Source: Ignavibacteriales bacterium (GTDB lineage Bacteria; Bacteroidota; Ignavibacteria; UBA10030). From it: 53,604 nucleotides of DNA. Shown one piece after another: positions 1 to 53,604 of this stretch. The translations under genes were made by a program, and so were the position numbers. Where the stretch lies: contig JACPLA010000081.1 of assembly GCA_016186715.1 (NCBI GenBank), positions 1 to 53,604 on the forward strand, read 5' to 3'. Position 1 is the stretch's first letter, and every line of letters starts with the position of its first letter. The notes beneath the pieces were generated by a model that had not been told where the DNA came from, did no database searches, and was given only the letters and a program-made list of their open reading frames with translations.

Positions 1-1
1 A

Positions 2-2395
2 ACGACCGAAGTAACGGGAGTCCTGGTCGCCCTCCCGGGGATCGACGCTGACGGCGGAACAATGAGGATCCGCGGCGGCACGTTCGATCAGGTCTCATTC
101 ATGGTGGATGGCGCCAGGGCGCGCAATCCGCTCGATCAGACGCCGTACATGAACATTAATCTCAGCTCCATCCAGGAGATGGAAGTGATCACCGGCTCGT
201 TCAATGCCGAATACGGAGAAGCACAGTCAGGCGTGATCAACATCATCACAAAGGACGGCGGAGATCGGTACCGGCTTTTCATCGATCAACGCTATACGCC
301 CCCCGGGAAGCGCCATTGGGGGCCGGCACTGTACGACTACAGCACCGATTTCTATTGGGAGAACACACACACGCGCCATTTGCAATGGTGGATCGACAAT
401 CCCGACCAGTGGGTCGATCCGAATGGCGTGTATGGCAACAATCCTGCAAGCATCTGGACCCCCGAGCAGGCCTATCAACATTACATGGAGACCCATAAGC
501 CGCTCACGGACTACACGAACACACCCGGTTTTCAGACGGAGGCAAGCATCAGCGGCCCGGTTCCGATGATCGAAGACGCGGCGTTCTTCCTTTCGGCAAA
601 GTACCGATCCCAGGCCCCGGTCTTCGGGAACTCCTTCAGGAAACGCGGGATATTCTTCAACGGCACTGGAAAACTGACGTATAATTTCACTCCCTCAATC
701 CGGCTGCAATTCTCCGCATTCTACGGAAGCGAGGAAACCTCCTGGGGTATCTTCGAGGAACCTGATCAATTCTATTTTACAACGTTCGGATACACGGCCC
801 GGTACGCGTATTTTGATTTTGCGGGACTGCCCGATTCAAGGACAGACGGTCAGACGTTGAGATTCAGCAACGTGCTGAGTCCGAGCACGATGTACGAGCT
901 CCGCCTCTCCCGTGTGCATGCTTTTCGGCGTCTTGGGACCCTGCCGGGCGATCCCGTGGGATGGCTGGCGTCGGGCGTGACGGAACGCGATAACGTGCGG
1001 GCTGTGGATGACCAGGGAAGGCCCATTCCCTATGCAAGCGGGAATCCGGTCGGGTATAACACACTCGGGTACTATTTCAGAAACGACGATAACAACACGG
1101 ACTGGAGTCTTAACGGCTACTACAGCACTCAGATCAACAAGAACTGGCAGCTAAAGGCCGGACTGGAGTTCACATACTATCACCTGGATCATTTCAACGA
1201 ATCCAAGATTCCTGCAATCGACAGCCGGACCTACAATCCGTACCAGGGTGCAGCATATTTCCAGAACAAGCTCGAATTCGGGGGGTTCATCATGAACGTC
1301 GGCGTCCGGTACGATTACTATAATCCGAACGACACGCTCTACGTCAATCAGTTCGATCCATTCAGTGACCCGAAGAATAGCACGGCTATTTTCTCGCAGG
1401 TGAGTCCCCGTTTGGGCATTGCGCACCCCATCGACGAAAGAACGGTCCTCCATTTTTCCTACGGACATTTCTTCCAAAGGGGCCCGTTTGGGGACTACGG
1501 GGAGGGATTCAGTGATGACAATGCGCAGGGAAGCCTCACAACATTCGTCGATCATAACACGGGGCAACCCGTGATCTTGGGGAACCGCGCCATGAGGCCC
1601 CAGAAGACCGTGGCATTCGAAGTCGGGATTGAAAGGAACTTTGCCGACATCGCCGTCCTCGATATTACGGGATACTACAAGGACATTACGAACACCATTC
1701 GAGTGGTCCAGGTTTCAGACCCGAACACCGGGATTGCCTATAAAACAAACGGCAACGGGAATTACGCCGACGTACGGGGACTCGAAATCTCCCTCCGGAA
1801 GCTTCCTTCCCACTACTTTTCCGGCTACGTGAATTTCACGACCCAATTAGGCGTCGTTGGGAGAAGCGGCGACCCTATTGTCGTCTATCCTGACCGGAAT
1901 GTTTTCGGTCCGAGTGGGGACTTTATTCTCCACGAAAATCCGCGCCTCAAAGCCGGCTTGTTCTTTCAGATTCCACAGAACAGCGGATTATTCGGGGGGG
2001 TGCTGGATGATCTGCTCATTTCGCTCGAATACAGGGCAAATTTCCCCAACGACAAGATCAGGCAGGATGTCTTTCGCTACAGCGATTCGACATACACTGC
2101 AAACGAGTCGCGACCGGTGCGTCAGAACACAAACATGAAGCTCAGCAAGGGATTTTCGCTGTTCGATAATACTGTACGGCTGACCGCATTCGTCGAAGTA
2201 TCAAACCTCCTTAACGACAAATGGATCAATTTTGCGGCAGTTGAAAGCGCGTCCCTGCCCGATCAGAAAAAATTCATTCAAAGCAAATTCAGGGATCTTC
2301 CCCAAATAGACTCCAACGGTATTCCTCTGATGGAAACCGCAAAGTTTCTTAATCTGCCAAGGTCCTTTCTCTTTGGCGTTACACTGGAGCTCTGA
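2..2395 (+). CDS. TonB-dependent outer-membrane receptor (5' end outside window)
   Basis: Energy-dependent outer-membrane transporter, probably for oligosaccharides given the downstream glycosidases. The reading frame is open from base 2, so the gene begins before the window; the ATG at 62 is internal, since the residues before it ('VLVALPGIDADGG') already read as plug domain. The plug continues with 'MRIRGGTFDQV', 'VDGARARNPLD' and the classic 'SGVINIITKDGG'. The rest is a beta-barrel rich in aromatic, alternating strands, ending in 'SFLFGVTLEL'. No SusD-like lipoprotein follows; instead a sorting-domain protein and a PorV-like protein come next, 17 and 8 bases apart, suggesting one transcription unit. 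The substrate cannot be read from the sequence. Confidence 0.9.
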   Translation, partial: TTEVTGVLVALPGIDADGGTMRIRGGTFDQVSFMVDGARARNPLDQTPYMNINLSSIQEMEVITGSFNAEYGEAQSGVINIITKDGGDRYRLFIDQRYTPPGKRHWGPALYDYSTDFYWENTHTRHLQWWIDNPDQWVDPNGVYGNNPASIWTPEQAYQHYMETHKPLTDYTNTPGFQTEASISGPVPMIEDAAFFLSAKYRSQAPVFGNSFRKRGIFFNGTGKLTYNFTPSIRLQFSAFYGSEETSWGIFEEPDQFYFTTFGYTARYAYFDFAGLPDSRTDGQTLRFSNVLSPSTMYELRLSRVHAFRRLGTLPGDPVGWLASGVTERDNVRAVDDQGRPIPYASGNPVGYNTLGYYFRNDDNNTDWSLNGYYSTQINKNWQLKAGLEFTYYHLDHFNESKIPAIDSRTYNPYQGAAYFQNKLEFGGFIMNVGVRYDYYNPNDTLYVNQFDPFSDPKNSTAIFSQVSPRLGIAHPIDERTVLHFSYGHFFQRGPFGDYGEGFSDDNAQGSLTTFVDHNTGQPVILGNRAMRPQKTVAFEVGIERNFADIAVLDITGYYKDITNTIRVVQVSDPNTGIAYKTNGNGNYADVRGLEISLRKLPSHYFSGYVNFTTQLGVVGRSGDPIVVYPDRNVFGPSGDFILHENPRLKAGLFFQIPQNSGLFGGVLDDLLISLEYRANFPNDKIRQDVFRYSDSTYTANESRPVRQNTNMKLSKGFSLFDNTVRLTAFVEVSNLLNDKWINFAAVESASLPDQKKFIQSKFRDLPQIDSNGIPLMETAKFLNLPRSFLFGVTLEL

Positions 2396-2412
2396 GCAAA
2401 GAGGAACGTGAA

Positions 2413-4623
2413 ATGAAGCGCGGATTCTCCGAGGGTATTCTGTGGATGGTATTAACCCAGCAGGCGATATTGCTGCCGTTGTACGCCCAATCGAACGTGG
2501 AAAAGGAGCATCGCCGGGGGAGATTGTGGGAAGTAGTCCGGAACGACGGTTTCATCGGCAGTCTCGGTGCCTGGGATTACCTTACCGCGTCCCCTTTGGG
2601 GATGTTTCCCGCCTTCTCCGGATTTGTGCATCCGTTTGGCAATGAATTCCAGGCGGTAAATACGTACGCAAACGCGAACTTTCACAATTTTCGAAGCGGT
2701 GTCTGGATTGCAGTAAAAGACATGCTCATTCCCGGCGGACCACCGACCTACACCCCCACGCCCGTGCCATATGAAGTGTACACGTCCGGGTTGCAGGAGG
2801 GCTCGTTTGGCACCGCCAATACACTTGAGCCGCTTCTGCTAAAACAGAATTTCATCGAGACGTCATTGTTTGATCCCCGCCTCCCCGAGGAAATGACCGA
2901 AGGTTCCTGGTACACGAACACGGGAATCAGAGTAACGCGCAGAAGCTACGTGTGGAGTTATCCCGGATACAGTGACTTCATCATCTACGACTACATCTTC
3001 AGGCACACGGGGGAATTCATCGCGAATTCAACACGTCAGCTCGTCCCAAGCCCGGATCCGGCCCTGACCACGCAGGTGCTTTCGGAAGTTTATTTCGTGT
3101 TCCATTCCGGGATCTCTGTTTCGACGAAAAGTCCCCTGAATTTCCATTGTGAGCTGTTTGCGGTGGCTGCAGGAGCGTTCGGATGGCAGCCAGCCACGTA
3201 TCACGATTACTATCACCGGTTTGATAATGACGAGCTGGTCTTTTCGACAAATTATGACGGGGGAAAGGAACCGCATCCCAACAGCGCAGTCTATTGCATA
3301 AAATCCAATCAGGCCTGGAAGCAGAAATTCGGAAATGAAATGTTCAGCCCGGCCGCGTTCGGATGGCTTGCCCTCTACGCGGATCCGGTCACCGGACAAC
3401 CGGCCCGGACATCGCCCGCGCCCGATGTCCTGAGAATTGACTCTCACAAGGGCGGAACGTTTCAGGGCAACCCTCTTGACATGGAAACATTCCGCGATCC
3501 CCAGAACTCCGGTCGTACGAGATTCTACACATTTGCCACCACGCCGGATTCTCAGGCGGCTCTTGGGAACAACGGCAACAGGTTCAACTTTTACTCATTG
3601 TCTTATGGCCCTTATACGCTTTCGCCCGGTGATTCCGTTCGGATTGTGCTTGCCGAAATTGCCGGTGTCATGGACTACGGCGTTGTGAATGCAGGCGATC
3701 CCGACGGGTGGTTCCCGGACAGCACGACCACGGCAATCCGCCGAAACGCCGCTCTTGCGCGCAATGCGGTTGCCTGGGGTCGTGGAGCGAATGTCAACGG
3801 CATGCCGCTGGCCGCCGATGTGCCTGAACCGCCTCCGGGACCCTCTACCGATGCCGTGAACATATCCGTCGGCTCCGAACGGGCGATCATCGGCGTCACC
3901 TGGGACCAGCTGGCGGAAACGAAATCCATCCAGGACGGAAGCGGGGCTCCATTTTATGGCGGTCTTGCCGACCTCGACGGCTATCGCGTGTACCGTTCAA
4001 CGGATTTCCAATATGCCAGCGAAACCGAGCCGCCTGTGTTCCGGGGAGCAACCTGGACTCTCCTGGCCGATATCCCCAAGACGCAATTCTCCCAGTACTG
4101 GGACCCTGATCTGAACCGCTATCGGTACGACGATTCCACGGTCACGTTTGGATTTCGATACGCGTACTACGTTTCGGCCTACAATTCCGCGCCGGGAACC
4201 TGGACGTCGGCAAACGGAACGACGGTCACGAATCTGGCGGAGCTGGAAAGCGGAAGTTACAATCGCACGGAGCCCACGGCGGCCGCCCCCGGTCCCGTCA
4301 CCTCCTTTGACGTCTTTGTCGCTCCCAACCCGTTTGTCTTCGGCGATCTTTCAAGGAGTTTCGGAGTCTCCGATCCGTACAAGATCGAGTTCCGCAACCT
4401 CCCCGAACGGTGCGTGATACGCATTTACACCGTCGTCGGCGATTTGATCCGGACAATCCGGCATGGACCCGATGAGCGCGGGAATCTGGCCGGGAGCCGG
4501 GCATGGGATCAGAAAAGCGACTCGGGCCTGCTGGTCGCGCCCGGACTGTATGTCTATCATATTGAATCGACCACGGAGGGACTTGCCAAAAGTCTCACGG
4601 GAAAGCTGATGATTATCAGATAA
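2413..4623 (+). CDS. Secreted protein with FlgD-like / T9SS type A C-terminal sorting domain
   Basis: A 736-residue exported protein of unknown specific function. Residues 1-26 form a signal peptide ending near 'LPLYAQS'. The long middle part (about 30-470) matches no family I recognise. Residues about 480-620 look like a fibronectin type III module ('VNISVGSERAIIGVTWDQL', 'DGYRVYRSTDF', 'YAYYVSAYNSAPG'). The last ~100 residues, from 'VAPNPF' to 'GLYVYHIES' and 'GKLMIIR', have the form of a FlgD-like type 9 secretion sorting domain. An AGAGGAA ribosome site precedes the ATG. Between a TonB receptor and a PorV-like protein, it is probably a surface-bound partner of the receptor, in the place SusD holds in other Bacteroidota; that role is inference. 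Confidence 0.8.
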   Translation: MKRGFSEGILWMVLTQQAILLPLYAQSNVEKEHRRGRLWEVVRNDGFIGSLGAWDYLTASPLGMFPAFSGFVHPFGNEFQAVNTYANANFHNFRSGVWIAVKDMLIPGGPPTYTPTPVPYEVYTSGLQEGSFGTANTLEPLLLKQNFIETSLFDPRLPEEMTEGSWYTNTGIRVTRRSYVWSYPGYSDFIIYDYIFRHTGEFIANSTRQLVPSPDPALTTQVLSEVYFVFHSGISVSTKSPLNFHCELFAVAAGAFGWQPATYHDYYHRFDNDELVFSTNYDGGKEPHPNSAVYCIKSNQAWKQKFGNEMFSPAAFGWLALYADPVTGQPARTSPAPDVLRIDSHKGGTFQGNPLDMETFRDPQNSGRTRFYTFATTPDSQAALGNNGNRFNFYSLSYGPYTLSPGDSVRIVLAEIAGVMDYGVVNAGDPDGWFPDSTTTAIRRNAALARNAVAWGRGANVNGMPLAADVPEPPPGPSTDAVNISVGSERAIIGVTWDQLAETKSIQDGSGAPFYGGLADLDGYRVYRSTDFQYASETEPPVFRGATWTLLADIPKTQFSQYWDPDLNRYRYDDSTVTFGFRYAYYVSAYNSAPGTWTSANGTTVTNLAELESGSYNRTEPTAAAPGPVTSFDVFVAPNPFVFGDLSRSFGVSDPYKIEFRNLPERCVIRIYTVVGDLIRTIRHGPDERGNLAGSRAWDQKSDSGLLVAPGLYVYHIESTTEGLAKSLTGKLMIIR

Positions 4624-4631
4624 GGCCGACC

Positions 4632-5624
4632 ATGACGCGCAGAACCTTCAATCATCCGACAGCCCTTGTTTGCATGATCTTGATCCCGTGCCTTTCCCCG
4701 GGTCAGGATTTCAACAAGGGCGGAAGAACGGCCTTTCAATTTCTCAAAATCGGCGTGGGCGCGCGACAGGTTGCGCTTGGCGAGGCCTGCATCGCCAATG
4801 TTCGGGATGTCAATTCCGCCTTCTGGGATCCCGCGGGCCTGTCCGGGGTTTCGTTTGCCGAGGCGTCGGTGGGTTATACGACACTTTTTGCAGATCTTCG
4901 GTATTACACAGGCGCCGCGGCCGTACGGTGGGCGGAGGTCGGTGTCTTTGCCCTCAGCTACGCGTCTCTCGATTACGGAGACATTCCGGAGGCCCTCGTC
5001 TCCGGTCAGAATGGGTCAAGTGACACGAGGACAGGTTCGACCTTTTCCGGGAGTGACCTGATGGTCGGTTTCTCATTTTCACGCGAGTTCACCGACCATC
5101 TCTCGATCGGCGGGACCGTCAAACTGCTCCGGGAACAGCTTTTCAATCACTCGGTGAGTCTTACGGCATTCGATGTGGGCACGTTCTATAATACGGGGTT
5201 TAACGAAATCAGTCTTGCGATGACAGCGCAGAATTTTGCCGGTTCTGTGAAGTGGCTTGCAAACAGCGACCGTGAAGAAGGATATGATATCCCCCTGATC
5301 TTTCGCATCGGCACCTCGGTCAGTTTGATCGGAAACGGTAATTCGTTCATCGACCTGGGCGTCGAACATGCCATAACTGTCACGTTTGATGCTGTTCATA
5401 CCAACGACTATGCGGAGCGATTTCATCTTGGGGCGGAATATACGTTCTCGGATGTTCTGACCCTGCGCGGCGGATACAAGTTCAACTATGAAGAAGGCAA
5501 CGCCTCATTTGGCGTTGGCCTCCAAAGACAGGTTTCAGGAATTAACGTTCGTTTTGATTATGCGTTTGTGAGTTTCCAGCACCTGGAATCTCCCCATCGA
5601 CTGACTGTGATCCTGGGTTTTTGA
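4632..5624 (+). CDS. PorV/PorQ-family outer-membrane beta-barrel protein
   Basis: A 330-residue barrel of the PorV/PorQ (UPF0164) family. It has a signal peptide (residues 1-24, cleaving near 'LSPGQDF') followed by the family hallmark 'QFLKIGVGARQVALGEA' and 'NSAFWDPAGLSGV', then alternating amphipathic strands to a C-terminal 'HRLTVILGF'. PorV is the outer-membrane component that shuttles type 9 secretion cargo to the attachment machinery, so its place 8 bases after a sorting-domain protein fits a dedicated secretion or assembly partner. Whether it is the main PorV or a locus-specific paralogue cannot be told here. Confidence 0.85.
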   Translation: MTRRTFNHPTALVCMILIPCLSPGQDFNKGGRTAFQFLKIGVGARQVALGEACIANVRDVNSAFWDPAGLSGVSFAEASVGYTTLFADLRYYTGAAAVRWAEVGVFALSYASLDYGDIPEALVSGQNGSSDTRTGSTFSGSDLMVGFSFSREFTDHLSIGGTVKLLREQLFNHSVSLTAFDVGTFYNTGFNEISLAMTAQNFAGSVKWLANSDREEGYDIPLIFRIGTSVSLIGNGNSFIDLGVEHAITVTFDAVHTNDYAERFHLGAEYTFSDVLTLRGGYKFNYEEGNASFGVGLQRQVSGINVRFDYAFVSFQHLESPHRLTVILGF

Positions 5625-5715
5625 CTGCCTGGAATCACTGCTGGCCTTGACTAAACTCAAATAAATTGCAATCCCGGCCAACGCTTCAGGGGGCGGGAAC
5701 AAATCCGGAATCCAC

Positions 5716-8700
5716 ATGTCGTTTTCCAAACAATCGCTAAACGGTGCTCCCCTAACCAGAGAAAGTTTTAAGACACCTCCCCGCGAGATGGGCATTCTCC
5801 CGTTTTGGTTCTGGAACGGAGACCTGGATGAAAAGGAGCTGGAATGGCAGCTCCGCGAATACCACAGCAAGGGGATACCCGGCATCTTCATTCACGGGAG
5901 GTTCGGCCTCAAGGTTCCGTACGTCTCCGACCGGTGGTTTGAGAAAGTGAAATTTGCCGTGCGGAAAGCAAAGGAAATCGGAATCGATGCATGGGTCTAT
6001 GACGAAATGAACTGGCCCAGCGGCACCGCCGAACGGCAGGTCCTGAAGAAGTATCCTCACCTCACCCAGAAGTACCTCGAGCTCGTTGCGTTGAATGTGG
6101 ATGGACCGCTGTTCACGTTCCTCGAGGCCACGGATGATCGCTATGTCAATACGGGCGACTCGCACCCGATTGCCGCGTTCGGCTGCACCGAGGATGAATT
6201 CCAGACTGGAATCCGAAATGCCATCGATCTCACTCAAAACCTCTCGTTCAACAAAGTCCTTCCCTGGGAGGCGCCCGAAGGAAAATGGCGGCTACTGTAC
6301 TTTCTCGAAAAAGAAGTTCCGTACTACATCGATGCCCTCAATCCGGAATCGACCAGGCGTTTCATTGAGATCACGCACGAGCGGTACAAGCAGGCGGTTG
6401 GAAAAGAGTTTGGGTCCGTTGTTCCCGGATTCTTCACTGATGAACCGGCGATGCACTATTACCATGTGGGCATCGACAATTATGTGGTCCCCTGGTCTTC
6501 CCGGATGTTCAAGATCTTCCGCGAACGACGCGGATACGACCTGCGGCCGTTCCTGCCCGCCCTCTATACGAGCATGGGAGAGCACACGGCCAGGGTCCGG
6601 TACGATTTCTGGCGGACCCTGACAGAACAGTACTCCGATGCCTACTACAAGCAGTTGCGCGATTGGTGCGATGCCAACGGCGTGATCTTTACGGGTCACC
6701 TCCTGTTCGAGGAGTGGCTCCGGATGCATGCCCGTTGCGAAGGCAACATCTTCAAGCACCTCAAGCATATGCATATGACCGGTGTCGATCACCTGTATCC
6801 GAAAATCGGAACGGAACAGGAGCCGGATCAGCATGTCGCGCTCAAGATCGCAAGCTCCGCGGCGCACCATTTCGGCAGCAAACGGCTCATCTGTGAATCC
6901 ATGGGCGGCACGTACTGGGACTGCACGCTCGAGCGCATGAAGCGGATGCTCCACTGGGAATATGTGCTGGGTGTTAACCTCTTCAACAACCACGGATACC
7001 ACTACTCGATCGAAGGAGAGCGGAAACGCGACTGGCCGCCCTCGCAGTTTTATCACCACACGTGGTGGAAACACTATGACCGGTTCACCTCCTACGCCAC
7101 ACGCCTGAGTCACCTCCTGTCCGGAGGGCGCCATGTCGCCAAAGTGCTGGTGCTTTACCCTCTGACCAGCATCTGGGCCAATTACATCCCGCAGCGTCGC
7201 ACCGAGGTGGGCAACGTCATCGAATTCGACTTCAATTATCTCACCGACGCGCTCCTCCGCCTGCATTATGACTACGACTATGTCGACGAAGATGTGTTGT
7301 GCGATGCAACCGTGAAGAACGGCAGGATTCACATTGCCGATGAAAAGTACGAAGTCCTGATTCTTCCGCCCATCACACACCTCAAGCGGAAGACGTTCGA
7401 GGTCCTGAAGAGATTTGTTGCAGCGGGCGGGAAGGTCATCGCTGATACGCTTCTCCCCGTTGAGTTCCTTGAGACACCAAAAAACGGCGCAATGACCGAA
7501 GTTCGGAAACTGTTCGGCATCGACCCGGCGAAACGGCTCGCCGAGTTTACAAGTGGAAACGCCGCCTTTCGACTTGTGAAGAACGGGAAAAAAGGAAAAA
7601 CATTCACATTCCTGGGGAAGGGTCTTCATACGGCCAGGAGTCGCAGGCAGGAACTTGGACGGGTCCTGGCCCAGTGCATCACGCCCGATGTGACGATCAG
7701 CGACGGGGAGGTTTTTTATCTGCACAGGGTCAAGGATAACCATGACGTCTACTTCCTCGTGAACACGTCGAAGTCGGAAAAGCGCAACGTGGAGGTTACC
7801 TTTGAGCGCGTCGGACAACCCGAGCTGTGGAATCCGAACACCGGTGAGAGCAACCCGCTTCCGATGTTTGAAATCTTTAAGGGACGCCTGAAGATCTTCT
7901 TTGATTTTCCCCCTTCGGAATCCCATGTGATCGTCCTCGGAAACGAAATCCCGAAGTCCCACATCACCATGAGCTCGATGTCAATTCTGTCCTTCGACGG
8001 GAAAACTGTCAGGGGGTCGGGCCAAAAACCTCTGGCGAAGATTGCGACACCAAGAGGCGTCAGGACGTTGCGCGGAAAGGAAAAACGTGCCCTGAAGCCG
8101 ATCGCTCTCAACGGGCTGATGTCCTTTGCAACGGACAGACACAATGTCCTCTGCCTCGGTTCCTGGAAAATGAAGATCGAGGGGCGGCAAGATCGCAACC
8201 CGGCCGGGACAGATGTAAACGATTCGGACTGGCTTGCTGTCACCAATGGCGCCTGGGAGACGCAGTTGCCCCAGGAGCGGGACCATGCAACGTATCCGGC
8301 GGCGTTATGGTACCGCACAAGCTTCGAGATCGCCGATATACCCCGCGCCCTCAGGATCATGATCGACGGGTTTAGCGGAAAAGAGCACCGGCTGTTTGTA
8401 AATGTGATGGAAGTAAAGGACAAGGGAACGAGAAGCTACCTGGACGCGGAGATCAGGGAGGTCGATATCCATCGGTTTGCCCGAACGGGCCGGAATGTCA
8501 TAGCGGTGCGGCTTGTGGTCCAGCGACGCACCGACGGTATCCTCGATCTGCTTAAAATCCTCGGTCCGTTCGCCCTGAGAAACGCGGGCAATGAATACGT
8601 TATTTCAGCCCCGCCCGCCGGGATCAACGTGGGGGATTGGACCAAACAGGGCTATCCTCATTTTTCGGGTACCGGAGTCTACAAGACCGAGTTCACGCTG

Positions 8701-8970
8701 CCAGATCAGTATTGTTCGGGCCGGCTGTTTTTTGAGGCAGATTGCGGCGAGGATGTCCTTGAGATCTCTGTAAACGATCTTCCGCTTCGCGTGGCTCCAT
8801 GGCATCCTTATCGGATTGAAATAACAGACGCGGCGCGACCGGGGGCCAACACGCTGGAAATCAGGGTCACCAACACTCTGATCAATATTCTGGAGGCGGT
8901 CGGGAAGCCATCGGGCCTGATGTCGCCACCACGGATCGTGCATGAACATGTCCATGAACTGACCTTGTAA
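5716..8970 (+). CDS. GH106-like glycoside hydrolase (alpha-L-rhamnosidase family)
   Basis: A 1084-residue glycosidase related to GH106. The N-terminal barrel has the family blocks 'LPFWFWNGDLDEKEL' (residues 28-42), 'GIPGIFIHGRFGLKVPY' (53-69) and 'DAWVYDEMNWPSG' (91-103). Later blocks include 'PGFFTDEPAMHYYHVG' and 'ICESMGGTYWDCTLERMKR', which carry candidate catalytic carboxylates. Roughly 800-1080 is a galactose-binding-like jelly-roll region ('LWYRTSFEIADIPRALRIMI', 'GTGVYKTEFTLP') as in GH2 and GH106 enzymes. No signal peptide is visible, so it probably acts on imported oligosaccharides or is exported in another way. Ribokinase follows after 2 bases. Rhamnose specificity is inferred from the family only. 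Confidence 0.8.
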   Translation: MSFSKQSLNGAPLTRESFKTPPREMGILPFWFWNGDLDEKELEWQLREYHSKGIPGIFIHGRFGLKVPYVSDRWFEKVKFAVRKAKEIGIDAWVYDEMNWPSGTAERQVLKKYPHLTQKYLELVALNVDGPLFTFLEATDDRYVNTGDSHPIAAFGCTEDEFQTGIRNAIDLTQNLSFNKVLPWEAPEGKWRLLYFLEKEVPYYIDALNPESTRRFIEITHERYKQAVGKEFGSVVPGFFTDEPAMHYYHVGIDNYVVPWSSRMFKIFRERRGYDLRPFLPALYTSMGEHTARVRYDFWRTLTEQYSDAYYKQLRDWCDANGVIFTGHLLFEEWLRMHARCEGNIFKHLKHMHMTGVDHLYPKIGTEQEPDQHVALKIASSAAHHFGSKRLICESMGGTYWDCTLERMKRMLHWEYVLGVNLFNNHGYHYSIEGERKRDWPPSQFYHHTWWKHYDRFTSYATRLSHLLSGGRHVAKVLVLYPLTSIWANYIPQRRTEVGNVIEFDFNYLTDALLRLHYDYDYVDEDVLCDATVKNGRIHIADEKYEVLILPPITHLKRKTFEVLKRFVAAGGKVIADTLLPVEFLETPKNGAMTEVRKLFGIDPAKRLAEFTSGNAAFRLVKNGKKGKTFTFLGKGLHTARSRRQELGRVLAQCITPDVTISDGEVFYLHRVKDNHDVYFLVNTSKSEKRNVEVTFERVGQPELWNPNTGESNPLPMFEIFKGRLKIFFDFPPSESHVIVLGNEIPKSHITMSSMSILSFDGKTVRGSGQKPLAKIATPRGVRTLRGKEKRALKPIALNGLMSFATDRHNVLCLGSWKMKIEGRQDRNPAGTDVNDSDWLAVTNGAWETQLPQERDHATYPAALWYRTSFEIADIPRALRIMIDGFSGKEHRLFVNVMEVKDKGTRSYLDAEIREVDIHRFARTGRNVIAVRLVVQRRTDGILDLLKILGPFALRNAGNEYVISAPPAGINVGDWTKQGYPHFSGTGVYKTEFTLPDQYCSGRLFFEADCGEDVLEISVNDLPLRVAPWHPYRIEITDAARPGANTLEIRVTNTLINILEAVGKPSGLMSPPRIVHEHVHELTL

Positions 8971-8972
8971 CA

Positions 8973-9905
8973 ATGCCATCGTCAAGAGACAATTCGATCG
9001 TGGTCTTGGGAAGTGCGAATATGGACATGGTGGCGAAAGTGAAAGGATTTCCACGTCCCGGTGAGACGGTGTTCGGCGCGAGTTTCGGAATGTTCCCCGG
9101 GGGAAAAGGCGCCAACCAGGCCGTCTGTGCCGCCCGGCTCGGGGGCACGGTTGTGTTTATCGGAAAAATCGGCGCCGACGTTCTCGGGAAGCGGCTTGCG
9201 GACACGTTGAAACGGAACAAGGTGAATGTGCGCCACTTGATGAGAACGCGCGACACAATGTCGGGGACGGCGCTGATCGCCGTGGACGGAAAAGGCGAAA
9301 ATGAGATCATCGTCATTTCGGGCAGCAACATGGCCGTCACACCGGGTGAAATCCGGCAGCGGAAGGGAGCGTTCGCCCGTGCACGTGTGATTCTCTCGCA
9401 GCTGGAAAGCCCGCTGGAAGCTGTCCGTGAGTCATTGGCCCTTGGCAGGCGTAACGGGGCGATCACCATACTGAACCCTGCTCCCGCGCGGAGGATACCT
9501 GGGTCGTTGCTGAAACTCGTCGACTATCTTACGCCAAATGAAACCGAAGCGGAGATGCTTTCGGGAGTCCGGGTAAACACGGGCGCTCGTACGGAAAAGG
9601 CCGCCTTGAAGCTGCTTGACCTTGGCGTCCGCAACGTCATCGTCACGCTGGGTTCAAGGGGATGCCTGTTTGTGAACCGGAAAACATCAAAAAGATTTCC
9701 GGCGTTGAAAGTGCGGTCCGTGGATTCAACGGCGGCCGGGGATGCATTCAGCGGAGCCCTTGCCTTTGCACTTGCGGGCGGCAAGGCGATTGAGGAGGCG
9801 ATCACGTTCGCCTCGCGCGTTGCAGCTTATTCGGTCACGAGGATGGGAGCGATCCCGTCGATGCCGGCTCTCAGGGACCTGCGGAAATGGAGACCGGGCC
9901 GGTAA
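8973..9905 (+). CDS. rbsK: Ribokinase (PfkB family)
   Basis: Phosphorylates D-ribose to ribose 5-phosphate in the cytoplasm. The 310-residue protein shows the PfkB N-terminal signature 'FPGGKGANQAVCAARLGG' (residues 41-58), the earlier 'VLGSANMDMV' strand, and the C-terminal 'DSTAAGDAFSGALA', with D257 in the place of the catalytic base. It starts 2 bases after the GH106-like stop, so translation is probably coupled. D-ribose pyranase lies two genes downstream, which supports ribose over other sugars, although no ribose ABC transporter is present in the window. Confidence 0.85.
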   Translation: MPSSRDNSIVVLGSANMDMVAKVKGFPRPGETVFGASFGMFPGGKGANQAVCAARLGGTVVFIGKIGADVLGKRLADTLKRNKVNVRHLMRTRDTMSGTALIAVDGKGENEIIVISGSNMAVTPGEIRQRKGAFARARVILSQLESPLEAVRESLALGRRNGAITILNPAPARRIPGSLLKLVDYLTPNETEAEMLSGVRVNTGARTEKAALKLLDLGVRNVIVTLGSRGCLFVNRKTSKRFPALKVRSVDSTAAGDAFSGALAFALAGGKAIEEAITFASRVAAYSVTRMGAIPSMPALRDLRKWRPGR

Positions 9906-9918
9906 GGTCCCGGAGGTG

Positions 9919-10362
9919 ATGCTCAAGCGGATCGACCATACGACCATAACTGTCCGGAATCTGAAGGAGTCCATTGCGTTCTATACAGACATCCTTGGGT
10001 TTCAGGTTGGCCATGAAATGTGGATCAGCGAGTCGCGGCTCAGGATTGTTTTTCTTCGCCTTGGGGATACAATCCTGGAATTGTTCGGTGTCGAGGAACT
10101 GAAAGGGGAAATGCTCTCCGACGTGAACGAAGTCATCGGATTCAAACACATTGCATTGTTGACGGACAGTGTGGACCGGGAGTACCTCCGTTTGGTTGAC
10201 AAAGGCGTGACGTTTCGCATTCCGCCGACAACGGTTCAGAGCGTACGCATCGCATTCTTCAAGGACCCGGACGGGATCGATATCGAGCTCATTGAATATG
10301 AGGATGAGAAGGGAAGAGACACGGAGGATGGCGGAAAGCAATCTGTACGAAACTTCGTCTGA
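9919..10362 (+). CDS. VOC (glyoxalase/bleomycin-resistance) superfamily protein
   Basis: A 147-residue single-module metalloprotein of the vicinal-oxygen-chelate fold. The four usual metal-ligand positions are occupied: H7 ('RIDHTTI'), E54 ('TILELFG'), H77 ('FKHIALL') and E123 ('DIELIEYE'). I chose the ATG at 9919 because the family's first beta-strand begins there; the open frame continues upstream into rbsK and has no homology there. A GGAGG lies only 2 bases before the ATG, which is tight. The substrate is unknown; its place between ribokinase and ribose pyranase suggests a lactoylglutathione-lyase-like or methylmalonyl-CoA-epimerase-like role, unproven. Confidence 0.75.
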   Translation: MLKRIDHTTITVRNLKESIAFYTDILGFQVGHEMWISESRLRIVFLRLGDTILELFGVEELKGEMLSDVNEVIGFKHIALLTDSVDREYLRLVDKGVTFRIPPTTVQSVRIAFFKDPDGIDIELIEYEDEKGRDTEDGGKQSVRNFV

Positions 10363-10383
10363 GATTCAGGAAGGGGAGCCCGC

Positions 10384-10797
10384 ATGAAAAAGAACGGAAC
10401 GCTGAACGCACAGCTCTCAAGAATCATTGCACAAATGGGTCACGGTGACAGACTTGTCATTTGCGACAGCGGTCTGCCCATACCGAGGGGGTCAGAAATC
10501 GTCGATCTCGCCCTGACGAAAGGCATCCCTGGCTTCATTGATACTCTCAAGGTGGTCCTTGAGGAGCTTCAGGTTGAAGCGGCGGTGGTAGCGACGGAAC
10601 TTGCAACGGCAAACAAGGTCAATCACCGGGCGTTGAGACAGGCACTGGAATCGGCTGGCGTGACGAATGTGAAAGATGTGCCTCATGATGAATTCAAAGC
10701 AATGACCTCTGGCGGGGGAAACATTGCCTTTGTGCGGACCGGCGAGGCGACGCCCTATGCAAACGTGCTGCTGATCGGCGGCGTGGCCTTTGATTAA
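10384..10797 (+). CDS. rbsD: D-ribose pyranase
   Basis: Interconverts the pyranose and furanose forms of D-ribose, supplying the furanose used by ribokinase. The 137-residue length is typical. The family start 'MKKNGTLNAQLSRIIAQMGH' puts the catalytic histidine at H20, followed by 'DRLVICDSGLPIP' (D28) and a C-terminal 'TPYANVLLIGGV' motif with Tyr and Asn at the sugar site. A GGGGAG ribosome site lies just upstream. It pairs functionally with the ribokinase at 8973, with the VOC gene between them. Confidence 0.9.
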   Translation: MKKNGTLNAQLSRIIAQMGHGDRLVICDSGLPIPRGSEIVDLALTKGIPGFIDTLKVVLEELQVEAAVVATELATANKVNHRALRQALESAGVTNVKDVPHDEFKAMTSGGGNIAFVRTGEATPYANVLLIGGVAFD

Positions 10798-10803
10798 CGA
10801 CCG

Positions 10804-11796
10804 ATGAACTATCGCAGCTTTGGAAGGCTTGGTTGGAAGGTATCCGAGATCGGCTTCGGTGCCTGGGCCATCGGAGGGGACATGTGGGGGGCGCAGGACG
10901 ACGTGGAATCGCTCAGGGCCCTCCACAGAGCGGCGGATCTCGGCGTGAATTTTATCGACACCGCGCAGGGATACGGAAAGGGCCACAGCGAAGAGGTCAT
11001 CGGGCGATTCCTCAAGGAGCGAAGGGAAGAATTTTTTGTTGCCACCAAGGTCCCGGCAAAGCCCGGCTCCCCCTGGCCGCTGCCGATGAATGCGCGGAGC
11101 GAGGATTTCTTCCCCGCTTCCTACGTGATCGCCGAGTGTGAGAAATCCCTTAAAAGACTCGGAAGAGACGCCATCGATGTGTATCAGTTCCACACCTGGG
11201 ATTCATCTCTCAATACACAGGATGAGTGGTTTGGCGCGATGAGCACACTTAAGCGGCAGGGCAAGATCAGAGCCGCGGGAGTTTCCGTCCCGGACACGGA
11301 TCCGGACAGCGCCGCCGGAGGAATTGCGCTTGGACGCATCGACTCGGTTCAATTGATCTATAATATCTTCGAGCAGGTACCTGCCTGGAACATGTTTCCG
11401 CTTGCAGAAAAACTCGGAACAGCGATCATCGTCCGGGTGCCCTTTGATGAAGGGGCGCTGACCGGAAAGTACTCAGAGACGACAACTTTTGCGGATAACG
11501 ATGTGCGAAGGCACTACTTCCGCGGCAATAACCTCAAGTCCGTTGTGCGCAAGGTCAATGAAGTCCGCGCTTACAAGGACCGGCATCATCCAGGAATGAG
11601 TATGGCAGACTACGCCCTGAAATTCTGCCTTACACCGCCCGCCGTGAGCACGGTAATCCCCGGGATACGGTCCGTGCAACAGGCCGAGCTCAACTGCTCC
11701 GCCTCCGACGGGGAGAACCTGAACGAAGAAGAGCTTCACGGTTTGCGGAACTTTTTCTGGCGAAAAGACTTTTGGCACGAAGAAGTGAAAAACTAA
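10804..11796 (+). CDS. Aldo/keto reductase
   Basis: NAD(P)H-dependent carbonyl reductase with a (beta/alpha)8 barrel, 330 residues. The catalytic tetrad is visible: D52 and Y57 in 'FIDTAQGYGKGHSEE', K82 in 'VATKVPAKP' and H130 in 'VYQFHTW'. The C-terminal cofactor region includes 'PAVSTVIPGIRSVQQAE'. The gene starts 6 bases after rbsD. A second, different aldo/keto reductase occurs at 36162. In this locus it probably reduces or oxidises a sugar or sugar-derived aldehyde; the substrate is unknown. Confidence 0.85.
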   Translation: MNYRSFGRLGWKVSEIGFGAWAIGGDMWGAQDDVESLRALHRAADLGVNFIDTAQGYGKGHSEEVIGRFLKERREEFFVATKVPAKPGSPWPLPMNARSEDFFPASYVIAECEKSLKRLGRDAIDVYQFHTWDSSLNTQDEWFGAMSTLKRQGKIRAAGVSVPDTDPDSAAGGIALGRIDSVQLIYNIFEQVPAWNMFPLAEKLGTAIIVRVPFDEGALTGKYSETTTFADNDVRRHYFRGNNLKSVVRKVNEVRAYKDRHHPGMSMADYALKFCLTPPAVSTVIPGIRSVQQAELNCSASDGENLNEEELHGLRNFFWRKDFWHEEVKN

Positions 11797-11800
11797 GCGC

Positions 11801-11832
11801 GGTCTGCGACCCTCCGCGCCTCTGCGTTGAAA
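11801..11832. repeat. Solo arm of the CGCAGAGG repeat
   Basis: The short gap between the aldo/keto reductase and the next glycosidase contains, on the reverse strand, 'TTCAACGCAGAGGCGCGGAG' followed by 'GGTCGCAGACC'. This closely matches the left arm of the inverted-repeat element at 41840-41993. Only one arm is present, so it looks like a relic or an unpaired copy of that dispersed element. Confidence 0.5.
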
Positions 11833-11882
11833 CGTTGCTTAATAAACGTCGGGAATCCGGTAAGCTACAACTACAGAAAGAT

Positions 11883-13325
11883 ATGGCCCCCCACATGACC
11901 ACGATCAGATCTGCCGCATTGTTGTTGATCCTTGCGGCGGCGACATTGCCGGCCCAGGACAGATTCATATATGACAAACTGCTCCGTCCGCCCGGCGCCG
12001 CATTCTATCAAACGCCCATTGGCCTGTGCGAAGACTACCCCGAGGAAACAACAACTCTCGAGATTATCCGGAAAGACATGGAGCTCCTGAAACGCTCCGG
12101 CATCAATCTCCTTCGCATCAGTTTCGGCTGGGATGCCATCGAGGCGCAGAAAGACGAATACGACTGGCTGTTCTGGGACGACTATGTTCGCATTGCGGCC
12201 GAAGAATACGGCATCACCCTTATTCCATACATCTGTTATACCCCCATGTGGAATTCCACGGGCGACACAACGAACTTCTGGAACCACACGCCGAAAGACT
12301 ATGAGGAATTCGGCCAGTTCGTGTACGATCTGGTGATGCGATACAAGAAATGGATCAAGTCGTGGGAATTGTGGAACGAGCCCGATATCCATTGGTACTG
12401 GTCCGGAGACTCGAAGGACCTCGCCCGGTTGACGAAGATCGGATCCCAGGCGGTGAGAAAAGCCGATCCGGACGCACTGGTCGTCCTCGCGGGGCTGGCC
12501 CATGATGTCAATTTCACCAAATCGCTCTTCCGGGATCACGGGATCAGCCCGTATGTTAATGTCGTCAACATCCACAATTACTATGAAACCTGGTCGGGCA
12601 CGCCGAATGAGAATGTGACGGATTATGTGAACGCGGTGGCGGATGTCGTCCAGATGTACGGGGACGATCAGTCCATCTGGATGGCGGAGGTTGGATACAG
12701 CACGTTCAGAATGAACGGCAGGATCTCGGAATCGTATACGGCCTTGCACGACTATGAGCATACGCCGCGCTACCAGGCCGTGCACCTTGTGCGCACGCTG
12801 ACGATGCTCCTCTCGACCGAAAAACTTGCGGCAATTGCCTGGTATGAAATCAAAGACCTCACGTCTCATGAAGACGTCATTGGCGATGACAACAACCGCC
12901 ACCTGGGTGTTGCGACGCTGCATCACGAAGCCAAACCCGCAGAACACGCGCTGGCATTTTCCAACCGGTTGTTTTCGAAAAAAATTCGTTCCATTGATGC
13001 GCAAACCGTTGTGACAAAGCGCGCCGGCGGCGATGCCGTTATCCATGCATTTGAGCAGGAAGACGGCAATGTGATCGTGGTGGGTTGGCTCCGGACGTTT
13101 GTGCGGGGCACAAGAACCAATGGGATGACCGGGTCCATGAAAGATACGCGTTCGGAGGTGGTCGATGTCCGCCTCCCGGCGAAGCTCAGGGGTACTGTTG
13201 CTGCATTCGACGACCAGGGATCAAGAACCGCTGCGCCAAAGGTCGAGCGCAGCGCCAGGGAAACAACGATCAGGGGCTGGACCCTGCGCGGCGGAGAAGT
13301 TTCCATCATAACACTATCAAAATGA
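11883..13325 (+). CDS. Exported clan GH-A glycoside hydrolase (GH39/GH5-like)
   Basis: A 480-residue retaining glycosidase. From the ATG at 11883 (an in-frame ATG at 11895 is also possible) the N-terminus has a hydrophobic signal peptide ending near 'ATLPAQD'. The barrel shows 'LLRISFGWDAIE', the acid/base E166 in 'SWELWNEPDIHWYW' and the nucleophile E269 in 'SIWMAEVGYST'. The C-terminal ~110 residues form a small beta domain. The open frame extends upstream, but that stretch lies in the repeat relic and is not coding. The family is clear at clan level; assignment to GH39, GH5 or a related family and the substrate are not certain. Confidence 0.8.
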   Translation: MAPHMTTIRSAALLLILAAATLPAQDRFIYDKLLRPPGAAFYQTPIGLCEDYPEETTTLEIIRKDMELLKRSGINLLRISFGWDAIEAQKDEYDWLFWDDYVRIAAEEYGITLIPYICYTPMWNSTGDTTNFWNHTPKDYEEFGQFVYDLVMRYKKWIKSWELWNEPDIHWYWSGDSKDLARLTKIGSQAVRKADPDALVVLAGLAHDVNFTKSLFRDHGISPYVNVVNIHNYYETWSGTPNENVTDYVNAVADVVQMYGDDQSIWMAEVGYSTFRMNGRISESYTALHDYEHTPRYQAVHLVRTLTMLLSTEKLAAIAWYEIKDLTSHEDVIGDDNNRHLGVATLHHEAKPAEHALAFSNRLFSKKIRSIDAQTVVTKRAGGDAVIHAFEQEDGNVIVVGWLRTFVRGTRTNGMTGSMKDTRSEVVDVRLPAKLRGTVAAFDDQGSRTAAPKVERSARETTIRGWTLRGGEVSIITLSK

Positions 13326-13334
13326 GGCGCGATC

Positions 13335-13802
13335 ATGAAGCTGAAGGTCCTCGAGGCGACACCCGACTCATTCGGAAAATTCGGAAGTGTGTTCAAGGTC
13401 CCGCGGTCAAAACCGCTTGCTGAAACCGACCAGTTCAGGTACTGGTCGGATATCGCCGAATACAAAATCAACGGAGCGACCGAGATCGGCTGGTGTACGG
13501 TCTTCCGACATACCGAGCCGGTAGTCACGGGCGTCGAGCGGCATCTCAGTACTCCGGAGATCCTCATTCCGGTCGACGCTCCGTTCATCCTTCCCGTTAT
13601 GAAGGAGGGTGAAGGGGTGGACACGCTCGAGGCCTTCCGAGTGAACGTGGGAGAAGCCGTTATCATCGGTGACGGCATCTGGCATGCACCCTGCATCCCG
13701 GTCGGCAAACGCGAATCTTCCTATTTCGTCATCTTCCGGAAAGGTACGCCTCAGGAAGACGTGATCAAGAAGGAAATCCCACGGGTTGTCGTAGAAGAAT
13801 AG
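13335..13802 (+). CDS. Ureidoglycolate lyase-like (AllA/DUF4867-type) cupin
   Basis: A 155-residue protein with the beta-barrel layout of ureidoglycolate lyase: 'VERHLSTPEILIPVDAPFI', then 'EAFRVNVGEAVIIGDGIWHA' with the family's conserved Gly-rich and Trp-His turn, then 'CIPVG'. AllA releases urea from ureidoglycolate in purine breakdown, but no other allantoin-pathway gene is in the window and the flanking genes are glycosidases. In carbohydrate loci, relatives of this fold are probably sugar-acid or sugar-modifying enzymes. I therefore give the family, not the reaction. It follows the upstream glycosidase after 9 bases. Confidence 0.65.
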   Translation: MKLKVLEATPDSFGKFGSVFKVPRSKPLAETDQFRYWSDIAEYKINGATEIGWCTVFRHTEPVVTGVERHLSTPEILIPVDAPFILPVMKEGEGVDTLEAFRVNVGEAVIIGDGIWHAPCIPVGKRESSYFVIFRKGTPQEDVIKKEIPRVVVEE

Positions 13803-13840
13803 CGGGCCGGAAAAGAGTCTATCGTGACCCATGAGCCATT

Positions 13841-15523
13841 ATGAACCTGCATACCGCAGCCACAGAACGAATTTCGATTACCTTCGAATCCGATTCCTTC
13901 CGAATCAGGGAGATCCGTAACCTCCAAACGGGGTCAATCCTTTCCGCGGGAGGAACGCAGGCATTTCTTGTCAGAACTCCGCTCGAGCTTTTCGAGCCGA
14001 CGATCCTTACACGCCTCCGGCGCGTTTCTCCGATAGTCGGCGGTTTCCGGATCACCCTCACAGACGATTCGCGTAAATATCTCCTTGACCTTTCCATCAC
14101 TCCCTCACAGGACGGCCTGAAGTTCCACGCTTCGTTGAAGGCGCCCAAACCCGTGTGGCTTCTCGAATGGAAACTGGGCGGGCTGAGACTCGATGAAGTG
14201 ATCGTTCCGGCGCTGGGCGGCCAGGTCCTGACCCGGCAAATGCCCGTCGATGCCGCTCTGTCGTACAAGTATCCTTTCTGGTGGAATGCACAATTCGTTC
14301 TCGGTACGGCGGAAAGAGGCGGGCTCTGGATCAGGACGAAGGATGACGGACCCAATTTCAAGCTTCTGCGCGTAAAACGCCAGAAGGAAACTTTTGAAAT
14401 AACGTACGGATTCGAGGCAAATGCGCCTATACGATCGAGAACTCTGGAGGCGGAGTGGTTTGTCGATGCATACGAGGGTTCCTGGACCGGCCCCGTCGAC
14501 ATTCACAGGAGATGGATGGAGGAAGCGTTTGGCCTTGTTCCGGTGACGCAAAATCCGCATGTTCCGTCCTGGGCGAAAGACATCAATTTTGTGCTCGAGA
14601 TGTGGGGAGTGACGAAGGAGCGACCGGAACCGCTCCACACGTTCGACGCCATGATCGAACGGCTTGATGCCTGGAAACAACTTCACGATCCCCGAAAGAC
14701 CCTGGTGTATCTTCCCGGGTTCGCCATGCACGGCATCGATTCTCAGGCGCCGGATTATTTCCCGAGCAAACTCCTGGGCGGCGACGGCGGGTTCAGGAAA
14801 CTCGTGAAGAAAGCGCACAGCGACGGATACCGGGTCATGATCCATACGAACGTGCTGGCGATGACGTTTACCCACCGGCACTATCCGAAGTTCAGGAAGC
14901 ATCAAGTCGTGGATCTGTTCGGACGGCCGCAGGGCTGGGGGCTCGACATGGACGGTGATTGGCTCGCGGAACCGTACTTTGCCTATATCAACCCGGGGGC
15001 GAAACAATGGGGCGATCTGATGCAAAAGGTTATCGGAAACCTTATTAGGAAATACCGAATCGATGGGGTGTTCCTGGACCAGACTCTCCTGGCATTCAAC
15101 GTCAGCCGGGGTCCCAATTTTCTAGCGGGAATGAGGTCGCACATCCTTCGTCTCCAAAAAGCATTTCCGCGTATTCTCTTCGCGGGAGAGGGCCTGCACG
15201 AGCAGGTTGTCAGTGCTCTTCCGCTTGCCCAGATTCACGGCATCGACAGCATTGCCGAGGTCCATGCCATGGACGGCGCCGTTCCATGGAGGCAGGCGCA
15301 TCCGGTATCCGTGCGGCTCTTCGGCCAGTACACGCGCTTTGTCGCCCATCTGCTCACAAAACATCCCTCGCATCCCATGTTTCGATTGCAGGAGGAGGCC
15401 TACGGTCGTCTTGGGGTCGTCCCGGCGCTTTGCCTCTATAATAATGAGCAGCAGATGGACATGCCGGAAACACGGGCGATGCTCAGGCGAGCGAACGAAT
15501 TAGCTACAGGGGAAAAACCATGA
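13841..15523 (+). CDS. DUF6259-like glycoside hydrolase
   Basis: A 560-residue cytoplasm-type protein (no signal peptide). Residues 1-220 form a beta-sandwich like the N-terminal domain of GH36- or GH101-related enzymes. Residues about 240-530 form a barrel containing 'SDGYRVMIHTNVLAMTF', 'KYRIDGVFLDQTLLAFN' with a candidate nucleophile Asp, and 'RILFAGEGLHEQ' with a candidate acid/base Glu. This pattern fits the uncharacterised DUF6259 group. The stop overlaps the next start by 4 bases (ATGA at 15520). Catalytic roles are inferred by position only. Confidence 0.6.
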   Translation: MNLHTAATERISITFESDSFRIREIRNLQTGSILSAGGTQAFLVRTPLELFEPTILTRLRRVSPIVGGFRITLTDDSRKYLLDLSITPSQDGLKFHASLKAPKPVWLLEWKLGGLRLDEVIVPALGGQVLTRQMPVDAALSYKYPFWWNAQFVLGTAERGGLWIRTKDDGPNFKLLRVKRQKETFEITYGFEANAPIRSRTLEAEWFVDAYEGSWTGPVDIHRRWMEEAFGLVPVTQNPHVPSWAKDINFVLEMWGVTKERPEPLHTFDAMIERLDAWKQLHDPRKTLVYLPGFAMHGIDSQAPDYFPSKLLGGDGGFRKLVKKAHSDGYRVMIHTNVLAMTFTHRHYPKFRKHQVVDLFGRPQGWGLDMDGDWLAEPYFAYINPGAKQWGDLMQKVIGNLIRKYRIDGVFLDQTLLAFNVSRGPNFLAGMRSHILRLQKAFPRILFAGEGLHEQVVSALPLAQIHGIDSIAEVHAMDGAVPWRQAHPVSVRLFGQYTRFVAHLLTKHPSHPMFRLQEEAYGRLGVVPALCLYNNEQQMDMPETRAMLRRANELATGEKP

Positions 15524-16674
15524 AAACCATCCGGGCGGGCGTCATTGGAACAGGGTTTATCGGGCCCGCGCATGTCGAGGCCCTTGGCAGAATCGGTGGA
15601 GTTCGGGTTGTCGCCATCAGCTCACGTTCGCACGATCGCGCCCGTGCCCTGGCGGAAAAGGCAGGCGCCCATCTGGTCTATGCGGACTGGAAAAAACTCG
15701 TTGCAGATCCTGCCGTGGAAGTTGTGCACAACTGCACTCCGAACAATCTCCATTTTGAGATCAACAAGGCGGCGATCCTCGCAGGGAAGCATGTCGTTTC
15801 GGAAAAGCCCCTGACGATGACGGCCGGGGAGTCGGCAGAGCTCCTCCGGCTTGCGGAGAAGAGCGGAATCGTTCACGCCGTGAATTACAACTACCGGTTC
15901 TATCCGTTGATCCAGCATGCCCGTGCCATGGTTCAAGGCAGGGAACTTGGCGAGGTGTATCTGGTGCATGGCCATTATCTTCAGGATTGGCTGTACTACG
16001 ATACGGATTACAACTGGCGGCTGGAATGGAAGTTGAGCGGTAAATCACGCGCCGTTGCCGACATCGGGACGCACTGGTGCGACCTTGTGCAGTTTATCAC
16101 GGGATTGAGGATCACAAGCGTCTTTGCGGATCTTGTGACCGTTCATCGAAAACGGAGAAAGCCCCGCACAGTCGTCGAAACGTTCAAAGGAAAGGAATCG
16201 AAAGCATCCCGTTCAACCGGCGTGCGGATCGACACGGAGGACGCCGGCATTGTGATGGTCCGGTTTGAGAACGGCACCCGCGGCGTGTTTACGGTTTCAC
16301 AGGTATCCGCCGGCCGCAAGAACCGTGAGTGGTTTGAGATCGACGGGAGCAAAAAAGCGCTTGCGTGGAATCAGGAAGAGCCGAATTCGTTGTGGGTGGG
16401 GTACCGCGACCGTCCCAATGAAATCGTCATCAAGGATCCGGCCCTGCTGCACGAATCGGTCAGGAAATATGCCCACTATCCGGGAGGACATCCGGAGGGA
16501 TATCCGGAGGGTCCCATGAACCTTTTCATGAATGTGTACCAATTCATACGCGAGCGTAAAGATCCCCGCAAGTCAAAGCCGGATTTCCCCACATTCCACG
16601 ACGGCCATTGGGAAAACCGCGTCATTGCGGCCGTCCTGAAAAGCAACAAGAAACGTACATGGATCAATGTATGA
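15520..16674 (+). CDS. Gfo/Idh/MocA family NAD(P)-dependent oxidoreductase
   Basis: A 384-residue sugar dehydrogenase. The Rossmann motif 'AGVIGTGFIGPAHVEAL' is at residues 6-22, the conserved 'EKP' with catalytic K96 is in 'HVVSEKPLTM', and the second signature 'ADIGTHWCDLV' gives D181 and H185. Start codon and preceding stop share ATGA. It is followed 16 bases later by a sugar isomerase/epimerase; such pairs oxidise a sugar hydroxyl (often C3) and then epimerise or eliminate. Known examples include inositol catabolism and C-glycoside cleavage. Which applies here is open. Confidence 0.85.
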   Translation: MKTIRAGVIGTGFIGPAHVEALGRIGGVRVVAISSRSHDRARALAEKAGAHLVYADWKKLVADPAVEVVHNCTPNNLHFEINKAAILAGKHVVSEKPLTMTAGESAELLRLAEKSGIVHAVNYNYRFYPLIQHARAMVQGRELGEVYLVHGHYLQDWLYYDTDYNWRLEWKLSGKSRAVADIGTHWCDLVQFITGLRITSVFADLVTVHRKRRKPRTVVETFKGKESKASRSTGVRIDTEDAGIVMVRFENGTRGVFTVSQVSAGRKNREWFEIDGSKKALAWNQEEPNSLWVGYRDRPNEIVIKDPALLHESVRKYAHYPGGHPEGYPEGPMNLFMNVYQFIRERKDPRKSKPDFPTFHDGHWENRVIAAVLKSNKKRTWINV

Positions 16675-16690
16675 AACGCAGAGGTGAATC

Positions 16691-17614
16691 ATGAAAATCG
16701 GATTCCTGACGGCCTGCCTGCCGCAGGTTCCATTGAAGGACCTTGTGCCCTGGGCGTCGCAACAGGGATTCCGGACCCTTGAGCTGGCGGCCTGGCCGGT
16801 AAAATCAACCCGCGACTACCAGGCGAGGCAGCTCGATGCAGCATCGCTCAACAAGGAAGAGGCCCGGCAAATCAGGGAATTGTTTGCATCCCATTCGATG
16901 GGAATTTCCGCCCTCGCCTATTATGACAACAACCTCGACAAGAGTTTGAAGAAGAGGAAATATTATCTCGATCACCTGAAAAAAGTGATCAAGGCCGCAT
17001 CCATGCTGGAGGTGAACCTGGTGGGTACGTTTGTCGGCGGCAGGGCCGACAAATCTCCCGGCGAGAACATGAAGGAGATCGGCAAGGAAATGAGGAAGGT
17101 GGTGAAGTACGCAGAGGACCGCGGCGTCCGGATCATGATCGAGAACTGTCCGATGGACGGATGGCAACGGTTCAATCTGCCCGGGAACTTCGCGTACTCG
17201 CCAGAGCTTTGGGAGGCCCTGTTCAATGAAGTCCCGTCGCAGAACTTCGGTCTGAATTTCGATCCGTCGCATCTCTACTGGCTCGGGATTGACTACAACC
17301 GCGCCGCCAAAGAATTCGGTCCGCGAATCTTCCACGCTCATGCGAAGGACTGCGAATTCCTTCCGGAAGGTGTGTATAGGTACGGGATCTTCGGAAAGCA
17401 GATCGATCCAACACCGTGGCAGTCCGGCTGGTGGCGTTACCGGATGCCCGGAATGGGGAAAGTGGACTGGATGAGGTTCATTCAAACCCTGAAAAGCGCC
17501 GGGTATGATCATATCCTGTCCATCGAGCATGAAGATCCCGAGTGGGAGGGCACGGAAGAGAAGGTGAAGAAGGGATTGCAGATGGGGAGGGAGTTTCTGG
17601 CAGGACTTTTGTAA
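16691..17614 (+). CDS. Sugar phosphate isomerase/epimerase (xylose-isomerase-like TIM barrel)
   Basis: A 307-residue member of the AP-endonuclease-2 / xylose-isomerase-like barrel family. Expected metal ligands are visible: E151 in 'VRIMIENCPMDGW', D191 in 'LNFDPSHLYW', H217 in 'IFHAHAKD' and a C-terminal Glu in 'LSIEHEDPEW'. An AGGTG ribosome site precedes the ATG. It is the likely partner of the Gfo/Idh/MocA dehydrogenase upstream. A second member of the family is at 29422. Confidence 0.85.
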   Translation: MKIGFLTACLPQVPLKDLVPWASQQGFRTLELAAWPVKSTRDYQARQLDAASLNKEEARQIRELFASHSMGISALAYYDNNLDKSLKKRKYYLDHLKKVIKAASMLEVNLVGTFVGGRADKSPGENMKEIGKEMRKVVKYAEDRGVRIMIENCPMDGWQRFNLPGNFAYSPELWEALFNEVPSQNFGLNFDPSHLYWLGIDYNRAAKEFGPRIFHAHAKDCEFLPEGVYRYGIFGKQIDPTPWQSGWWRYRMPGMGKVDWMRFIQTLKSAGYDHILSIEHEDPEWEGTEEKVKKGLQMGREFLAGLL

Positions 17615-17645
17615 CCTTTCCAAGGTTAAGCCCTGGTAGGGTTAC
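17611..17645. promoter_or_regulatory. Inverted repeat upstream of the GH42 gene (possible operator)
   Basis: A perfect 7-bp inverted repeat with a 3-base spacer (TAACCTT, 17612-17618; AAGGTTA, 17622-17628) begins at the stop codon of the isomerase gene. A second pairing, GTAACC (17611-17616) with GGTTAC (17640-17645), overlaps it. No U-tract follows, so it does not look like an intrinsic terminator. This ~94-base gap is one of the few places in the operon with room for an internal promoter and operator. Confidence 0.3.
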
Positions 17646-17708
17646 AACTTTGATGCCACAAAAACGAAGATAACGGCCAAAAAAGACAGACACCCAAACC
17701 CGTTGGCT

Positions 17709-19844
17709 ATGAGTACATCGCTCCGACCACTCCTGTCATCACCATATATCCCGTTCGGCACTCAATACTACCGCGCTCCCTCCCCTCCTGAGACCGAGTG
17801 GGAAACAGATCTGCAAACAATCGCATCACTCGGCCTTAATACAGTGAAATTCTGGGTGCAATGGCGCTGGAATAATCCGTCGGAGGGTGTGTACAAGTTC
17901 GACGATATTGACCGTCTGATGGACCTCGCGCACAAGAACTCCCTGTGCGTCATGCTGAATACCATCTTCGATGTAGCCCCCGCCTGGGTGTACCGGAAGT
18001 ATCCGGACGCCTCGATGATCACGCTCGACGGGCGGCAAATCGGGCCGCAAACCCAACCGCACAGGCAGATTGGCGGGCTTGGACTTTGTTTGAACCACCC
18101 TCAGGCGATGGAACATTTTTTTGCTTTCCTCCGGGAGACTGTGGTGCGATACAAAGATCACCCCGCTCTCGAGATGTGGAATGTCGCCAGTGAGCCGGAA
18201 CTCACGAGCAGCATGGCGGAGATGCGTTTGTTCGCCGGAGATGCGTCGAAGATTGGCGACATGCTGTGCTATTGCCCCCATTGCCGGTCTGCCTTCACGG
18301 CGTGGCTGGAGGACAAATACGGGTCCGTGGAAGCTCTGAACCTCTCATGGAACCGCAATTACGTATCGTTCGAAGAGATCGAGCTTCCAAAGACTCGCAA
18401 TACGTTCAATGACATGATCGACTGGCGGATGTTCTTTGTCCATGTGCTGGGCGAGAATGTCCGGAAACGGTTCGATGCTGCGAAGCAAGCCGACGGGAAA
18501 CACCCGCTGTTGTGCCATCATGTGTTCATACAGGGCTTCCCCGTGACCTCAACGGCGAACGACCCCTGGAATGTTGCTCAATTCGGCGATCTGCACGGGT
18601 TCACCCAAATGGATGATCCCATGATGTCGGATATCCTGAGATCATGCGCAAAAGGCCGACCGGTCATTTCGGCCGAAATGCTCATGATGTACGGATATAC
18701 GCTCGAGTTGCCGCGTCTCATTGATGGCGACGACATCAAAAGGTTCGTGTTTACGGGGATCGCTGCGAATCAGAAAGGGTTTGTGTTCTGGCAGTACCGG
18801 CCGGAGACGCTGGGACGCGAAGCCCCGGCCTGGGGCCTGACCCGCCTCGACGGATCGCCAACACCCTGGCTGCAGCAGTTTGCCGAGGCCGGGAAGGCCC
18901 TTCAAAAGAATGCGGCATTTCTCCTTGATGCGAAACCCCGCCCTGCCGAGATCGCAATCCTGTACAGTCCGGAAAATCAGATTTTTTCCTGGACGGCAAC
19001 CGGCTCCGAAATGACGGCAACCGATTCCTTGCTGGGTGTCCATACCGCCCTCTATGAGCGAAACTTCAACGTCGATTTCATCCATCCATCTGAATTCGAA
19101 AACGACATCCTTGCCCAGTACCGCGTTCTCTACATTCCATTCCCTTATTGCCTTTCCGAACCGGTGTGCCGGGCTATCGGACAATGGGTGGAGAAGGGCG
19201 GGACACTGATCGGTGAAGCGTATTTTGCAGGTTGGGATCGAGAGCGCGGCACGCATGCAACAACGATCCCGGGATATGGCCTGCATAGGGTTTTTAAAGT
19301 CCGCCAGGCAACGGTCTATCCTCACCCTGCGCCGGGGATGACCGTGCGGAAGAACCTCGGGCGCACGAGGAGTGCAGCGAAAATTCGAGGCGCGCTTGTC
19401 CAGGAAACGTTCCTGAACGATGGGGCGGAGGTCCTTGCAACGTTTGGCAAGGGGCTGCCCGCCGTTACAAGGGCTGCGCACGGGAGCGGCTGGGCTGTTT
19501 TGATCGGATCGTTCGTCGGCCTTGTGTACAGGCGCCTGGCCTACAAACCAAACGGAGACCTTATTGCCGATCTTGTGGCAGCGGGTGTTTCAGAGGGCGC
19601 TCCGCGGACAACAACAGGACGAGTGCGAATCGACATTCTGACATCGGCCGACGGCCAGGCCATGCTGATCCTGCGAAACCTGGAGAGCAAGCCCGTCAGA
19701 ACCGGGTTCTGGATTCCCCTCAGGCGGGCTTCGAAGGGAACGGAACAGTTTTCGGGAGAATCGATATCCCTGAAAGCGCAGAAGGACGGCGTTTCAGGCA
19801 CGGTTTCGCTGAAGGGTGGCGAGGTGAAAGTATACCTTGTTTAA
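17709..19844 (+). CDS. GH42 beta-galactosidase family protein
   Basis: A 711-residue retaining glycosidase. The barrel has the acid/base E162 in 'LEMWNVASEPELT' and the nucleophile E323 in 'VISAEMLMMYG'. The GH42 zinc cluster is present as C187, C189 and C192 in 'MLCYCPHCRSAF', with C127 as a likely fourth ligand. A trimerisation-like domain starts near 'IAILYSPENQIF' and a small C-terminal beta domain ends the protein. No signal peptide, so it is probably cytoplasmic. I chose ATG 17709 over an in-frame TTG at 17703. The stop overlaps the MFS transporter start by 8 bases, suggesting the sugar carried by that transporter feeds this enzyme. Confidence 0.88.
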   Translation: MSTSLRPLLSSPYIPFGTQYYRAPSPPETEWETDLQTIASLGLNTVKFWVQWRWNNPSEGVYKFDDIDRLMDLAHKNSLCVMLNTIFDVAPAWVYRKYPDASMITLDGRQIGPQTQPHRQIGGLGLCLNHPQAMEHFFAFLRETVVRYKDHPALEMWNVASEPELTSSMAEMRLFAGDASKIGDMLCYCPHCRSAFTAWLEDKYGSVEALNLSWNRNYVSFEEIELPKTRNTFNDMIDWRMFFVHVLGENVRKRFDAAKQADGKHPLLCHHVFIQGFPVTSTANDPWNVAQFGDLHGFTQMDDPMMSDILRSCAKGRPVISAEMLMMYGYTLELPRLIDGDDIKRFVFTGIAANQKGFVFWQYRPETLGREAPAWGLTRLDGSPTPWLQQFAEAGKALQKNAAFLLDAKPRPAEIAILYSPENQIFSWTATGSEMTATDSLLGVHTALYERNFNVDFIHPSEFENDILAQYRVLYIPFPYCLSEPVCRAIGQWVEKGGTLIGEAYFAGWDRERGTHATTIPGYGLHRVFKVRQATVYPHPAPGMTVRKNLGRTRSAAKIRGALVQETFLNDGAEVLATFGKGLPAVTRAAHGSGWAVLIGSFVGLVYRRLAYKPNGDLIADLVAAGVSEGAPRTTTGRVRIDILTSADGQAMLILRNLESKPVRTGFWIPLRRASKGTEQFSGESISLKAQKDGVSGTVSLKGGEVKVYLV

Positions 19845-21105
19845 CGAATTGTTCAAAGCCGGCGACCAAACGGTTCGCCGCAACATCCTTGCAAACATTG
19901 CCGACGGCTCGTTGTTTGCATTCGCCATGAGCTTTGTGTCAATCCAGACCATTCTTCCAGTATTCGTTCAGAGTATGGGCGGCAGCAACGTGGCGGTGGG
20001 GTTGGTTCCGGTGGTGTGGGTTTTCGGATTCAACTTCCCGCAAGTGTTCATTGTGCGGAGGGTGCAGGAACTTGAATGGAAGAAACCCCTCTTCATGAGA
20101 ACGGCGCTCATTCAAAGGATTCCGTGGCTGCTCCTCGCTTTGGTGTGCTTTTTTGCCCTGGAACATCTTCCAACGGGTGTTCGTCTGTTCACGTTCTTTG
20201 GGTTTTTCCTGCTCGCCGCAGTCGGCGGAAGTCTCAACCTGCCCGTGTGGTTCGACCTGACGGCGAAACTGATGCCCGTTCGCATTCGAGGCCGGATGTT
20301 CGCCGCGCGATCGATCATCGGCTCAATGCTGGGGATCGGCGGAGGAGCACTGACAGCTCTTGTCCTCGCAACTCTCCAGTTTCCCGGAAGTTACGGCATG
20401 TTGTTCCTGCTCGCGTTCCTCTCGATGATGGCCTCATACTGGTTCCTTGGGATGCTGCGGGAGGAAACGCCTGGCCCTCGCTTGGCGGAACAACGCCATT
20501 ATCTGGAAACGGCGCGGAACATTCTCATAACGCCTTCGAATTTCCGGAACTTTCTTCTTTCGGACGCGCTCCTGATCGGCTCGTCGATGTCAAATGCGTT
20601 CTTTGCGGTATATGCGCTGAAAAAATTCGCCCTTTCGGATGCGTACGCGGGTGCGTTCACCGTCGTCCTGATGTCGAGCATGATCATCGCCAGCGTCCTG
20701 TTCGGATATCTTGCCGACCAGTTCGGCCACAAAATGAATCTGCTGATTAGCGCAGGCGCCACCATCGCTGGCTCGCTTACGGCTATTCTTGCTGCCTCCC
20801 TGGAGGTGTTTCTCATCGTGTTCATTTGCTCCGCGTCCGGAATTGCGGTCAACGTGATCTCCCGGCTGCCGATGATCGCAGAGCTCTGCCCGGAAGAACA
20901 GAGGCCCGCATACATCGCGCTGACGAACATGCTCACGTCTCCGTTTGTCCTCCTGGGCATTGTCGCCGGGTGGATGGCGGATCGGATCGGCTACGAGTCT
21001 GTGTTTCTCCTGGCTTCGGTCTTCGCGCTGGGAGCCTTATCCCTCCTTGCCTTCAAAGTACGGGAGCCGCGGGAGCTCGTCGCTGCAACACAGACGGTAC
21101 CATAG
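19837..21105 (+). CDS. MFS transporter
   Basis: A 422-residue inner-membrane transporter with about 12 hydrophobic segments and a central cytoplasmic loop around residues 200-225. The motif-A-like loop 'FGYLADQFGHKMNLL' is in the second half. The start is a TTG at 19837, 8 bases inside the GH42 gene, so expression is probably coupled to it. This is the only inner-membrane sugar-type permease in the carbohydrate island, making it the likely entry route for the oligosaccharides cut by the flanking enzymes. The substrate is unknown. Confidence 0.85.
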   Translation: MFNELFKAGDQTVRRNILANIADGSLFAFAMSFVSIQTILPVFVQSMGGSNVAVGLVPVVWVFGFNFPQVFIVRRVQELEWKKPLFMRTALIQRIPWLLLALVCFFALEHLPTGVRLFTFFGFFLLAAVGGSLNLPVWFDLTAKLMPVRIRGRMFAARSIIGSMLGIGGGALTALVLATLQFPGSYGMLFLLAFLSMMASYWFLGMLREETPGPRLAEQRHYLETARNILITPSNFRNFLLSDALLIGSSMSNAFFAVYALKKFALSDAYAGAFTVVLMSSMIIASVLFGYLADQFGHKMNLLISAGATIAGSLTAILAASLEVFLIVFICSASGIAVNVISRLPMIAELCPEEQRPAYIALTNMLTSPFVLLGIVAGWMADRIGYESVFLLASVFALGALSLLAFKVREPRELVAATQTVP

Positions 21106-21113
21106 GAGGATTC

Positions 21114-22676
21114 ATGGCATCAGAGGGTGAACTCGTCTTTCGTCCTTACTTTGTTCAATCGGGGGTCGGCCCGCATCTTCTGGATTGGGCCTACGCGTCC
21201 GATGCGAATTGGGATGCGTTTCACTCGGACATTACGGCCGGCCGCGACGGTGTGAGAATCTCCGACACGGAGGGCAGGGAACGGTTTGCCATAGACGTCC
21301 GGTGGAATGTGGAGGGATTCGGCTACATTTTCATCACCGCCGATAACGGAGGAGAATACTACCGGCTGCCCGGCCCCGGGAAGACCGAAACACGGAACCT
21401 GAACTACGAGCTTGCGAACAGCAGGGTCGCGCGCAACCGGCGGCGTTTCGGACTCCACAGGAAAGAGGGATGGAAGCCGTCCAGGGAAGTCGAGCAGCTT
21501 GTCGCACTGTCGGACGGATATTTGAGTGATGCCGCAAAACAGCAGGCAAACCCGGAGCGGTGCGCGGAGTTGTCGCAGAAGTCGCTCCTGTACGCAATGG
21601 TCGTTGCTGAAAAGATCGAGCTCGAAAAGGCGGAGTTAGATATCGCACGCAATGGCTCCAGACCGGACTTTTTTGTTGGATGCGACGCGAGGGGGTATTT
21701 CCAAATGGACGTCGAAAAGTTCTTGGACCTTTTTCCCCAGCTCTTCAATTACGCGACGATCACCCATTACCTTGTGAGCGGCGTCTTTGAGGACTTCGAG
21801 GCCGAGGAGGGAAAAAAGAGGTTCGAGCTCCGGACGGCCTTGTTCAACGAGCTGCGAAGGAGAAACATCGCGGTGGAGGGAAGGCCTCTCTGGTGGTCCT
21901 ACAAAACCACGACGCCGGACTGGTTGCGCAGAAAGAACTTCGACCAGATCAAGATTTACCTGGAAGATCACGTGAGAAAAGTCGTGGGGCATTACGGAGA
22001 AGGAATGTATGCCTGGGAAATCGTCAACGAGTTCCACGACTGGGCCAACGAATGTCAACTGACTCCGGACCAGGCCGTCGAGCTCACAAAACTCGCCTGT
22101 GATGTGGCTCGTGACACGGCGCCTAAAGTCCATCGCCTGATCAACAATTGTTGCCCGTTCGCGGAATATGTCCAGCTGAAGAAATGGACGGACCTTGACG
22201 CTCTGTACCCCCAGCGAACGCCCTGGCAGTTCATGAAAGACCTGACGGATGCGGGGGTGGATTACACAATCACCGGCCAGCAGATGTACTTTCCCTACCG
22301 TGATCTTGCTGACACGATCATCCTCATCGAGCGTCTCGAGACGTTCGGCCGGCCCGTGCAACTGACGGAGGTCGGCGCCTCGTCGGGACCCTCCGCCGAT
22401 TCGATTCATTCCGGCCGCCTGACGATCTCGAACGAACCGTACATCTGGCACCGGCCGTGGGACGAAGAGCTTCAGGCAGACTGGATGGAATGGATGTACA
22501 CCCTCGCCTACAGCAAACCCTTCATTGAAGCGATCAATTGGTACGATTTCGTTGATCCGCATTCATGGATTCCCAATGGGGGGTTTCTCAGGTCGCCAAA
22601 GGGTGAAAAACGCGCGGTGTTTGACCGGCTTTTGAAACTCCAGGAACGATGGAAATCACTTCCGCGAAAACAATGA
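21114..22676 (+). CDS. GH10-like glycoside hydrolase, paralogue 1 (no signal peptide)
   Basis: A 520-residue divergent member of the xylanase family GH10 and first of three tandem paralogues. A strong TAGGAGGA ribosome site at 21103-21110 fixes the ATG at 21114; the upstream open frame lies inside the MFS gene. Residues 1-110 form a conserved N-terminal domain ('GPHLLDWAYASD', 'FGYIFITADNGGEYY'). The barrel has the acid/base E306 in 'YAWEIVNEFHDWA' and the nucleophile E419 in 'VQLTEVGASSG'. The usual GH10 'GHTLVWH' strand is replaced by 'GRPLWWSYK', so the substrate may not be plain xylan. It has no signal peptide, unlike its two neighbours. Confidence 0.78.
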   Translation: MASEGELVFRPYFVQSGVGPHLLDWAYASDANWDAFHSDITAGRDGVRISDTEGRERFAIDVRWNVEGFGYIFITADNGGEYYRLPGPGKTETRNLNYELANSRVARNRRRFGLHRKEGWKPSREVEQLVALSDGYLSDAAKQQANPERCAELSQKSLLYAMVVAEKIELEKAELDIARNGSRPDFFVGCDARGYFQMDVEKFLDLFPQLFNYATITHYLVSGVFEDFEAEEGKKRFELRTALFNELRRRNIAVEGRPLWWSYKTTTPDWLRRKNFDQIKIYLEDHVRKVVGHYGEGMYAWEIVNEFHDWANECQLTPDQAVELTKLACDVARDTAPKVHRLINNCCPFAEYVQLKKWTDLDALYPQRTPWQFMKDLTDAGVDYTITGQQMYFPYRDLADTIILIERLETFGRPVQLTEVGASSGPSADSIHSGRLTISNEPYIWHRPWDEELQADWMEWMYTLAYSKPFIEAINWYDFVDPHSWIPNGGFLRSPKGEKRAVFDRLLKLQERWKSLPRKQ

Positions 22677-24364
22677 AGAAACCGAAACGTGCATACTCGA
22701 GGCGCGACTTCATCGGGACGGCGGCCGGTGCGGGGGCCTTCCTTGCGGCCTCGGGCCTTTCTGCCTTTCCGGCGCCGACAATCCTGACGGCCTCCAGGAC
22801 GCGCCCCTCAATTGCCGCGGGGACCCTGAGATTCCTCCCGCACTACGTCCAGCGGGGTTCGGGCCCTCACCTGCTCGACTGGGCATACGCGTCCGATTCA
22901 AAAGGCGACGCGTTCCGATCGGACATCGCGGCTTCGCGGGACGGACTGCTGCTTTCGGATACGAAGGGGGAAGGACGCTTTGCAGTCAACGTGCGGTGGA
23001 ACGTCGAGGAGTTCGGCTATATTTTCATTACGGCGGACAACGGCGGCGAGTTCTACAAGCTTCCGCCCAACGGGAGGGAACAATCCCTGAACCTTAATTT
23101 CGAGCTGGCAAAAAGCAGGGTCGTGCAAAACAGGACGCGGAGGGCCGGGTTCGAGAAAACCGGTTGGAAACCGTCGCGCGAAACAAAGGCCTATCTTGAC
23201 CTTTCGGAGGACCTGTTCGGCGACGCCCGCCGCTCAACGGGCGAGCCCCGTCGCGGATTGCTGTCCCAGAAGTCACTGACATACGCCATGTGGGCTTCCG
23301 AAATGATGGAGCTCGAAAAAGCCCGGTTCAACATCGAATCGTTGAAGCGGCCCCGTGCGGATTTTTTCTTCGGCTGCGATGCACGGGCGTTCTACCAGAT
23401 GTATCAGGATACATTCCTCGAATTGTTTCCCGAGCTCTTCGACTACGCAATGGTTACCTACGTGATCAAAGGGGACGGAATGATGAGCGATTTCGAGCCG
23501 GTGGAGGGAAAGCGGAACTTCGGGACAAGAGATGTCCTCGTGAGAAAGCTCAGGGAGCGGAATATCACCGTTCAGGGACGGACTCTGTTCTGGTTTTATG
23601 ACGGCGTGACGCCGGATTGGCTCAAACGAAAATCGTTTGAGGAACTGAAGAAGTATGTCGAGCGGCACACGAGGGAAACGATCGCACACTATCCCGAGGA
23701 AATGTTTGGATGGGAGATTTTCAACGAGTTTCATGATTGGGCGGTCGAGGTCGATGTCACGCCGGAGCAAACGGTTGAGCTTGTAAAGCTGTCCTGCGAT
23801 GTGGCGCGGGATACAAATCCGGATTGCCACCGCATCATCAACAATTGCTGCCCGTTCGCGGAATATGTGCAGCTTGGAAAGACATCGGGCGGCGATGCAC
23901 GGTATCCCCAGCGAACGCCGTGGGAATTCACGAAAGACCTCGTGGATGCCGGCGTCGATTTCACCATGCTGGGCCAGCAAATGTACTTTCCGTACCGCGA
24001 CCTGCAGGACATCATGGTCTTCCTGGAGCGAATGGCGGAGTTTCGAAGGCCGGTCCAGTTGTCGGAGGTCGGAGCCCCCGGCGGTCCCACGAACCTCTCA
24101 GTAAAAACCGGCTCGGTTGGATTTCCGGAGGAACCGTTTATCTGGCGACGCCCGTGGGATGAAGAGCTTCAGGCGGACTGGCTTGAAGCGGTTTGCACCC
24201 TCGCCTTCAGCCGTCCCTGGATTGTGAATTTCAGCTGGTTCGACCTCCTCGACCGCGGGGCGTTCCAGAAGAACGGCGGTCTTCTCAGAAATGACAAAGG
24301 TGAAAAGAAAGCCGCCTGGCATCGCTTCAAAAAACTTCAGAATACGTTGAAACAATCGGCATAA
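22673..24364 (+). CDS. GH10-like glycoside hydrolase, paralogue 2 (Tat signal)
   Basis: A 563-residue exported paralogue. The N-terminus carries a twin-arginine signal: 'YSRRDFIGTAAGAGAF' at residues 8-23, followed by an Ala-rich hydrophobic stretch ending near 'SAFPAP'. It shares the N-terminal 'GPHLLDWAYASDS' and 'FGYIFITADNGGEFY' domain, the acid/base motif 'WEIFNEFHDWA' and the nucleophile motif 'VQLSEVGAPGG'. The subsite strand reads 'GRTLFWFYDGVTPDWL'. The ATG at 22673 overlaps the previous stop (ATGA); an in-frame ATG at 22649 with AGGA before it is an alternative. Confidence 0.78.
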   Translation: MKKPKRAYSRRDFIGTAAGAGAFLAASGLSAFPAPTILTASRTRPSIAAGTLRFLPHYVQRGSGPHLLDWAYASDSKGDAFRSDIAASRDGLLLSDTKGEGRFAVNVRWNVEEFGYIFITADNGGEFYKLPPNGREQSLNLNFELAKSRVVQNRTRRAGFEKTGWKPSRETKAYLDLSEDLFGDARRSTGEPRRGLLSQKSLTYAMWASEMMELEKARFNIESLKRPRADFFFGCDARAFYQMYQDTFLELFPELFDYAMVTYVIKGDGMMSDFEPVEGKRNFGTRDVLVRKLRERNITVQGRTLFWFYDGVTPDWLKRKSFEELKKYVERHTRETIAHYPEEMFGWEIFNEFHDWAVEVDVTPEQTVELVKLSCDVARDTNPDCHRIINNCCPFAEYVQLGKTSGGDARYPQRTPWEFTKDLVDAGVDFTMLGQQMYFPYRDLQDIMVFLERMAEFRRPVQLSEVGAPGGPTNLSVKTGSVGFPEEPFIWRRPWDEELQADWLEAVCTLAFSRPWIVNFSWFDLLDRGAFQKNGGLLRNDKGEKKAAWHRFKKLQNTLKQSA

Positions 24365-24444
24365 TATTTGCGCCACGGTTCGGGTGGCCGGCAAAGTTAC
24401 CTGGGATGACCGTGAATGCATGATTCCATATTCTCAGGAAAACG

Positions 24445-26112
24445 GTGAAACCATATAATCGACGATCGTTCCTCCGTTCCGCCGCACTCGGTGCCGGCGC
24501 GCTTGCATTGAATCCGGTCCTTCGATCCGCTTCCTCCCGGATCATTCGTCAGGCGGGAACAGCAGTGTTCAGGCCGTATCCTCATTCTTTTATGCCTCTC
24601 CTGGATTGGGCGTACGCCGCCGACGAATTCGAAGATCCCTTCGCATCACCGATGACCGTGGGACGCGATGGCATCGCTGTTGACAAGGGTATCGGCAAGA
24701 GGCCGTACAGTGTAAATGCAAGGTGGTATGTGCCGGGATTCGGTTTGGTCTGGCTGTCCGCCGATAATGCAGGGAAAAAATACAGTCATGAAGATGCATC
24801 ACGATCCGGCCCGTTTAATCTGAACTATGAATTTGCCAGAAGCCGTGTCGCGCGGAATGCGGAAGTTGCCGGGCGGTACGAAAAGCAGGGAACGGTGTTT
24901 TCACCGGAAGTGGTGCATCTCAGGCATCTCACAGAAGAGTTGCTCAACGACGCCTTCAAAGCTCTGTCCGACGGTGAGCAATGCGGTGCGATTTCCAACA
25001 AGTGCCTGAACTACGCCCTCTGGGCCGGGGAAAAAATCGAGCTGGAAAAAGCCCGGCAGGACATTGCCCGCATGCAGCGAAAGGACCAAGTGAAGTTCGG
25101 GTGCGAAAGCCGGCAGTACATTTGGGCAAAGTCGGAGGATATGCAGAAGCGCTTCGTCGAAGTAATGAATCACGCCACCGTCACCCATTACATCTGGGAT
25201 ACCTGGTATCCGCTGTTTGAGCCAAGCGAAGGAGTATATAACTGGGGGATCAAGGACGATATTGTGCGGTGGCTGAAGGCAAACAGGATCAGCATCGAAG
25301 GGAGACCGATTGTTTGGTTCCATCCATCAGTGACGCCGGACTGGTTGAAGAACAAGAATTTTGATCAGCTCAAAAAATATGTGGAGAAGCACACGGTTAA
25401 TCTCGTATCGCACTACGGGAACGATCTCGCCGAATGGGAAGTGATAAACGAGTATCACGATTGGGCAAACATCCATAACCATACGCCTGCGCAAATCACG
25501 GAGATCACGCGGCTGGTGTGCGACAAGACGAGGGAGACCAACCCGAAGGTCGGACGCCTGATCAACAATTGCTGTCCGTGGGCCGAATACGCAGCCAGAG
25601 GAAGGATGGCGCGCATGGCCGCAACACGGCCTCTTCGTTCCCCGAGGAAATTCATGCAGGACATCACCGAGGCCGGAGTTGAATACGAGTATCTCGGCAT
25701 CCAGATCTACTTTCCGCAGCGCGACCTTTCGGACATCGTGCGCCTGCTGGAACGGCTTGAACAACTCAACAAGCCGCTGGTCATCACGGAAATAGGAGCG
25801 AGCTCGGATTTCACGGCGCCGTCGAACACTGGTGCAACACGCGGATCGTCCGGCGAACCGTACGCCTGGCACCGGTACTGGGACGACGAGCTCCAGGCCG
25901 ATTGGCTCGAGCAGGTCTATACCATCTACTACAGCAGGCCGACGATCAAAGCGATCAATTGGTATGATTTTTCCGATTTCAGGCCGTTCATTGTCAACGG
26001 AGGACTCATCCGTGAGGACGCCACGCCGAAGCGTTCGTTTGAACGGCTCAAGTCACTCCTGGCTTCGTGGGGAAGATTGCCGGGACAACACCAAGAGGGA
26101 GGCGGAGAATAG
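24445..26112 (+). CDS. GH10-like glycoside hydrolase, paralogue 3 (Tat signal)
   Basis: A 555-residue third paralogue, starting with GTG at 24445 after an AGGAAA ribosome site. The Tat signal is 'YNRRSFLRSAALGAGALAL' (residues 4-22). The N-terminal domain is more divergent ('MPLLDWAYAADE', 'GFGLVWLSADNAGKKY'). The barrel keeps the acid/base in 'WEVINEYHDWA' and nucleophile in 'VITEIGASSD', and its subsite strand reads 'GRPIVWFHPSVTPDWL', keeping a histidine that paralogues 1 and 2 lack. The corrinoid methyltransferase module begins 9 bases downstream. Confidence 0.78.
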   Translation: MKPYNRRSFLRSAALGAGALALNPVLRSASSRIIRQAGTAVFRPYPHSFMPLLDWAYAADEFEDPFASPMTVGRDGIAVDKGIGKRPYSVNARWYVPGFGLVWLSADNAGKKYSHEDASRSGPFNLNYEFARSRVARNAEVAGRYEKQGTVFSPEVVHLRHLTEELLNDAFKALSDGEQCGAISNKCLNYALWAGEKIELEKARQDIARMQRKDQVKFGCESRQYIWAKSEDMQKRFVEVMNHATVTHYIWDTWYPLFEPSEGVYNWGIKDDIVRWLKANRISIEGRPIVWFHPSVTPDWLKNKNFDQLKKYVEKHTVNLVSHYGNDLAEWEVINEYHDWANIHNHTPAQITEITRLVCDKTRETNPKVGRLINNCCPWAEYAARGRMARMAATRPLRSPRKFMQDITEAGVEYEYLGIQIYFPQRDLSDIVRLLERLEQLNKPLVITEIGASSDFTAPSNTGATRGSSGEPYAWHRYWDDELQADWLEQVYTIYYSRPTIKAINWYDFSDFRPFIVNGGLIREDATPKRSFERLKSLLASWGRLPGQHQEGGGE

Positions 26113-26121
26113 GCGGAAACC

Positions 26122-27270
26122 ATGACATCAAAAGAACGCCTCATGACGGCTTTTCGGCGCGGGAAGGCCGACCATGTTCCCGTTTGCCCCGATATTTCGG
26201 TGATGGTCCCGGCAAAACTGACTGGCCGCCCGTTCTATGAGCTGTTCCTGGACGGCCGGCCACACAACGGATGGACATCTGCGACGTACTCCGAGGCCTA
26301 TGTAAACGCCGTGAAGCACTTCGGCATGGATGGCTGGTACATCTATGGCGGGCTGAAGGAGCTCCGACCCGAAGGTGCGCCGGAGTTCACCGAGGAAATC
26401 GTCGATACCTCCGAGGGAAAACTTGTGAAGCGAAAATGTGTAACGCCGCTTGGCGCGATGACCGAAGAGGAGATGTTCTTCGGGGACGAACCGCCCTGGA
26501 GAGAAGAAAAGCCCATCAAGAGCCTGAAAGAGGACTTCGCGAAATTCAAGCTCTGGATGGGAACCGGGCCCTGGAAATGGGCCGCAGAGTTTGAAGACAG
26601 GCACAGGATCGGCGACCATGGAGTGTATGTGGGGATGATTCCCGTCTTTCAGGACTGGTGGTTTCATTACCGTCACGGTGGGTTCGAACAATGTTTTACG
26701 GATTACCGCGAAGAAGAACGGTTCATGGATGAGGTCCATGAATTCTGGATGGAGTGGGCGCTGGCCTACGTGCGCGCCATGGCGGCGGCAAAGCCGGATG
26801 AAATCATGCTCGGCGGCTCCAGCGCAAGTTTGAGCATCAGCTCGCCGGACGTGTTCCGGAAGTACGAGCTGCCGTTTCTCAAGCAGGCGTCACGTATTTG
26901 CCGGAACGCCGGTATAATTTCGCATTTGCACATTTGCGGCCGCTCCTGGGAGCTGGTCCAGATTGTCGCGGAAGAGACGGATGTCGATGTCATGGAACCG
27001 ATGGAGGAACCCCCGGGGGGGAATGTGGATATTGCGGAAGCGAAGCGGAGAGTGGGTGACCGGCTCTGCATCAAGGGGAATATCAATACGTTCGATTTCA
27101 TGATGAATGCGACGCCCGAACAGGTGGAAGAGAAATGCAAGAGGTTGATCGACGACGTGGCGGCGGACGGCGGATTTGTGCTCTCCACGGGAGATCAGTG
27201 CGGCCGCGACACGCCTCAAGCAAACCTCTTCAAGATGGTTGAAGTTGCAAAGACGTACGGAAAGTACTGA
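26122..27270 (+). CDS. UroD/MtaA-family corrinoid methyltransferase
   Basis: A 382-residue member of the uroporphyrinogen-decarboxylase superfamily, in the branch that moves methyl groups on corrinoid proteins (MtaA/CmuA/MtbA type). The zinc-site pattern His-x-Cys ... Cys of that branch is visible: H270 and C272 in 'ISHLHICGRSW' and C360 in 'LSTGDQCGRDTP'. A true decarboxylase would not need these. It opens a three-gene module with the corrinoid protein (22 bases on) and the MtaB-like gene. It probably moves the methyl group from the corrinoid to an acceptor; in a bacterium tetrahydrofolate is more likely than coenzyme M. Confidence 0.8.
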   Translation: MTSKERLMTAFRRGKADHVPVCPDISVMVPAKLTGRPFYELFLDGRPHNGWTSATYSEAYVNAVKHFGMDGWYIYGGLKELRPEGAPEFTEEIVDTSEGKLVKRKCVTPLGAMTEEEMFFGDEPPWREEKPIKSLKEDFAKFKLWMGTGPWKWAAEFEDRHRIGDHGVYVGMIPVFQDWWFHYRHGGFEQCFTDYREEERFMDEVHEFWMEWALAYVRAMAAAKPDEIMLGGSSASLSISSPDVFRKYELPFLKQASRICRNAGIISHLHICGRSWELVQIVAEETDVDVMEPMEEPPGGNVDIAEAKRRVGDRLCIKGNINTFDFMMNATPEQVEEKCKRLIDDVAADGGFVLSTGDQCGRDTPQANLFKMVEVAKTYGKY

Positions 27271-27292
27271 CCCTCTCAGGAAGGAGTATGAA

Positions 27293-27949
27293 ATGGATCT
27301 GCTTCAGGACATTGCCTTGAACGTGCAGTCCGGATACACGGAAAAAACAAGAAAAGCGGTCGAACAGGCGGTTGCAGAGGGAATCCCGGCAAACGATATT
27401 CTGCACAAAGGCCTTATTGCAGGAATGAATGTCGTGGCGGAGCGGTTCAAGACGGGCCAAATGTTTCTGCCGGAAGTGCTTGCCGTCGCCGGGGCCATGA
27501 AAGCCGGAATGACGATCGTAAGACCGCTCCTGGAAATGACGAATCATGAATCCCTGGGCAAGATCGTCATCGGGACGGTCCGCGGCGATATGCATGACAT
27601 CGGAAAGAACCTCGTCGCTATCATGCTCCAGGGCGCCGGATTTGACGTTGTGGACCTGGGCACGGATGTCCGGGCGGATAAGTTCATCGAGGCCGTGGAG
27701 AGGGAACATCCGGACATCATCGGGATGTCTGCCCTCTTAACAACGACCATGGTCCATATGAAGGGAGTCATCGAAGCCCTGGAGAAGAAAAACCTCCGGG
27801 AAAAGGTCAAGGTGATCATCGGCGGCGCGCCGATCTCCAGAAACTACGCGCAAGAGATCAGGGCTGACGGATACGCGCGTGACGCCGCGACGGCAGTCGA
27901 CCTGGTGCGAACGCTCCTCAATTCAACTCGCGCGACGGCGGCAGTATGA
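27293..27949 (+). CDS. mtaC: MtaC-like corrinoid (cobalamin-binding) methyl carrier protein
   Basis: A 218-residue methyl carrier. Residues 1-85 form the helical cap domain. Residues 88-210 form the B12-binding Rossmann domain with 'GDMHDIGKNLVAIMLQGAGF', where H101 is the lower cobalt ligand, plus 'IIGMSALLTTTM' (S146) and 'KVIIGGAPIS' for the nucleotide tail. An AGGAG at 27282-27286 fixes the ATG at 27293; the longer open frame runs into the upstream gene. Its stop overlaps the MtaB-like start by ATGA, as expected for two subunits made together. Confidence 0.9.
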   Translation: MDLLQDIALNVQSGYTEKTRKAVEQAVAEGIPANDILHKGLIAGMNVVAERFKTGQMFLPEVLAVAGAMKAGMTIVRPLLEMTNHESLGKIVIGTVRGDMHDIGKNLVAIMLQGAGFDVVDLGTDVRADKFIEAVEREHPDIIGMSALLTTTMVHMKGVIEALEKKNLREKVKVIIGGAPISRNYAQEIRADGYARDAATAVDLVRTLLNSTRATAAV

Positions 27950-29325
27950 GAAACCGGTTTACAACAGCCGCCCTGGATTCCGGGGCGCTTCTCTTTGGGA
28001 CGGCGAAATTCCCGCTCACCCGCCGGGGCGTGACGATCGGCGGCGGCTCGGTGATCCCGGAGATCAACTTCACCCTCCCTCCCATGGATGTCGAACAAGG
28101 TTCGATGGAGGAGGTGAAAAAGATCTATTTGGAGATGATTGACAGCGTGTGCAGGAGGGCAGTTGAGCTTCATCAGCGCGAGATCATCGTGGAGTTCGAG
28201 CTTCTCCCCGAAATGACGTTGAACCCGGTTTGGGGTGAGGAAATCACCGCTCTGCTTCAACGCTCCCTTGAGGAGTTCCTGGACCGGGATGGCCTCCAAT
28301 CTCTTCTTCGTATAACGCCGGTGGATATACGCGAAACCAGCAAGCCCCCGCGCCGGAGAGAAGGTCGCGAAGTGGACACATTGTTTGATGCCTTTCGCCG
28401 TTGTGCCCGTGCGGGAGGCGACATGCTCTCCATTGAATCGACAGGCGGAAAAGAAGTGACCGATCCCTCGATCATAGCGGGAGACCTTCGCGGAATTATT
28501 TTCGGGGCCGCCATTCTGGGTTCGGCGGACATGGAGTACCTCTGGGAGCAGATCTGCTCCATTGGGAAAGAAACTGGATCGATTCCGGCGGGCGACACTG
28601 CGTGCGGAATCGGAAACACCGCGATGATCCTGGCGGACCAGGGATATGTACCGAAAGTTTTTGCCACTGTCGTACGGGCCGTAACGGCTGTGAGGTCGCT
28701 TGTGGCGTACGAGGTGGGCGCCGTCGGGCCAGGAAAGGACTGCGGCTACGAGAACGCGATTCTCAAGGCAATCACCGGATTTCCCATGTCGCTTGAGGGC
28801 AAGTCAGCGGCATGCGCACATTTCAGCGCCATCGGAAACATCGCGGGCGCATATGCCGACCTCTGGAGCAACGAATCGGTTCAGCAGGTGAAACTGCTGT
28901 CGGGCATGGCTCCCGTGGTGTCCATGGAACAACTGATCTATGACTGCCGGCTTTTTAACGCCGCCGTCAACAAGGGAAGCGCGGGTGATTTGCGGGACCT
29001 GCTGGTGGACTCCGATGCATTGCTCGATCCCCAGGCATTCATCCTGAGGCCGGATGTGGTCAGGTCCCTCGCGAAAGCGATCGTTGCAGAACGTGAGGAC
29101 TATGGAAGAGGTGTCCGCGTTGCATGGGAGGCAGTCCGGCTCATGAAAGACGCTGCCTCGCACGGAGAGCTGCTGATATCCGATCGCGAAGGTTCATGGC
29201 TTGAGCGGATGGAATTGGAATTGAACGGGTTGCCGGCAACGTCAATGCAGTTTGTCTCAGAAGAAACTGAACGATGGAGTGATGCGTTTGACTGCACTCA
29301 ATACCTTGTCGAGACCCATGCTTAG
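27946..29325 (+). CDS. mtaB: MtaB-like methanol:corrinoid methyltransferase
   Basis: A 459-residue substrate-activating methyltransferase that takes a methyl group from methanol, or a related methoxy compound, onto the corrinoid of MtaC. Family blocks are strong: 'GGDMLSIESTGGKE', 'GDTACGIGNTAMILA', 'GPGKDCGYENAILKAI' and 'GKSAACAH'. By counting, E164, C220 and C266 fall where the Methanosarcina barkeri enzyme has its zinc ligands (E164, C220, C269, from memory). Length matches the archaeal protein. No reductive activator of the RamA type is in the window. Finding it inside a glycosidase operon is unusual and is discussed as a finding. Confidence 0.88.
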   Translation: MRNRFTTAALDSGALLFGTAKFPLTRRGVTIGGGSVIPEINFTLPPMDVEQGSMEEVKKIYLEMIDSVCRRAVELHQREIIVEFELLPEMTLNPVWGEEITALLQRSLEEFLDRDGLQSLLRITPVDIRETSKPPRRREGREVDTLFDAFRRCARAGGDMLSIESTGGKEVTDPSIIAGDLRGIIFGAAILGSADMEYLWEQICSIGKETGSIPAGDTACGIGNTAMILADQGYVPKVFATVVRAVTAVRSLVAYEVGAVGPGKDCGYENAILKAITGFPMSLEGKSAACAHFSAIGNIAGAYADLWSNESVQQVKLLSGMAPVVSMEQLIYDCRLFNAAVNKGSAGDLRDLLVDSDALLDPQAFILRPDVVRSLAKAIVAEREDYGRGVRVAWEAVRLMKDAASHGELLISDREGSWLERMELELNGLPATSMQFVSEETERWSDAFDCTQYLVETHA

Positions 29326-29421
29326 AGAGAACTACTGTCTGCGTTCCAGGACAAGGCCGCATCCCACATTTTTCAGTTCGGCGGAAATTTGCTCGAACGA
29401 CGGATGATCCTGGTACGCTGA

Positions 29422-30177
29422 ATGAAAGTCTATCTTTCGACCTGGTCGATTCATCGTCTGTTCTTTCAGAAACTTCTTCGCATCTCGCAATTGCCGGCGC
29501 TGGCGCATTCGCTCGGATTCGACGGCGTCGAGCTTGAGGATATCTGGTTTCCGTCTGCGAATGACCGTATTGCGCACACTCTGAAGTCGGAGGGCCGTCG
29601 GGCCGGGATGCCGATCCTCATCGCCGTGAGTAACGATTTCACGGTTGCTGGAGAAGAGTTTCCTGCACAGGTCCGGCATATGCGAAAATTCCTGCGCCTT
29701 GCGTCGAGGATTGGATCGGGTATTGTACGCGTGCTGGTCGGCTCGTCTCGCTCGAGTATCAACAGGATGCCGCAAGTCGTGGCTGCATTTAGGGAGATTG
29801 TTCCCATGGTGGATGAACTTGGACTCCGGCTTGCGGTGGAAAATCATGACCGGCTCAGCAGGGATCCCGAAAACCTGCTTGGCATCCTTGAACGCGTCGG
29901 ATCAAGGCGCCTCGGAATTTGTCTTGACCTGGGAAACCTGAACCCGCGGACCCGGTACGCGTCAATTGAGAAACTCGCACCGAGGGCCATGGTCGTTCAC
30001 GCGAAGACCTATGGATTCAGGCCGGATGGAAACGAGCGCTCGATCGATTACCGCCGGTGCATAAGGATCCTTCGGAAGAATGGTTTCAGGGGGCCGGTCG
30101 TGGCGGAATATAACGGGCCGGGAGATCAAATCATGGGATCGCTGAAAACACGCTTGCTTGTACGGAGGTTCCTGTGA
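29422..30177 (+). CDS. Sugar phosphate isomerase/epimerase family protein
   Basis: A 251-residue xylose-isomerase-like TIM barrel, shorter than the paralogue at 16691. Metal-site residues: E140 in 'LRLAVENHDRL', D169 in 'GICLDLGNLNPR', H193 in 'MVVHAKTYGF' and E229 in 'VVAEYNGPG'. The stop overlaps the next GTG start by 4 bases. The 96 bases upstream of its ATG hold nothing I recognise. Substrate unknown; it may act on the sugar released after demethylation or after oxidation. Confidence 0.8.
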   Translation: MKVYLSTWSIHRLFFQKLLRISQLPALAHSLGFDGVELEDIWFPSANDRIAHTLKSEGRRAGMPILIAVSNDFTVAGEEFPAQVRHMRKFLRLASRIGSGIVRVLVGSSRSSINRMPQVVAAFREIVPMVDELGLRLAVENHDRLSRDPENLLGILERVGSRRLGICLDLGNLNPRTRYASIEKLAPRAMVVHAKTYGFRPDGNERSIDYRRCIRILRKNGFRGPVVAEYNGPGDQIMGSLKTRLLVRRFL

Positions 30178-31220
30178 AAATTCTGGTCATCGGCGGAACA
30201 GGGTTTATCAGCGGCCGGCTTGTGAAGAAGCTTCTGGCCAAAGGGCACACGGTGTCAGTGGTGACCAGACGGCACACAGCGCCGTCGGCGTTCGACCCGA
30301 CGAAGGTTCGGTTTCTCACGGCCGACCGGACCAAAGAAGCGGAATTAAAGAACGTGCTGGGAAATCAGACCTTTGACGCCGTGTACGACATGATTGACTA
30401 CGAACCCGGCGAATCCGAGGCGGCTGTTCGGATCTTCAAAGGGCGGACGGGACGGTTTATTCATTGCAGTACGGTTTCGGTTTATATGGTCTCGAATGAT
30501 ATCCGGTGTCCCGTCACTGAGGACCAGGACCGCACGCCGCTCATGAAGCATTTTCCCCGAAATCCGTTCGGAATGGACTACGGGATCAGAAAGCGGAAGT
30601 GTGAAGAGGTTTTATGGGAAGCCCATGATGCGAAAACATTTCCGGTGAGCATGCTGCGACCAACGTTCGTTTGCGGTCCGGGAGACCCGGCAAAGCGGGA
30701 TTTTTTCTGGATCGAGCGGATACTTGACGGGCAACCCCTCCTCGTTCCCGGAACCGGCGATCATGCGTTCCAGCAGGTGTACGTGGAAGATGTCGCGGTG
30801 GCTTTTGCGAGGCTTTTGGAACGCGACGATTCCATCGGACATGCATTCAATGTGGCGGCGGAAGAAGTGATGTCGCTGAACGATTATCTTCGACGACTGT
30901 CGGAACTTCTGAACAGGAGCCCTGAGATCATTCATGTCGATCAGGAAATGTTCGACACGCTTCCCTTTAGCGTGTCAAGAAACGGAGATGTGTTTCCGTT
31001 CAACACGCGCCGCACGGCATTCTTCAGTCTCGGCAGGATCAAGGAGCGCCTGGGGTTCCGCGCGACGGAGTTTTCCGAATGGATGCCCGAAACGATCGCT
31101 TGGTTCAGGGAGAAACAAAAGGGGCATTCGAATGGCTATGAGCACAGGCATGCGGAAATTGCCTTTGCTGTTCGGTGGAAACAGGGTATTGAGCAGCTCC
31201 GAAAAGGAATGAATGTGTGA
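30174..31220 (+). CDS. NAD-dependent epimerase/dehydratase (extended SDR)
   Basis: A 348-residue short-chain dehydrogenase/reductase of the extended type. The N-terminal dinucleotide motif is 'ILVIGGTGFISGRLV' (the third glycine is Ser13), followed by 'GRFIHCSTVSVYMV' and the catalytic YxxxK in 'MDYGIRKRKCEEV'. The C-terminal half has 'HAFQQVYVEDVAVAFARLL', typical of nucleotide-sugar epimerases and related isoflavone-reductase-like enzymes. The GTG start overlaps the previous stop and is preceded by GGAGG at 30164-30168; the stop overlaps the next GTG. Confidence 0.85.
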   Translation: MKILVIGGTGFISGRLVKKLLAKGHTVSVVTRRHTAPSAFDPTKVRFLTADRTKEAELKNVLGNQTFDAVYDMIDYEPGESEAAVRIFKGRTGRFIHCSTVSVYMVSNDIRCPVTEDQDRTPLMKHFPRNPFGMDYGIRKRKCEEVLWEAHDAKTFPVSMLRPTFVCGPGDPAKRDFFWIERILDGQPLLVPGTGDHAFQQVYVEDVAVAFARLLERDDSIGHAFNVAAEEVMSLNDYLRRLSELLNRSPEIIHVDQEMFDTLPFSVSRNGDVFPFNTRRTAFFSLGRIKERLGFRATEFSEWMPETIAWFREKQKGHSNGYEHRHAEIAFAVRWKQGIEQLRKGMNV

Positions 31221-32416
31221 CGTCCGTCAGGAACATAGTGGAACGTGCCGCTGAACGATTCAACGGAATCATTCCCCTCGAACCCGCCTGGGTGGCCAGG
31301 GATTTTCTTCCACCGGGCCAGCGGCTCGGATGCTCCGAGGATCAATACGAGCTGGGACCCCGTGGGGGAATTTCCGAACGATGGCTGGCTTCCACCACAG
31401 AAGCGGACAACAGAGTGAAAGTGCCGGATGAAGGGTTGAGCTTTCTGGCGCTGGACTCAAAAGACCGGCTTACCCTCCGCGAAGCCGTGAAGGAAGCCCC
31501 CGATTTGATCCTTGGAACAGGGTACAGCAGAACCCATCCGCGCGGGCTCGATAGACTGGCGAAGGTCTTCGATTACAAATTTCGCATACCCTTCCACCTG
31601 CACCAGAGGAAGCACCATGCGGCTCTGGTCGGCCGGAATCCGAAAGAAGAGGCGTACTATTTTCCGGAAGGACTTCCGATGGGTGAAGAGCCCGAGACCT
31701 ATCTTGGCGTCCATCCTTCCATTGTCGAGGAAAAGAACTACGAAATTCTTCTTCCATATCTCGAGCAATGGAACAGTGACCTGATTTTGCGCCATTCAAA
31801 GGCCTATAAGCTTGTGGCCGGAGACGGCTGGCACATCCCGGCAGGGATCCTTCATGCGCCGGGCTCGGCGCTCACAATAGAACTGCAGGAGGACTCGGAT
31901 GTTTTTGCCATGCTTCAGGCGATGGCGGGGGGAAGGGTCATTTCAAAGGACCTTCTCCATAAAGATGTCAGGCCGGAGGACTGGAAAAAACATGGTGAAA
32001 GGATTATTCTGGAATTGATCGATTGGGAAGCCAACGGAGACCCCTACTTCTACGAGAATCACCATACTCCCCCGGTCTCAATTCGGAAATCCACCGACGG
32101 AGAGGAAGAATGGATATTCTACAATACAACGAGATTCAGCGGAAAGAAACTCGTGGTGAAAGCAGGCCGTTCGACGAAAAGCCGGGATGCGGGCGTGTAC
32201 AGTCTCTTTGTCTGGCGCGGCCGGGGGGAGTTCGACGGACATAAGCTTGAAGCGGGAAAGCCGGGCAGCGATGAGGTTATCGTCTGTCATTCAAAAGCCG
32301 TTGAGGAGATCATTGTGAAAAATACTGGACGGGAAGATCTGATCCTCTTCAAGTTCTTCGGCCCCGATGTGAACCTGGATGTTCCAATGTTGAAGCAATA
32401 CGGAAAGAAGAGATAG
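31217..32416 (+). CDS. Class I phosphomannose-isomerase-like cupin protein
   Basis: A 399-residue two-cupin protein resembling type I mannose-6-phosphate isomerases. The metal-binding block is 'FRIPFHLHQRKHHAALVGR' with the HxH pair, followed by an 'EEAYYFP' acidic stretch and the second-shell block 'GDGWHIPAGILHAPGSA'. The C-terminal third is another beta-barrel ('SLFVWRGRGEFDGHKLEAG'). It differs from ordinary ManA in lacking the helical insertion pattern I would expect, so an isomerase for another sugar is possible. GTG start overlaps the upstream stop. Confidence 0.65.
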   Translation: MTSVRNIVERAAERFNGIIPLEPAWVARDFLPPGQRLGCSEDQYELGPRGGISERWLASTTEADNRVKVPDEGLSFLALDSKDRLTLREAVKEAPDLILGTGYSRTHPRGLDRLAKVFDYKFRIPFHLHQRKHHAALVGRNPKEEAYYFPEGLPMGEEPETYLGVHPSIVEEKNYEILLPYLEQWNSDLILRHSKAYKLVAGDGWHIPAGILHAPGSALTIELQEDSDVFAMLQAMAGGRVISKDLLHKDVRPEDWKKHGERIILELIDWEANGDPYFYENHHTPPVSIRKSTDGEEEWIFYNTTRFSGKKLVVKAGRSTKSRDAGVYSLFVWRGRGEFDGHKLEAGKPGSDEVIVCHSKAVEEIIVKNTGREDLILFKFFGPDVNLDVPMLKQYGKKR

Positions 32417-32775
32417 TGCCGGACGACATGGTACACGAAGGAACGCCGCGGTTCATGCACATCAGAGAATCCAGAACGCTTGTCGCTCTGGCGCTGCTCT
32501 GCAGGCCGGGTTTGTGCTCGACATGTGGCGTTCGGGCTTAATATCATCTTGGTGTTTGTGTTGTCGGGCCTTGTGGGCCGTCTTCTGTTGGAGATCACAT
32601 GGACAAATGAGGCCGATTCGACGGTCCATTTTCGGACTGCCCTGTATGAAACATTGTTTGTGCCGATACGAGATCCGAAGCTTTCGTCTTTTCTCTTCGC
32701 CGTGACATTCACTCTGGCAATGTACGGAGCGGTCTGTGGAATGTGAAAAAGAAATATTGTCGTGAAACTATGAAT
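32417..32775 (+). pseudogene. Remnant of a multi-pass membrane acyltransferase (DUF5009-like) C-terminus
   Basis: This 387-base gap between genes contains a readable frame (about 32480-32746) ending in 'FGLNIILVFVLSGLVGRLL', 'ALYETLFVPIRDPKLSSFLF' and 'FTLAMYGAVCGM'. That is the form of the last transmembrane helices of DUF5009 / heparan-alpha-glucosaminide N-acetyltransferase-like membrane proteins. A TGA at 32744-32746 then interrupts, and the same frame continues 'KRNIVVKL' before a second stop, which matches the expected basic tail of the family. The upstream part of the gene is missing, and there is no start or ribosome site. I read it as a truncated, stop-containing relic. Confidence 0.6.
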
Positions 32776-32803
32776 CAAGAACGCACACAACATAGAACGT
32801 TCA

Positions 32804-33766
32804 ATGGATCCCATCACTATTGGAACTGAGCCAATGATCATCGGAGTAGGAAAGCACCGCTATCGTTGGATTGACCGGTGGGCCGTTGTCCCCGACACAC
32901 CCAGTGCGCAGAAAAACGGCCGGACACACGGCGTGGCAGTGGCCGAATCGGGTAACGTGTTGGTGTTTCATCAGGCAAATCCTGCAGTGTTGGTGTTTGA
33001 CCGGGATGGCCGCATTCGTGATGCGTGGGGAGAACGTTTTCCTGGCGCGCACGGAATGACGTTGGTGCGGGAGGAGGAGGAATTCCTCTGGCTTACCGAC
33101 CAGGACACCGCGGAAGTTGTTAAAACCACTCTCGACGGCCGTGTGGTGCAATCTTTGCGCAAGCCGGAGCACGAAGCGTACACTGACGGCAAGTATTCGC
33201 CGACGTGGGTAGCCGTGAGCGAGACTCGCTTCGGTGGGAACGGCGATATCTGGGTGGCCGATGGATACGGATCGAATCTCCTGCACCGGTACGATGAGAA
33301 GGGAAGATACCTGGGAAGCGTAAGCGGAGTCGAGGGAGAGGCCGGGGCGTTCAATTGCCCTCACGGCATCATGTTCGACTACCGAACCGGGAAACCCGAG
33401 TTGACGATTGCAGACAGGGGAAACAAACGATTGCAGGTGTACGATCAGGATGGAAAGTATCGAAGGACGTTTCAGGACGGCATTTCGTGTCCGTGCGCGT
33501 CCACTATTGTTGGCTCCGATCTTGTAGTGCCGGAACTGAATGCAAAACTGACGGTGCTGAGCCGCGAAAACCGCTTTGTCTGTCACCTGGGGGACAATGA
33601 GCAAACGACCGGCATGAAGGGATGGCCTGATCATCCCCAGAAATTGCTGGTTCCCGGTAAATTCAACAGTCCGCACTCCGTTGCCGCAGATGCCGGAGGA
33701 AACCTTTATGTTGTTGAATGGATCATCGGAGGAAGGATCACGAAGCTTGAAAAGCTTGCGGCATGA
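32804..33766 (+). CDS. NHL-repeat / six-bladed beta-propeller protein
   Basis: A 320-residue propeller with repeated blade motifs, such as 'THGVAVAESGNVLVFHQ', 'GAHGMTLVREEEEFLWLTDQ', 'NGDIWVADGYGSNLLHRYDE' and 'NSPHSVAADAGGNLYVVEW'. Conserved His-Gly pairs at the blade starts resemble the peptidylglycine alpha-amidating-lyase-like NHL group. No signal peptide is seen from the ATG at 32804; another in-frame ATG is at 32834. The function in this operon is unknown; related proteins occur in sugar loci as lactonases or binding scaffolds. Confidence 0.75.
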   Translation: MDPITIGTEPMIIGVGKHRYRWIDRWAVVPDTPSAQKNGRTHGVAVAESGNVLVFHQANPAVLVFDRDGRIRDAWGERFPGAHGMTLVREEEEFLWLTDQDTAEVVKTTLDGRVVQSLRKPEHEAYTDGKYSPTWVAVSETRFGGNGDIWVADGYGSNLLHRYDEKGRYLGSVSGVEGEAGAFNCPHGIMFDYRTGKPELTIADRGNKRLQVYDQDGKYRRTFQDGISCPCASTIVGSDLVVPELNAKLTVLSRENRFVCHLGDNEQTTGMKGWPDHPQKLLVPGKFNSPHSVAADAGGNLYVVEWIIGGRITKLEKLAA

Positions 33767-33838
33767 CCTGAATCAAACTATCACCATATGATCATATCAC
33801 CCCATCACCAACACGACTGAGATGCCAAGGAGGTCGCC

Positions 33839-34597
33839 ATGGCTGCAACAAGGACCGTTAAGGTCACCGAAGAACAAAAGAAACAATACAGGGATGAAGG
33901 GTTCTTCATTCTGAGGGATGCAATTCCGCAAAGTTGGCTCGAGACGATCAGGAAAGAATGCGGGGAATGCATACAAGAGCAGGAAAAGGAGATGGACAGA
34001 CAGGGGACGGACGTCCTGAACCTGAGCAGGCGCAACAGCAGGTATTTCGTTTTCCTGGCATACAAGGACCGTCCCCAGCTCGGGAAGTTCATTTTCAGCG
34101 ACCTGATGGAGGAGATCTGCAAGGCGACGATCGGAGATACCGCGTATCTCTTTTGGGAGCAGTTTGTGGTGAAGGGGACGGACAAGAAGGGCGCCGAGTT
34201 TGGGTGGCATCAGGACTCCGGCTATGTTGATCGGGACCACAATCCGTACGTCAACGCCTGGATTCCCCTTGATGATGTCAACGAAAAAAACGGCACGATC
34301 TACCTCCTCCCCTACGACCGCGCCGGGACACGCGTGAAGGTCGAACACAAACCCGTGGAGGGTTCGAACGATCGGGTGGGATATTTCGGAACGGACCCCG
34401 GAGTACCTGCGGTGATGAAAGCCGGGTCCATCGCAGTGTTCTCGAGCGTGACCTTCCACAGGTCCGGCGCCAACAACACGAAGAACATGCGACGGGCCTA
34501 TGCCATCCAATACTCGCCTGAGATTATCCATGAGCCCGACGGATCCCTCAAAGGATTGGATGATGAATTTCTGAAGGATGGAGTGAGGGTCAGATAA
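33839..34597 (+). CDS. Phytanoyl-CoA dioxygenase (PhyH) family Fe(II)/2-oxoglutarate oxygenase
   Basis: A 252-residue double-stranded beta-helix oxygenase. The iron triad is present: H124 and D126 in 'FGWHQDSGYVDRD' and H207 in 'SVTFHRSGANN'; an Arg near 219 ('NMRRAYAIQYS') would bind 2-oxoglutarate. A clear AAGGAGG at 33827-33833 fixes the ATG at 33839. A 12-bp perfect palindrome (ATATGATCATAT, 33786-33797) lies in the leader and could be a protein-binding site. The enzyme needs O2, which is notable beside a corrinoid system usually linked to anaerobes. Substrate unknown. Confidence 0.85.
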   Translation: MAATRTVKVTEEQKKQYRDEGFFILRDAIPQSWLETIRKECGECIQEQEKEMDRQGTDVLNLSRRNSRYFVFLAYKDRPQLGKFIFSDLMEEICKATIGDTAYLFWEQFVVKGTDKKGAEFGWHQDSGYVDRDHNPYVNAWIPLDDVNEKNGTIYLLPYDRAGTRVKVEHKPVEGSNDRVGYFGTDPGVPAVMKAGSIAVFSSVTFHRSGANNTKNMRRAYAIQYSPEIIHEPDGSLKGLDDEFLKDGVRVR

Positions 34598-34638
34598 GGA
34601 TTCTCGCAACCACAACGTACCCTGCGGCAAAACATTCC

Positions 34639-36165
34639 ATGAGCTATCTCATCGGGCTTGACGTCGGGACCTCTGGCGTGAAGGCGATCCTGATCAACCC
34701 CCGGGGAAGGGTCGTTGCCTCAGCATTCGGGGAATATCCGATGGCGACGCCAAAGCCGCTTTGGGCTGAGCAGAACCCCGAGGCATGGTGGCGTGCCGCG
34801 ATGAGCACTCTCCGGCGGATTGTGAAGATTGCCGGCGGTTCCACAAAGATCGCCGGGCTTGGTCTCACGGGGCAAATGCACGGCCTTGTTCTTCTGGATA
34901 GCAGGGGGAAGGTGCTCCGTCCCTGCATCATGTGGAACGACCAGAGAACAGCAGAAGAATGCTCTGAAATCACGTCGATGGTGGGCGAAGACCGCCTCCT
35001 GGCGATGACAGGGAATCCGGTATTGCCGGGATTCACTGCCCCTAAGATTCTTTGGGTCAGGAAACACGAACCGGCAGTGTATGGGAACACGTCTCATGTC
35101 CTTCTGCCAAAAGACTATGTGCGATATCGCCTGACGGGAGAGTATGCTTCGGAGATGTCCGATGCGTCCGGCACCTCGCTGTTGGACGTCAGGAATCGGC
35201 GCTGGTCGAATGAAATCCTGCAGGCGCTTAGAATTCCGGCGGAATGGTTGCCGTCGCTCGTGGAGTCACCGGGGCTGACGGGCGGCGTCAGCCGCGTTGC
35301 CGCTCAAGCAACGGGGCTGAGAGAAGGCACGCCGGTTGTCGGCGGGGGCGGTGATCAGGCCGCGGGCGGTGTGGGATCGGGAACTGTGGCGGAGGGAACG
35401 ATCTCGGTGACCATTGGCACGTCGGGTGTCGTGTTTGCCCATAGCAATACGTACCGGGTCGAGCAGAAAGGACGGCTGCATGCGTTTTGCCATTCCGTCC
35501 CGGGCGCCTGGCACCTTATGGGGGTGACCCTCTCTGCGGGCGGATCGCTGCGATGGGTCCGCGATACGCTCTGCGCGGAAGAAATCCTTCTTGCAAAAAA
35601 ACGGCGCGTCGATCCCTATGAGATCATGATGGCCTCTGCCGCCCGCAGTCCGGCCGGAAGCGAGGGTCTGCTGTTCCTCCCATACCTTTCCGGAGAGCGT
35701 ACGCCGTACCCTGATCCACACGCACGCGCAGCGTTCATCGGACTGACCGTCAGACATGGAAAATCTCATATGATCCGGTCTGTCCTCGAAGGTGTCGCGT
35801 TCAGTCTCAGGGATTGTCTTGAGTTGATGAAAGCAATGGACATTCAGGCGGACGATGTGCGCGTGTCGGGCGGTGGAGCGCGGAGCAAGCTCTGGTGCCG
35901 GATCCTCGCTGATGTCCTCGGGACCCGTCTTTCCACGGTGACATCGACGGAAGGCGCGCCGTACGGAGCCGCCTTGCTCGCCGGCGTCGGTGTCGGAATC
36001 TTTGGTTCGGTCACGGAAGCATGCAGCAGGACCGTTCGAGTTGCCTCATCCACGGAGCCGGGCCGCGATAGAGTGCTTTACGACGAATTGTACCAGATCT
36101 ATCGCCAATCCTATCCGCAGAATCAACCAATATTTCACTCCCTTTCGAATCTCTCGAACAAATGA
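34639..36165 (+). CDS. xylB: Xylulokinase (FGGY family)
   Basis: Phosphorylates D-xylulose to xylulose 5-phosphate for the pentose phosphate pathway. The 508-residue protein has the N-terminal phosphate motif 'IGLDVGTSGVKAILI' (D8), the XylB-specific 'GLGLTGQMHGLVLLD' and 'CIMWNDQRTAEEC', and the catalytic Asp in 'GGGGDQAAGGVGSG'. The C-terminal FGGY half includes 'LEGVAFSLRDCLELM' and 'VSGGGARSKLWCRILADVLG'. It matches a xylan-type substrate for the GH10-like enzymes; a xylose isomerase is not obvious in the window, unless one of the two TIM-barrel isomerases does this job. The stop overlaps the next ATG. Confidence 0.9.
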   Translation: MSYLIGLDVGTSGVKAILINPRGRVVASAFGEYPMATPKPLWAEQNPEAWWRAAMSTLRRIVKIAGGSTKIAGLGLTGQMHGLVLLDSRGKVLRPCIMWNDQRTAEECSEITSMVGEDRLLAMTGNPVLPGFTAPKILWVRKHEPAVYGNTSHVLLPKDYVRYRLTGEYASEMSDASGTSLLDVRNRRWSNEILQALRIPAEWLPSLVESPGLTGGVSRVAAQATGLREGTPVVGGGGDQAAGGVGSGTVAEGTISVTIGTSGVVFAHSNTYRVEQKGRLHAFCHSVPGAWHLMGVTLSAGGSLRWVRDTLCAEEILLAKKRRVDPYEIMMASAARSPAGSEGLLFLPYLSGERTPYPDPHARAAFIGLTVRHGKSHMIRSVLEGVAFSLRDCLELMKAMDIQADDVRVSGGGARSKLWCRILADVLGTRLSTVTSTEGAPYGAALLAGVGVGIFGSVTEACSRTVRVASSTEPGRDRVLYDELYQIYRQSYPQNQPIFHSLSNLSNK

Positions 36166-37118
36166 AAACCAGAAAGCTGGGCACAAATGGCCCTGATCTC
36201 ACCGTGATAGGGTTTGGCGCTTGGGCCATTGGCGGACCGTGGGTCTATGGATGGGGGCCGGTCGACGACCGGGAATCCATCGCGGCGATTCACGCTGCGC
36301 TCGATGCGGGGATCAACTGGATTGACACGGCTGCGGCGTATGGGTTCGGACATTCGGAAACCATTGTGGGAAGGGCCCTGAAAGGAATGCGCGGAAAGGC
36401 CTTTGTCGCGACAAAAGGCGGATTGGTGCCAGATGGCAAAGGAGACGTGTACAGGAATTCGAGGCCGGAAAGCATTCGCACGGAAATCGAAGAAAGTCTC
36501 CTGAGGCTTCAAACCGATCATGTCGATCTCTACCAGATTCACTGGCCCGATGTGGGTGTGCCTTTCGAAGATTCATGGGAAACAATGGTTCGCCTTCGCG
36601 AGGAGGGGAAAGCGCGGTTTATAGGGGTCAGCAATTATGATGTGGCGGCGCTGGAGCGATGTCATGCGATCTCACCCGCCCAGTCCCTTCAACCTCCGTA
36701 CAGCATGTTAACCCGGGAGGTCGAATCCGAAATCCTTCCATACTGCCTGAAACGGGGAATCGGCGTCCTGGCATATAGTCCGATGCAATCAGGGCTCCTC
36801 TCGGGAACATTTGACAAGAGCCGGCTCGCACCGGACGATTGGAGGCACAAGTTTCACTGGTTCCAGGAGCCGAACCTTTCGGCAGCGCTGGAATTCGTGG
36901 AAGATTTAAGGCCTATGGCGGCCAAGTACGAAGCCACTGTGGGCCAGCTTGCGATCCAGTGGGTTTTGGCAGACCCAGCTGTCACGTGTGCCATTGTGGG
37001 AGCCCGCCGCCCGCGTCAGATCATTGAAACTATCCGCGCGGCTGATCTTCTTCTCTCGCGTGAGGATTTGGATTATATCCGTCACCTCATGAAACAGCGG
37101 TTTGATGCTAAAGACTAA
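36162..37118 (+). CDS. Aldo/keto reductase
   Basis: A 318-residue NAD(P)-dependent reductase. Tetrad residues: D55 and Y60 in 'NWIDTAAAYGFGHSE', K85 in 'FVATKGGLVP' and H127 in 'DLYQIHWPD'. C-terminal cofactor region 'TCAIVGARRPRQIIE'. It is translationally coupled to xylulokinase by ATGA and is the last gene of the long + strand series. It differs from the AKR at 10804, so the two likely have different substrates. Confidence 0.87.
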   Translation: MKTRKLGTNGPDLTVIGFGAWAIGGPWVYGWGPVDDRESIAAIHAALDAGINWIDTAAAYGFGHSETIVGRALKGMRGKAFVATKGGLVPDGKGDVYRNSRPESIRTEIEESLLRLQTDHVDLYQIHWPDVGVPFEDSWETMVRLREEGKARFIGVSNYDVAALERCHAISPAQSLQPPYSMLTREVESEILPYCLKRGIGVLAYSPMQSGLLSGTFDKSRLAPDDWRHKFHWFQEPNLSAALEFVEDLRPMAAKYEATVGQLAIQWVLADPAVTCAIVGARRPRQIIETIRAADLLLSREDLDYIRHLMKQRFDAKD

Positions 37119-37146
37119 GGGTCGGTGACAAAGAGGTCATTGGCGC

Positions 37147-38442
37147 ATGAAATATCTTGTTCGTCTTGCCCTGTTCGGCCTTATCTCCTTGAGTTGTTCC
37201 CGGGATGAACAAAAGGAGAACGGGCGCGTCGAAATCGTATTCTGGCATAGCTTTGTTGCGGCCACGATTCCTGCCCTCGACGAACTGATCGGGATGTTTG
37301 AACACGAGCATCCGGCCATCCAGATCAAAGCCGAGTACATACCGACCGGTGATGCGCTTGTTCAGAAACTGATTGCCGCCGTGCAAAGCAACACCGCGCC
37401 GGATATCTCCTGGATCCATGCGGATTTTCTCGACAAGCTGGTTGAAGCCGATGCGATTTATCCCATGGCGGATTTCATGAACGGGCCTGACGGGCTTGGG
37501 GTGGAAGACGTTCGGGACATCGTTCCTGCTTCCCTTGAAGCGGGTCGATGGCGGGGACAACAGTTTGCCCTTCCGATGGAGGCGACATCGCTGGCTCTTT
37601 TTTACAACCGCGATCTTTTCCGGAAGGCGGGTTTGAGTCCTGAGCGTCCACCCCGAACATGGGAGGAACTGCACGCCTTTGCTCGTCAGCTTACCGTTGA
37701 TAATGACGGTGACGGCAAGATCGACCAGTATGGATTTTTTGTCCCCGTGTTTCCCTCGTCCGGTCCCCTTAACATCTGGATGAACCTTCAGTGGGCCCCG
37801 TTCCTCTGGCAGGCCGGCGGTGACGAGCTGAGTGCAGATGGTTCCAGGGTGCTGTTTGACGGCCCAGCGGGGATTGCTGCGCTGGTGTTCTGGAAGAAAC
37901 TCTACTCCGACCTTGATTTCAGGAGTTTTGGGCTCTCGCATGACATGGGGTTTGCTTCGGGTAAACTCGGAATGATCCTCGACGGGCCATGGGATCTCCC
38001 CAAATTTCGTGAGCTCAAGAATATCGATTGGATGGTTGCACCTCTCCCCTCGGGGCCCGGGGGGAAGGCCACCTACATTGCTGGAGAACAACTGGCGATC
38101 TTCAGGCAAAGCAGGCATCCCCGTGAAGCATGGACATTTGTTCGGTGGGTGCTGGAGCCGCGCGTGCAGGCCTCGTTCTCCAGAAGTTCGGGGTACCTGC
38201 CCGTAAGGAAATCTGTTCTCCGGCTCGAACCCTACAGGGAATTTCTCAGGCGGGACAGTGTCATGCGGGTTTTTGTTGATCAGATGAACGTCGGGAGGGC
38301 CCGGCGCGCACCCGACCGTTATCGCGTGGAGATCAACAGGTTTCTTGCAGAGGCCATTGAGAGGGCAACGTTGGGAAACGAAGATCCATCCAAGGTTCTT
38401 GGAGAAGCTGCTGCAAAAGCGAATGCGGTCCTTGCAAGATGA
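37147..38442 (+). CDS. ABC-type sugar-binding lipoprotein (family 1)
   Basis: A 431-residue extracytoplasmic solute-binding protein. The lipobox is 'LISLSCSRD', with the modified Cys near residue 17. The mature start 'VEIVFWHSFVAATIPALDEL' and 'FEHEHPAIQIKAEYIPTGDA' are typical of maltose/oligosaccharide-type binding proteins, as is 'AEQLAIFRQSRHP'-like C-terminal sequence near 318 ('GEQLAIFRQSRHP'). No permease or ATPase genes follow; the next ~1.3 kb is decayed, so the rest of the transporter was either lost or lies elsewhere. Confidence 0.87.
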   Translation: MKYLVRLALFGLISLSCSRDEQKENGRVEIVFWHSFVAATIPALDELIGMFEHEHPAIQIKAEYIPTGDALVQKLIAAVQSNTAPDISWIHADFLDKLVEADAIYPMADFMNGPDGLGVEDVRDIVPASLEAGRWRGQQFALPMEATSLALFYNRDLFRKAGLSPERPPRTWEELHAFARQLTVDNDGDGKIDQYGFFVPVFPSSGPLNIWMNLQWAPFLWQAGGDELSADGSRVLFDGPAGIAALVFWKKLYSDLDFRSFGLSHDMGFASGKLGMILDGPWDLPKFRELKNIDWMVAPLPSGPGGKATYIAGEQLAIFRQSRHPREAWTFVRWVLEPRVQASFSRSSGYLPVRKSVLRLEPYREFLRRDSVMRVFVDQMNVGRARRAPDRYRVEINRFLAEAIERATLGNEDPSKVLGEAAAKANAVLAR

Positions 38443-38851
38443 GGGTGTCCCAAATCGCACGATTTTCGTGGGCGGCTAGTCCTGAAAAGCCGTGTGTCGG
38501 GCGGAATGTAATCCTTCCATACTATCAACTAACACATTCAGTGCTTCCTTAATTGACCAGCTATGTATGGCTATTTTAGCAGAATTCTGGAGGAACGAAT
38601 TACTTTCTTTTAAGCAGGGTTTTCGCGGTGGCTCCAAATGATTTAAGCAGAGGTCTATTAATTCGCATGCGCCACCGAATGAAAGCTGAAACCCGTCGAA
38701 GACTGCCCTCGAAGCGGAAGTCGATGAGAAGAAACGCCACCGGCACAGGAATTACGTTGACTACTTTAATGACCGGTGAAAGTCCGATATGAGGGTGAAG
38801 ATCGTGAGGTCGTGGTGTCGATGGCGAGAATCTCACCGTTCGGCGGCAGGG
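38443..38851. other. Non-coding spacer
   Basis: About 400 bases after the binding-protein gene with stops in all frames at short intervals and lower GC than the neighbouring genes. I see no gene, RNA or strong hairpin. It merges into the decayed coding stretch that follows. Confidence 0.5.
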
Positions 38852-39560
38852 CGAGGAGAGGGAGATCAATCAGTTCGATCTCGACAAGTATCGGGGAGCC
38901 ATCGTGCTTGAAGAAGACGGATATGCATTCGTTCAGCCGGGGGGGAGGGCAAAAGTTGCACTCGAAACGGGGATCACGCAGTAAGACTTTTTCCGGGAGG
39001 GACGATCCGGGTGATCAACGAGGAGGTCTGGAAGCGTGTCGAACCCGGTGAGGGTGTGAAGGTCGATGATGTGCTCTTAGGCCGGATCGTCGGGGGAGTC
39101 GCATTCTACAAACATGTGAATGAAGTCGGAGTTCTGGATAAGAACATCCGGCAGTATAACGTCCGTCAGAGGGAAACGGACCGAGGCGGACAGCAAACTG
39201 GAGAAGCAAGTTGCGACCGTCCGGGAGCGCGTGGATCGCGGGACGGTGGAGAATCAGGACTTGGAGATCGTGAAGGCTCGGATGGAGCACGGCGGCAGTG
39301 ATCTGCCCCTCGGCCAGACGAAACGCTCGATTGACTCGATGAAGTATACGGACGTTTTTGAGTCGTGGCTGAAGGATGCGGGGCCGGAGATCAATGACGT
39401 GATTGCGAAGTCGTACTCGAAGTCAGAGGAGTGGAAAGTGACGGCGCGGAACCTTGGGGGAGCGGATGAAGGCGGAGGATCAGAAGCGGGGGGAAGAGAT
39501 CGAGGCTCTGAATGCAATGTCACGGAAAAGGAATGGGGAAACTGGTCCCACCAAGGATAA
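38852..39560 (+). pseudogene. Decayed coding sequence in three frames
   Basis: Protein-like segments continue from one frame to the next. About 38852-38984 reads 'INQFDLDKYRGAIVLEEDGY' and 'VQPGGRAKVALETGIT', then a stop. From 39011 to about 39180 a second frame reads 'VINEEVWKRVEPGEGVKVDD' and 'GGVAFYKHVNEVGVLDKNI'. From about 39180 to 39480 a third frame reads 'SKLEKQVATVRERVD', 'DLEIVKARMEHGG' and 'YTDVFESWLKDAGPEINDV'. The joins need at least two frameshifts plus a stop. The first piece faintly resembles the barrel region of RND-type periplasmic adaptors, but I cannot name the family with confidence. Confidence 0.4.
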
Positions 39561-39754
39561 CGTTTGACGGTTATTTGATCGAAACCTTGCTAACAACGTC
39601 GTGTAGGTCATCGGGCTGCAAAAGAGCGTTCACTCGAGGTGAACTGTGGCTAAGGACAACGACGCACACTCATGGCGCGATGCGTTCGATGTCAGGCTGC
39701 AATGTTGTCTTCTTTAACAACTCTGCACGACCGACGGTGGGATCGTTCAAACCT

Positions 39755-41386
39755 CTACTTCTTGGTCAGGGCTGCGCGGGCGTACTCGACTTGAGGTAAT
39801 GCACGGTCTCCTTCTTTGCATTGGGCGACAATGTTCATGCAATAGGCCTGCGCTTTCTCATGATCCCCCGACTGCTCCGCCGCCTGAGCTGCCCCAACGA
39901 GTCCGTTGAGTCGCTTGCTGGAAGTAACCAGAGAAGCTTCAAACTCTTTCAGGGCTTGTGCCGGCTGATTCATTGCCAGGAGCAACGACCCCAGCATCTC
40001 ACGCGCAGGGATCAACGATCCGGGGGTGACCGGGTGTTTGTCCGTTGCGTCATCCAGGTCTGCGGAAGACCGCATCATCTTCTCGGCCTCCTCCTGCTTC
40101 CCTTCACGAAACAATGCCCAGGCTTCGGCCGACATGCGAAGAATGTCGATCTGCGAAACCCAATAAGGATCATTCTTTTCTTCCGTTGCCTTGCGAAGAG
40201 CCTGGAGCCGTTCTACCTCGGAGCGTGCGAGGGCGGAATTCCCACTTCGAGCAGCACTGACCGATCGCGTAAAAACAATCAGGGCCTCGGTCCAAGGGTA
40301 CCGCTCCCAGGGGAATGACACCGGAAGAGGCTTCAGCGCGATACCCTCCGCCCACCGGGAACTTTCAAGAATGTAGCGAGCCGGCATCGCAGCAAGCGCA
40401 TACGCGGCTGCAAGATTTGGCTTATCAAACCCGATCATCGATGGAATCCTGTCGATAACCTCCTTCGCACGTCGATGCTGGCCGATTTGAAGATAGCCGT
40501 AGACAATGTAATCATAAGCGTGAAGGGCATCGAATGAGGTGGCCCCGGGATTGGTTTTCCTGACCTCTTCCGATGCGACACGTGCCGAGACAATGTTCGT
40601 TTCTATGTTCTCTTCGTACAGGCCGAGTCTGATGAAAATATGAGAAGGCATATGGAGTGCATGCGGGACCGATGGAGCAATGGCGGCATAGATTCGGGCC
40701 GCCGGAAGAGCTTCGGAAGCCAGGGGCGCAGAATCAAAGCTGTGGATGATGTAATGCGCCACGCCTGGATGATTCGGCTGCCTTTTGAAAATGGATAATA
40801 GAATGTTCCCGGCCTTCTTGTTATTTGCATAGGTCTTGTCAGTTTTCAGCGAGGTCGCATTCAGAGCAAGGGCATAGAGAATGGCGGCTTCCTGGTCTTC
40901 CGGAAAAGCTTCGGATAATTGCTCCATGGCCCTTTCATACGCCAGAAGCCCCGCTCGGTGCCCATCCTTGTCTGCAGATTCATAGTAGGCTTGTATCGCA
41001 TCGAGGTACATTTGCTCTCGTTCTGTTTTGGCTCCAACATGACGCGCAGCTTTGAGGGCGTTCCTGGCCTTCTGAATTTCTTCGTCCGAAGGTGGTTCCC
41101 AGAGAAGACGGAAATAGCTCATTGCAACCCCCCAGTAAGCCATTGTGCACTGGGGATCCCGGATGGTCAGCTGATGAAACTCCTTCACTGCCTCGTAATA
41201 CCAGAAGGAATGAAGAAGAGCCATCGCCTTGTTAAACTCTTGCTGGGTCGATGGCTTATCCGTCGAAATGGGAAAATCGACTGTTCCGAGAGCCTTGACC
41301 CCCGAATGATGGGTCTGACTGAATACGGGTTCGTGCGTGAGAAGTAGAGCGGGAATGCAAAGGCAAAGCAATCGTACGCGCTGCAT
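39755..41386 (-). CDS. Exported tetratricopeptide-repeat protein
   Basis: A 543-residue protein on the reverse strand. The ATG at 41386 is fixed by a full AGGAGGT at 41391-41397 with a 4-base spacer; a longer open frame adds 18 residues without a ribosome site. Residues 1-24 are a signal peptide ('LLCLCIPALLLTHEPVFSQ'). The rest is helical, with TPR-like pairs such as 'ALLHSFWYYEAVKEFHQLTI', 'GYLQIGQHRRAKEVIDRIP' and 'ALKEFEASLVTSSKRLNGLV'. The block 'PNHPGVAHYIIHSFD' with 'PSHIFIRLGLYEE' is shared by a family of uncharacterised periplasmic TPR proteins. It is transcribed against its neighbours and shows no link to them. Confidence 0.82.
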   Translation of the reverse strand: MQRVRLLCLCIPALLLTHEPVFSQTHHSGVKALGTVDFPISTDKPSTQQEFNKAMALLHSFWYYEAVKEFHQLTIRDPQCTMAYWGVAMSYFRLLWEPPSDEEIQKARNALKAARHVGAKTEREQMYLDAIQAYYESADKDGHRAGLLAYERAMEQLSEAFPEDQEAAILYALALNATSLKTDKTYANNKKAGNILLSIFKRQPNHPGVAHYIIHSFDSAPLASEALPAARIYAAIAPSVPHALHMPSHIFIRLGLYEENIETNIVSARVASEEVRKTNPGATSFDALHAYDYIVYGYLQIGQHRRAKEVIDRIPSMIGFDKPNLAAAYALAAMPARYILESSRWAEGIALKPLPVSFPWERYPWTEALIVFTRSVSAARSGNSALARSEVERLQALRKATEEKNDPYWVSQIDILRMSAEAWALFREGKQEEAEKMMRSSADLDDATDKHPVTPGSLIPAREMLGSLLLAMNQPAQALKEFEASLVTSSKRLNGLVGAAQAAEQSGDHEKAQAYCMNIVAQCKEGDRALPQVEYARAALTKK

Positions 41387-41839
41387 CGCGACCTCCTGCC
41401 GGAAAACCGGCACGTGAAAGTTGAAAATCTTCACGGCCAATGGATGAGTCCGAAAGGCATCGGGAACGGAGGGTCGAGCTCAGCTGCACAGAGGATTGTT
41501 CCGTCCAAAGGTTCGGCGTCCATTCAGACGTGAATACTGATCAATGTACAAAGAACCACAAACAAAAAACAAGCCCGAAAATAGGTTCTTTTGATGCAAT
41601 GTCTGCCTCTGGAATACGTGTGCGACGCCTCGTCACGTGTATCAGGTATGAACCTGTCGAAAGAGTACTGAGCAACCAAAGCATGAGGTAGGGAAAAGAG
41701 AGTGGTGGAATTCCAGAAGATTCTGGGGTTTCTGGCCTGTCGCGAAGGAAAATTGCCGGTTGGCGATCCAACTCCTCCGCATTCTGAATTTTCCAGCTCT
41801 TCAACCGCTCCTTTGTTCCAATTTCCCATCACGCCAGCC
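41387..41839. other. Intergenic region between divergent genes
   Basis: Together with the element at 41840-41993, this is the 680-base spacer between the reverse-strand TPR gene and the + strand amidohydrolase gene, so it should hold both promoters. A short perfect inverted repeat (CCAGAA, 41713-41718; TTCTGG, 41721-41726) is present. The short open frames here have no ribosome site or recognisable protein features. Confidence 0.4.
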
Positions 41840-41993
41840 GGTAGTGTCTCAGTTTCCCTTAAAAAGATCAACGCAGAGGCGGGGAGGTCGCAGAGGAACG
41901 CAGAGTTTCAAACAAAAATAAGGGGTTTATCCTCTGCGATACTCCGCGTTCTCTGCGCCTCTGCGATTTTCTTTCCCAACATGAGTCACTACC
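41840..41993. mobile_element. MITE-like element with terminal inverted repeats and 8-bp target duplication
   Basis: A 154-bp non-coding element. Its ends are inverted repeats: GGTAGTGTCTCAG at the left and, read on the reverse strand, GGTAGTGACTCAT at the right (11 of 13 match). The direct repeat CGCCAGCC lies immediately outside both ends (41832-41839 and 41994-42001), as left by transposition. Internally it is a long palindrome whose arms are runs of 'CGCAGAGG' and 'ACGCAGAG', so the transcript would fold into a hairpin. It encodes no transposase. A related single arm is at 11801-11832. Confidence 0.7.
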
Positions 41994-42069
41994 CGCCAGC
42001 CGGATTTCTTGATTCATGTTCAAATACTTGGTACCATTCGATTCATTGGATTATCCCAAGGAGGTTTTC

Positions 42070-42939
42070 ATGCCCAGGATCGTCCGCGGTGGACTTATTC
42101 AGTGCTCGCTCTCCGAATCGACCGAAAAGCCGATTGATACGATAAAAAAATCGATGATCGAGCGGCACCTTGCGCTCATCGAAGAGGCCGGGAAAAAGGG
42201 GGTGCAAATCCTCTGTCTTCAGGAGCTGTTCTACGGGCCATATTTTTGTGCTGAACAGAAGACCAAATGGTACGCCATGGTCGAACGCATTCCGGACGGG
42301 CCGACGATCAAACTGATGCAGGAGTATGCAAGAAAATACAAAATGGTGATGATTGTCCCCGTGTACGAAGAAGAAATGACCGGAGTGTACTACAATACTG
42401 CCGCCGTTCTTGATGCCGATGGTACTTACCTTGGCAAATACCGCAAACATCACATCCCCCAGGTCGACCCCGGGTTCTGGGAAAAGTTCTACTTCAAACC
42501 GGGAAACCTCGGATACCCTGTTTTCAAAACCCGATATGCCCAGGTGGGGGTCTATATTTGCTACGATCGCCATTTTCCCGAAGGCGCCAGAGTTCTGGGT
42601 CTGCACGGGGCGGAAATCGTCTTCAATCCGTCCGCCACCGTGGCAGGGCTGTCTGAATATCTCTGGGAGTTGGAGCAACCAGCCCATGCCGTTGCAAACG
42701 GGTATTTCATCGGCGCGATCAACAGGGTGGGCAAGGAACCTCCGTGGAATATCGGCGAATTCTACGGGAAGAGCTATTTCTGCAATCCACGGGGAAAAAT
42801 CATTGCCCAGGCAGGCCGGGATAAGTCAGAACTTGTCGTTGCCGATTTGAACCTGGACGAAATTCAAGAGGTAAGATCGGTGTGGCAGTTCTTCCGGGAC
42901 CGAAGGCCTGAGTCATACCGGGACCTCGTTGAAACCTAG
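42070..42939 (+). CDS. Beta-ureidopropionase / N-carbamoyl-beta-alanine amidohydrolase (nitrilase superfamily)
   Basis: Hydrolyses N-carbamoyl-beta-alanine to beta-alanine, CO2 and ammonia, the third step of reductive pyrimidine breakdown. The catalytic triad is visible: E52 in 'LCLQELFYGPYFC', K126 in 'LGKYRKHHIPQ' and C164 in 'VYICYDRHFPEGAR'. Length (289 residues) fits the family. AAGGAGG at 42058-42064 fixes the ATG at 42070; the frame is open to an ATG at 42016 without a ribosome site. N-carbamoylputrescine amidase is a close relative, but the neighbouring dihydropyrimidinase and PreT/PreA genes favour ureidopropionase. Confidence 0.87.
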   Translation: MPRIVRGGLIQCSLSESTEKPIDTIKKSMIERHLALIEEAGKKGVQILCLQELFYGPYFCAEQKTKWYAMVERIPDGPTIKLMQEYARKYKMVMIVPVYEEEMTGVYYNTAAVLDADGTYLGKYRKHHIPQVDPGFWEKFYFKPGNLGYPVFKTRYAQVGVYICYDRHFPEGARVLGLHGAEIVFNPSATVAGLSEYLWELEQPAHAVANGYFIGAINRVGKEPPWNIGEFYGKSYFCNPRGKIIAQAGRDKSELVVADLNLDEIQEVRSVWQFFRDRRPESYRDLVET

Positions 42940-42945
42940 CTTTAC

Positions 42946-43000
42946 AATGTGCAATGAGCAATCAAATTGATAATTGCAAACTGCCAATTGACAATTGAAA
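42946..43000. repeat. AATTG-rich dispersed repeat, copy 1
   Basis: The gap between the amidohydrolase and aminotransferase genes is made of short variants of CAATTG / GCAAT (for example 'CAATGTGCAATGAGCAATC' and 'CCAATTGACAATTG') that can pair with each other in many registers. The same kind of sequence fills 47672-47800. It replaces a normal leader, so the aminotransferase ATG at 43004 lacks a clear ribosome site. Confidence 0.55.
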
Positions 43001-43003
43001 ACC

Positions 43004-44344
43004 ATGGGATTATCCTCAAAAGAGATCTCTGACCTGACTGCGCGCTATACCTATGGCACTTGGCGCTTTCAAAAAGGCTGGAAGCCGCTCCATATCCAGG
43101 ATGCGGAGGATTGTTACTTCATCGACGGCGACGGAAACCGCTACCTCGATTTCTCTTCCCAGCTTATGTGTGTCACGCTCGGTCACAAGAACAAGGCCGT
43201 GATTAAGTCGATTGAAGAGCAGGCGAGAAAGCTGGCGTATATCGGCCCCGGCTATGCTACCGACGTTCGTGCCGAGCTCAGCACATTGCTTTTGGACGTC
43301 CTCCCCAAGGGACTCGATAAATACTTCTTCACGACATCCGGGACTGAAGCCAACGAGGCGGCGTTCAAGATCGCCCGAATGGTCACGGGACGGACGAAAA
43401 TCATTGCCCGGTACAGATCGTACCACGGATCAACCATGGGATCGATCGCCGCAACAGGTGACCCGCGGCGATGGGCCATGGAACCGGCGGGAAAGATCCC
43501 CGGTGTCATCTTTGCCCCCGAAGTCAACTGCTTCGATTGTCCCCTCCTCCACACCTATCCCGAATGCGGCATCGCTTGCGTCGAATACATCGATCATATG
43601 ATAGAAAACGAAAGCGACGTTGCCGCGGTGATCGTTGAGCCGGTCGTCGGAACGAACGGCGTCCTGATCCCTCCGAAGGAGTACATGCCTCGGCTCCGAA
43701 CGATCTGCGATGCACACGGCGTTCTCCTCATCGCCGATGAGGTGATGACCGGGTGGGGCCGGACCGGCAAATGGTTTGCGATGGACCATTGGGATGTCAT
43801 CCCCGATATTTTGGTCACGGCTAAGGGTATCACTTCGGCCTACGTCCCCCTCGGCTTGTGCGCTACCACCTCGAAGATCGCGTCGTATTTCGATGATCAC
43901 TTCTTTTCTCATGGTCATACGTACGAAGCACATCCGCTCACGCTTGCCCCCGCAATTGCGGCAATCAATGAAATCAAGCGTCTTCAGCTTGTGGATCGCG
44001 CAGCAGAATTGGGAGAGTATATGGGGGAAAGGTTGAATGCTTTGAAGACCAGGCACCCATCAATCGGTGATGTCCGCGGGCTGGGGCTCTTCTGGGCCGT
44101 CGAGCTCGTCAAAAATAAGTCGGAAATGAAATACTTCAATGTAAAGGCGGACAAGATCAAGGGCGTGCCGACAATGGTGGAGAAGATTGCCGGGGCTATG
44201 ATGAAGAAAGGAGTTTTCCTCCAGGCATGGATTAGCCACTTTGTGATTGCCCCGCCTCTTATCATAACGAAAGAGGAAATTGATCTTGGTGTCCGTGCGC
44301 TCGATGAGGCCCTTGAAATGGCCGACAAAGAGGTGGAGAACTAA
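43004..44344 (+). CDS. Class III aminotransferase (probable beta-alanine / omega-amino acid transaminase)
   Basis: A 446-residue PLP enzyme. The Schiff-base lysine is K274 in 'DILVTAKGITSAYVPLG', the PLP-binding Asp is D245 in 'LLIADEVMTGWGRTGKW', and 'FFTTSGTEANEAAFKIAR' holds the phosphate cup. Between ureidopropionase and PreT it most likely converts beta-alanine (or beta-aminoisobutyrate from thymine) to malonate semialdehyde (or its methyl form). I chose ATG 43004; a TTG lies 9 bases upstream. Confidence 0.85.
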   Translation: MGLSSKEISDLTARYTYGTWRFQKGWKPLHIQDAEDCYFIDGDGNRYLDFSSQLMCVTLGHKNKAVIKSIEEQARKLAYIGPGYATDVRAELSTLLLDVLPKGLDKYFFTTSGTEANEAAFKIARMVTGRTKIIARYRSYHGSTMGSIAATGDPRRWAMEPAGKIPGVIFAPEVNCFDCPLLHTYPECGIACVEYIDHMIENESDVAAVIVEPVVGTNGVLIPPKEYMPRLRTICDAHGVLLIADEVMTGWGRTGKWFAMDHWDVIPDILVTAKGITSAYVPLGLCATTSKIASYFDDHFFSHGHTYEAHPLTLAPAIAAINEIKRLQLVDRAAELGEYMGERLNALKTRHPSIGDVRGLGLFWAVELVKNKSEMKYFNVKADKIKGVPTMVEKIAGAMMKKGVFLQAWISHFVIAPPLIITKEEIDLGVRALDEALEMADKEVEN

Positions 44345-44350
44345 ATGGAG

Positions 44351-44406
44351 GTCGGATCTCCTCGCCAGCCTTTTCGAACCCTCCAAGGCGGGCCGGCAGA
44401 TCCGAC
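44351..44406. repeat. Long imperfect hairpin
   Basis: A 56-base inverted repeat between the aminotransferase and preT genes. The outer arms are GTCGGATCT (44351-44359) and AGATCCGAC (44398-44406), perfect over 9 bp. After a symmetric 4-base mismatch (cctc/cggc), the inner arms GCCAGCCTT (44364-44372) and AAGGCGGGC (44385-44393) pair with one mismatch around a 12-base loop. No T-run follows, so it is more like a REP-type palindrome than an intrinsic terminator. Confidence 0.5.
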
Positions 44407-44470
44407 GATATGAGACGCAGGCTTTTGAACCGGAATAGGAGTTCCGGGCTACACAGGCACGCGGTTTGTT

Positions 44471-45847
44471 ATGAGTCCATTCCTAACAGGTTACTCATAC
44501 GGCATGAAGAACATTGCTCCAAAACTTGAAGAGAAGCAGTACGAGGAGAACTTCGCCGAACTCCATCCTCCGTTTACGTCCAATTCAGCCGTGGCGGAGG
44601 CAAACAGATGTTTGTATTGCTACGATTCCCCCTGCATGAAGGCATGTCCGACCCATATCGATATTTCGACCTTCATCAAAAAGATCGCAACGGGGAATGT
44701 CAAAGGCGCGGCGAAAACAATTTTGGACTCCAACTGGGTCGCGTTGACGTGTGCCAAGGCGTGTCCCGTTGACGTCCTCTGCGAGGGTGCATGCGTGTAC
44801 AACGAACGGAATGAACCCCCCATTCAAATCGGGCGGCTTCAGCGGTATGCGATGGACCGGTATTTCGAAAACGGCATGCCGCAACTGTTTATTCCCGCGG
44901 AAAAAAACGGGCGGTCGGTTGGAATTGTTGGCGCGGGCCCGGCTGGGCTTTCCTGTGCCGCGGAACTCGCGTTGAAGGGATATAATGTGACAATCTATGA
45001 AGCCAAAAAGATCCCCGGCGGCCTCGACACGTGGGGAATTGCACCTTACAAGATGCGGCAGGCGGACAGTCTAAACGAGGTTCGGCTGGTCGAAAGCCTG
45101 GGAGTGAAAATCAACACCGGCGTGACGGTGGGGAAGGAGATCGCTGCTTCTGAGCTGCTGAAATCACATGACGCGATGTTCATTGGGATTGGCCTTGGCT
45201 CATCTGCGCGGCTGGAAGTTCCGGGAGAGAAACTTGACGGCGTCGTTGAAGCCCTGGACTTCATCGAAAAAGTCACAACGCGGAAATGGCGCAGCGTCGA
45301 TGTCGGCCGGCGCGTGGCGGTGATTGGAGCCGGAAACACGGCAATCGATGCTGCAACGGAAGCCAAAAGACTTGGAGCCGACCAGGTGATGATGATCTAC
45401 CGCCGAAGCGAGCGGGAAATGCCGGCGTATCGATATGAATTTGAACTTGCAAAAAACGACGGGATCATTTTTCACTTCTTGACGAGCCCAAAACGGCTCC
45501 TTGGGACAAAGCATGTAGAGGCAATTGAGTGCATTTCGATGCGACTTGGCCAACCGGGTAAGGACGGACGGCGCCGACCCGAGGAAGTACCCGGCTCGGA
45601 ATTCCAGGTACCGGTTGATATGGTGATCGTGTCTGTCGGTCAGAATCTTGATAAATCGTTTCTTGCCCAGCTTCCGGGTGTCACAATTGAAAATGGAGCC
45701 GTGAAGGTTGATCCCGAAACTATGCGAACCGGAAATCCAAAGATCTACGCGGGGGGCGATTGCATCAGCGGAGGGCAGGAGGTCGTAAATGCGGCAGCAG
45801 AGGGAAAACGAGCGGCACGCGCGATAGACGCGTCGATGAGAAGCTGA
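44471..45847 (+). CDS. preT: NAD-dependent dihydropyrimidine dehydrogenase, FAD/NAD subunit PreT
   Basis: The electron-transfer subunit that passes reducing equivalents from NADH to PreA for uracil/thymine reduction. The 458-residue protein has an N-terminal Fe-S domain with 'CLYCYDSPCMKACP' and 'LTCAKACPVDVLCEGACVY', then an FAD motif 'SVGIVGAGPAGLSCAAELA' and an NAD motif 'VAVIGAGNTAIDAATEA', ending in 'IYAGGDCISGGQEVVNA'. This matches the N-terminal part of eukaryotic dihydropyrimidine dehydrogenase. PreA follows, but 513 bases of repeats separate the two, where related operons are tightly packed. Confidence 0.9.
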   Translation: MSPFLTGYSYGMKNIAPKLEEKQYEENFAELHPPFTSNSAVAEANRCLYCYDSPCMKACPTHIDISTFIKKIATGNVKGAAKTILDSNWVALTCAKACPVDVLCEGACVYNERNEPPIQIGRLQRYAMDRYFENGMPQLFIPAEKNGRSVGIVGAGPAGLSCAAELALKGYNVTIYEAKKIPGGLDTWGIAPYKMRQADSLNEVRLVESLGVKINTGVTVGKEIAASELLKSHDAMFIGIGLGSSARLEVPGEKLDGVVEALDFIEKVTTRKWRSVDVGRRVAVIGAGNTAIDAATEAKRLGADQVMMIYRRSEREMPAYRYEFELAKNDGIIFHFLTSPKRLLGTKHVEAIECISMRLGQPGKDGRRRPEEVPGSEFQVPVDMVIVSVGQNLDKSFLAQLPGVTIENGAVKVDPETMRTGNPKIYAGGDCISGGQEVVNAAAEGKRAARAIDASMRS

Positions 45848-46018
45848 TGACCAACGCGACCCATGCTCCCCGGGATGAGATGGCATGCATTCTTTGTAAA
45901 GATGAGAAACGGACTAAGCGCTGCTGCCCCGCAACAAGGCGGGCAATCGATCACGTGCGGGAAGGACTGTTCCGCTTCTCAGAATCCCGCTTGGAGGCGG
46001 AATCCCAGTCCCGCTGTA
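45848..46018. other. Repeat-rich spacer after preT
   Basis: The first part of the preT-preA gap. It has no recognisable gene. It contains short self-complementary runs such as TCCCG ctgta CGGGA (46009-46023) and 'AGAATCCCGC ttgga GGCGGAAT'-type pairings, which grade into the direct repeats described next. Confidence 0.4.
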
Positions 46019-46083
46019 CGGGATCCCGCCTTATTAGTAACGAGTTATTGTGGTGGGAAAAGCGGGACTTCGCACCAAACGCT
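46019..46083. repeat. Direct repeat copy A (CGGGATCCCG ... GCGGGACTTCGCA)
   Basis: A 65-base sequence starting CGGGATCCCG and containing TTATTGTGGTGGG and AAGCGGGACTTCGCA, ending AAACGCT. It is repeated imperfectly at 46252-46319; the two copies bracket the palindromic element at 46127-46222. Confidence 0.5.
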
Positions 46084-46126
46084 CGTGGCAAAGCCACCGC
46101 TTTGGGGCAAGGACAAGTAAGCACAA

Positions 46127-46222
46127 TGTCATTGCGAGGAGTGATCCGCCGAAGGCGGAGAACGACGAAGCAATCTGTTAAGCGCATGATAGATTGCTTC
46201 GCAAGAAACGCTCGCAATGACA
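46127..46222. repeat. Palindromic 'CATTGCGAGGAG' element
   Basis: A 96-base inverted repeat. The left end TGTCATTGCGAGGAG is complementary to the right end CTCGCAATGACA, and the inner GACGAAGCAATC (about 46163-46175) pairs with GATTGCTTCG (about 46192-46201). The segment CCGCC gaa GGCGG forms a small side hairpin. This sequence type recurs as a dispersed palindrome in many unrelated bacterial genomes. It codes for nothing here and sits between preT and preA. Confidence 0.65.
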
Positions 46223-46251
46223 GATACGCCTTGGTAGATTGTTCCGCCTTT

Positions 46252-46319
46252 CGGGATGCCGCTCTTTCAATAGCAAGATATTATTGGTGCGGGGAAAGCG
46301 GGACTTCGCAAACAACGCT
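46252..46319. repeat. Direct repeat copy B
   Basis: The second, imperfect copy of the repeat at 46019-46083, with CGGGATGCCG, TTATTGGTGCGGG and AAGCGGGACTTCGCA shared in order and CAACGCT at the end. It ends about 40 bases before the preA start. Confidence 0.5.
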
Positions 46320-46360
46320 GGCAAGGCTGCCCTGTAAGAAAATGAATCCTGAGGACTATC

Positions 46361-47671
46361 ATGGTTGACCTGAGCATCAATTGCGCGGGGATCAAATCGC
46401 CCAATCCCTATTGGCTTGCATCAGCTCCTCCGACCAATTCCGCCTATCAGGTCTGCAAGGCATTTGAAAAAGGGTGGGGCGGAGCGGTCTGGAAGACCAT
46501 CGGCGAACCGGTCATGAATGTCGTGAACCGCTACGGTTCCGTCGACTACAACGGTCAGAAAATACTCGGACTCAACAATATCGAGCTGATCAGCGATAGG
46601 CCGATCGAGGTGAATCTGAAGGAGATCGCTGAGACGAAGAGGCTTTGGCCGGATCGAGCAGTGATCGCATCCCTCATGGTTGAATCGAAACGCGAAACAT
46701 GGCACGATATCGTGAAGCGCACCATCGATACAGGGTGTGACGGAATTGAGCTCAACTACGGCTGTCCACACGGAATGAGTGAGCGCGGCATGGGATCGGC
46801 GGTGGGACAGGTACCGGAGTACTGCGCCATGATCACCGAATGGGTGACGGAAGTTTCCACGATCCCGGTCTTGGTCAAATTGACGCCGAATGTCGCCGAC
46901 GTCAGATTTCCCGGTCGCGCAGCCAAAAAAGGGAAGGCGAACGGACTATCGTTGATCAACACGATTAACAGCATCATGGGTGTGAACCTTGATTCGTTTG
47001 AGCTCAACCCATCGATTGATGGAAAGGGTGGACACGGAGGGTATGCCGGTCCCGCCGTCAAGCCTATTGCTCTTCACATGGTATCCCAGGTTGCTGTAGA
47101 TCCGGAGATCAATCTGCCGATTTCAGGAATCGGAGGCATATCGACCTGGCGCGACGCGTTGGAATTTATTTTGCTCGGGGCAACAAGCGTGCAGGTATGC
47201 ACCGCGGTCATGCATTATGGATTTCGTGTGATTGAAGATCTGACCGAAGGACTGACCAACTGGATGGAGGAAAAGGGATATCAGAACCTCGAACAGATTC
47301 GCGGAAAAGCGCTCACGAGGATCGCGGATTTTGGGGACCTGAATTTGCTCTACAAGAGCGTGGCCCGCATCGACGAATCGAAATGTATTCAGTGCAACCT
47401 TTGCTATATTGCCTGCGAAGAAGGGGCGCACCAGTGCATCGATCTGATTCCCCATGATGGGAAAAATCAGCCGAAAATCAGGGAGAACGACTGCGTTGGA
47501 TGTCGCCTCTGCTTCATCGTCTGTCCCGTTGATGACTGCATTTCCATGGTGCGTGTCGACGACGGCTCCGAAGCGATCACCTGGAACGAACTGATGAAGC
47601 AACTTCCTCAACCACTGACCTGGGAGGCCCTCAGGCAGTTCCAGAAGAAACATGGGGTTGAAATACATTAG
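46361..47671 (+). CDS. preA: NAD-dependent dihydropyrimidine dehydrogenase, catalytic subunit PreA
   Basis: Reduces uracil and thymine to their 5,6-dihydro forms. Residues 1-330 form the FMN-binding barrel of the dihydroorotate-dehydrogenase type, with the catalytic Cys at C135 in 'IELNYGCPHGMSERGMGSA' (the corresponding motif in mammalian enzyme is N-L-S-C, so Ser is Gly here). The C-terminus carries two 4Fe-4S clusters: 'CIQCNLCYIACEEGAHQC' and 'CVGCRLCFIVCPVDDC'. Length of 436 residues is normal. Start ATG 46361 has GGACT upstream, not a strong ribosome site. Confidence 0.92.
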   Translation: MVDLSINCAGIKSPNPYWLASAPPTNSAYQVCKAFEKGWGGAVWKTIGEPVMNVVNRYGSVDYNGQKILGLNNIELISDRPIEVNLKEIAETKRLWPDRAVIASLMVESKRETWHDIVKRTIDTGCDGIELNYGCPHGMSERGMGSAVGQVPEYCAMITEWVTEVSTIPVLVKLTPNVADVRFPGRAAKKGKANGLSLINTINSIMGVNLDSFELNPSIDGKGGHGGYAGPAVKPIALHMVSQVAVDPEINLPISGIGGISTWRDALEFILLGATSVQVCTAVMHYGFRVIEDLTEGLTNWMEEKGYQNLEQIRGKALTRIADFGDLNLLYKSVARIDESKCIQCNLCYIACEEGAHQCIDLIPHDGKNQPKIRENDCVGCRLCFIVCPVDDCISMVRVDDGSEAITWNELMKQLPQPLTWEALRQFQKKHGVEIH

Positions 47672-47800
47672 CAATGTGCAATTCTCAATGAACAATTGTC
47701 AATTGGCGATTAGCAATGGGGAAGGGATCGCACCTTAGTTGCTCACCACACGGGCTCATTGTTCTTTGCTCATTGCCAATTGATCATTGATCACTGATCA
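47672..47800. repeat. AATTG-rich dispersed repeat, copy 2
   Basis: The preA-dihydropyrimidinase gap starts with 'CAATGTGCAATTCTCAATG' and 'CAATTGTCAATTGGCG', then has a GC-rich centre, and ends with 'TTGCTCATTGCCAATTGATC' on the opposite strand, so the two sides are roughly inverted copies. It is the same kind of repeat as at 42946-43000. Confidence 0.55.
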
Positions 47801-47821
47801 ACTATTAGCCTAGAAAAAGCT

Positions 47822-49228
47822 ATGTCAACGATCATCAAAAACGGCCGTATCATCACATCCGAACAGGATTACGTTGCGGATATTCTCATCGAAAAAGAAA
47901 CCATCACCACCATCGGCTCGAACCTGAAAGCTCAGGCGACCACCATGATCGATGCGACGGGGAAGTATGTAATTCCGGGAGGCATCGACGTGCACACGCA
48001 TATGGATCTTCCCTTCGGCGGGACGTCGTCGTCGGACGATTTCGCGACGGGAACAGTCGCCGCAGCGCACGGAGGAACCACCTGCATCGTGGATTTTGCC
48101 GTGCAATCCAAGGGAACCACGATGCGTCAGGCCCTCGATACTTGGCTTCGGAAATCGGAAGGGAAGGCGTGCGTCGACTACGGTCTGCATATGATTCTGA
48201 CAGAACTCCCGGACGGCTGGCTGTCTGAAATGGACGCCATGGTTAAGCACGAGGGGGTAACAAGCTTCAAGTTGTTCACGGCATATCCCGGTGTTTTCAT
48301 GGTTGATGACGCCACCATTTATAAGGCGATGAAGCGTACAGCGGACAACGGCGGACTGATCTGCATGCATGCGGAAAACGGCGGAGTCATTGATCTTCTT
48401 GTCAAAAGAATGATCGCGGATGGTAAGAAGACCCCGAATGTCCATGCGCTTTCCAGACCGGCGGCTGCGGAGCAGGAAGCCACCCATCGGGTGATCGCAT
48501 TGAGCGAAATGGCCGGCGTTCCGGTTTACATCGTTCACGTCTCGTCGCACCTTGCCATGGAGCAGATCCGAGAAGCCCGCGACCGCGGGCTGCCAGCTTA
48601 CGGGGAGACCTGTCCACAGTATCTTTTTCTTGCCTATGAGGATTATGCCGACGGCAGTTTTGACGGCGCCAAATACATCTGTTCCCCACCGATCCGCGAA
48701 CGCGCAAATCAGGAATTTCTCTGGAAAGCGCTCAAAGCGGACGACCTCCAGGCGGTTTCGACCGACCATTGTCCCTTTTGCATGAAAGAAGGCTTCAAGG
48801 GACTTCCCAAGCAAAAAGAACTCGGTGAGGACGACTTCAGCAAGATTCCAAACGGCGTGCCGGGCGTAGAGAATCGTCTCCATCTGCTGTATGAAGGGGG
48901 CGTTGTTCGCAGGGGCTGGAGTATGAACCGGTTTGTCCAGCTTGTCTCGACGGCCCCCGCGAAGCTGATGGGGCTGTTCCCCCGCAAAGGAACGATTGCC
49001 GTGGGAAGCGACGGAGATATCGTCGTGTGGGATCCGCAACGGCGGTATACGATCAGCGCGACAACTCACTTCATGCGCGTCGACTATAATCCTTACGAAG
49101 GAATGACCGTCAGCGGCTCACCGGCCTATGTCCTTTCGCGCGGTAGAGTCATCTTTGAAGCGGACAAATTCGTCGGTGCAGAAGGAAGCGGGCACTTCGT
49201 GAAGCGGGGACAGTACAATTTGATCTAA
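47822..49228 (+). CDS. Dihydropyrimidinase (hydantoinase)
   Basis: Opens the dihydrouracil ring to N-carbamoyl-beta-alanine. The 468-residue amidohydrolase has the binuclear metal site: H58 and H60 in 'GGIDVHTHMDLPFGG', the carboxylated lysine K150 in 'VTSFKLFTAYPG', H183 in 'LICMHAENG', a further His in 'YIVHVSSH' and the catalytic Asp in 'VSTDHCPFCMKEGFKG'. It is the second step between PreA/PreT and the ureidopropionase at 42070. A D-hydantoinase label would fit the sequence equally, but the neighbours decide for pyrimidines. Confidence 0.92.
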   Translation: MSTIIKNGRIITSEQDYVADILIEKETITTIGSNLKAQATTMIDATGKYVIPGGIDVHTHMDLPFGGTSSSDDFATGTVAAAHGGTTCIVDFAVQSKGTTMRQALDTWLRKSEGKACVDYGLHMILTELPDGWLSEMDAMVKHEGVTSFKLFTAYPGVFMVDDATIYKAMKRTADNGGLICMHAENGGVIDLLVKRMIADGKKTPNVHALSRPAAAEQEATHRVIALSEMAGVPVYIVHVSSHLAMEQIREARDRGLPAYGETCPQYLFLAYEDYADGSFDGAKYICSPPIRERANQEFLWKALKADDLQAVSTDHCPFCMKEGFKGLPKQKELGEDDFSKIPNGVPGVENRLHLLYEGGVVRRGWSMNRFVQLVSTAPAKLMGLFPRKGTIAVGSDGDIVVWDPQRRYTISATTHFMRVDYNPYEGMTVSGSPAYVLSRGRVIFEADKFVGAEGSGHFVKRGQYNLI

Positions 49229-49277
49229 CCGATACGCCTGTTGGGCCAGCCCTTGCTGTCCAGAACTAATCCCATAG

Positions 49278-49337
49278 CCCCGACCTTCATGTCAGGGGAC
49301 CAACCAAACCACAACAAAGCATGGCTTTGGCCATGAC
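49278..49337. repeat. REP-like two-hairpin repeat, left copy
   Basis: Starts with a hairpin CCCCGACCT tca TGTCAGGGG, continues through a spacer containing AAACCACAA, and ends with a second hairpin ATGGC ttt GGCCAT. Its counterpart at 50081-50140 matches over the whole length with a few changes. The pair flanks the IS200-like transposase gene. Confidence 0.65.
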
Positions 49338-49347
49338 TGGGGGGTCA

Positions 49348-49779
49348 ATGTCATACGTACGAGTCTGGATCCATGCAGTATGGGGAACAAAGAATCGGGA
49401 ACCGCTTCTCACCAAAGAAATTCGTTTGCAAGTGATAGACCATATTCGCGCAAACGCCAAGGAAAAACAGATTTACATCGATCGGCTGAACGGCTACACC
49501 GACCATCTCCATTGCTTGTTCGGTCTCAATGCAGACAGAGCAATCGCAAAGACCATGCAACTCATGAAGGGCGAATCTGCTTACTGGATCAACAAAGAGA
49601 AAATTACTTTGCTGACATTCGAGCGGGCAGACGAATACTATGCAGTCTCAGTAAGCGAATCGGACTTGGAAAGAGTGAGAGCCTACATTGACAACCAAGA
49701 AGAACATCACAAGCGGAGGACATTTGCAGAAGAGGTTGCGGAGTTCATGCAAAAGCACGGCTTAGCGCGTCACGGCTAA
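49348..49779 (+). CDS. IS200/IS605-type Y1 transposase, probable REP-associated (RAYT)
   Basis: A 143-residue HUH single-strand transposase. The family start 'MSYVRVWIHAVWGTKNREPL' fixes the ATG at 49348; an in-frame ATG at 49321 lies inside the repeat. The HUH pair is H53 and H55 in 'GYTDHLHCLFGL', and the catalytic tyrosine is Y113 in 'VRAYIDNQEEHHKRRTF'. All key residues are present, so it may be active. The stop codon is in a small hairpin (GGCTAAAGCC, 49774-49783) resembling the end of the flanking repeats in the opposite sense. There is no TnpB gene. It separates the dihydropyrimidinase from the permease gene. Confidence 0.85.
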   Translation: MSYVRVWIHAVWGTKNREPLLTKEIRLQVIDHIRANAKEKQIYIDRLNGYTDHLHCLFGLNADRAIAKTMQLMKGESAYWINKEKITLLTFERADEYYAVSVSESDLERVRAYIDNQEEHHKRRTFAEEVAEFMQKHGLARHG

Positions 49780-49850
49780 AGCCATCTTCGTCTTTGCGGT
49801 TTAGGGGAGGCTGTGCAAAATGTAGGCTTCGCCGTGAGCTCAGCCGAACG

Positions 49851-49906
49851 GTCGGGATGGCTTGTCCGCCGGAGTCCGTCGGACGGACGAAGGCGGACAT
49901 CCCGAC
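49851..49906. repeat. GC-rich cruciform-type palindrome
   Basis: The outer arms GTCGGGATG (49851-49859) and CATCCCGAC, with inner GTCCGCC and GGCGGAC, pair across a centre that is itself palindromic (GTCCG tcgga CGGAC). It lies downstream of the transposase in the 435-base gap before the permease and is probably another REP-type element. Confidence 0.5.
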
Positions 49907-49965
49907 CAGCCTGCCCGCCCTGTTGTTTGGCGGGGTTAGGTTTCGAAAATCTTCAAAAAGCAGCA

Positions 49966-50002
49966 ACTCTCGAAGTGATTGCGTTAGTCGAGAGTATTTT
50001 TT
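49966..50002 (+). terminator. Possible intrinsic terminator
   Basis: A perfect 8-bp stem, ACTCTCGA (49966-49973) with TCGAGAGT (49988-49995), has a 14-base loop and is followed by ATTTTTT. It would end transcription from the transposase side before the permease gene. The loop is long, so strength is uncertain. Confidence 0.45.
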
Positions 50003-50080
50003 GTACAGCCTCATATTGCCGCCGGATTTCGGGGTGTCATGGAATCTCACCGAAGTCGGGCGGAGATACTGCTTATATAA

Positions 50081-50140
50081 CCCCGACCTTTAGGTCGGGG
50101 ACTAACGAAACCACAATAAGGCGTGGCTTTAGCCATGATG
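50081..50140. repeat. REP-like two-hairpin repeat, right copy
   Basis: Begins with a perfect hairpin CCCCGACCT tta GGTCGGGG, then AAACCACAA in the spacer and a second hairpin TGGC ttt AGCCA. Same orientation as the copy at 49278-49337; between them lie the transposase gene and two further palindromes. Confidence 0.65.
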
Positions 50141-50214
50141 ACAATGGTCGAAAGGGTCACGGCTCTGTTAGTAAACCCCGCCACTATATTTATCACGCCT
50201 CTAATGGAGGAACA

Positions 50215-51663
50215 ATGCCCCCTTCGTTTGTTTCAGAACTGAGTGAAATCGATCTCTCTTCGGTGAGCGGAAGTACACTCATTAATAAGGATATCGCTCC
50301 GACACGAATTGCCGAAAGGACGTGGAACACGTACCACATCGCCGCGCTCTGGATCGGTATGTGCGTATGTATACCGACGTACATGCTGGCCGCAGGTTTG
50401 ATTGCGGGAGGAATGAACTGGTGGCAGGCCATTCTGACGATCACTTTGGGGAACGTCATCGTTCTGATCCCAATGATCCTGAATGCCCATGCAGGGACGA
50501 AATACGGCATCCCGTTTCCTGTGCTTGTGCGTGCATCGTTTGGAACGCTTGGCGCGAACGTTCCATCGATTCTTCGCGCGCTGGTTGCGTGCGGATGGTT
50601 CGGAATTCAGACGTGGATCGGAGGCGCCGCGATCAACGCTATGTTGATGATCCTCCTGCCGTTCTGGAAGGATTTCGGTCCCGCGCCATGGATCAGTTTT
50701 GCAATTTTCTGGCTGATGAACATCTATTTCATCGTGAATGGAACGGAGTCAATCAAGAAACTCGAAGCGCTTGCAGCTCCGTTCCTGCTTCTGGTGGGCG
50801 TGGGACTTCTCGGCTGGGCCATTTCGGAAGGTGGGGGATTGGGGCCGATTCTCTCACAACCGAGCAAGTTTGAAACTGCGGGTGAGTTCTGGATGTTCTT
50901 TTTCCCCGCGCTGACGGGGATGGTCGGCTTCTGGGCAACCCTCTCCCTCAATATTCCTGATTTCACCCGGTATGCACGCGGTCAGAAAGAACAAATGATG
51001 GGGCAATTGTTCGGATTGCCGCTCACGATGGCCTTCTATTCGTTTATTGGCGTTGCCGTCACGTCTGCCACGGTCATCGTCTTTGGCAATGCCATCTGGG
51101 ATCCTGTCGTTCTTCTTTCGAAGTTTGAAAACCCGGCTGTCATCCTCATTTCCATGCTCGCTTTGTCAATCGCAACCCTCACGACAAACCTTGCGGCAAA
51201 TGTGGTCGCGCCGGCGAACGGGTTCTCGAATCTTTCGCCCCGGAAGATCAATTTCGTCCGGGGAGGGCTGATCACAGCGTTCATCGGGATTGCGATGATG
51301 CCGTGGAAGCTCCTCGAGGATTTCAGTGCCTACATCTTCGGCTGGCTTGTTGGGTATTCAGGTTTTCTCGGACCGATTGCAGGGATTCTCATCGCCGACT
51401 ACTTCGTGATTCGAAAACGTGATTTGAGGGTGAAGGATCTGTATGAGCGGGGCGGGATGTACGAATATTCCAGAGGATTTAATCCGGTCGCGCTGGCGGC
51501 GTTGGGAGCCGGGGTGTTTGTGGCCATGATCGGTCTGTTCGTCGATCAGGTGCGGTTCCTGTACGATTACGCGTGGTTTGTGGGGTTTGCAGTAGCATTC
51601 ATGTTGTACGCGGTGACAATGAAAAGAGGAAAGTCGGAAAGTTTGAAGAAGTTAGCACAATAG
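50215..51663 (+). CDS. NCS1-family nucleobase:cation symporter (uracil/allantoin/hydantoin type)
   Basis: A 482-residue inner-membrane permease with about 12 hydrophobic segments. NCS1 features include the N-terminal 'APTRIAERTWNTYHIAALWI', the substrate-site helix 'LVACGWFGIQTWIGG' and 'FWATLSLNIPDFTRYARGQK'. GGAGG at 50206-50210 fixes the ATG at 50215; the open frame upstream runs through the repeats. Its place in the pyrimidine cluster suggests uptake of uracil, thymine or a hydantoin-like base. Confidence 0.9.
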   Translation: MPPSFVSELSEIDLSSVSGSTLINKDIAPTRIAERTWNTYHIAALWIGMCVCIPTYMLAAGLIAGGMNWWQAILTITLGNVIVLIPMILNAHAGTKYGIPFPVLVRASFGTLGANVPSILRALVACGWFGIQTWIGGAAINAMLMILLPFWKDFGPAPWISFAIFWLMNIYFIVNGTESIKKLEALAAPFLLLVGVGLLGWAISEGGGLGPILSQPSKFETAGEFWMFFFPALTGMVGFWATLSLNIPDFTRYARGQKEQMMGQLFGLPLTMAFYSFIGVAVTSATVIVFGNAIWDPVVLLSKFENPAVILISMLALSIATLTTNLAANVVAPANGFSNLSPRKINFVRGGLITAFIGIAMMPWKLLEDFSAYIFGWLVGYSGFLGPIAGILIADYFVIRKRDLRVKDLYERGGMYEYSRGFNPVALAALGAGVFVAMIGLFVDQVRFLYDYAWFVGFAVAFMLYAVTMKRGKSESLKKLAQ

Positions 51664-51741
51664 GCACAAACACGTTCCAGCCTACTCTATCCTTCGCGTT
51701 TGTTTCGCATCCCCGAGCGGGTGAAACGCACCTCATTCCAA

Positions 51742-51770
51742 TTGACAATGTCCAGAATTCTGTCTATTTT
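51742..51770 (+). promoter_or_regulatory. Candidate sigma-70-type promoter for the toxin-antitoxin pair
   Basis: TTGACA at 51742-51747 and TATTTT at 51765-51770 are separated by 17 bases, about 30 bases upstream of the antitoxin start. The -35 is consensus and the -10 differs at two positions. Bacteroidota often use a different promoter form, so this is a candidate only. Confidence 0.4.
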
Positions 51771-51800
51771 GTTTCCTGACCAACTTAACTGGAGATTTTG

Positions 51801-52097
51801 TTGAGTACCATCACCATACCCGTAACTGAGGCAAAACAGCGCTTTACAGAAATCGTAAAAGGCACAGAGAGGTATTTTGACCGGTATCTCGTCACGAAGA
51901 ACGGCAAGGAAGCCGCGATCGTGATGAGTATTGAAGAGTATGAAGGACTTCTTGAAACCCTTGACGTGTTATCGAACAGGATCGAGGTGAGAGCGATTCG
52001 AGAGGGTGTCCGTCAGGCTCGCCGGGGTGAGACGGTTCTTCTTTCTGAATACCGTGGCGGGAAACGGGGAACGCGGGCACGCCGGGGAAGGAAATAA
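51801..52097 (+). CDS. Phd/YefM-family antitoxin
   Basis: A 98-residue antitoxin and DNA-binding autorepressor. The N-terminal Phd/YefM fold is seen in 'TITIPVTEAKQRFTEIV' and 'YLVTKNGKEAAIVMSIEEYE'; the C-terminal part is the disordered, basic toxin-binding arm. The start is a TTG at 51801, placed 6 bases after GGAG (51791-51794); a TTG at 51798 is the alternative. The toxin gene begins 6 bases after its stop. Confidence 0.85.
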   Translation: MSTITIPVTEAKQRFTEIVKGTERYFDRYLVTKNGKEAAIVMSIEEYEGLLETLDVLSNRIEVRAIREGVRQARRGETVLLSEYRGGKRGTRARRGRK

Positions 52098-52103
52098 CGA
52101 AGT

Positions 52104-52361
52104 ATGCCGATGGGGGTTGAACTCACCACGAGGGCGGTAAAAGACCTTGACGCGCTCAAACGTGCACGCCCTCAAGTCTTTCAAAGAGTCGTGAATAAGA
52201 TCGCGACATTGCAGGAGAGTCCGGAAGTAGGAAAACGCCTCGTGGGTCCTCTGAAGGGAATGTGGTCTTTGCGCGTGGGCGACTACCGAATCATCTATGA
52301 GGTGGGAAAAACGGTGGTCGTCGTCTTGACGGTGAATCACCGGAAGGAAGTGTACAGGTGA
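52104..52361 (+). CDS. RelE/ParE-superfamily toxin
   Basis: An 85-residue toxin of the RelE type: 'ELTTRAVKDLDALKRARPQV', 'GPLKGMWSLRVGDYRIIYEV' and 'VVVLTVNHRKEVYR', with the conserved Arg, Tyr and His-Arg residues that cleave ribosome-bound mRNA in characterised relatives. It forms an operon with the antitoxin before it. An ATG at 52110 is also possible. Confidence 0.87.
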   Translation: MPMGVELTTRAVKDLDALKRARPQVFQRVVNKIATLQESPEVGKRLVGPLKGMWSLRVGDYRIIYEVGKTVVVVLTVNHRKEVYR

Positions 52362-52424
52362 CGGTCATCGAGTGTGGTCGAAAAAATTGTCGAACTCCGA
52401 CTTTTGACGTGAGCCGAATCCACC

Positions 52425-53604
52425 TCACGACATCCAATTCACCTTGGACTCGGGATTCCACTTCGTTGTCGTCTTCTTGAGTTTTGTGAAGAACTCGATG
52501 GCGCTCTTCCCGGTGATGTCGCAGGCTCCGAATTTCGATTCGTTCCATCCCCCAAACGAAAAAGGCTCACGGGGAACGGGGACACCGATGTTCACTCCGA
52601 TCATTCCCGCGCTTGCTCGCTCGATGACATAGCGGGCCGTGCCTCCGCTCTGCGTGAAGACCGAGGCGGCGTTGCCGTACGGATTAGCGTTTTCAATGGC
52701 AAGCGCTTCATCAACGGTCTTTGTTCTCATGATGGAGAGAACCGGTCCGAAGACTTCTTCCTTCGCGATCTTCATATCGGGGGTTACGTGGTCAATGACG
52801 GTAGGGCCGACGTAGTAACCTTTCTCCATTCCCTCGACCGCAGCATTTCTCCCATCGACGAGAACCTTCGCGCCAGCTTTCTCTGCCTCTGTGATATACG
52901 CCTCGATCCGTTCCTTCGCTTGTTTCGAGATCACGGCACCAAGGTTTTTTCCCGGAATGATCTTCCGGGCCTCTTCGCATAAGAGCTTGATAATGTGATC
53001 CACTGGTCCAACGGCCACCATTGCAGAGGCTGCCATGCAGCGCTGACCCGCACAGCCGCTCATTGAGGCGGCGATATTGCTCGCCGCCATGGCCTCATGG
53101 GCGTCGGGGAGGACGATCAGATGGTTCTTTGCGCCCCCAAGGCACAGTGCACGCTTGTGCCGTGATGTCGCCCGGGCATAAACAATTTTTGCCACCTTCG
53201 TCGATCCCACAAACGAGATTGCCCGAATACCGGGATGATCGCACAGCGCTTCAACCACCGCCTGACCACCGTTGACAACATTGAATGCTCCGTCGGGCAG
53301 ACCTGCTTCCTTAAGAAGCTCGCTGATTCGTACCGCACTGAGAGGAACCTGTTCGGACGGTTTGAGAATCATGGTATTCCCGAGTACCAAGGCATTGGGA
53401 ATCGTCCAGTTCGGCACCATGTTTGGGAAATTGAACGGTGTAATCGAGGCGACGACGCCCAACGGATATCTGTCGACGCGGCATTCCACGCCTTTGCTGA
53501 CCTCAAGGATCTCACCGGGAATCAATTGAGGCATAGCGCAGGCAAACTCGGTCACCTCGATCGCTTTCTCGATTTCTGCAGATGCCTCGGGCATGGTTTT
53601 CCCG
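52425..53604 (-). CDS. mmsA: CoA-acylating (methyl)malonate-semialdehyde dehydrogenase (5' end outside window)
   Basis: Converts malonate semialdehyde or methylmalonate semialdehyde, NAD and CoA to acetyl-CoA or propionyl-CoA and CO2. The gene runs off the right end; the frame stays open upstream of the Met at 53594 ('GKT' precedes it, as in 'QGKT' of the family). The visible 392 residues show 'PLGVVASITPFNFPNMVPNW', 'CLGGAKNHLIVLPDA' and the catalytic Cys in 'SGCAGQRCMAASAMV', and end 'FFTKLKKTTTKW', typical of MmsA/IolA. It completes the pathway from beta-alanine, although it is on the other strand and beyond the toxin-antitoxin pair. Confidence 0.9.
   Translation of the reverse strand, partial: GKTMPEASAEIEKAIEVTEFACAMPQLIPGEILEVSKGVECRVDRYPLGVVASITPFNFPNMVPNWTIPNALVLGNTMILKPSEQVPLSAVRISELLKEAGLPDGAFNVVNGGQAVVEALCDHPGIRAISFVGSTKVAKIVYARATSRHKRALCLGGAKNHLIVLPDAHEAMAASNIAASMSGCAGQRCMAASAMVAVGPVDHIIKLLCEEARKIIPGKNLGAVISKQAKERIEAYITEAEKAGAKVLVDGRNAAVEGMEKGYYVGPTVIDHVTPDMKIAKEEVFGPVLSIMRTKTVDEALAIENANPYGNAASVFTQSGGTARYVIERASAGMIGVNIGVPVPREPFSFGGWNESKFGACDITGKSAIEFFTKLKKTTTKWNPESKVNWMS

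Follow-up and report, generated by a model that had tools for sequence, protein, structure and literature searches.

A corrinoid methyltransferase module with MtaB, MtaC and a UroD-superfamily protein as an optional part of a xylan-type glycan locus in an Ignavibacteriales bacterium, with a possible role in sugar O-demethylation

The window analysed here, a stretch of 53,604 nucleotides on contig C63 of an Ignavibacteriales genome (2.39 Mb in 145 contigs, 94.6% complete), carries a gene for a UroD-superfamily protein, mtaC and mtaB as three genes in a same-strand run downstream of three genes for GH10-like glycosidases. The UroD-superfamily gene (26122..27270, + strand, 382 aa) starts 9 bp behind the last glycosidase gene and is followed after 22 bp by mtaC (27293..27949, + strand, 218 aa), which overlaps mtaB (27946..29325, + strand, 459 aa) by 4 bp. 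The original prediction had described three coupled genes of this kind lying directly behind three GH10-like glycosidases, and the contiguous run, together with PF00331 matches in all three glycosidases, bears this out. A recent foreign origin of the module was rejected, its GC and GC3 matching those of the neighbouring genes.

The three glycosidases, GH10a (21114..22676, + strand; PF00331, 52 bits), GH10b (22649..24364, + strand; 44 bits) and GH10c (24445..26112, + strand; 57 bits), all carry the acid/base motif WEI/WEV..NE (WEIVNE in GH10a, WEIFNE in GH10b), with the nucleophile motif TEV/TEI in GH10a (TEVG) and GH10c and, as read off the sequence, LSEV in GH10b. GH10b and GH10c have Tat-like N-termini, no signal peptide was seen in GH10a, and GH10c matches GH10 xylanases in the PDB with E-values down to 1e-10. 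Downstream of mtaB and also on the + strand lie genes for a xylose-isomerase-like TIM barrel (AP_endonuc_2; 29422..30177; PF01261, 94 bits), an NAD-dependent epimerase/dehydratase (30174..31220; PF01370, 104 bits) and a phosphomannose-isomerase-like cupin, here called cupinX (31217..32416), which has no Pfam or NCBIfam match of its own and is related to a protein with MPI_cupin_dom in genome G200; its predicted structure (pLDDT 40) was too poor for use. These are followed by genes for a PhyH-type Fe(II)/2-oxoglutarate dioxygenase (33839..34597, + strand; PF05721, 87 bits), the xylulokinase XylB (34639..36165, + strand; TIGR01312, 568 bits against a cut-off of 380), an aldo/keto reductase (36162..37118, + strand; PF00248, 265 bits) and an extracellular solute-binding protein (37147..38442, + strand; PF01547, 137 bits). 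With PF00331 and catalytic Glu motifs in three genes and XylB above its cut-off, the locus is one of xylan-type glycan catabolism (GH10, xylulokinase, phosphomannose-isomerase-like cupin), a xylan-type glycan being its predicted substrate. Among the genes of the window there was no sign of a methylesterase for pectin or glucuronoyl esters, leaving the earlier suggestion of methanol released from methyl esters without local support.

The MtaB-family protein matches PF12176 over its whole length (510 bits, E 1e-152, cut-off 25) and MtaB of Methanosarcina barkeri (2i2x_A) with an E-value of 6e-87 at 39% identity, and is the sole match in the host genome. As had been proposed, its Zn ligands E164, C220 and C266 are intact, being identical in 85/85 MtaB sequences compared. 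The methanol-specific NCBIfam model NF040651 gave 406 bits, under its cut-off of 720. In the window MtaB clade alone, near-invariant residues are replaced at three positions (L188 by A/T/V, F222 by I and Y37 by I/L), with M. barkeri MtaB itself having I at columns 37 and 188 and Q at column 222. F222 is close in sequence to the Zn ligand C220, L188 and F222 are both near the Zn ligands, and the barrel topology suggests that residues 37, 188 and 222 line the pocket. The altered MtaB pocket invoked in the original prediction for direct demethylation of sugars is therefore hinted at and no further, and the MtaB of L029, which stands in the same kind of locus, retains at 188 and 222 the residues that are standard in bacteria, such that a changed pocket is not a requirement of the locus. 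A tree joining the window MtaB clade with L029 and L095 was as likely as the free tree in the AU test (p-AU 0.51), giving no support for a separate origin of the L029 MtaB.

The MtaC-type protein contains both B12-binding domains (PF02607 and PF02310) and a DxHD..G motif, with D99-x-H101-D102 and G104 invariant among 8 sequences, and the predicted intact cobalamin ligand H101 is thus in place. The UroD-superfamily protein, matched by PF01208 over its C-terminal half (82 bits), had been taken for an MtaA with intact H270, C272 and C360. H270 and C272 are present, whereas the third Zn-ligand column, a Cys in methanogen MtaA (4ay7 alignment) and in the UroD proteins of gut Bacteroidales, is occupied by Asp358, with Cys360 lying two residues past it; H270 and C272 are invariant, as are D358, Q359 and C360 within the window-type UroD subfamily. 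The protein scores 87 bits with the MtaA/CmuA family model (cut-off 235) and 59 bits with the MtaA model (cut-off 400), and is approximately 17% identical to Methanosarcina mazei MtaA in the fold comparison. With these scores, this identity and the Asp358 substitution, its identification as MtaA was rejected. The predicted fold is closest to MtaA (4ay7) and then to UroD, with methionine synthases and betaine-homocysteine methyltransferase among the lower matches and CdmB absent among the 50 matches listed, and a profile of the wider UroD set likewise matched CdmB less well than MtaA. As such the fold does not decide between a second methyltransferase and a substrate demethylase, and the protein may be either.

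The ATP-dependent corrinoid activator RACo (PF14574) was found neither in the host genome, at 94.6% completeness, nor in four other genomes of the locus group, and a dedicated folate-type MTII (the bacterial MtaA, PF00809 beside mtaBC) was found neither in the operon nor in the host. The only two PF00809 proteins of the host are FolP, recognised by its MGILNVTPDSFSDGG signature, and MetH. No stand-alone MetH-type activation domain (PF02965) was found in the window group, this domain occurring only in MetH. The host does have MTHFR, the copy scanned being fused to a homocysteine methyltransferase domain, while MTHFR is absent from 3/6 genomes with the window UroD type, two of the three being of unknown completeness. 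The claim of a complete module is thus not upheld for a physiological unit, and the corrinoid activation and folate C1 functions looked for elsewhere in the genome speak partly against the original prediction, RACo being missing from 5/5 genomes of the locus group. Likewise, the notion that the locus recovers methyl groups is unsupported for recovery into folate C1, since RACo is missing, no methyl-tetrahydrofolate methyltransferase was found and MTHFR is lacking in half of these six genomes; that the locus removes methyl groups may still apply. Folate as a conserved fate of the methyl group was rejected as unsupported, FolP and MetH being the only PF00809 proteins of the host and MTHFR being absent from 3/6 genomes.

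MtaB (PF12176) occurs in 5/396 genomes of the phylum. A scan of a genome collection confirmed 497 MtaB relatives, of which the best 80 were kept for locus comparison; these 80 span many bacterial phyla, including Verrucomicrobia, Chloroflexota, Planctomycetota and Acidobacteriota, such that the attribution of these modules to methanogens and acetogens was too narrow. Small mtaCB units or lone mtaB genes make up most of the best 80 loci, CobW-like or activator genes accompanying some of them, and in most of the 80 the mtaB operon has no glycan genes. Glycan operons surround MtaB in the window, L024, L029, L095, G200 (L013) and three gut Bacteroidales loci (L026, L030, L071), with MtaB standing in separate glycan contexts in G200 (a GH38/MPI/PfkB operon) and in the gut Bacteroidales (a SusCDE/GH13/GH127 locus). 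The window-type UroD protein (>600 bits) was found in three genomes of the phylum sample, 3/3 of them MtaB-positive against 5/396 overall, the three being related and the count therefore not independent; it is also found within the MtaB-bearing loci L023, L024 and L029. CupinX occurs in 19/396 phylum genomes, adjoins mtaB in L023 and in L025 makes up, together with the module, a unit of four genes that has no glycosidase beside it.

The UroD gene directly follows GH10c in the window, in L024 and in L029, three MtaB-positive lineages. In six relatives reached through cupinX (L135, L136, L138, L139, L140 and L141) the locus contains no MtaABC, and neither a PF12176 match nor a full-length window-type UroD protein was found in these six genomes. 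Their locus comprises GH10a, GH10c, GH13, the epimerase, GH2, cupinX, a small cupin, an aldo/keto reductase, a flavodoxin, an ABC ATPase, PhyH, a nucleoside hydrolase and a solute-binding protein, with XylB in 4/6. The window locus has no genes for GH13, GH2, the flavodoxin, the small cupin or the nucleoside hydrolase. The epimerase/dehydratase (50-55% identity in MtaB-free loci), the PhyH dioxygenase (69-72%) and the solute-binding protein (50-57%) are members conserved in MtaB-positive and MtaB-free versions. The recurring GH10-UroD junctions, together with six relatives that have the locus and no MtaB, indicate that the module is optional within a xylan-type locus that is otherwise conserved. 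This is what an optional methyl-handling add-on predicts, and the functional tie between module and glycan locus put forward in the original prediction is supported by it.

The comparison of loci and the missing folate route together favour a role in handling sugar methyl groups, and the reading that we tentatively prefer, from gene content and residues, is that the module demethylates, via corrinoid methyl transfer, an O-methylated sugar that the xylan-type locus releases. The module would then probably be an add-on stripping methyl groups from sugar by an unusual route, with an O-methylated sugar as the inferred substrate. The GH10 locus would release a sugar with an O-methyl group from the xylan-type glycan and the Co(I) corrinoid of MtaC would carry the methyl group, with MtaB and the UroD-type protein as the two metal-dependent methyltransferases acting on that corrinoid. 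The demethylase would be either MtaB, in which case the UroD protein would methylate a thiol, or the UroD protein, in which case MtaB would release methanol. With neither folate MTII nor RACo found, a thiol (on the UroD side) or water (MtaB working backwards to methanol) would be a more probable final acceptor than tetrahydrofolate, and re-reduction of Co(II) would need some other system, for example, as a guess, the one serving MetH.

Against the preferred sugar reading, all MtaB proteins characterised to date act, to our knowledge, on methanol, and the Zn site here is unchanged. The standard residues in L029, the L025 unit with no adjoining glycosidase and the glycan-free mtaB operons of most of the best 80 of 497 loci point the same way, and the PhyH dioxygenase, present in both locus versions, could itself remove the methyl group oxidatively. 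A plain use of methanol, in which free methanol is the methyl source for MtaC through MtaB, the UroD protein hands the methyl group on to a thiol, for instance homocysteine, or another carrier and the glycan locus is merely a likely site of methanol, draws on the whole-length match of MtaB to the methanol enzyme with its invariant Zn site and on a UroD model closest to MtaA, with methionine synthases and betaine-homocysteine methyltransferase further down. It is a serious rival, if less probable than the sugar reading. Against it, no methylesterase was seen in the window, searches of the host gave neither a bacterial folate MTII nor RACo, and the association with cupinX and GH10c in particular would be left unexplained.

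The methanol reaction is, for MtaB in general, reversible, and in one version of the sugar reading the UroD protein would move the sugar methyl group to MtaC and MtaB would work backwards to transfer it to water, giving methanol, such that a methyl ether is hydrolysed with the aid of the corrinoid and neither folate nor RACo is needed. The non-MtaA metal site of the UroD protein, the failure to find a folate acceptor enzyme in the host and the patchy occurrence of MTHFR (missing in 3/6 genomes) would fit such a scheme, as would the presence in the UroD superfamily of the O-demethylases MtvB, OdmB, VdmB and MtoB (PMC13222342). No known system operates in this way, however, and the closest fold is MtaA, with CdmB not among the 50 matches listed, making this form improbable. 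The lowest probability is given to the module feeding methionine or other biosynthetic methylation and having travelled with the sugar locus fortuitously; the host does have MetH and the fused homocysteine methyltransferase/MTHFR, and L025 carries the unit away from glycosidases, but GH10c-UroD junctions and cupinX pairings are seen repeatedly, in several genomes.

Both xylans and algal glycans contain O-methylated sugars. If the preferred sugar reading is true, a B12-based route in glycan operons would explain how O-methylated sugars are opened up without oxygen and would provide a role for at least one group of MtaB homologues, among the 497 confirmed relatives, in bacteria that are neither methanogens nor acetogens. 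The hypothesis lends itself to direct testing, as six loci lack the module and are otherwise equal. Porphyran degraders reportedly demethylate 6-O-methyl-galactose with a P450, and methyl ether hydrolysis by the module, if true, would be an oxygen-independent counterpart of this reaction. The route of sugar demethylation found in the literature searched is oxidative and employs cytochrome P450 (PMC10033563). The open-licence literature searched yielded no description of glycan loci with MtaB, nor of sugar demethylation by a corrinoid system. The protein families of the module are already known, and no example of their combination, MtaB and MtaC paired with a non-MtaA UroD protein within a GH10/XylB locus, came up in these searches.

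The methanogen MtaABC system of M. barkeri resembles the module in its MtaB with the same Zn ligands, its MtaC-type corrinoid protein and a third protein, MtaA, to which the UroD fold of the window is closest. It differs in that the UroD protein of the window has little identity to MtaA and has Asp358 at the third Zn column, in that no RACo-type activator was found in the host and in that the window module is bacterial and lies inside a glycan operon. MtaB and MtaC are also homologous to those of the acetogens Moorella thermoacetica and Acetobacterium, with the window MtaB 46% identical to that of Acetobacterium bakii. The acetogen MtaA, of 29.7 kDa, methylates tetrahydrofolate (PMC13391211), whereas the search of the host for such a folate MtaA gave only FolP and MetH, and the mtaB operons of A. 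bakii and C. luticellarii have no glycan genes. A UroD fold paired with a corrinoid protein, as in the window module, is also the arrangement in the O-demethylases and haloalkane methyltransferases of the UroD superfamily, MtvB, OdmB, VdmB, MtoB and CdmB (PMC13222342). These act without MtaB, unlike the window module, with the bacterial ones passing the methyl group to H4F via a folate MTII, and CdmB has no zinc whereas the window UroD protein keeps H270, C272 and D358/C360. The gut Bacteroidales loci (SusC/SusD, GH13, mtaC, mtaB, an activation domain and UroD) likewise have MtaB, MtaC and a UroD protein inside a polysaccharide locus, but with an MtaA-like Cys at the third column of the UroD protein, a stand-alone MetH-type activation domain and other glycosidases.

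A second glycan context for MtaB, separate from that of the window, is provided by gut Bacteroidales loci (L026:1-17600, L030:1-17400 and L071:700-15500), which encode SusC/SusD-like and SusE proteins, GH13, GH3-like and GH127 enzymes, MtaC, MtaB and UroD, together with a stand-alone MetH-type activation domain (PF02965). RACo, the usual corrinoid activator, was not found in the genomes carrying these loci. In genome G200, a UroD gene of the window's type, mtaC and mtaB lie at the end of a long operon (L013:2763-19563) with genes for GH38, PfkB, a DeoC-type aldolase and a phosphomannose-isomerase-like cupin.

The PhyH-type dioxygenase of the window (33839-34597) is conserved, with 69-72% identity to its counterparts in the six MtaB-free versions of the xylan-type locus; one role it might have is that of an oxidative demethylase. 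The phosphomannose-isomerase-like gene cupinX (31217-32416) had no match in Pfam or NCBIfam, with relatives present in 19 of the 396 sampled phylum genomes. Among the distant relatives, the ones examined (L142-L146) belong to different sugar loci, which contain DUF4432 and Gfo/Idh-type genes.

Upstream of the GH10/XylB locus are genes for a GH106-like rhamnosidase, a ribokinase and a D-ribose pyranase (5716-10797). At the downstream end of the window (42016-53594) the genes jointly resemble a reductive pyrimidine catabolism cluster, with CN_hydrolase, class III aminotransferase and Fer4_20/pyridine-nucleotide oxidoreductase identified by Pfam, and dihydroorotate-dehydrogenase-like, dihydropyrimidinase-like, NCS1-permease-like and aldehyde-dehydrogenase-like genes identified solely by visual inspection. 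This region also contains an ORF for an IS200-like transposase (49321-49779).
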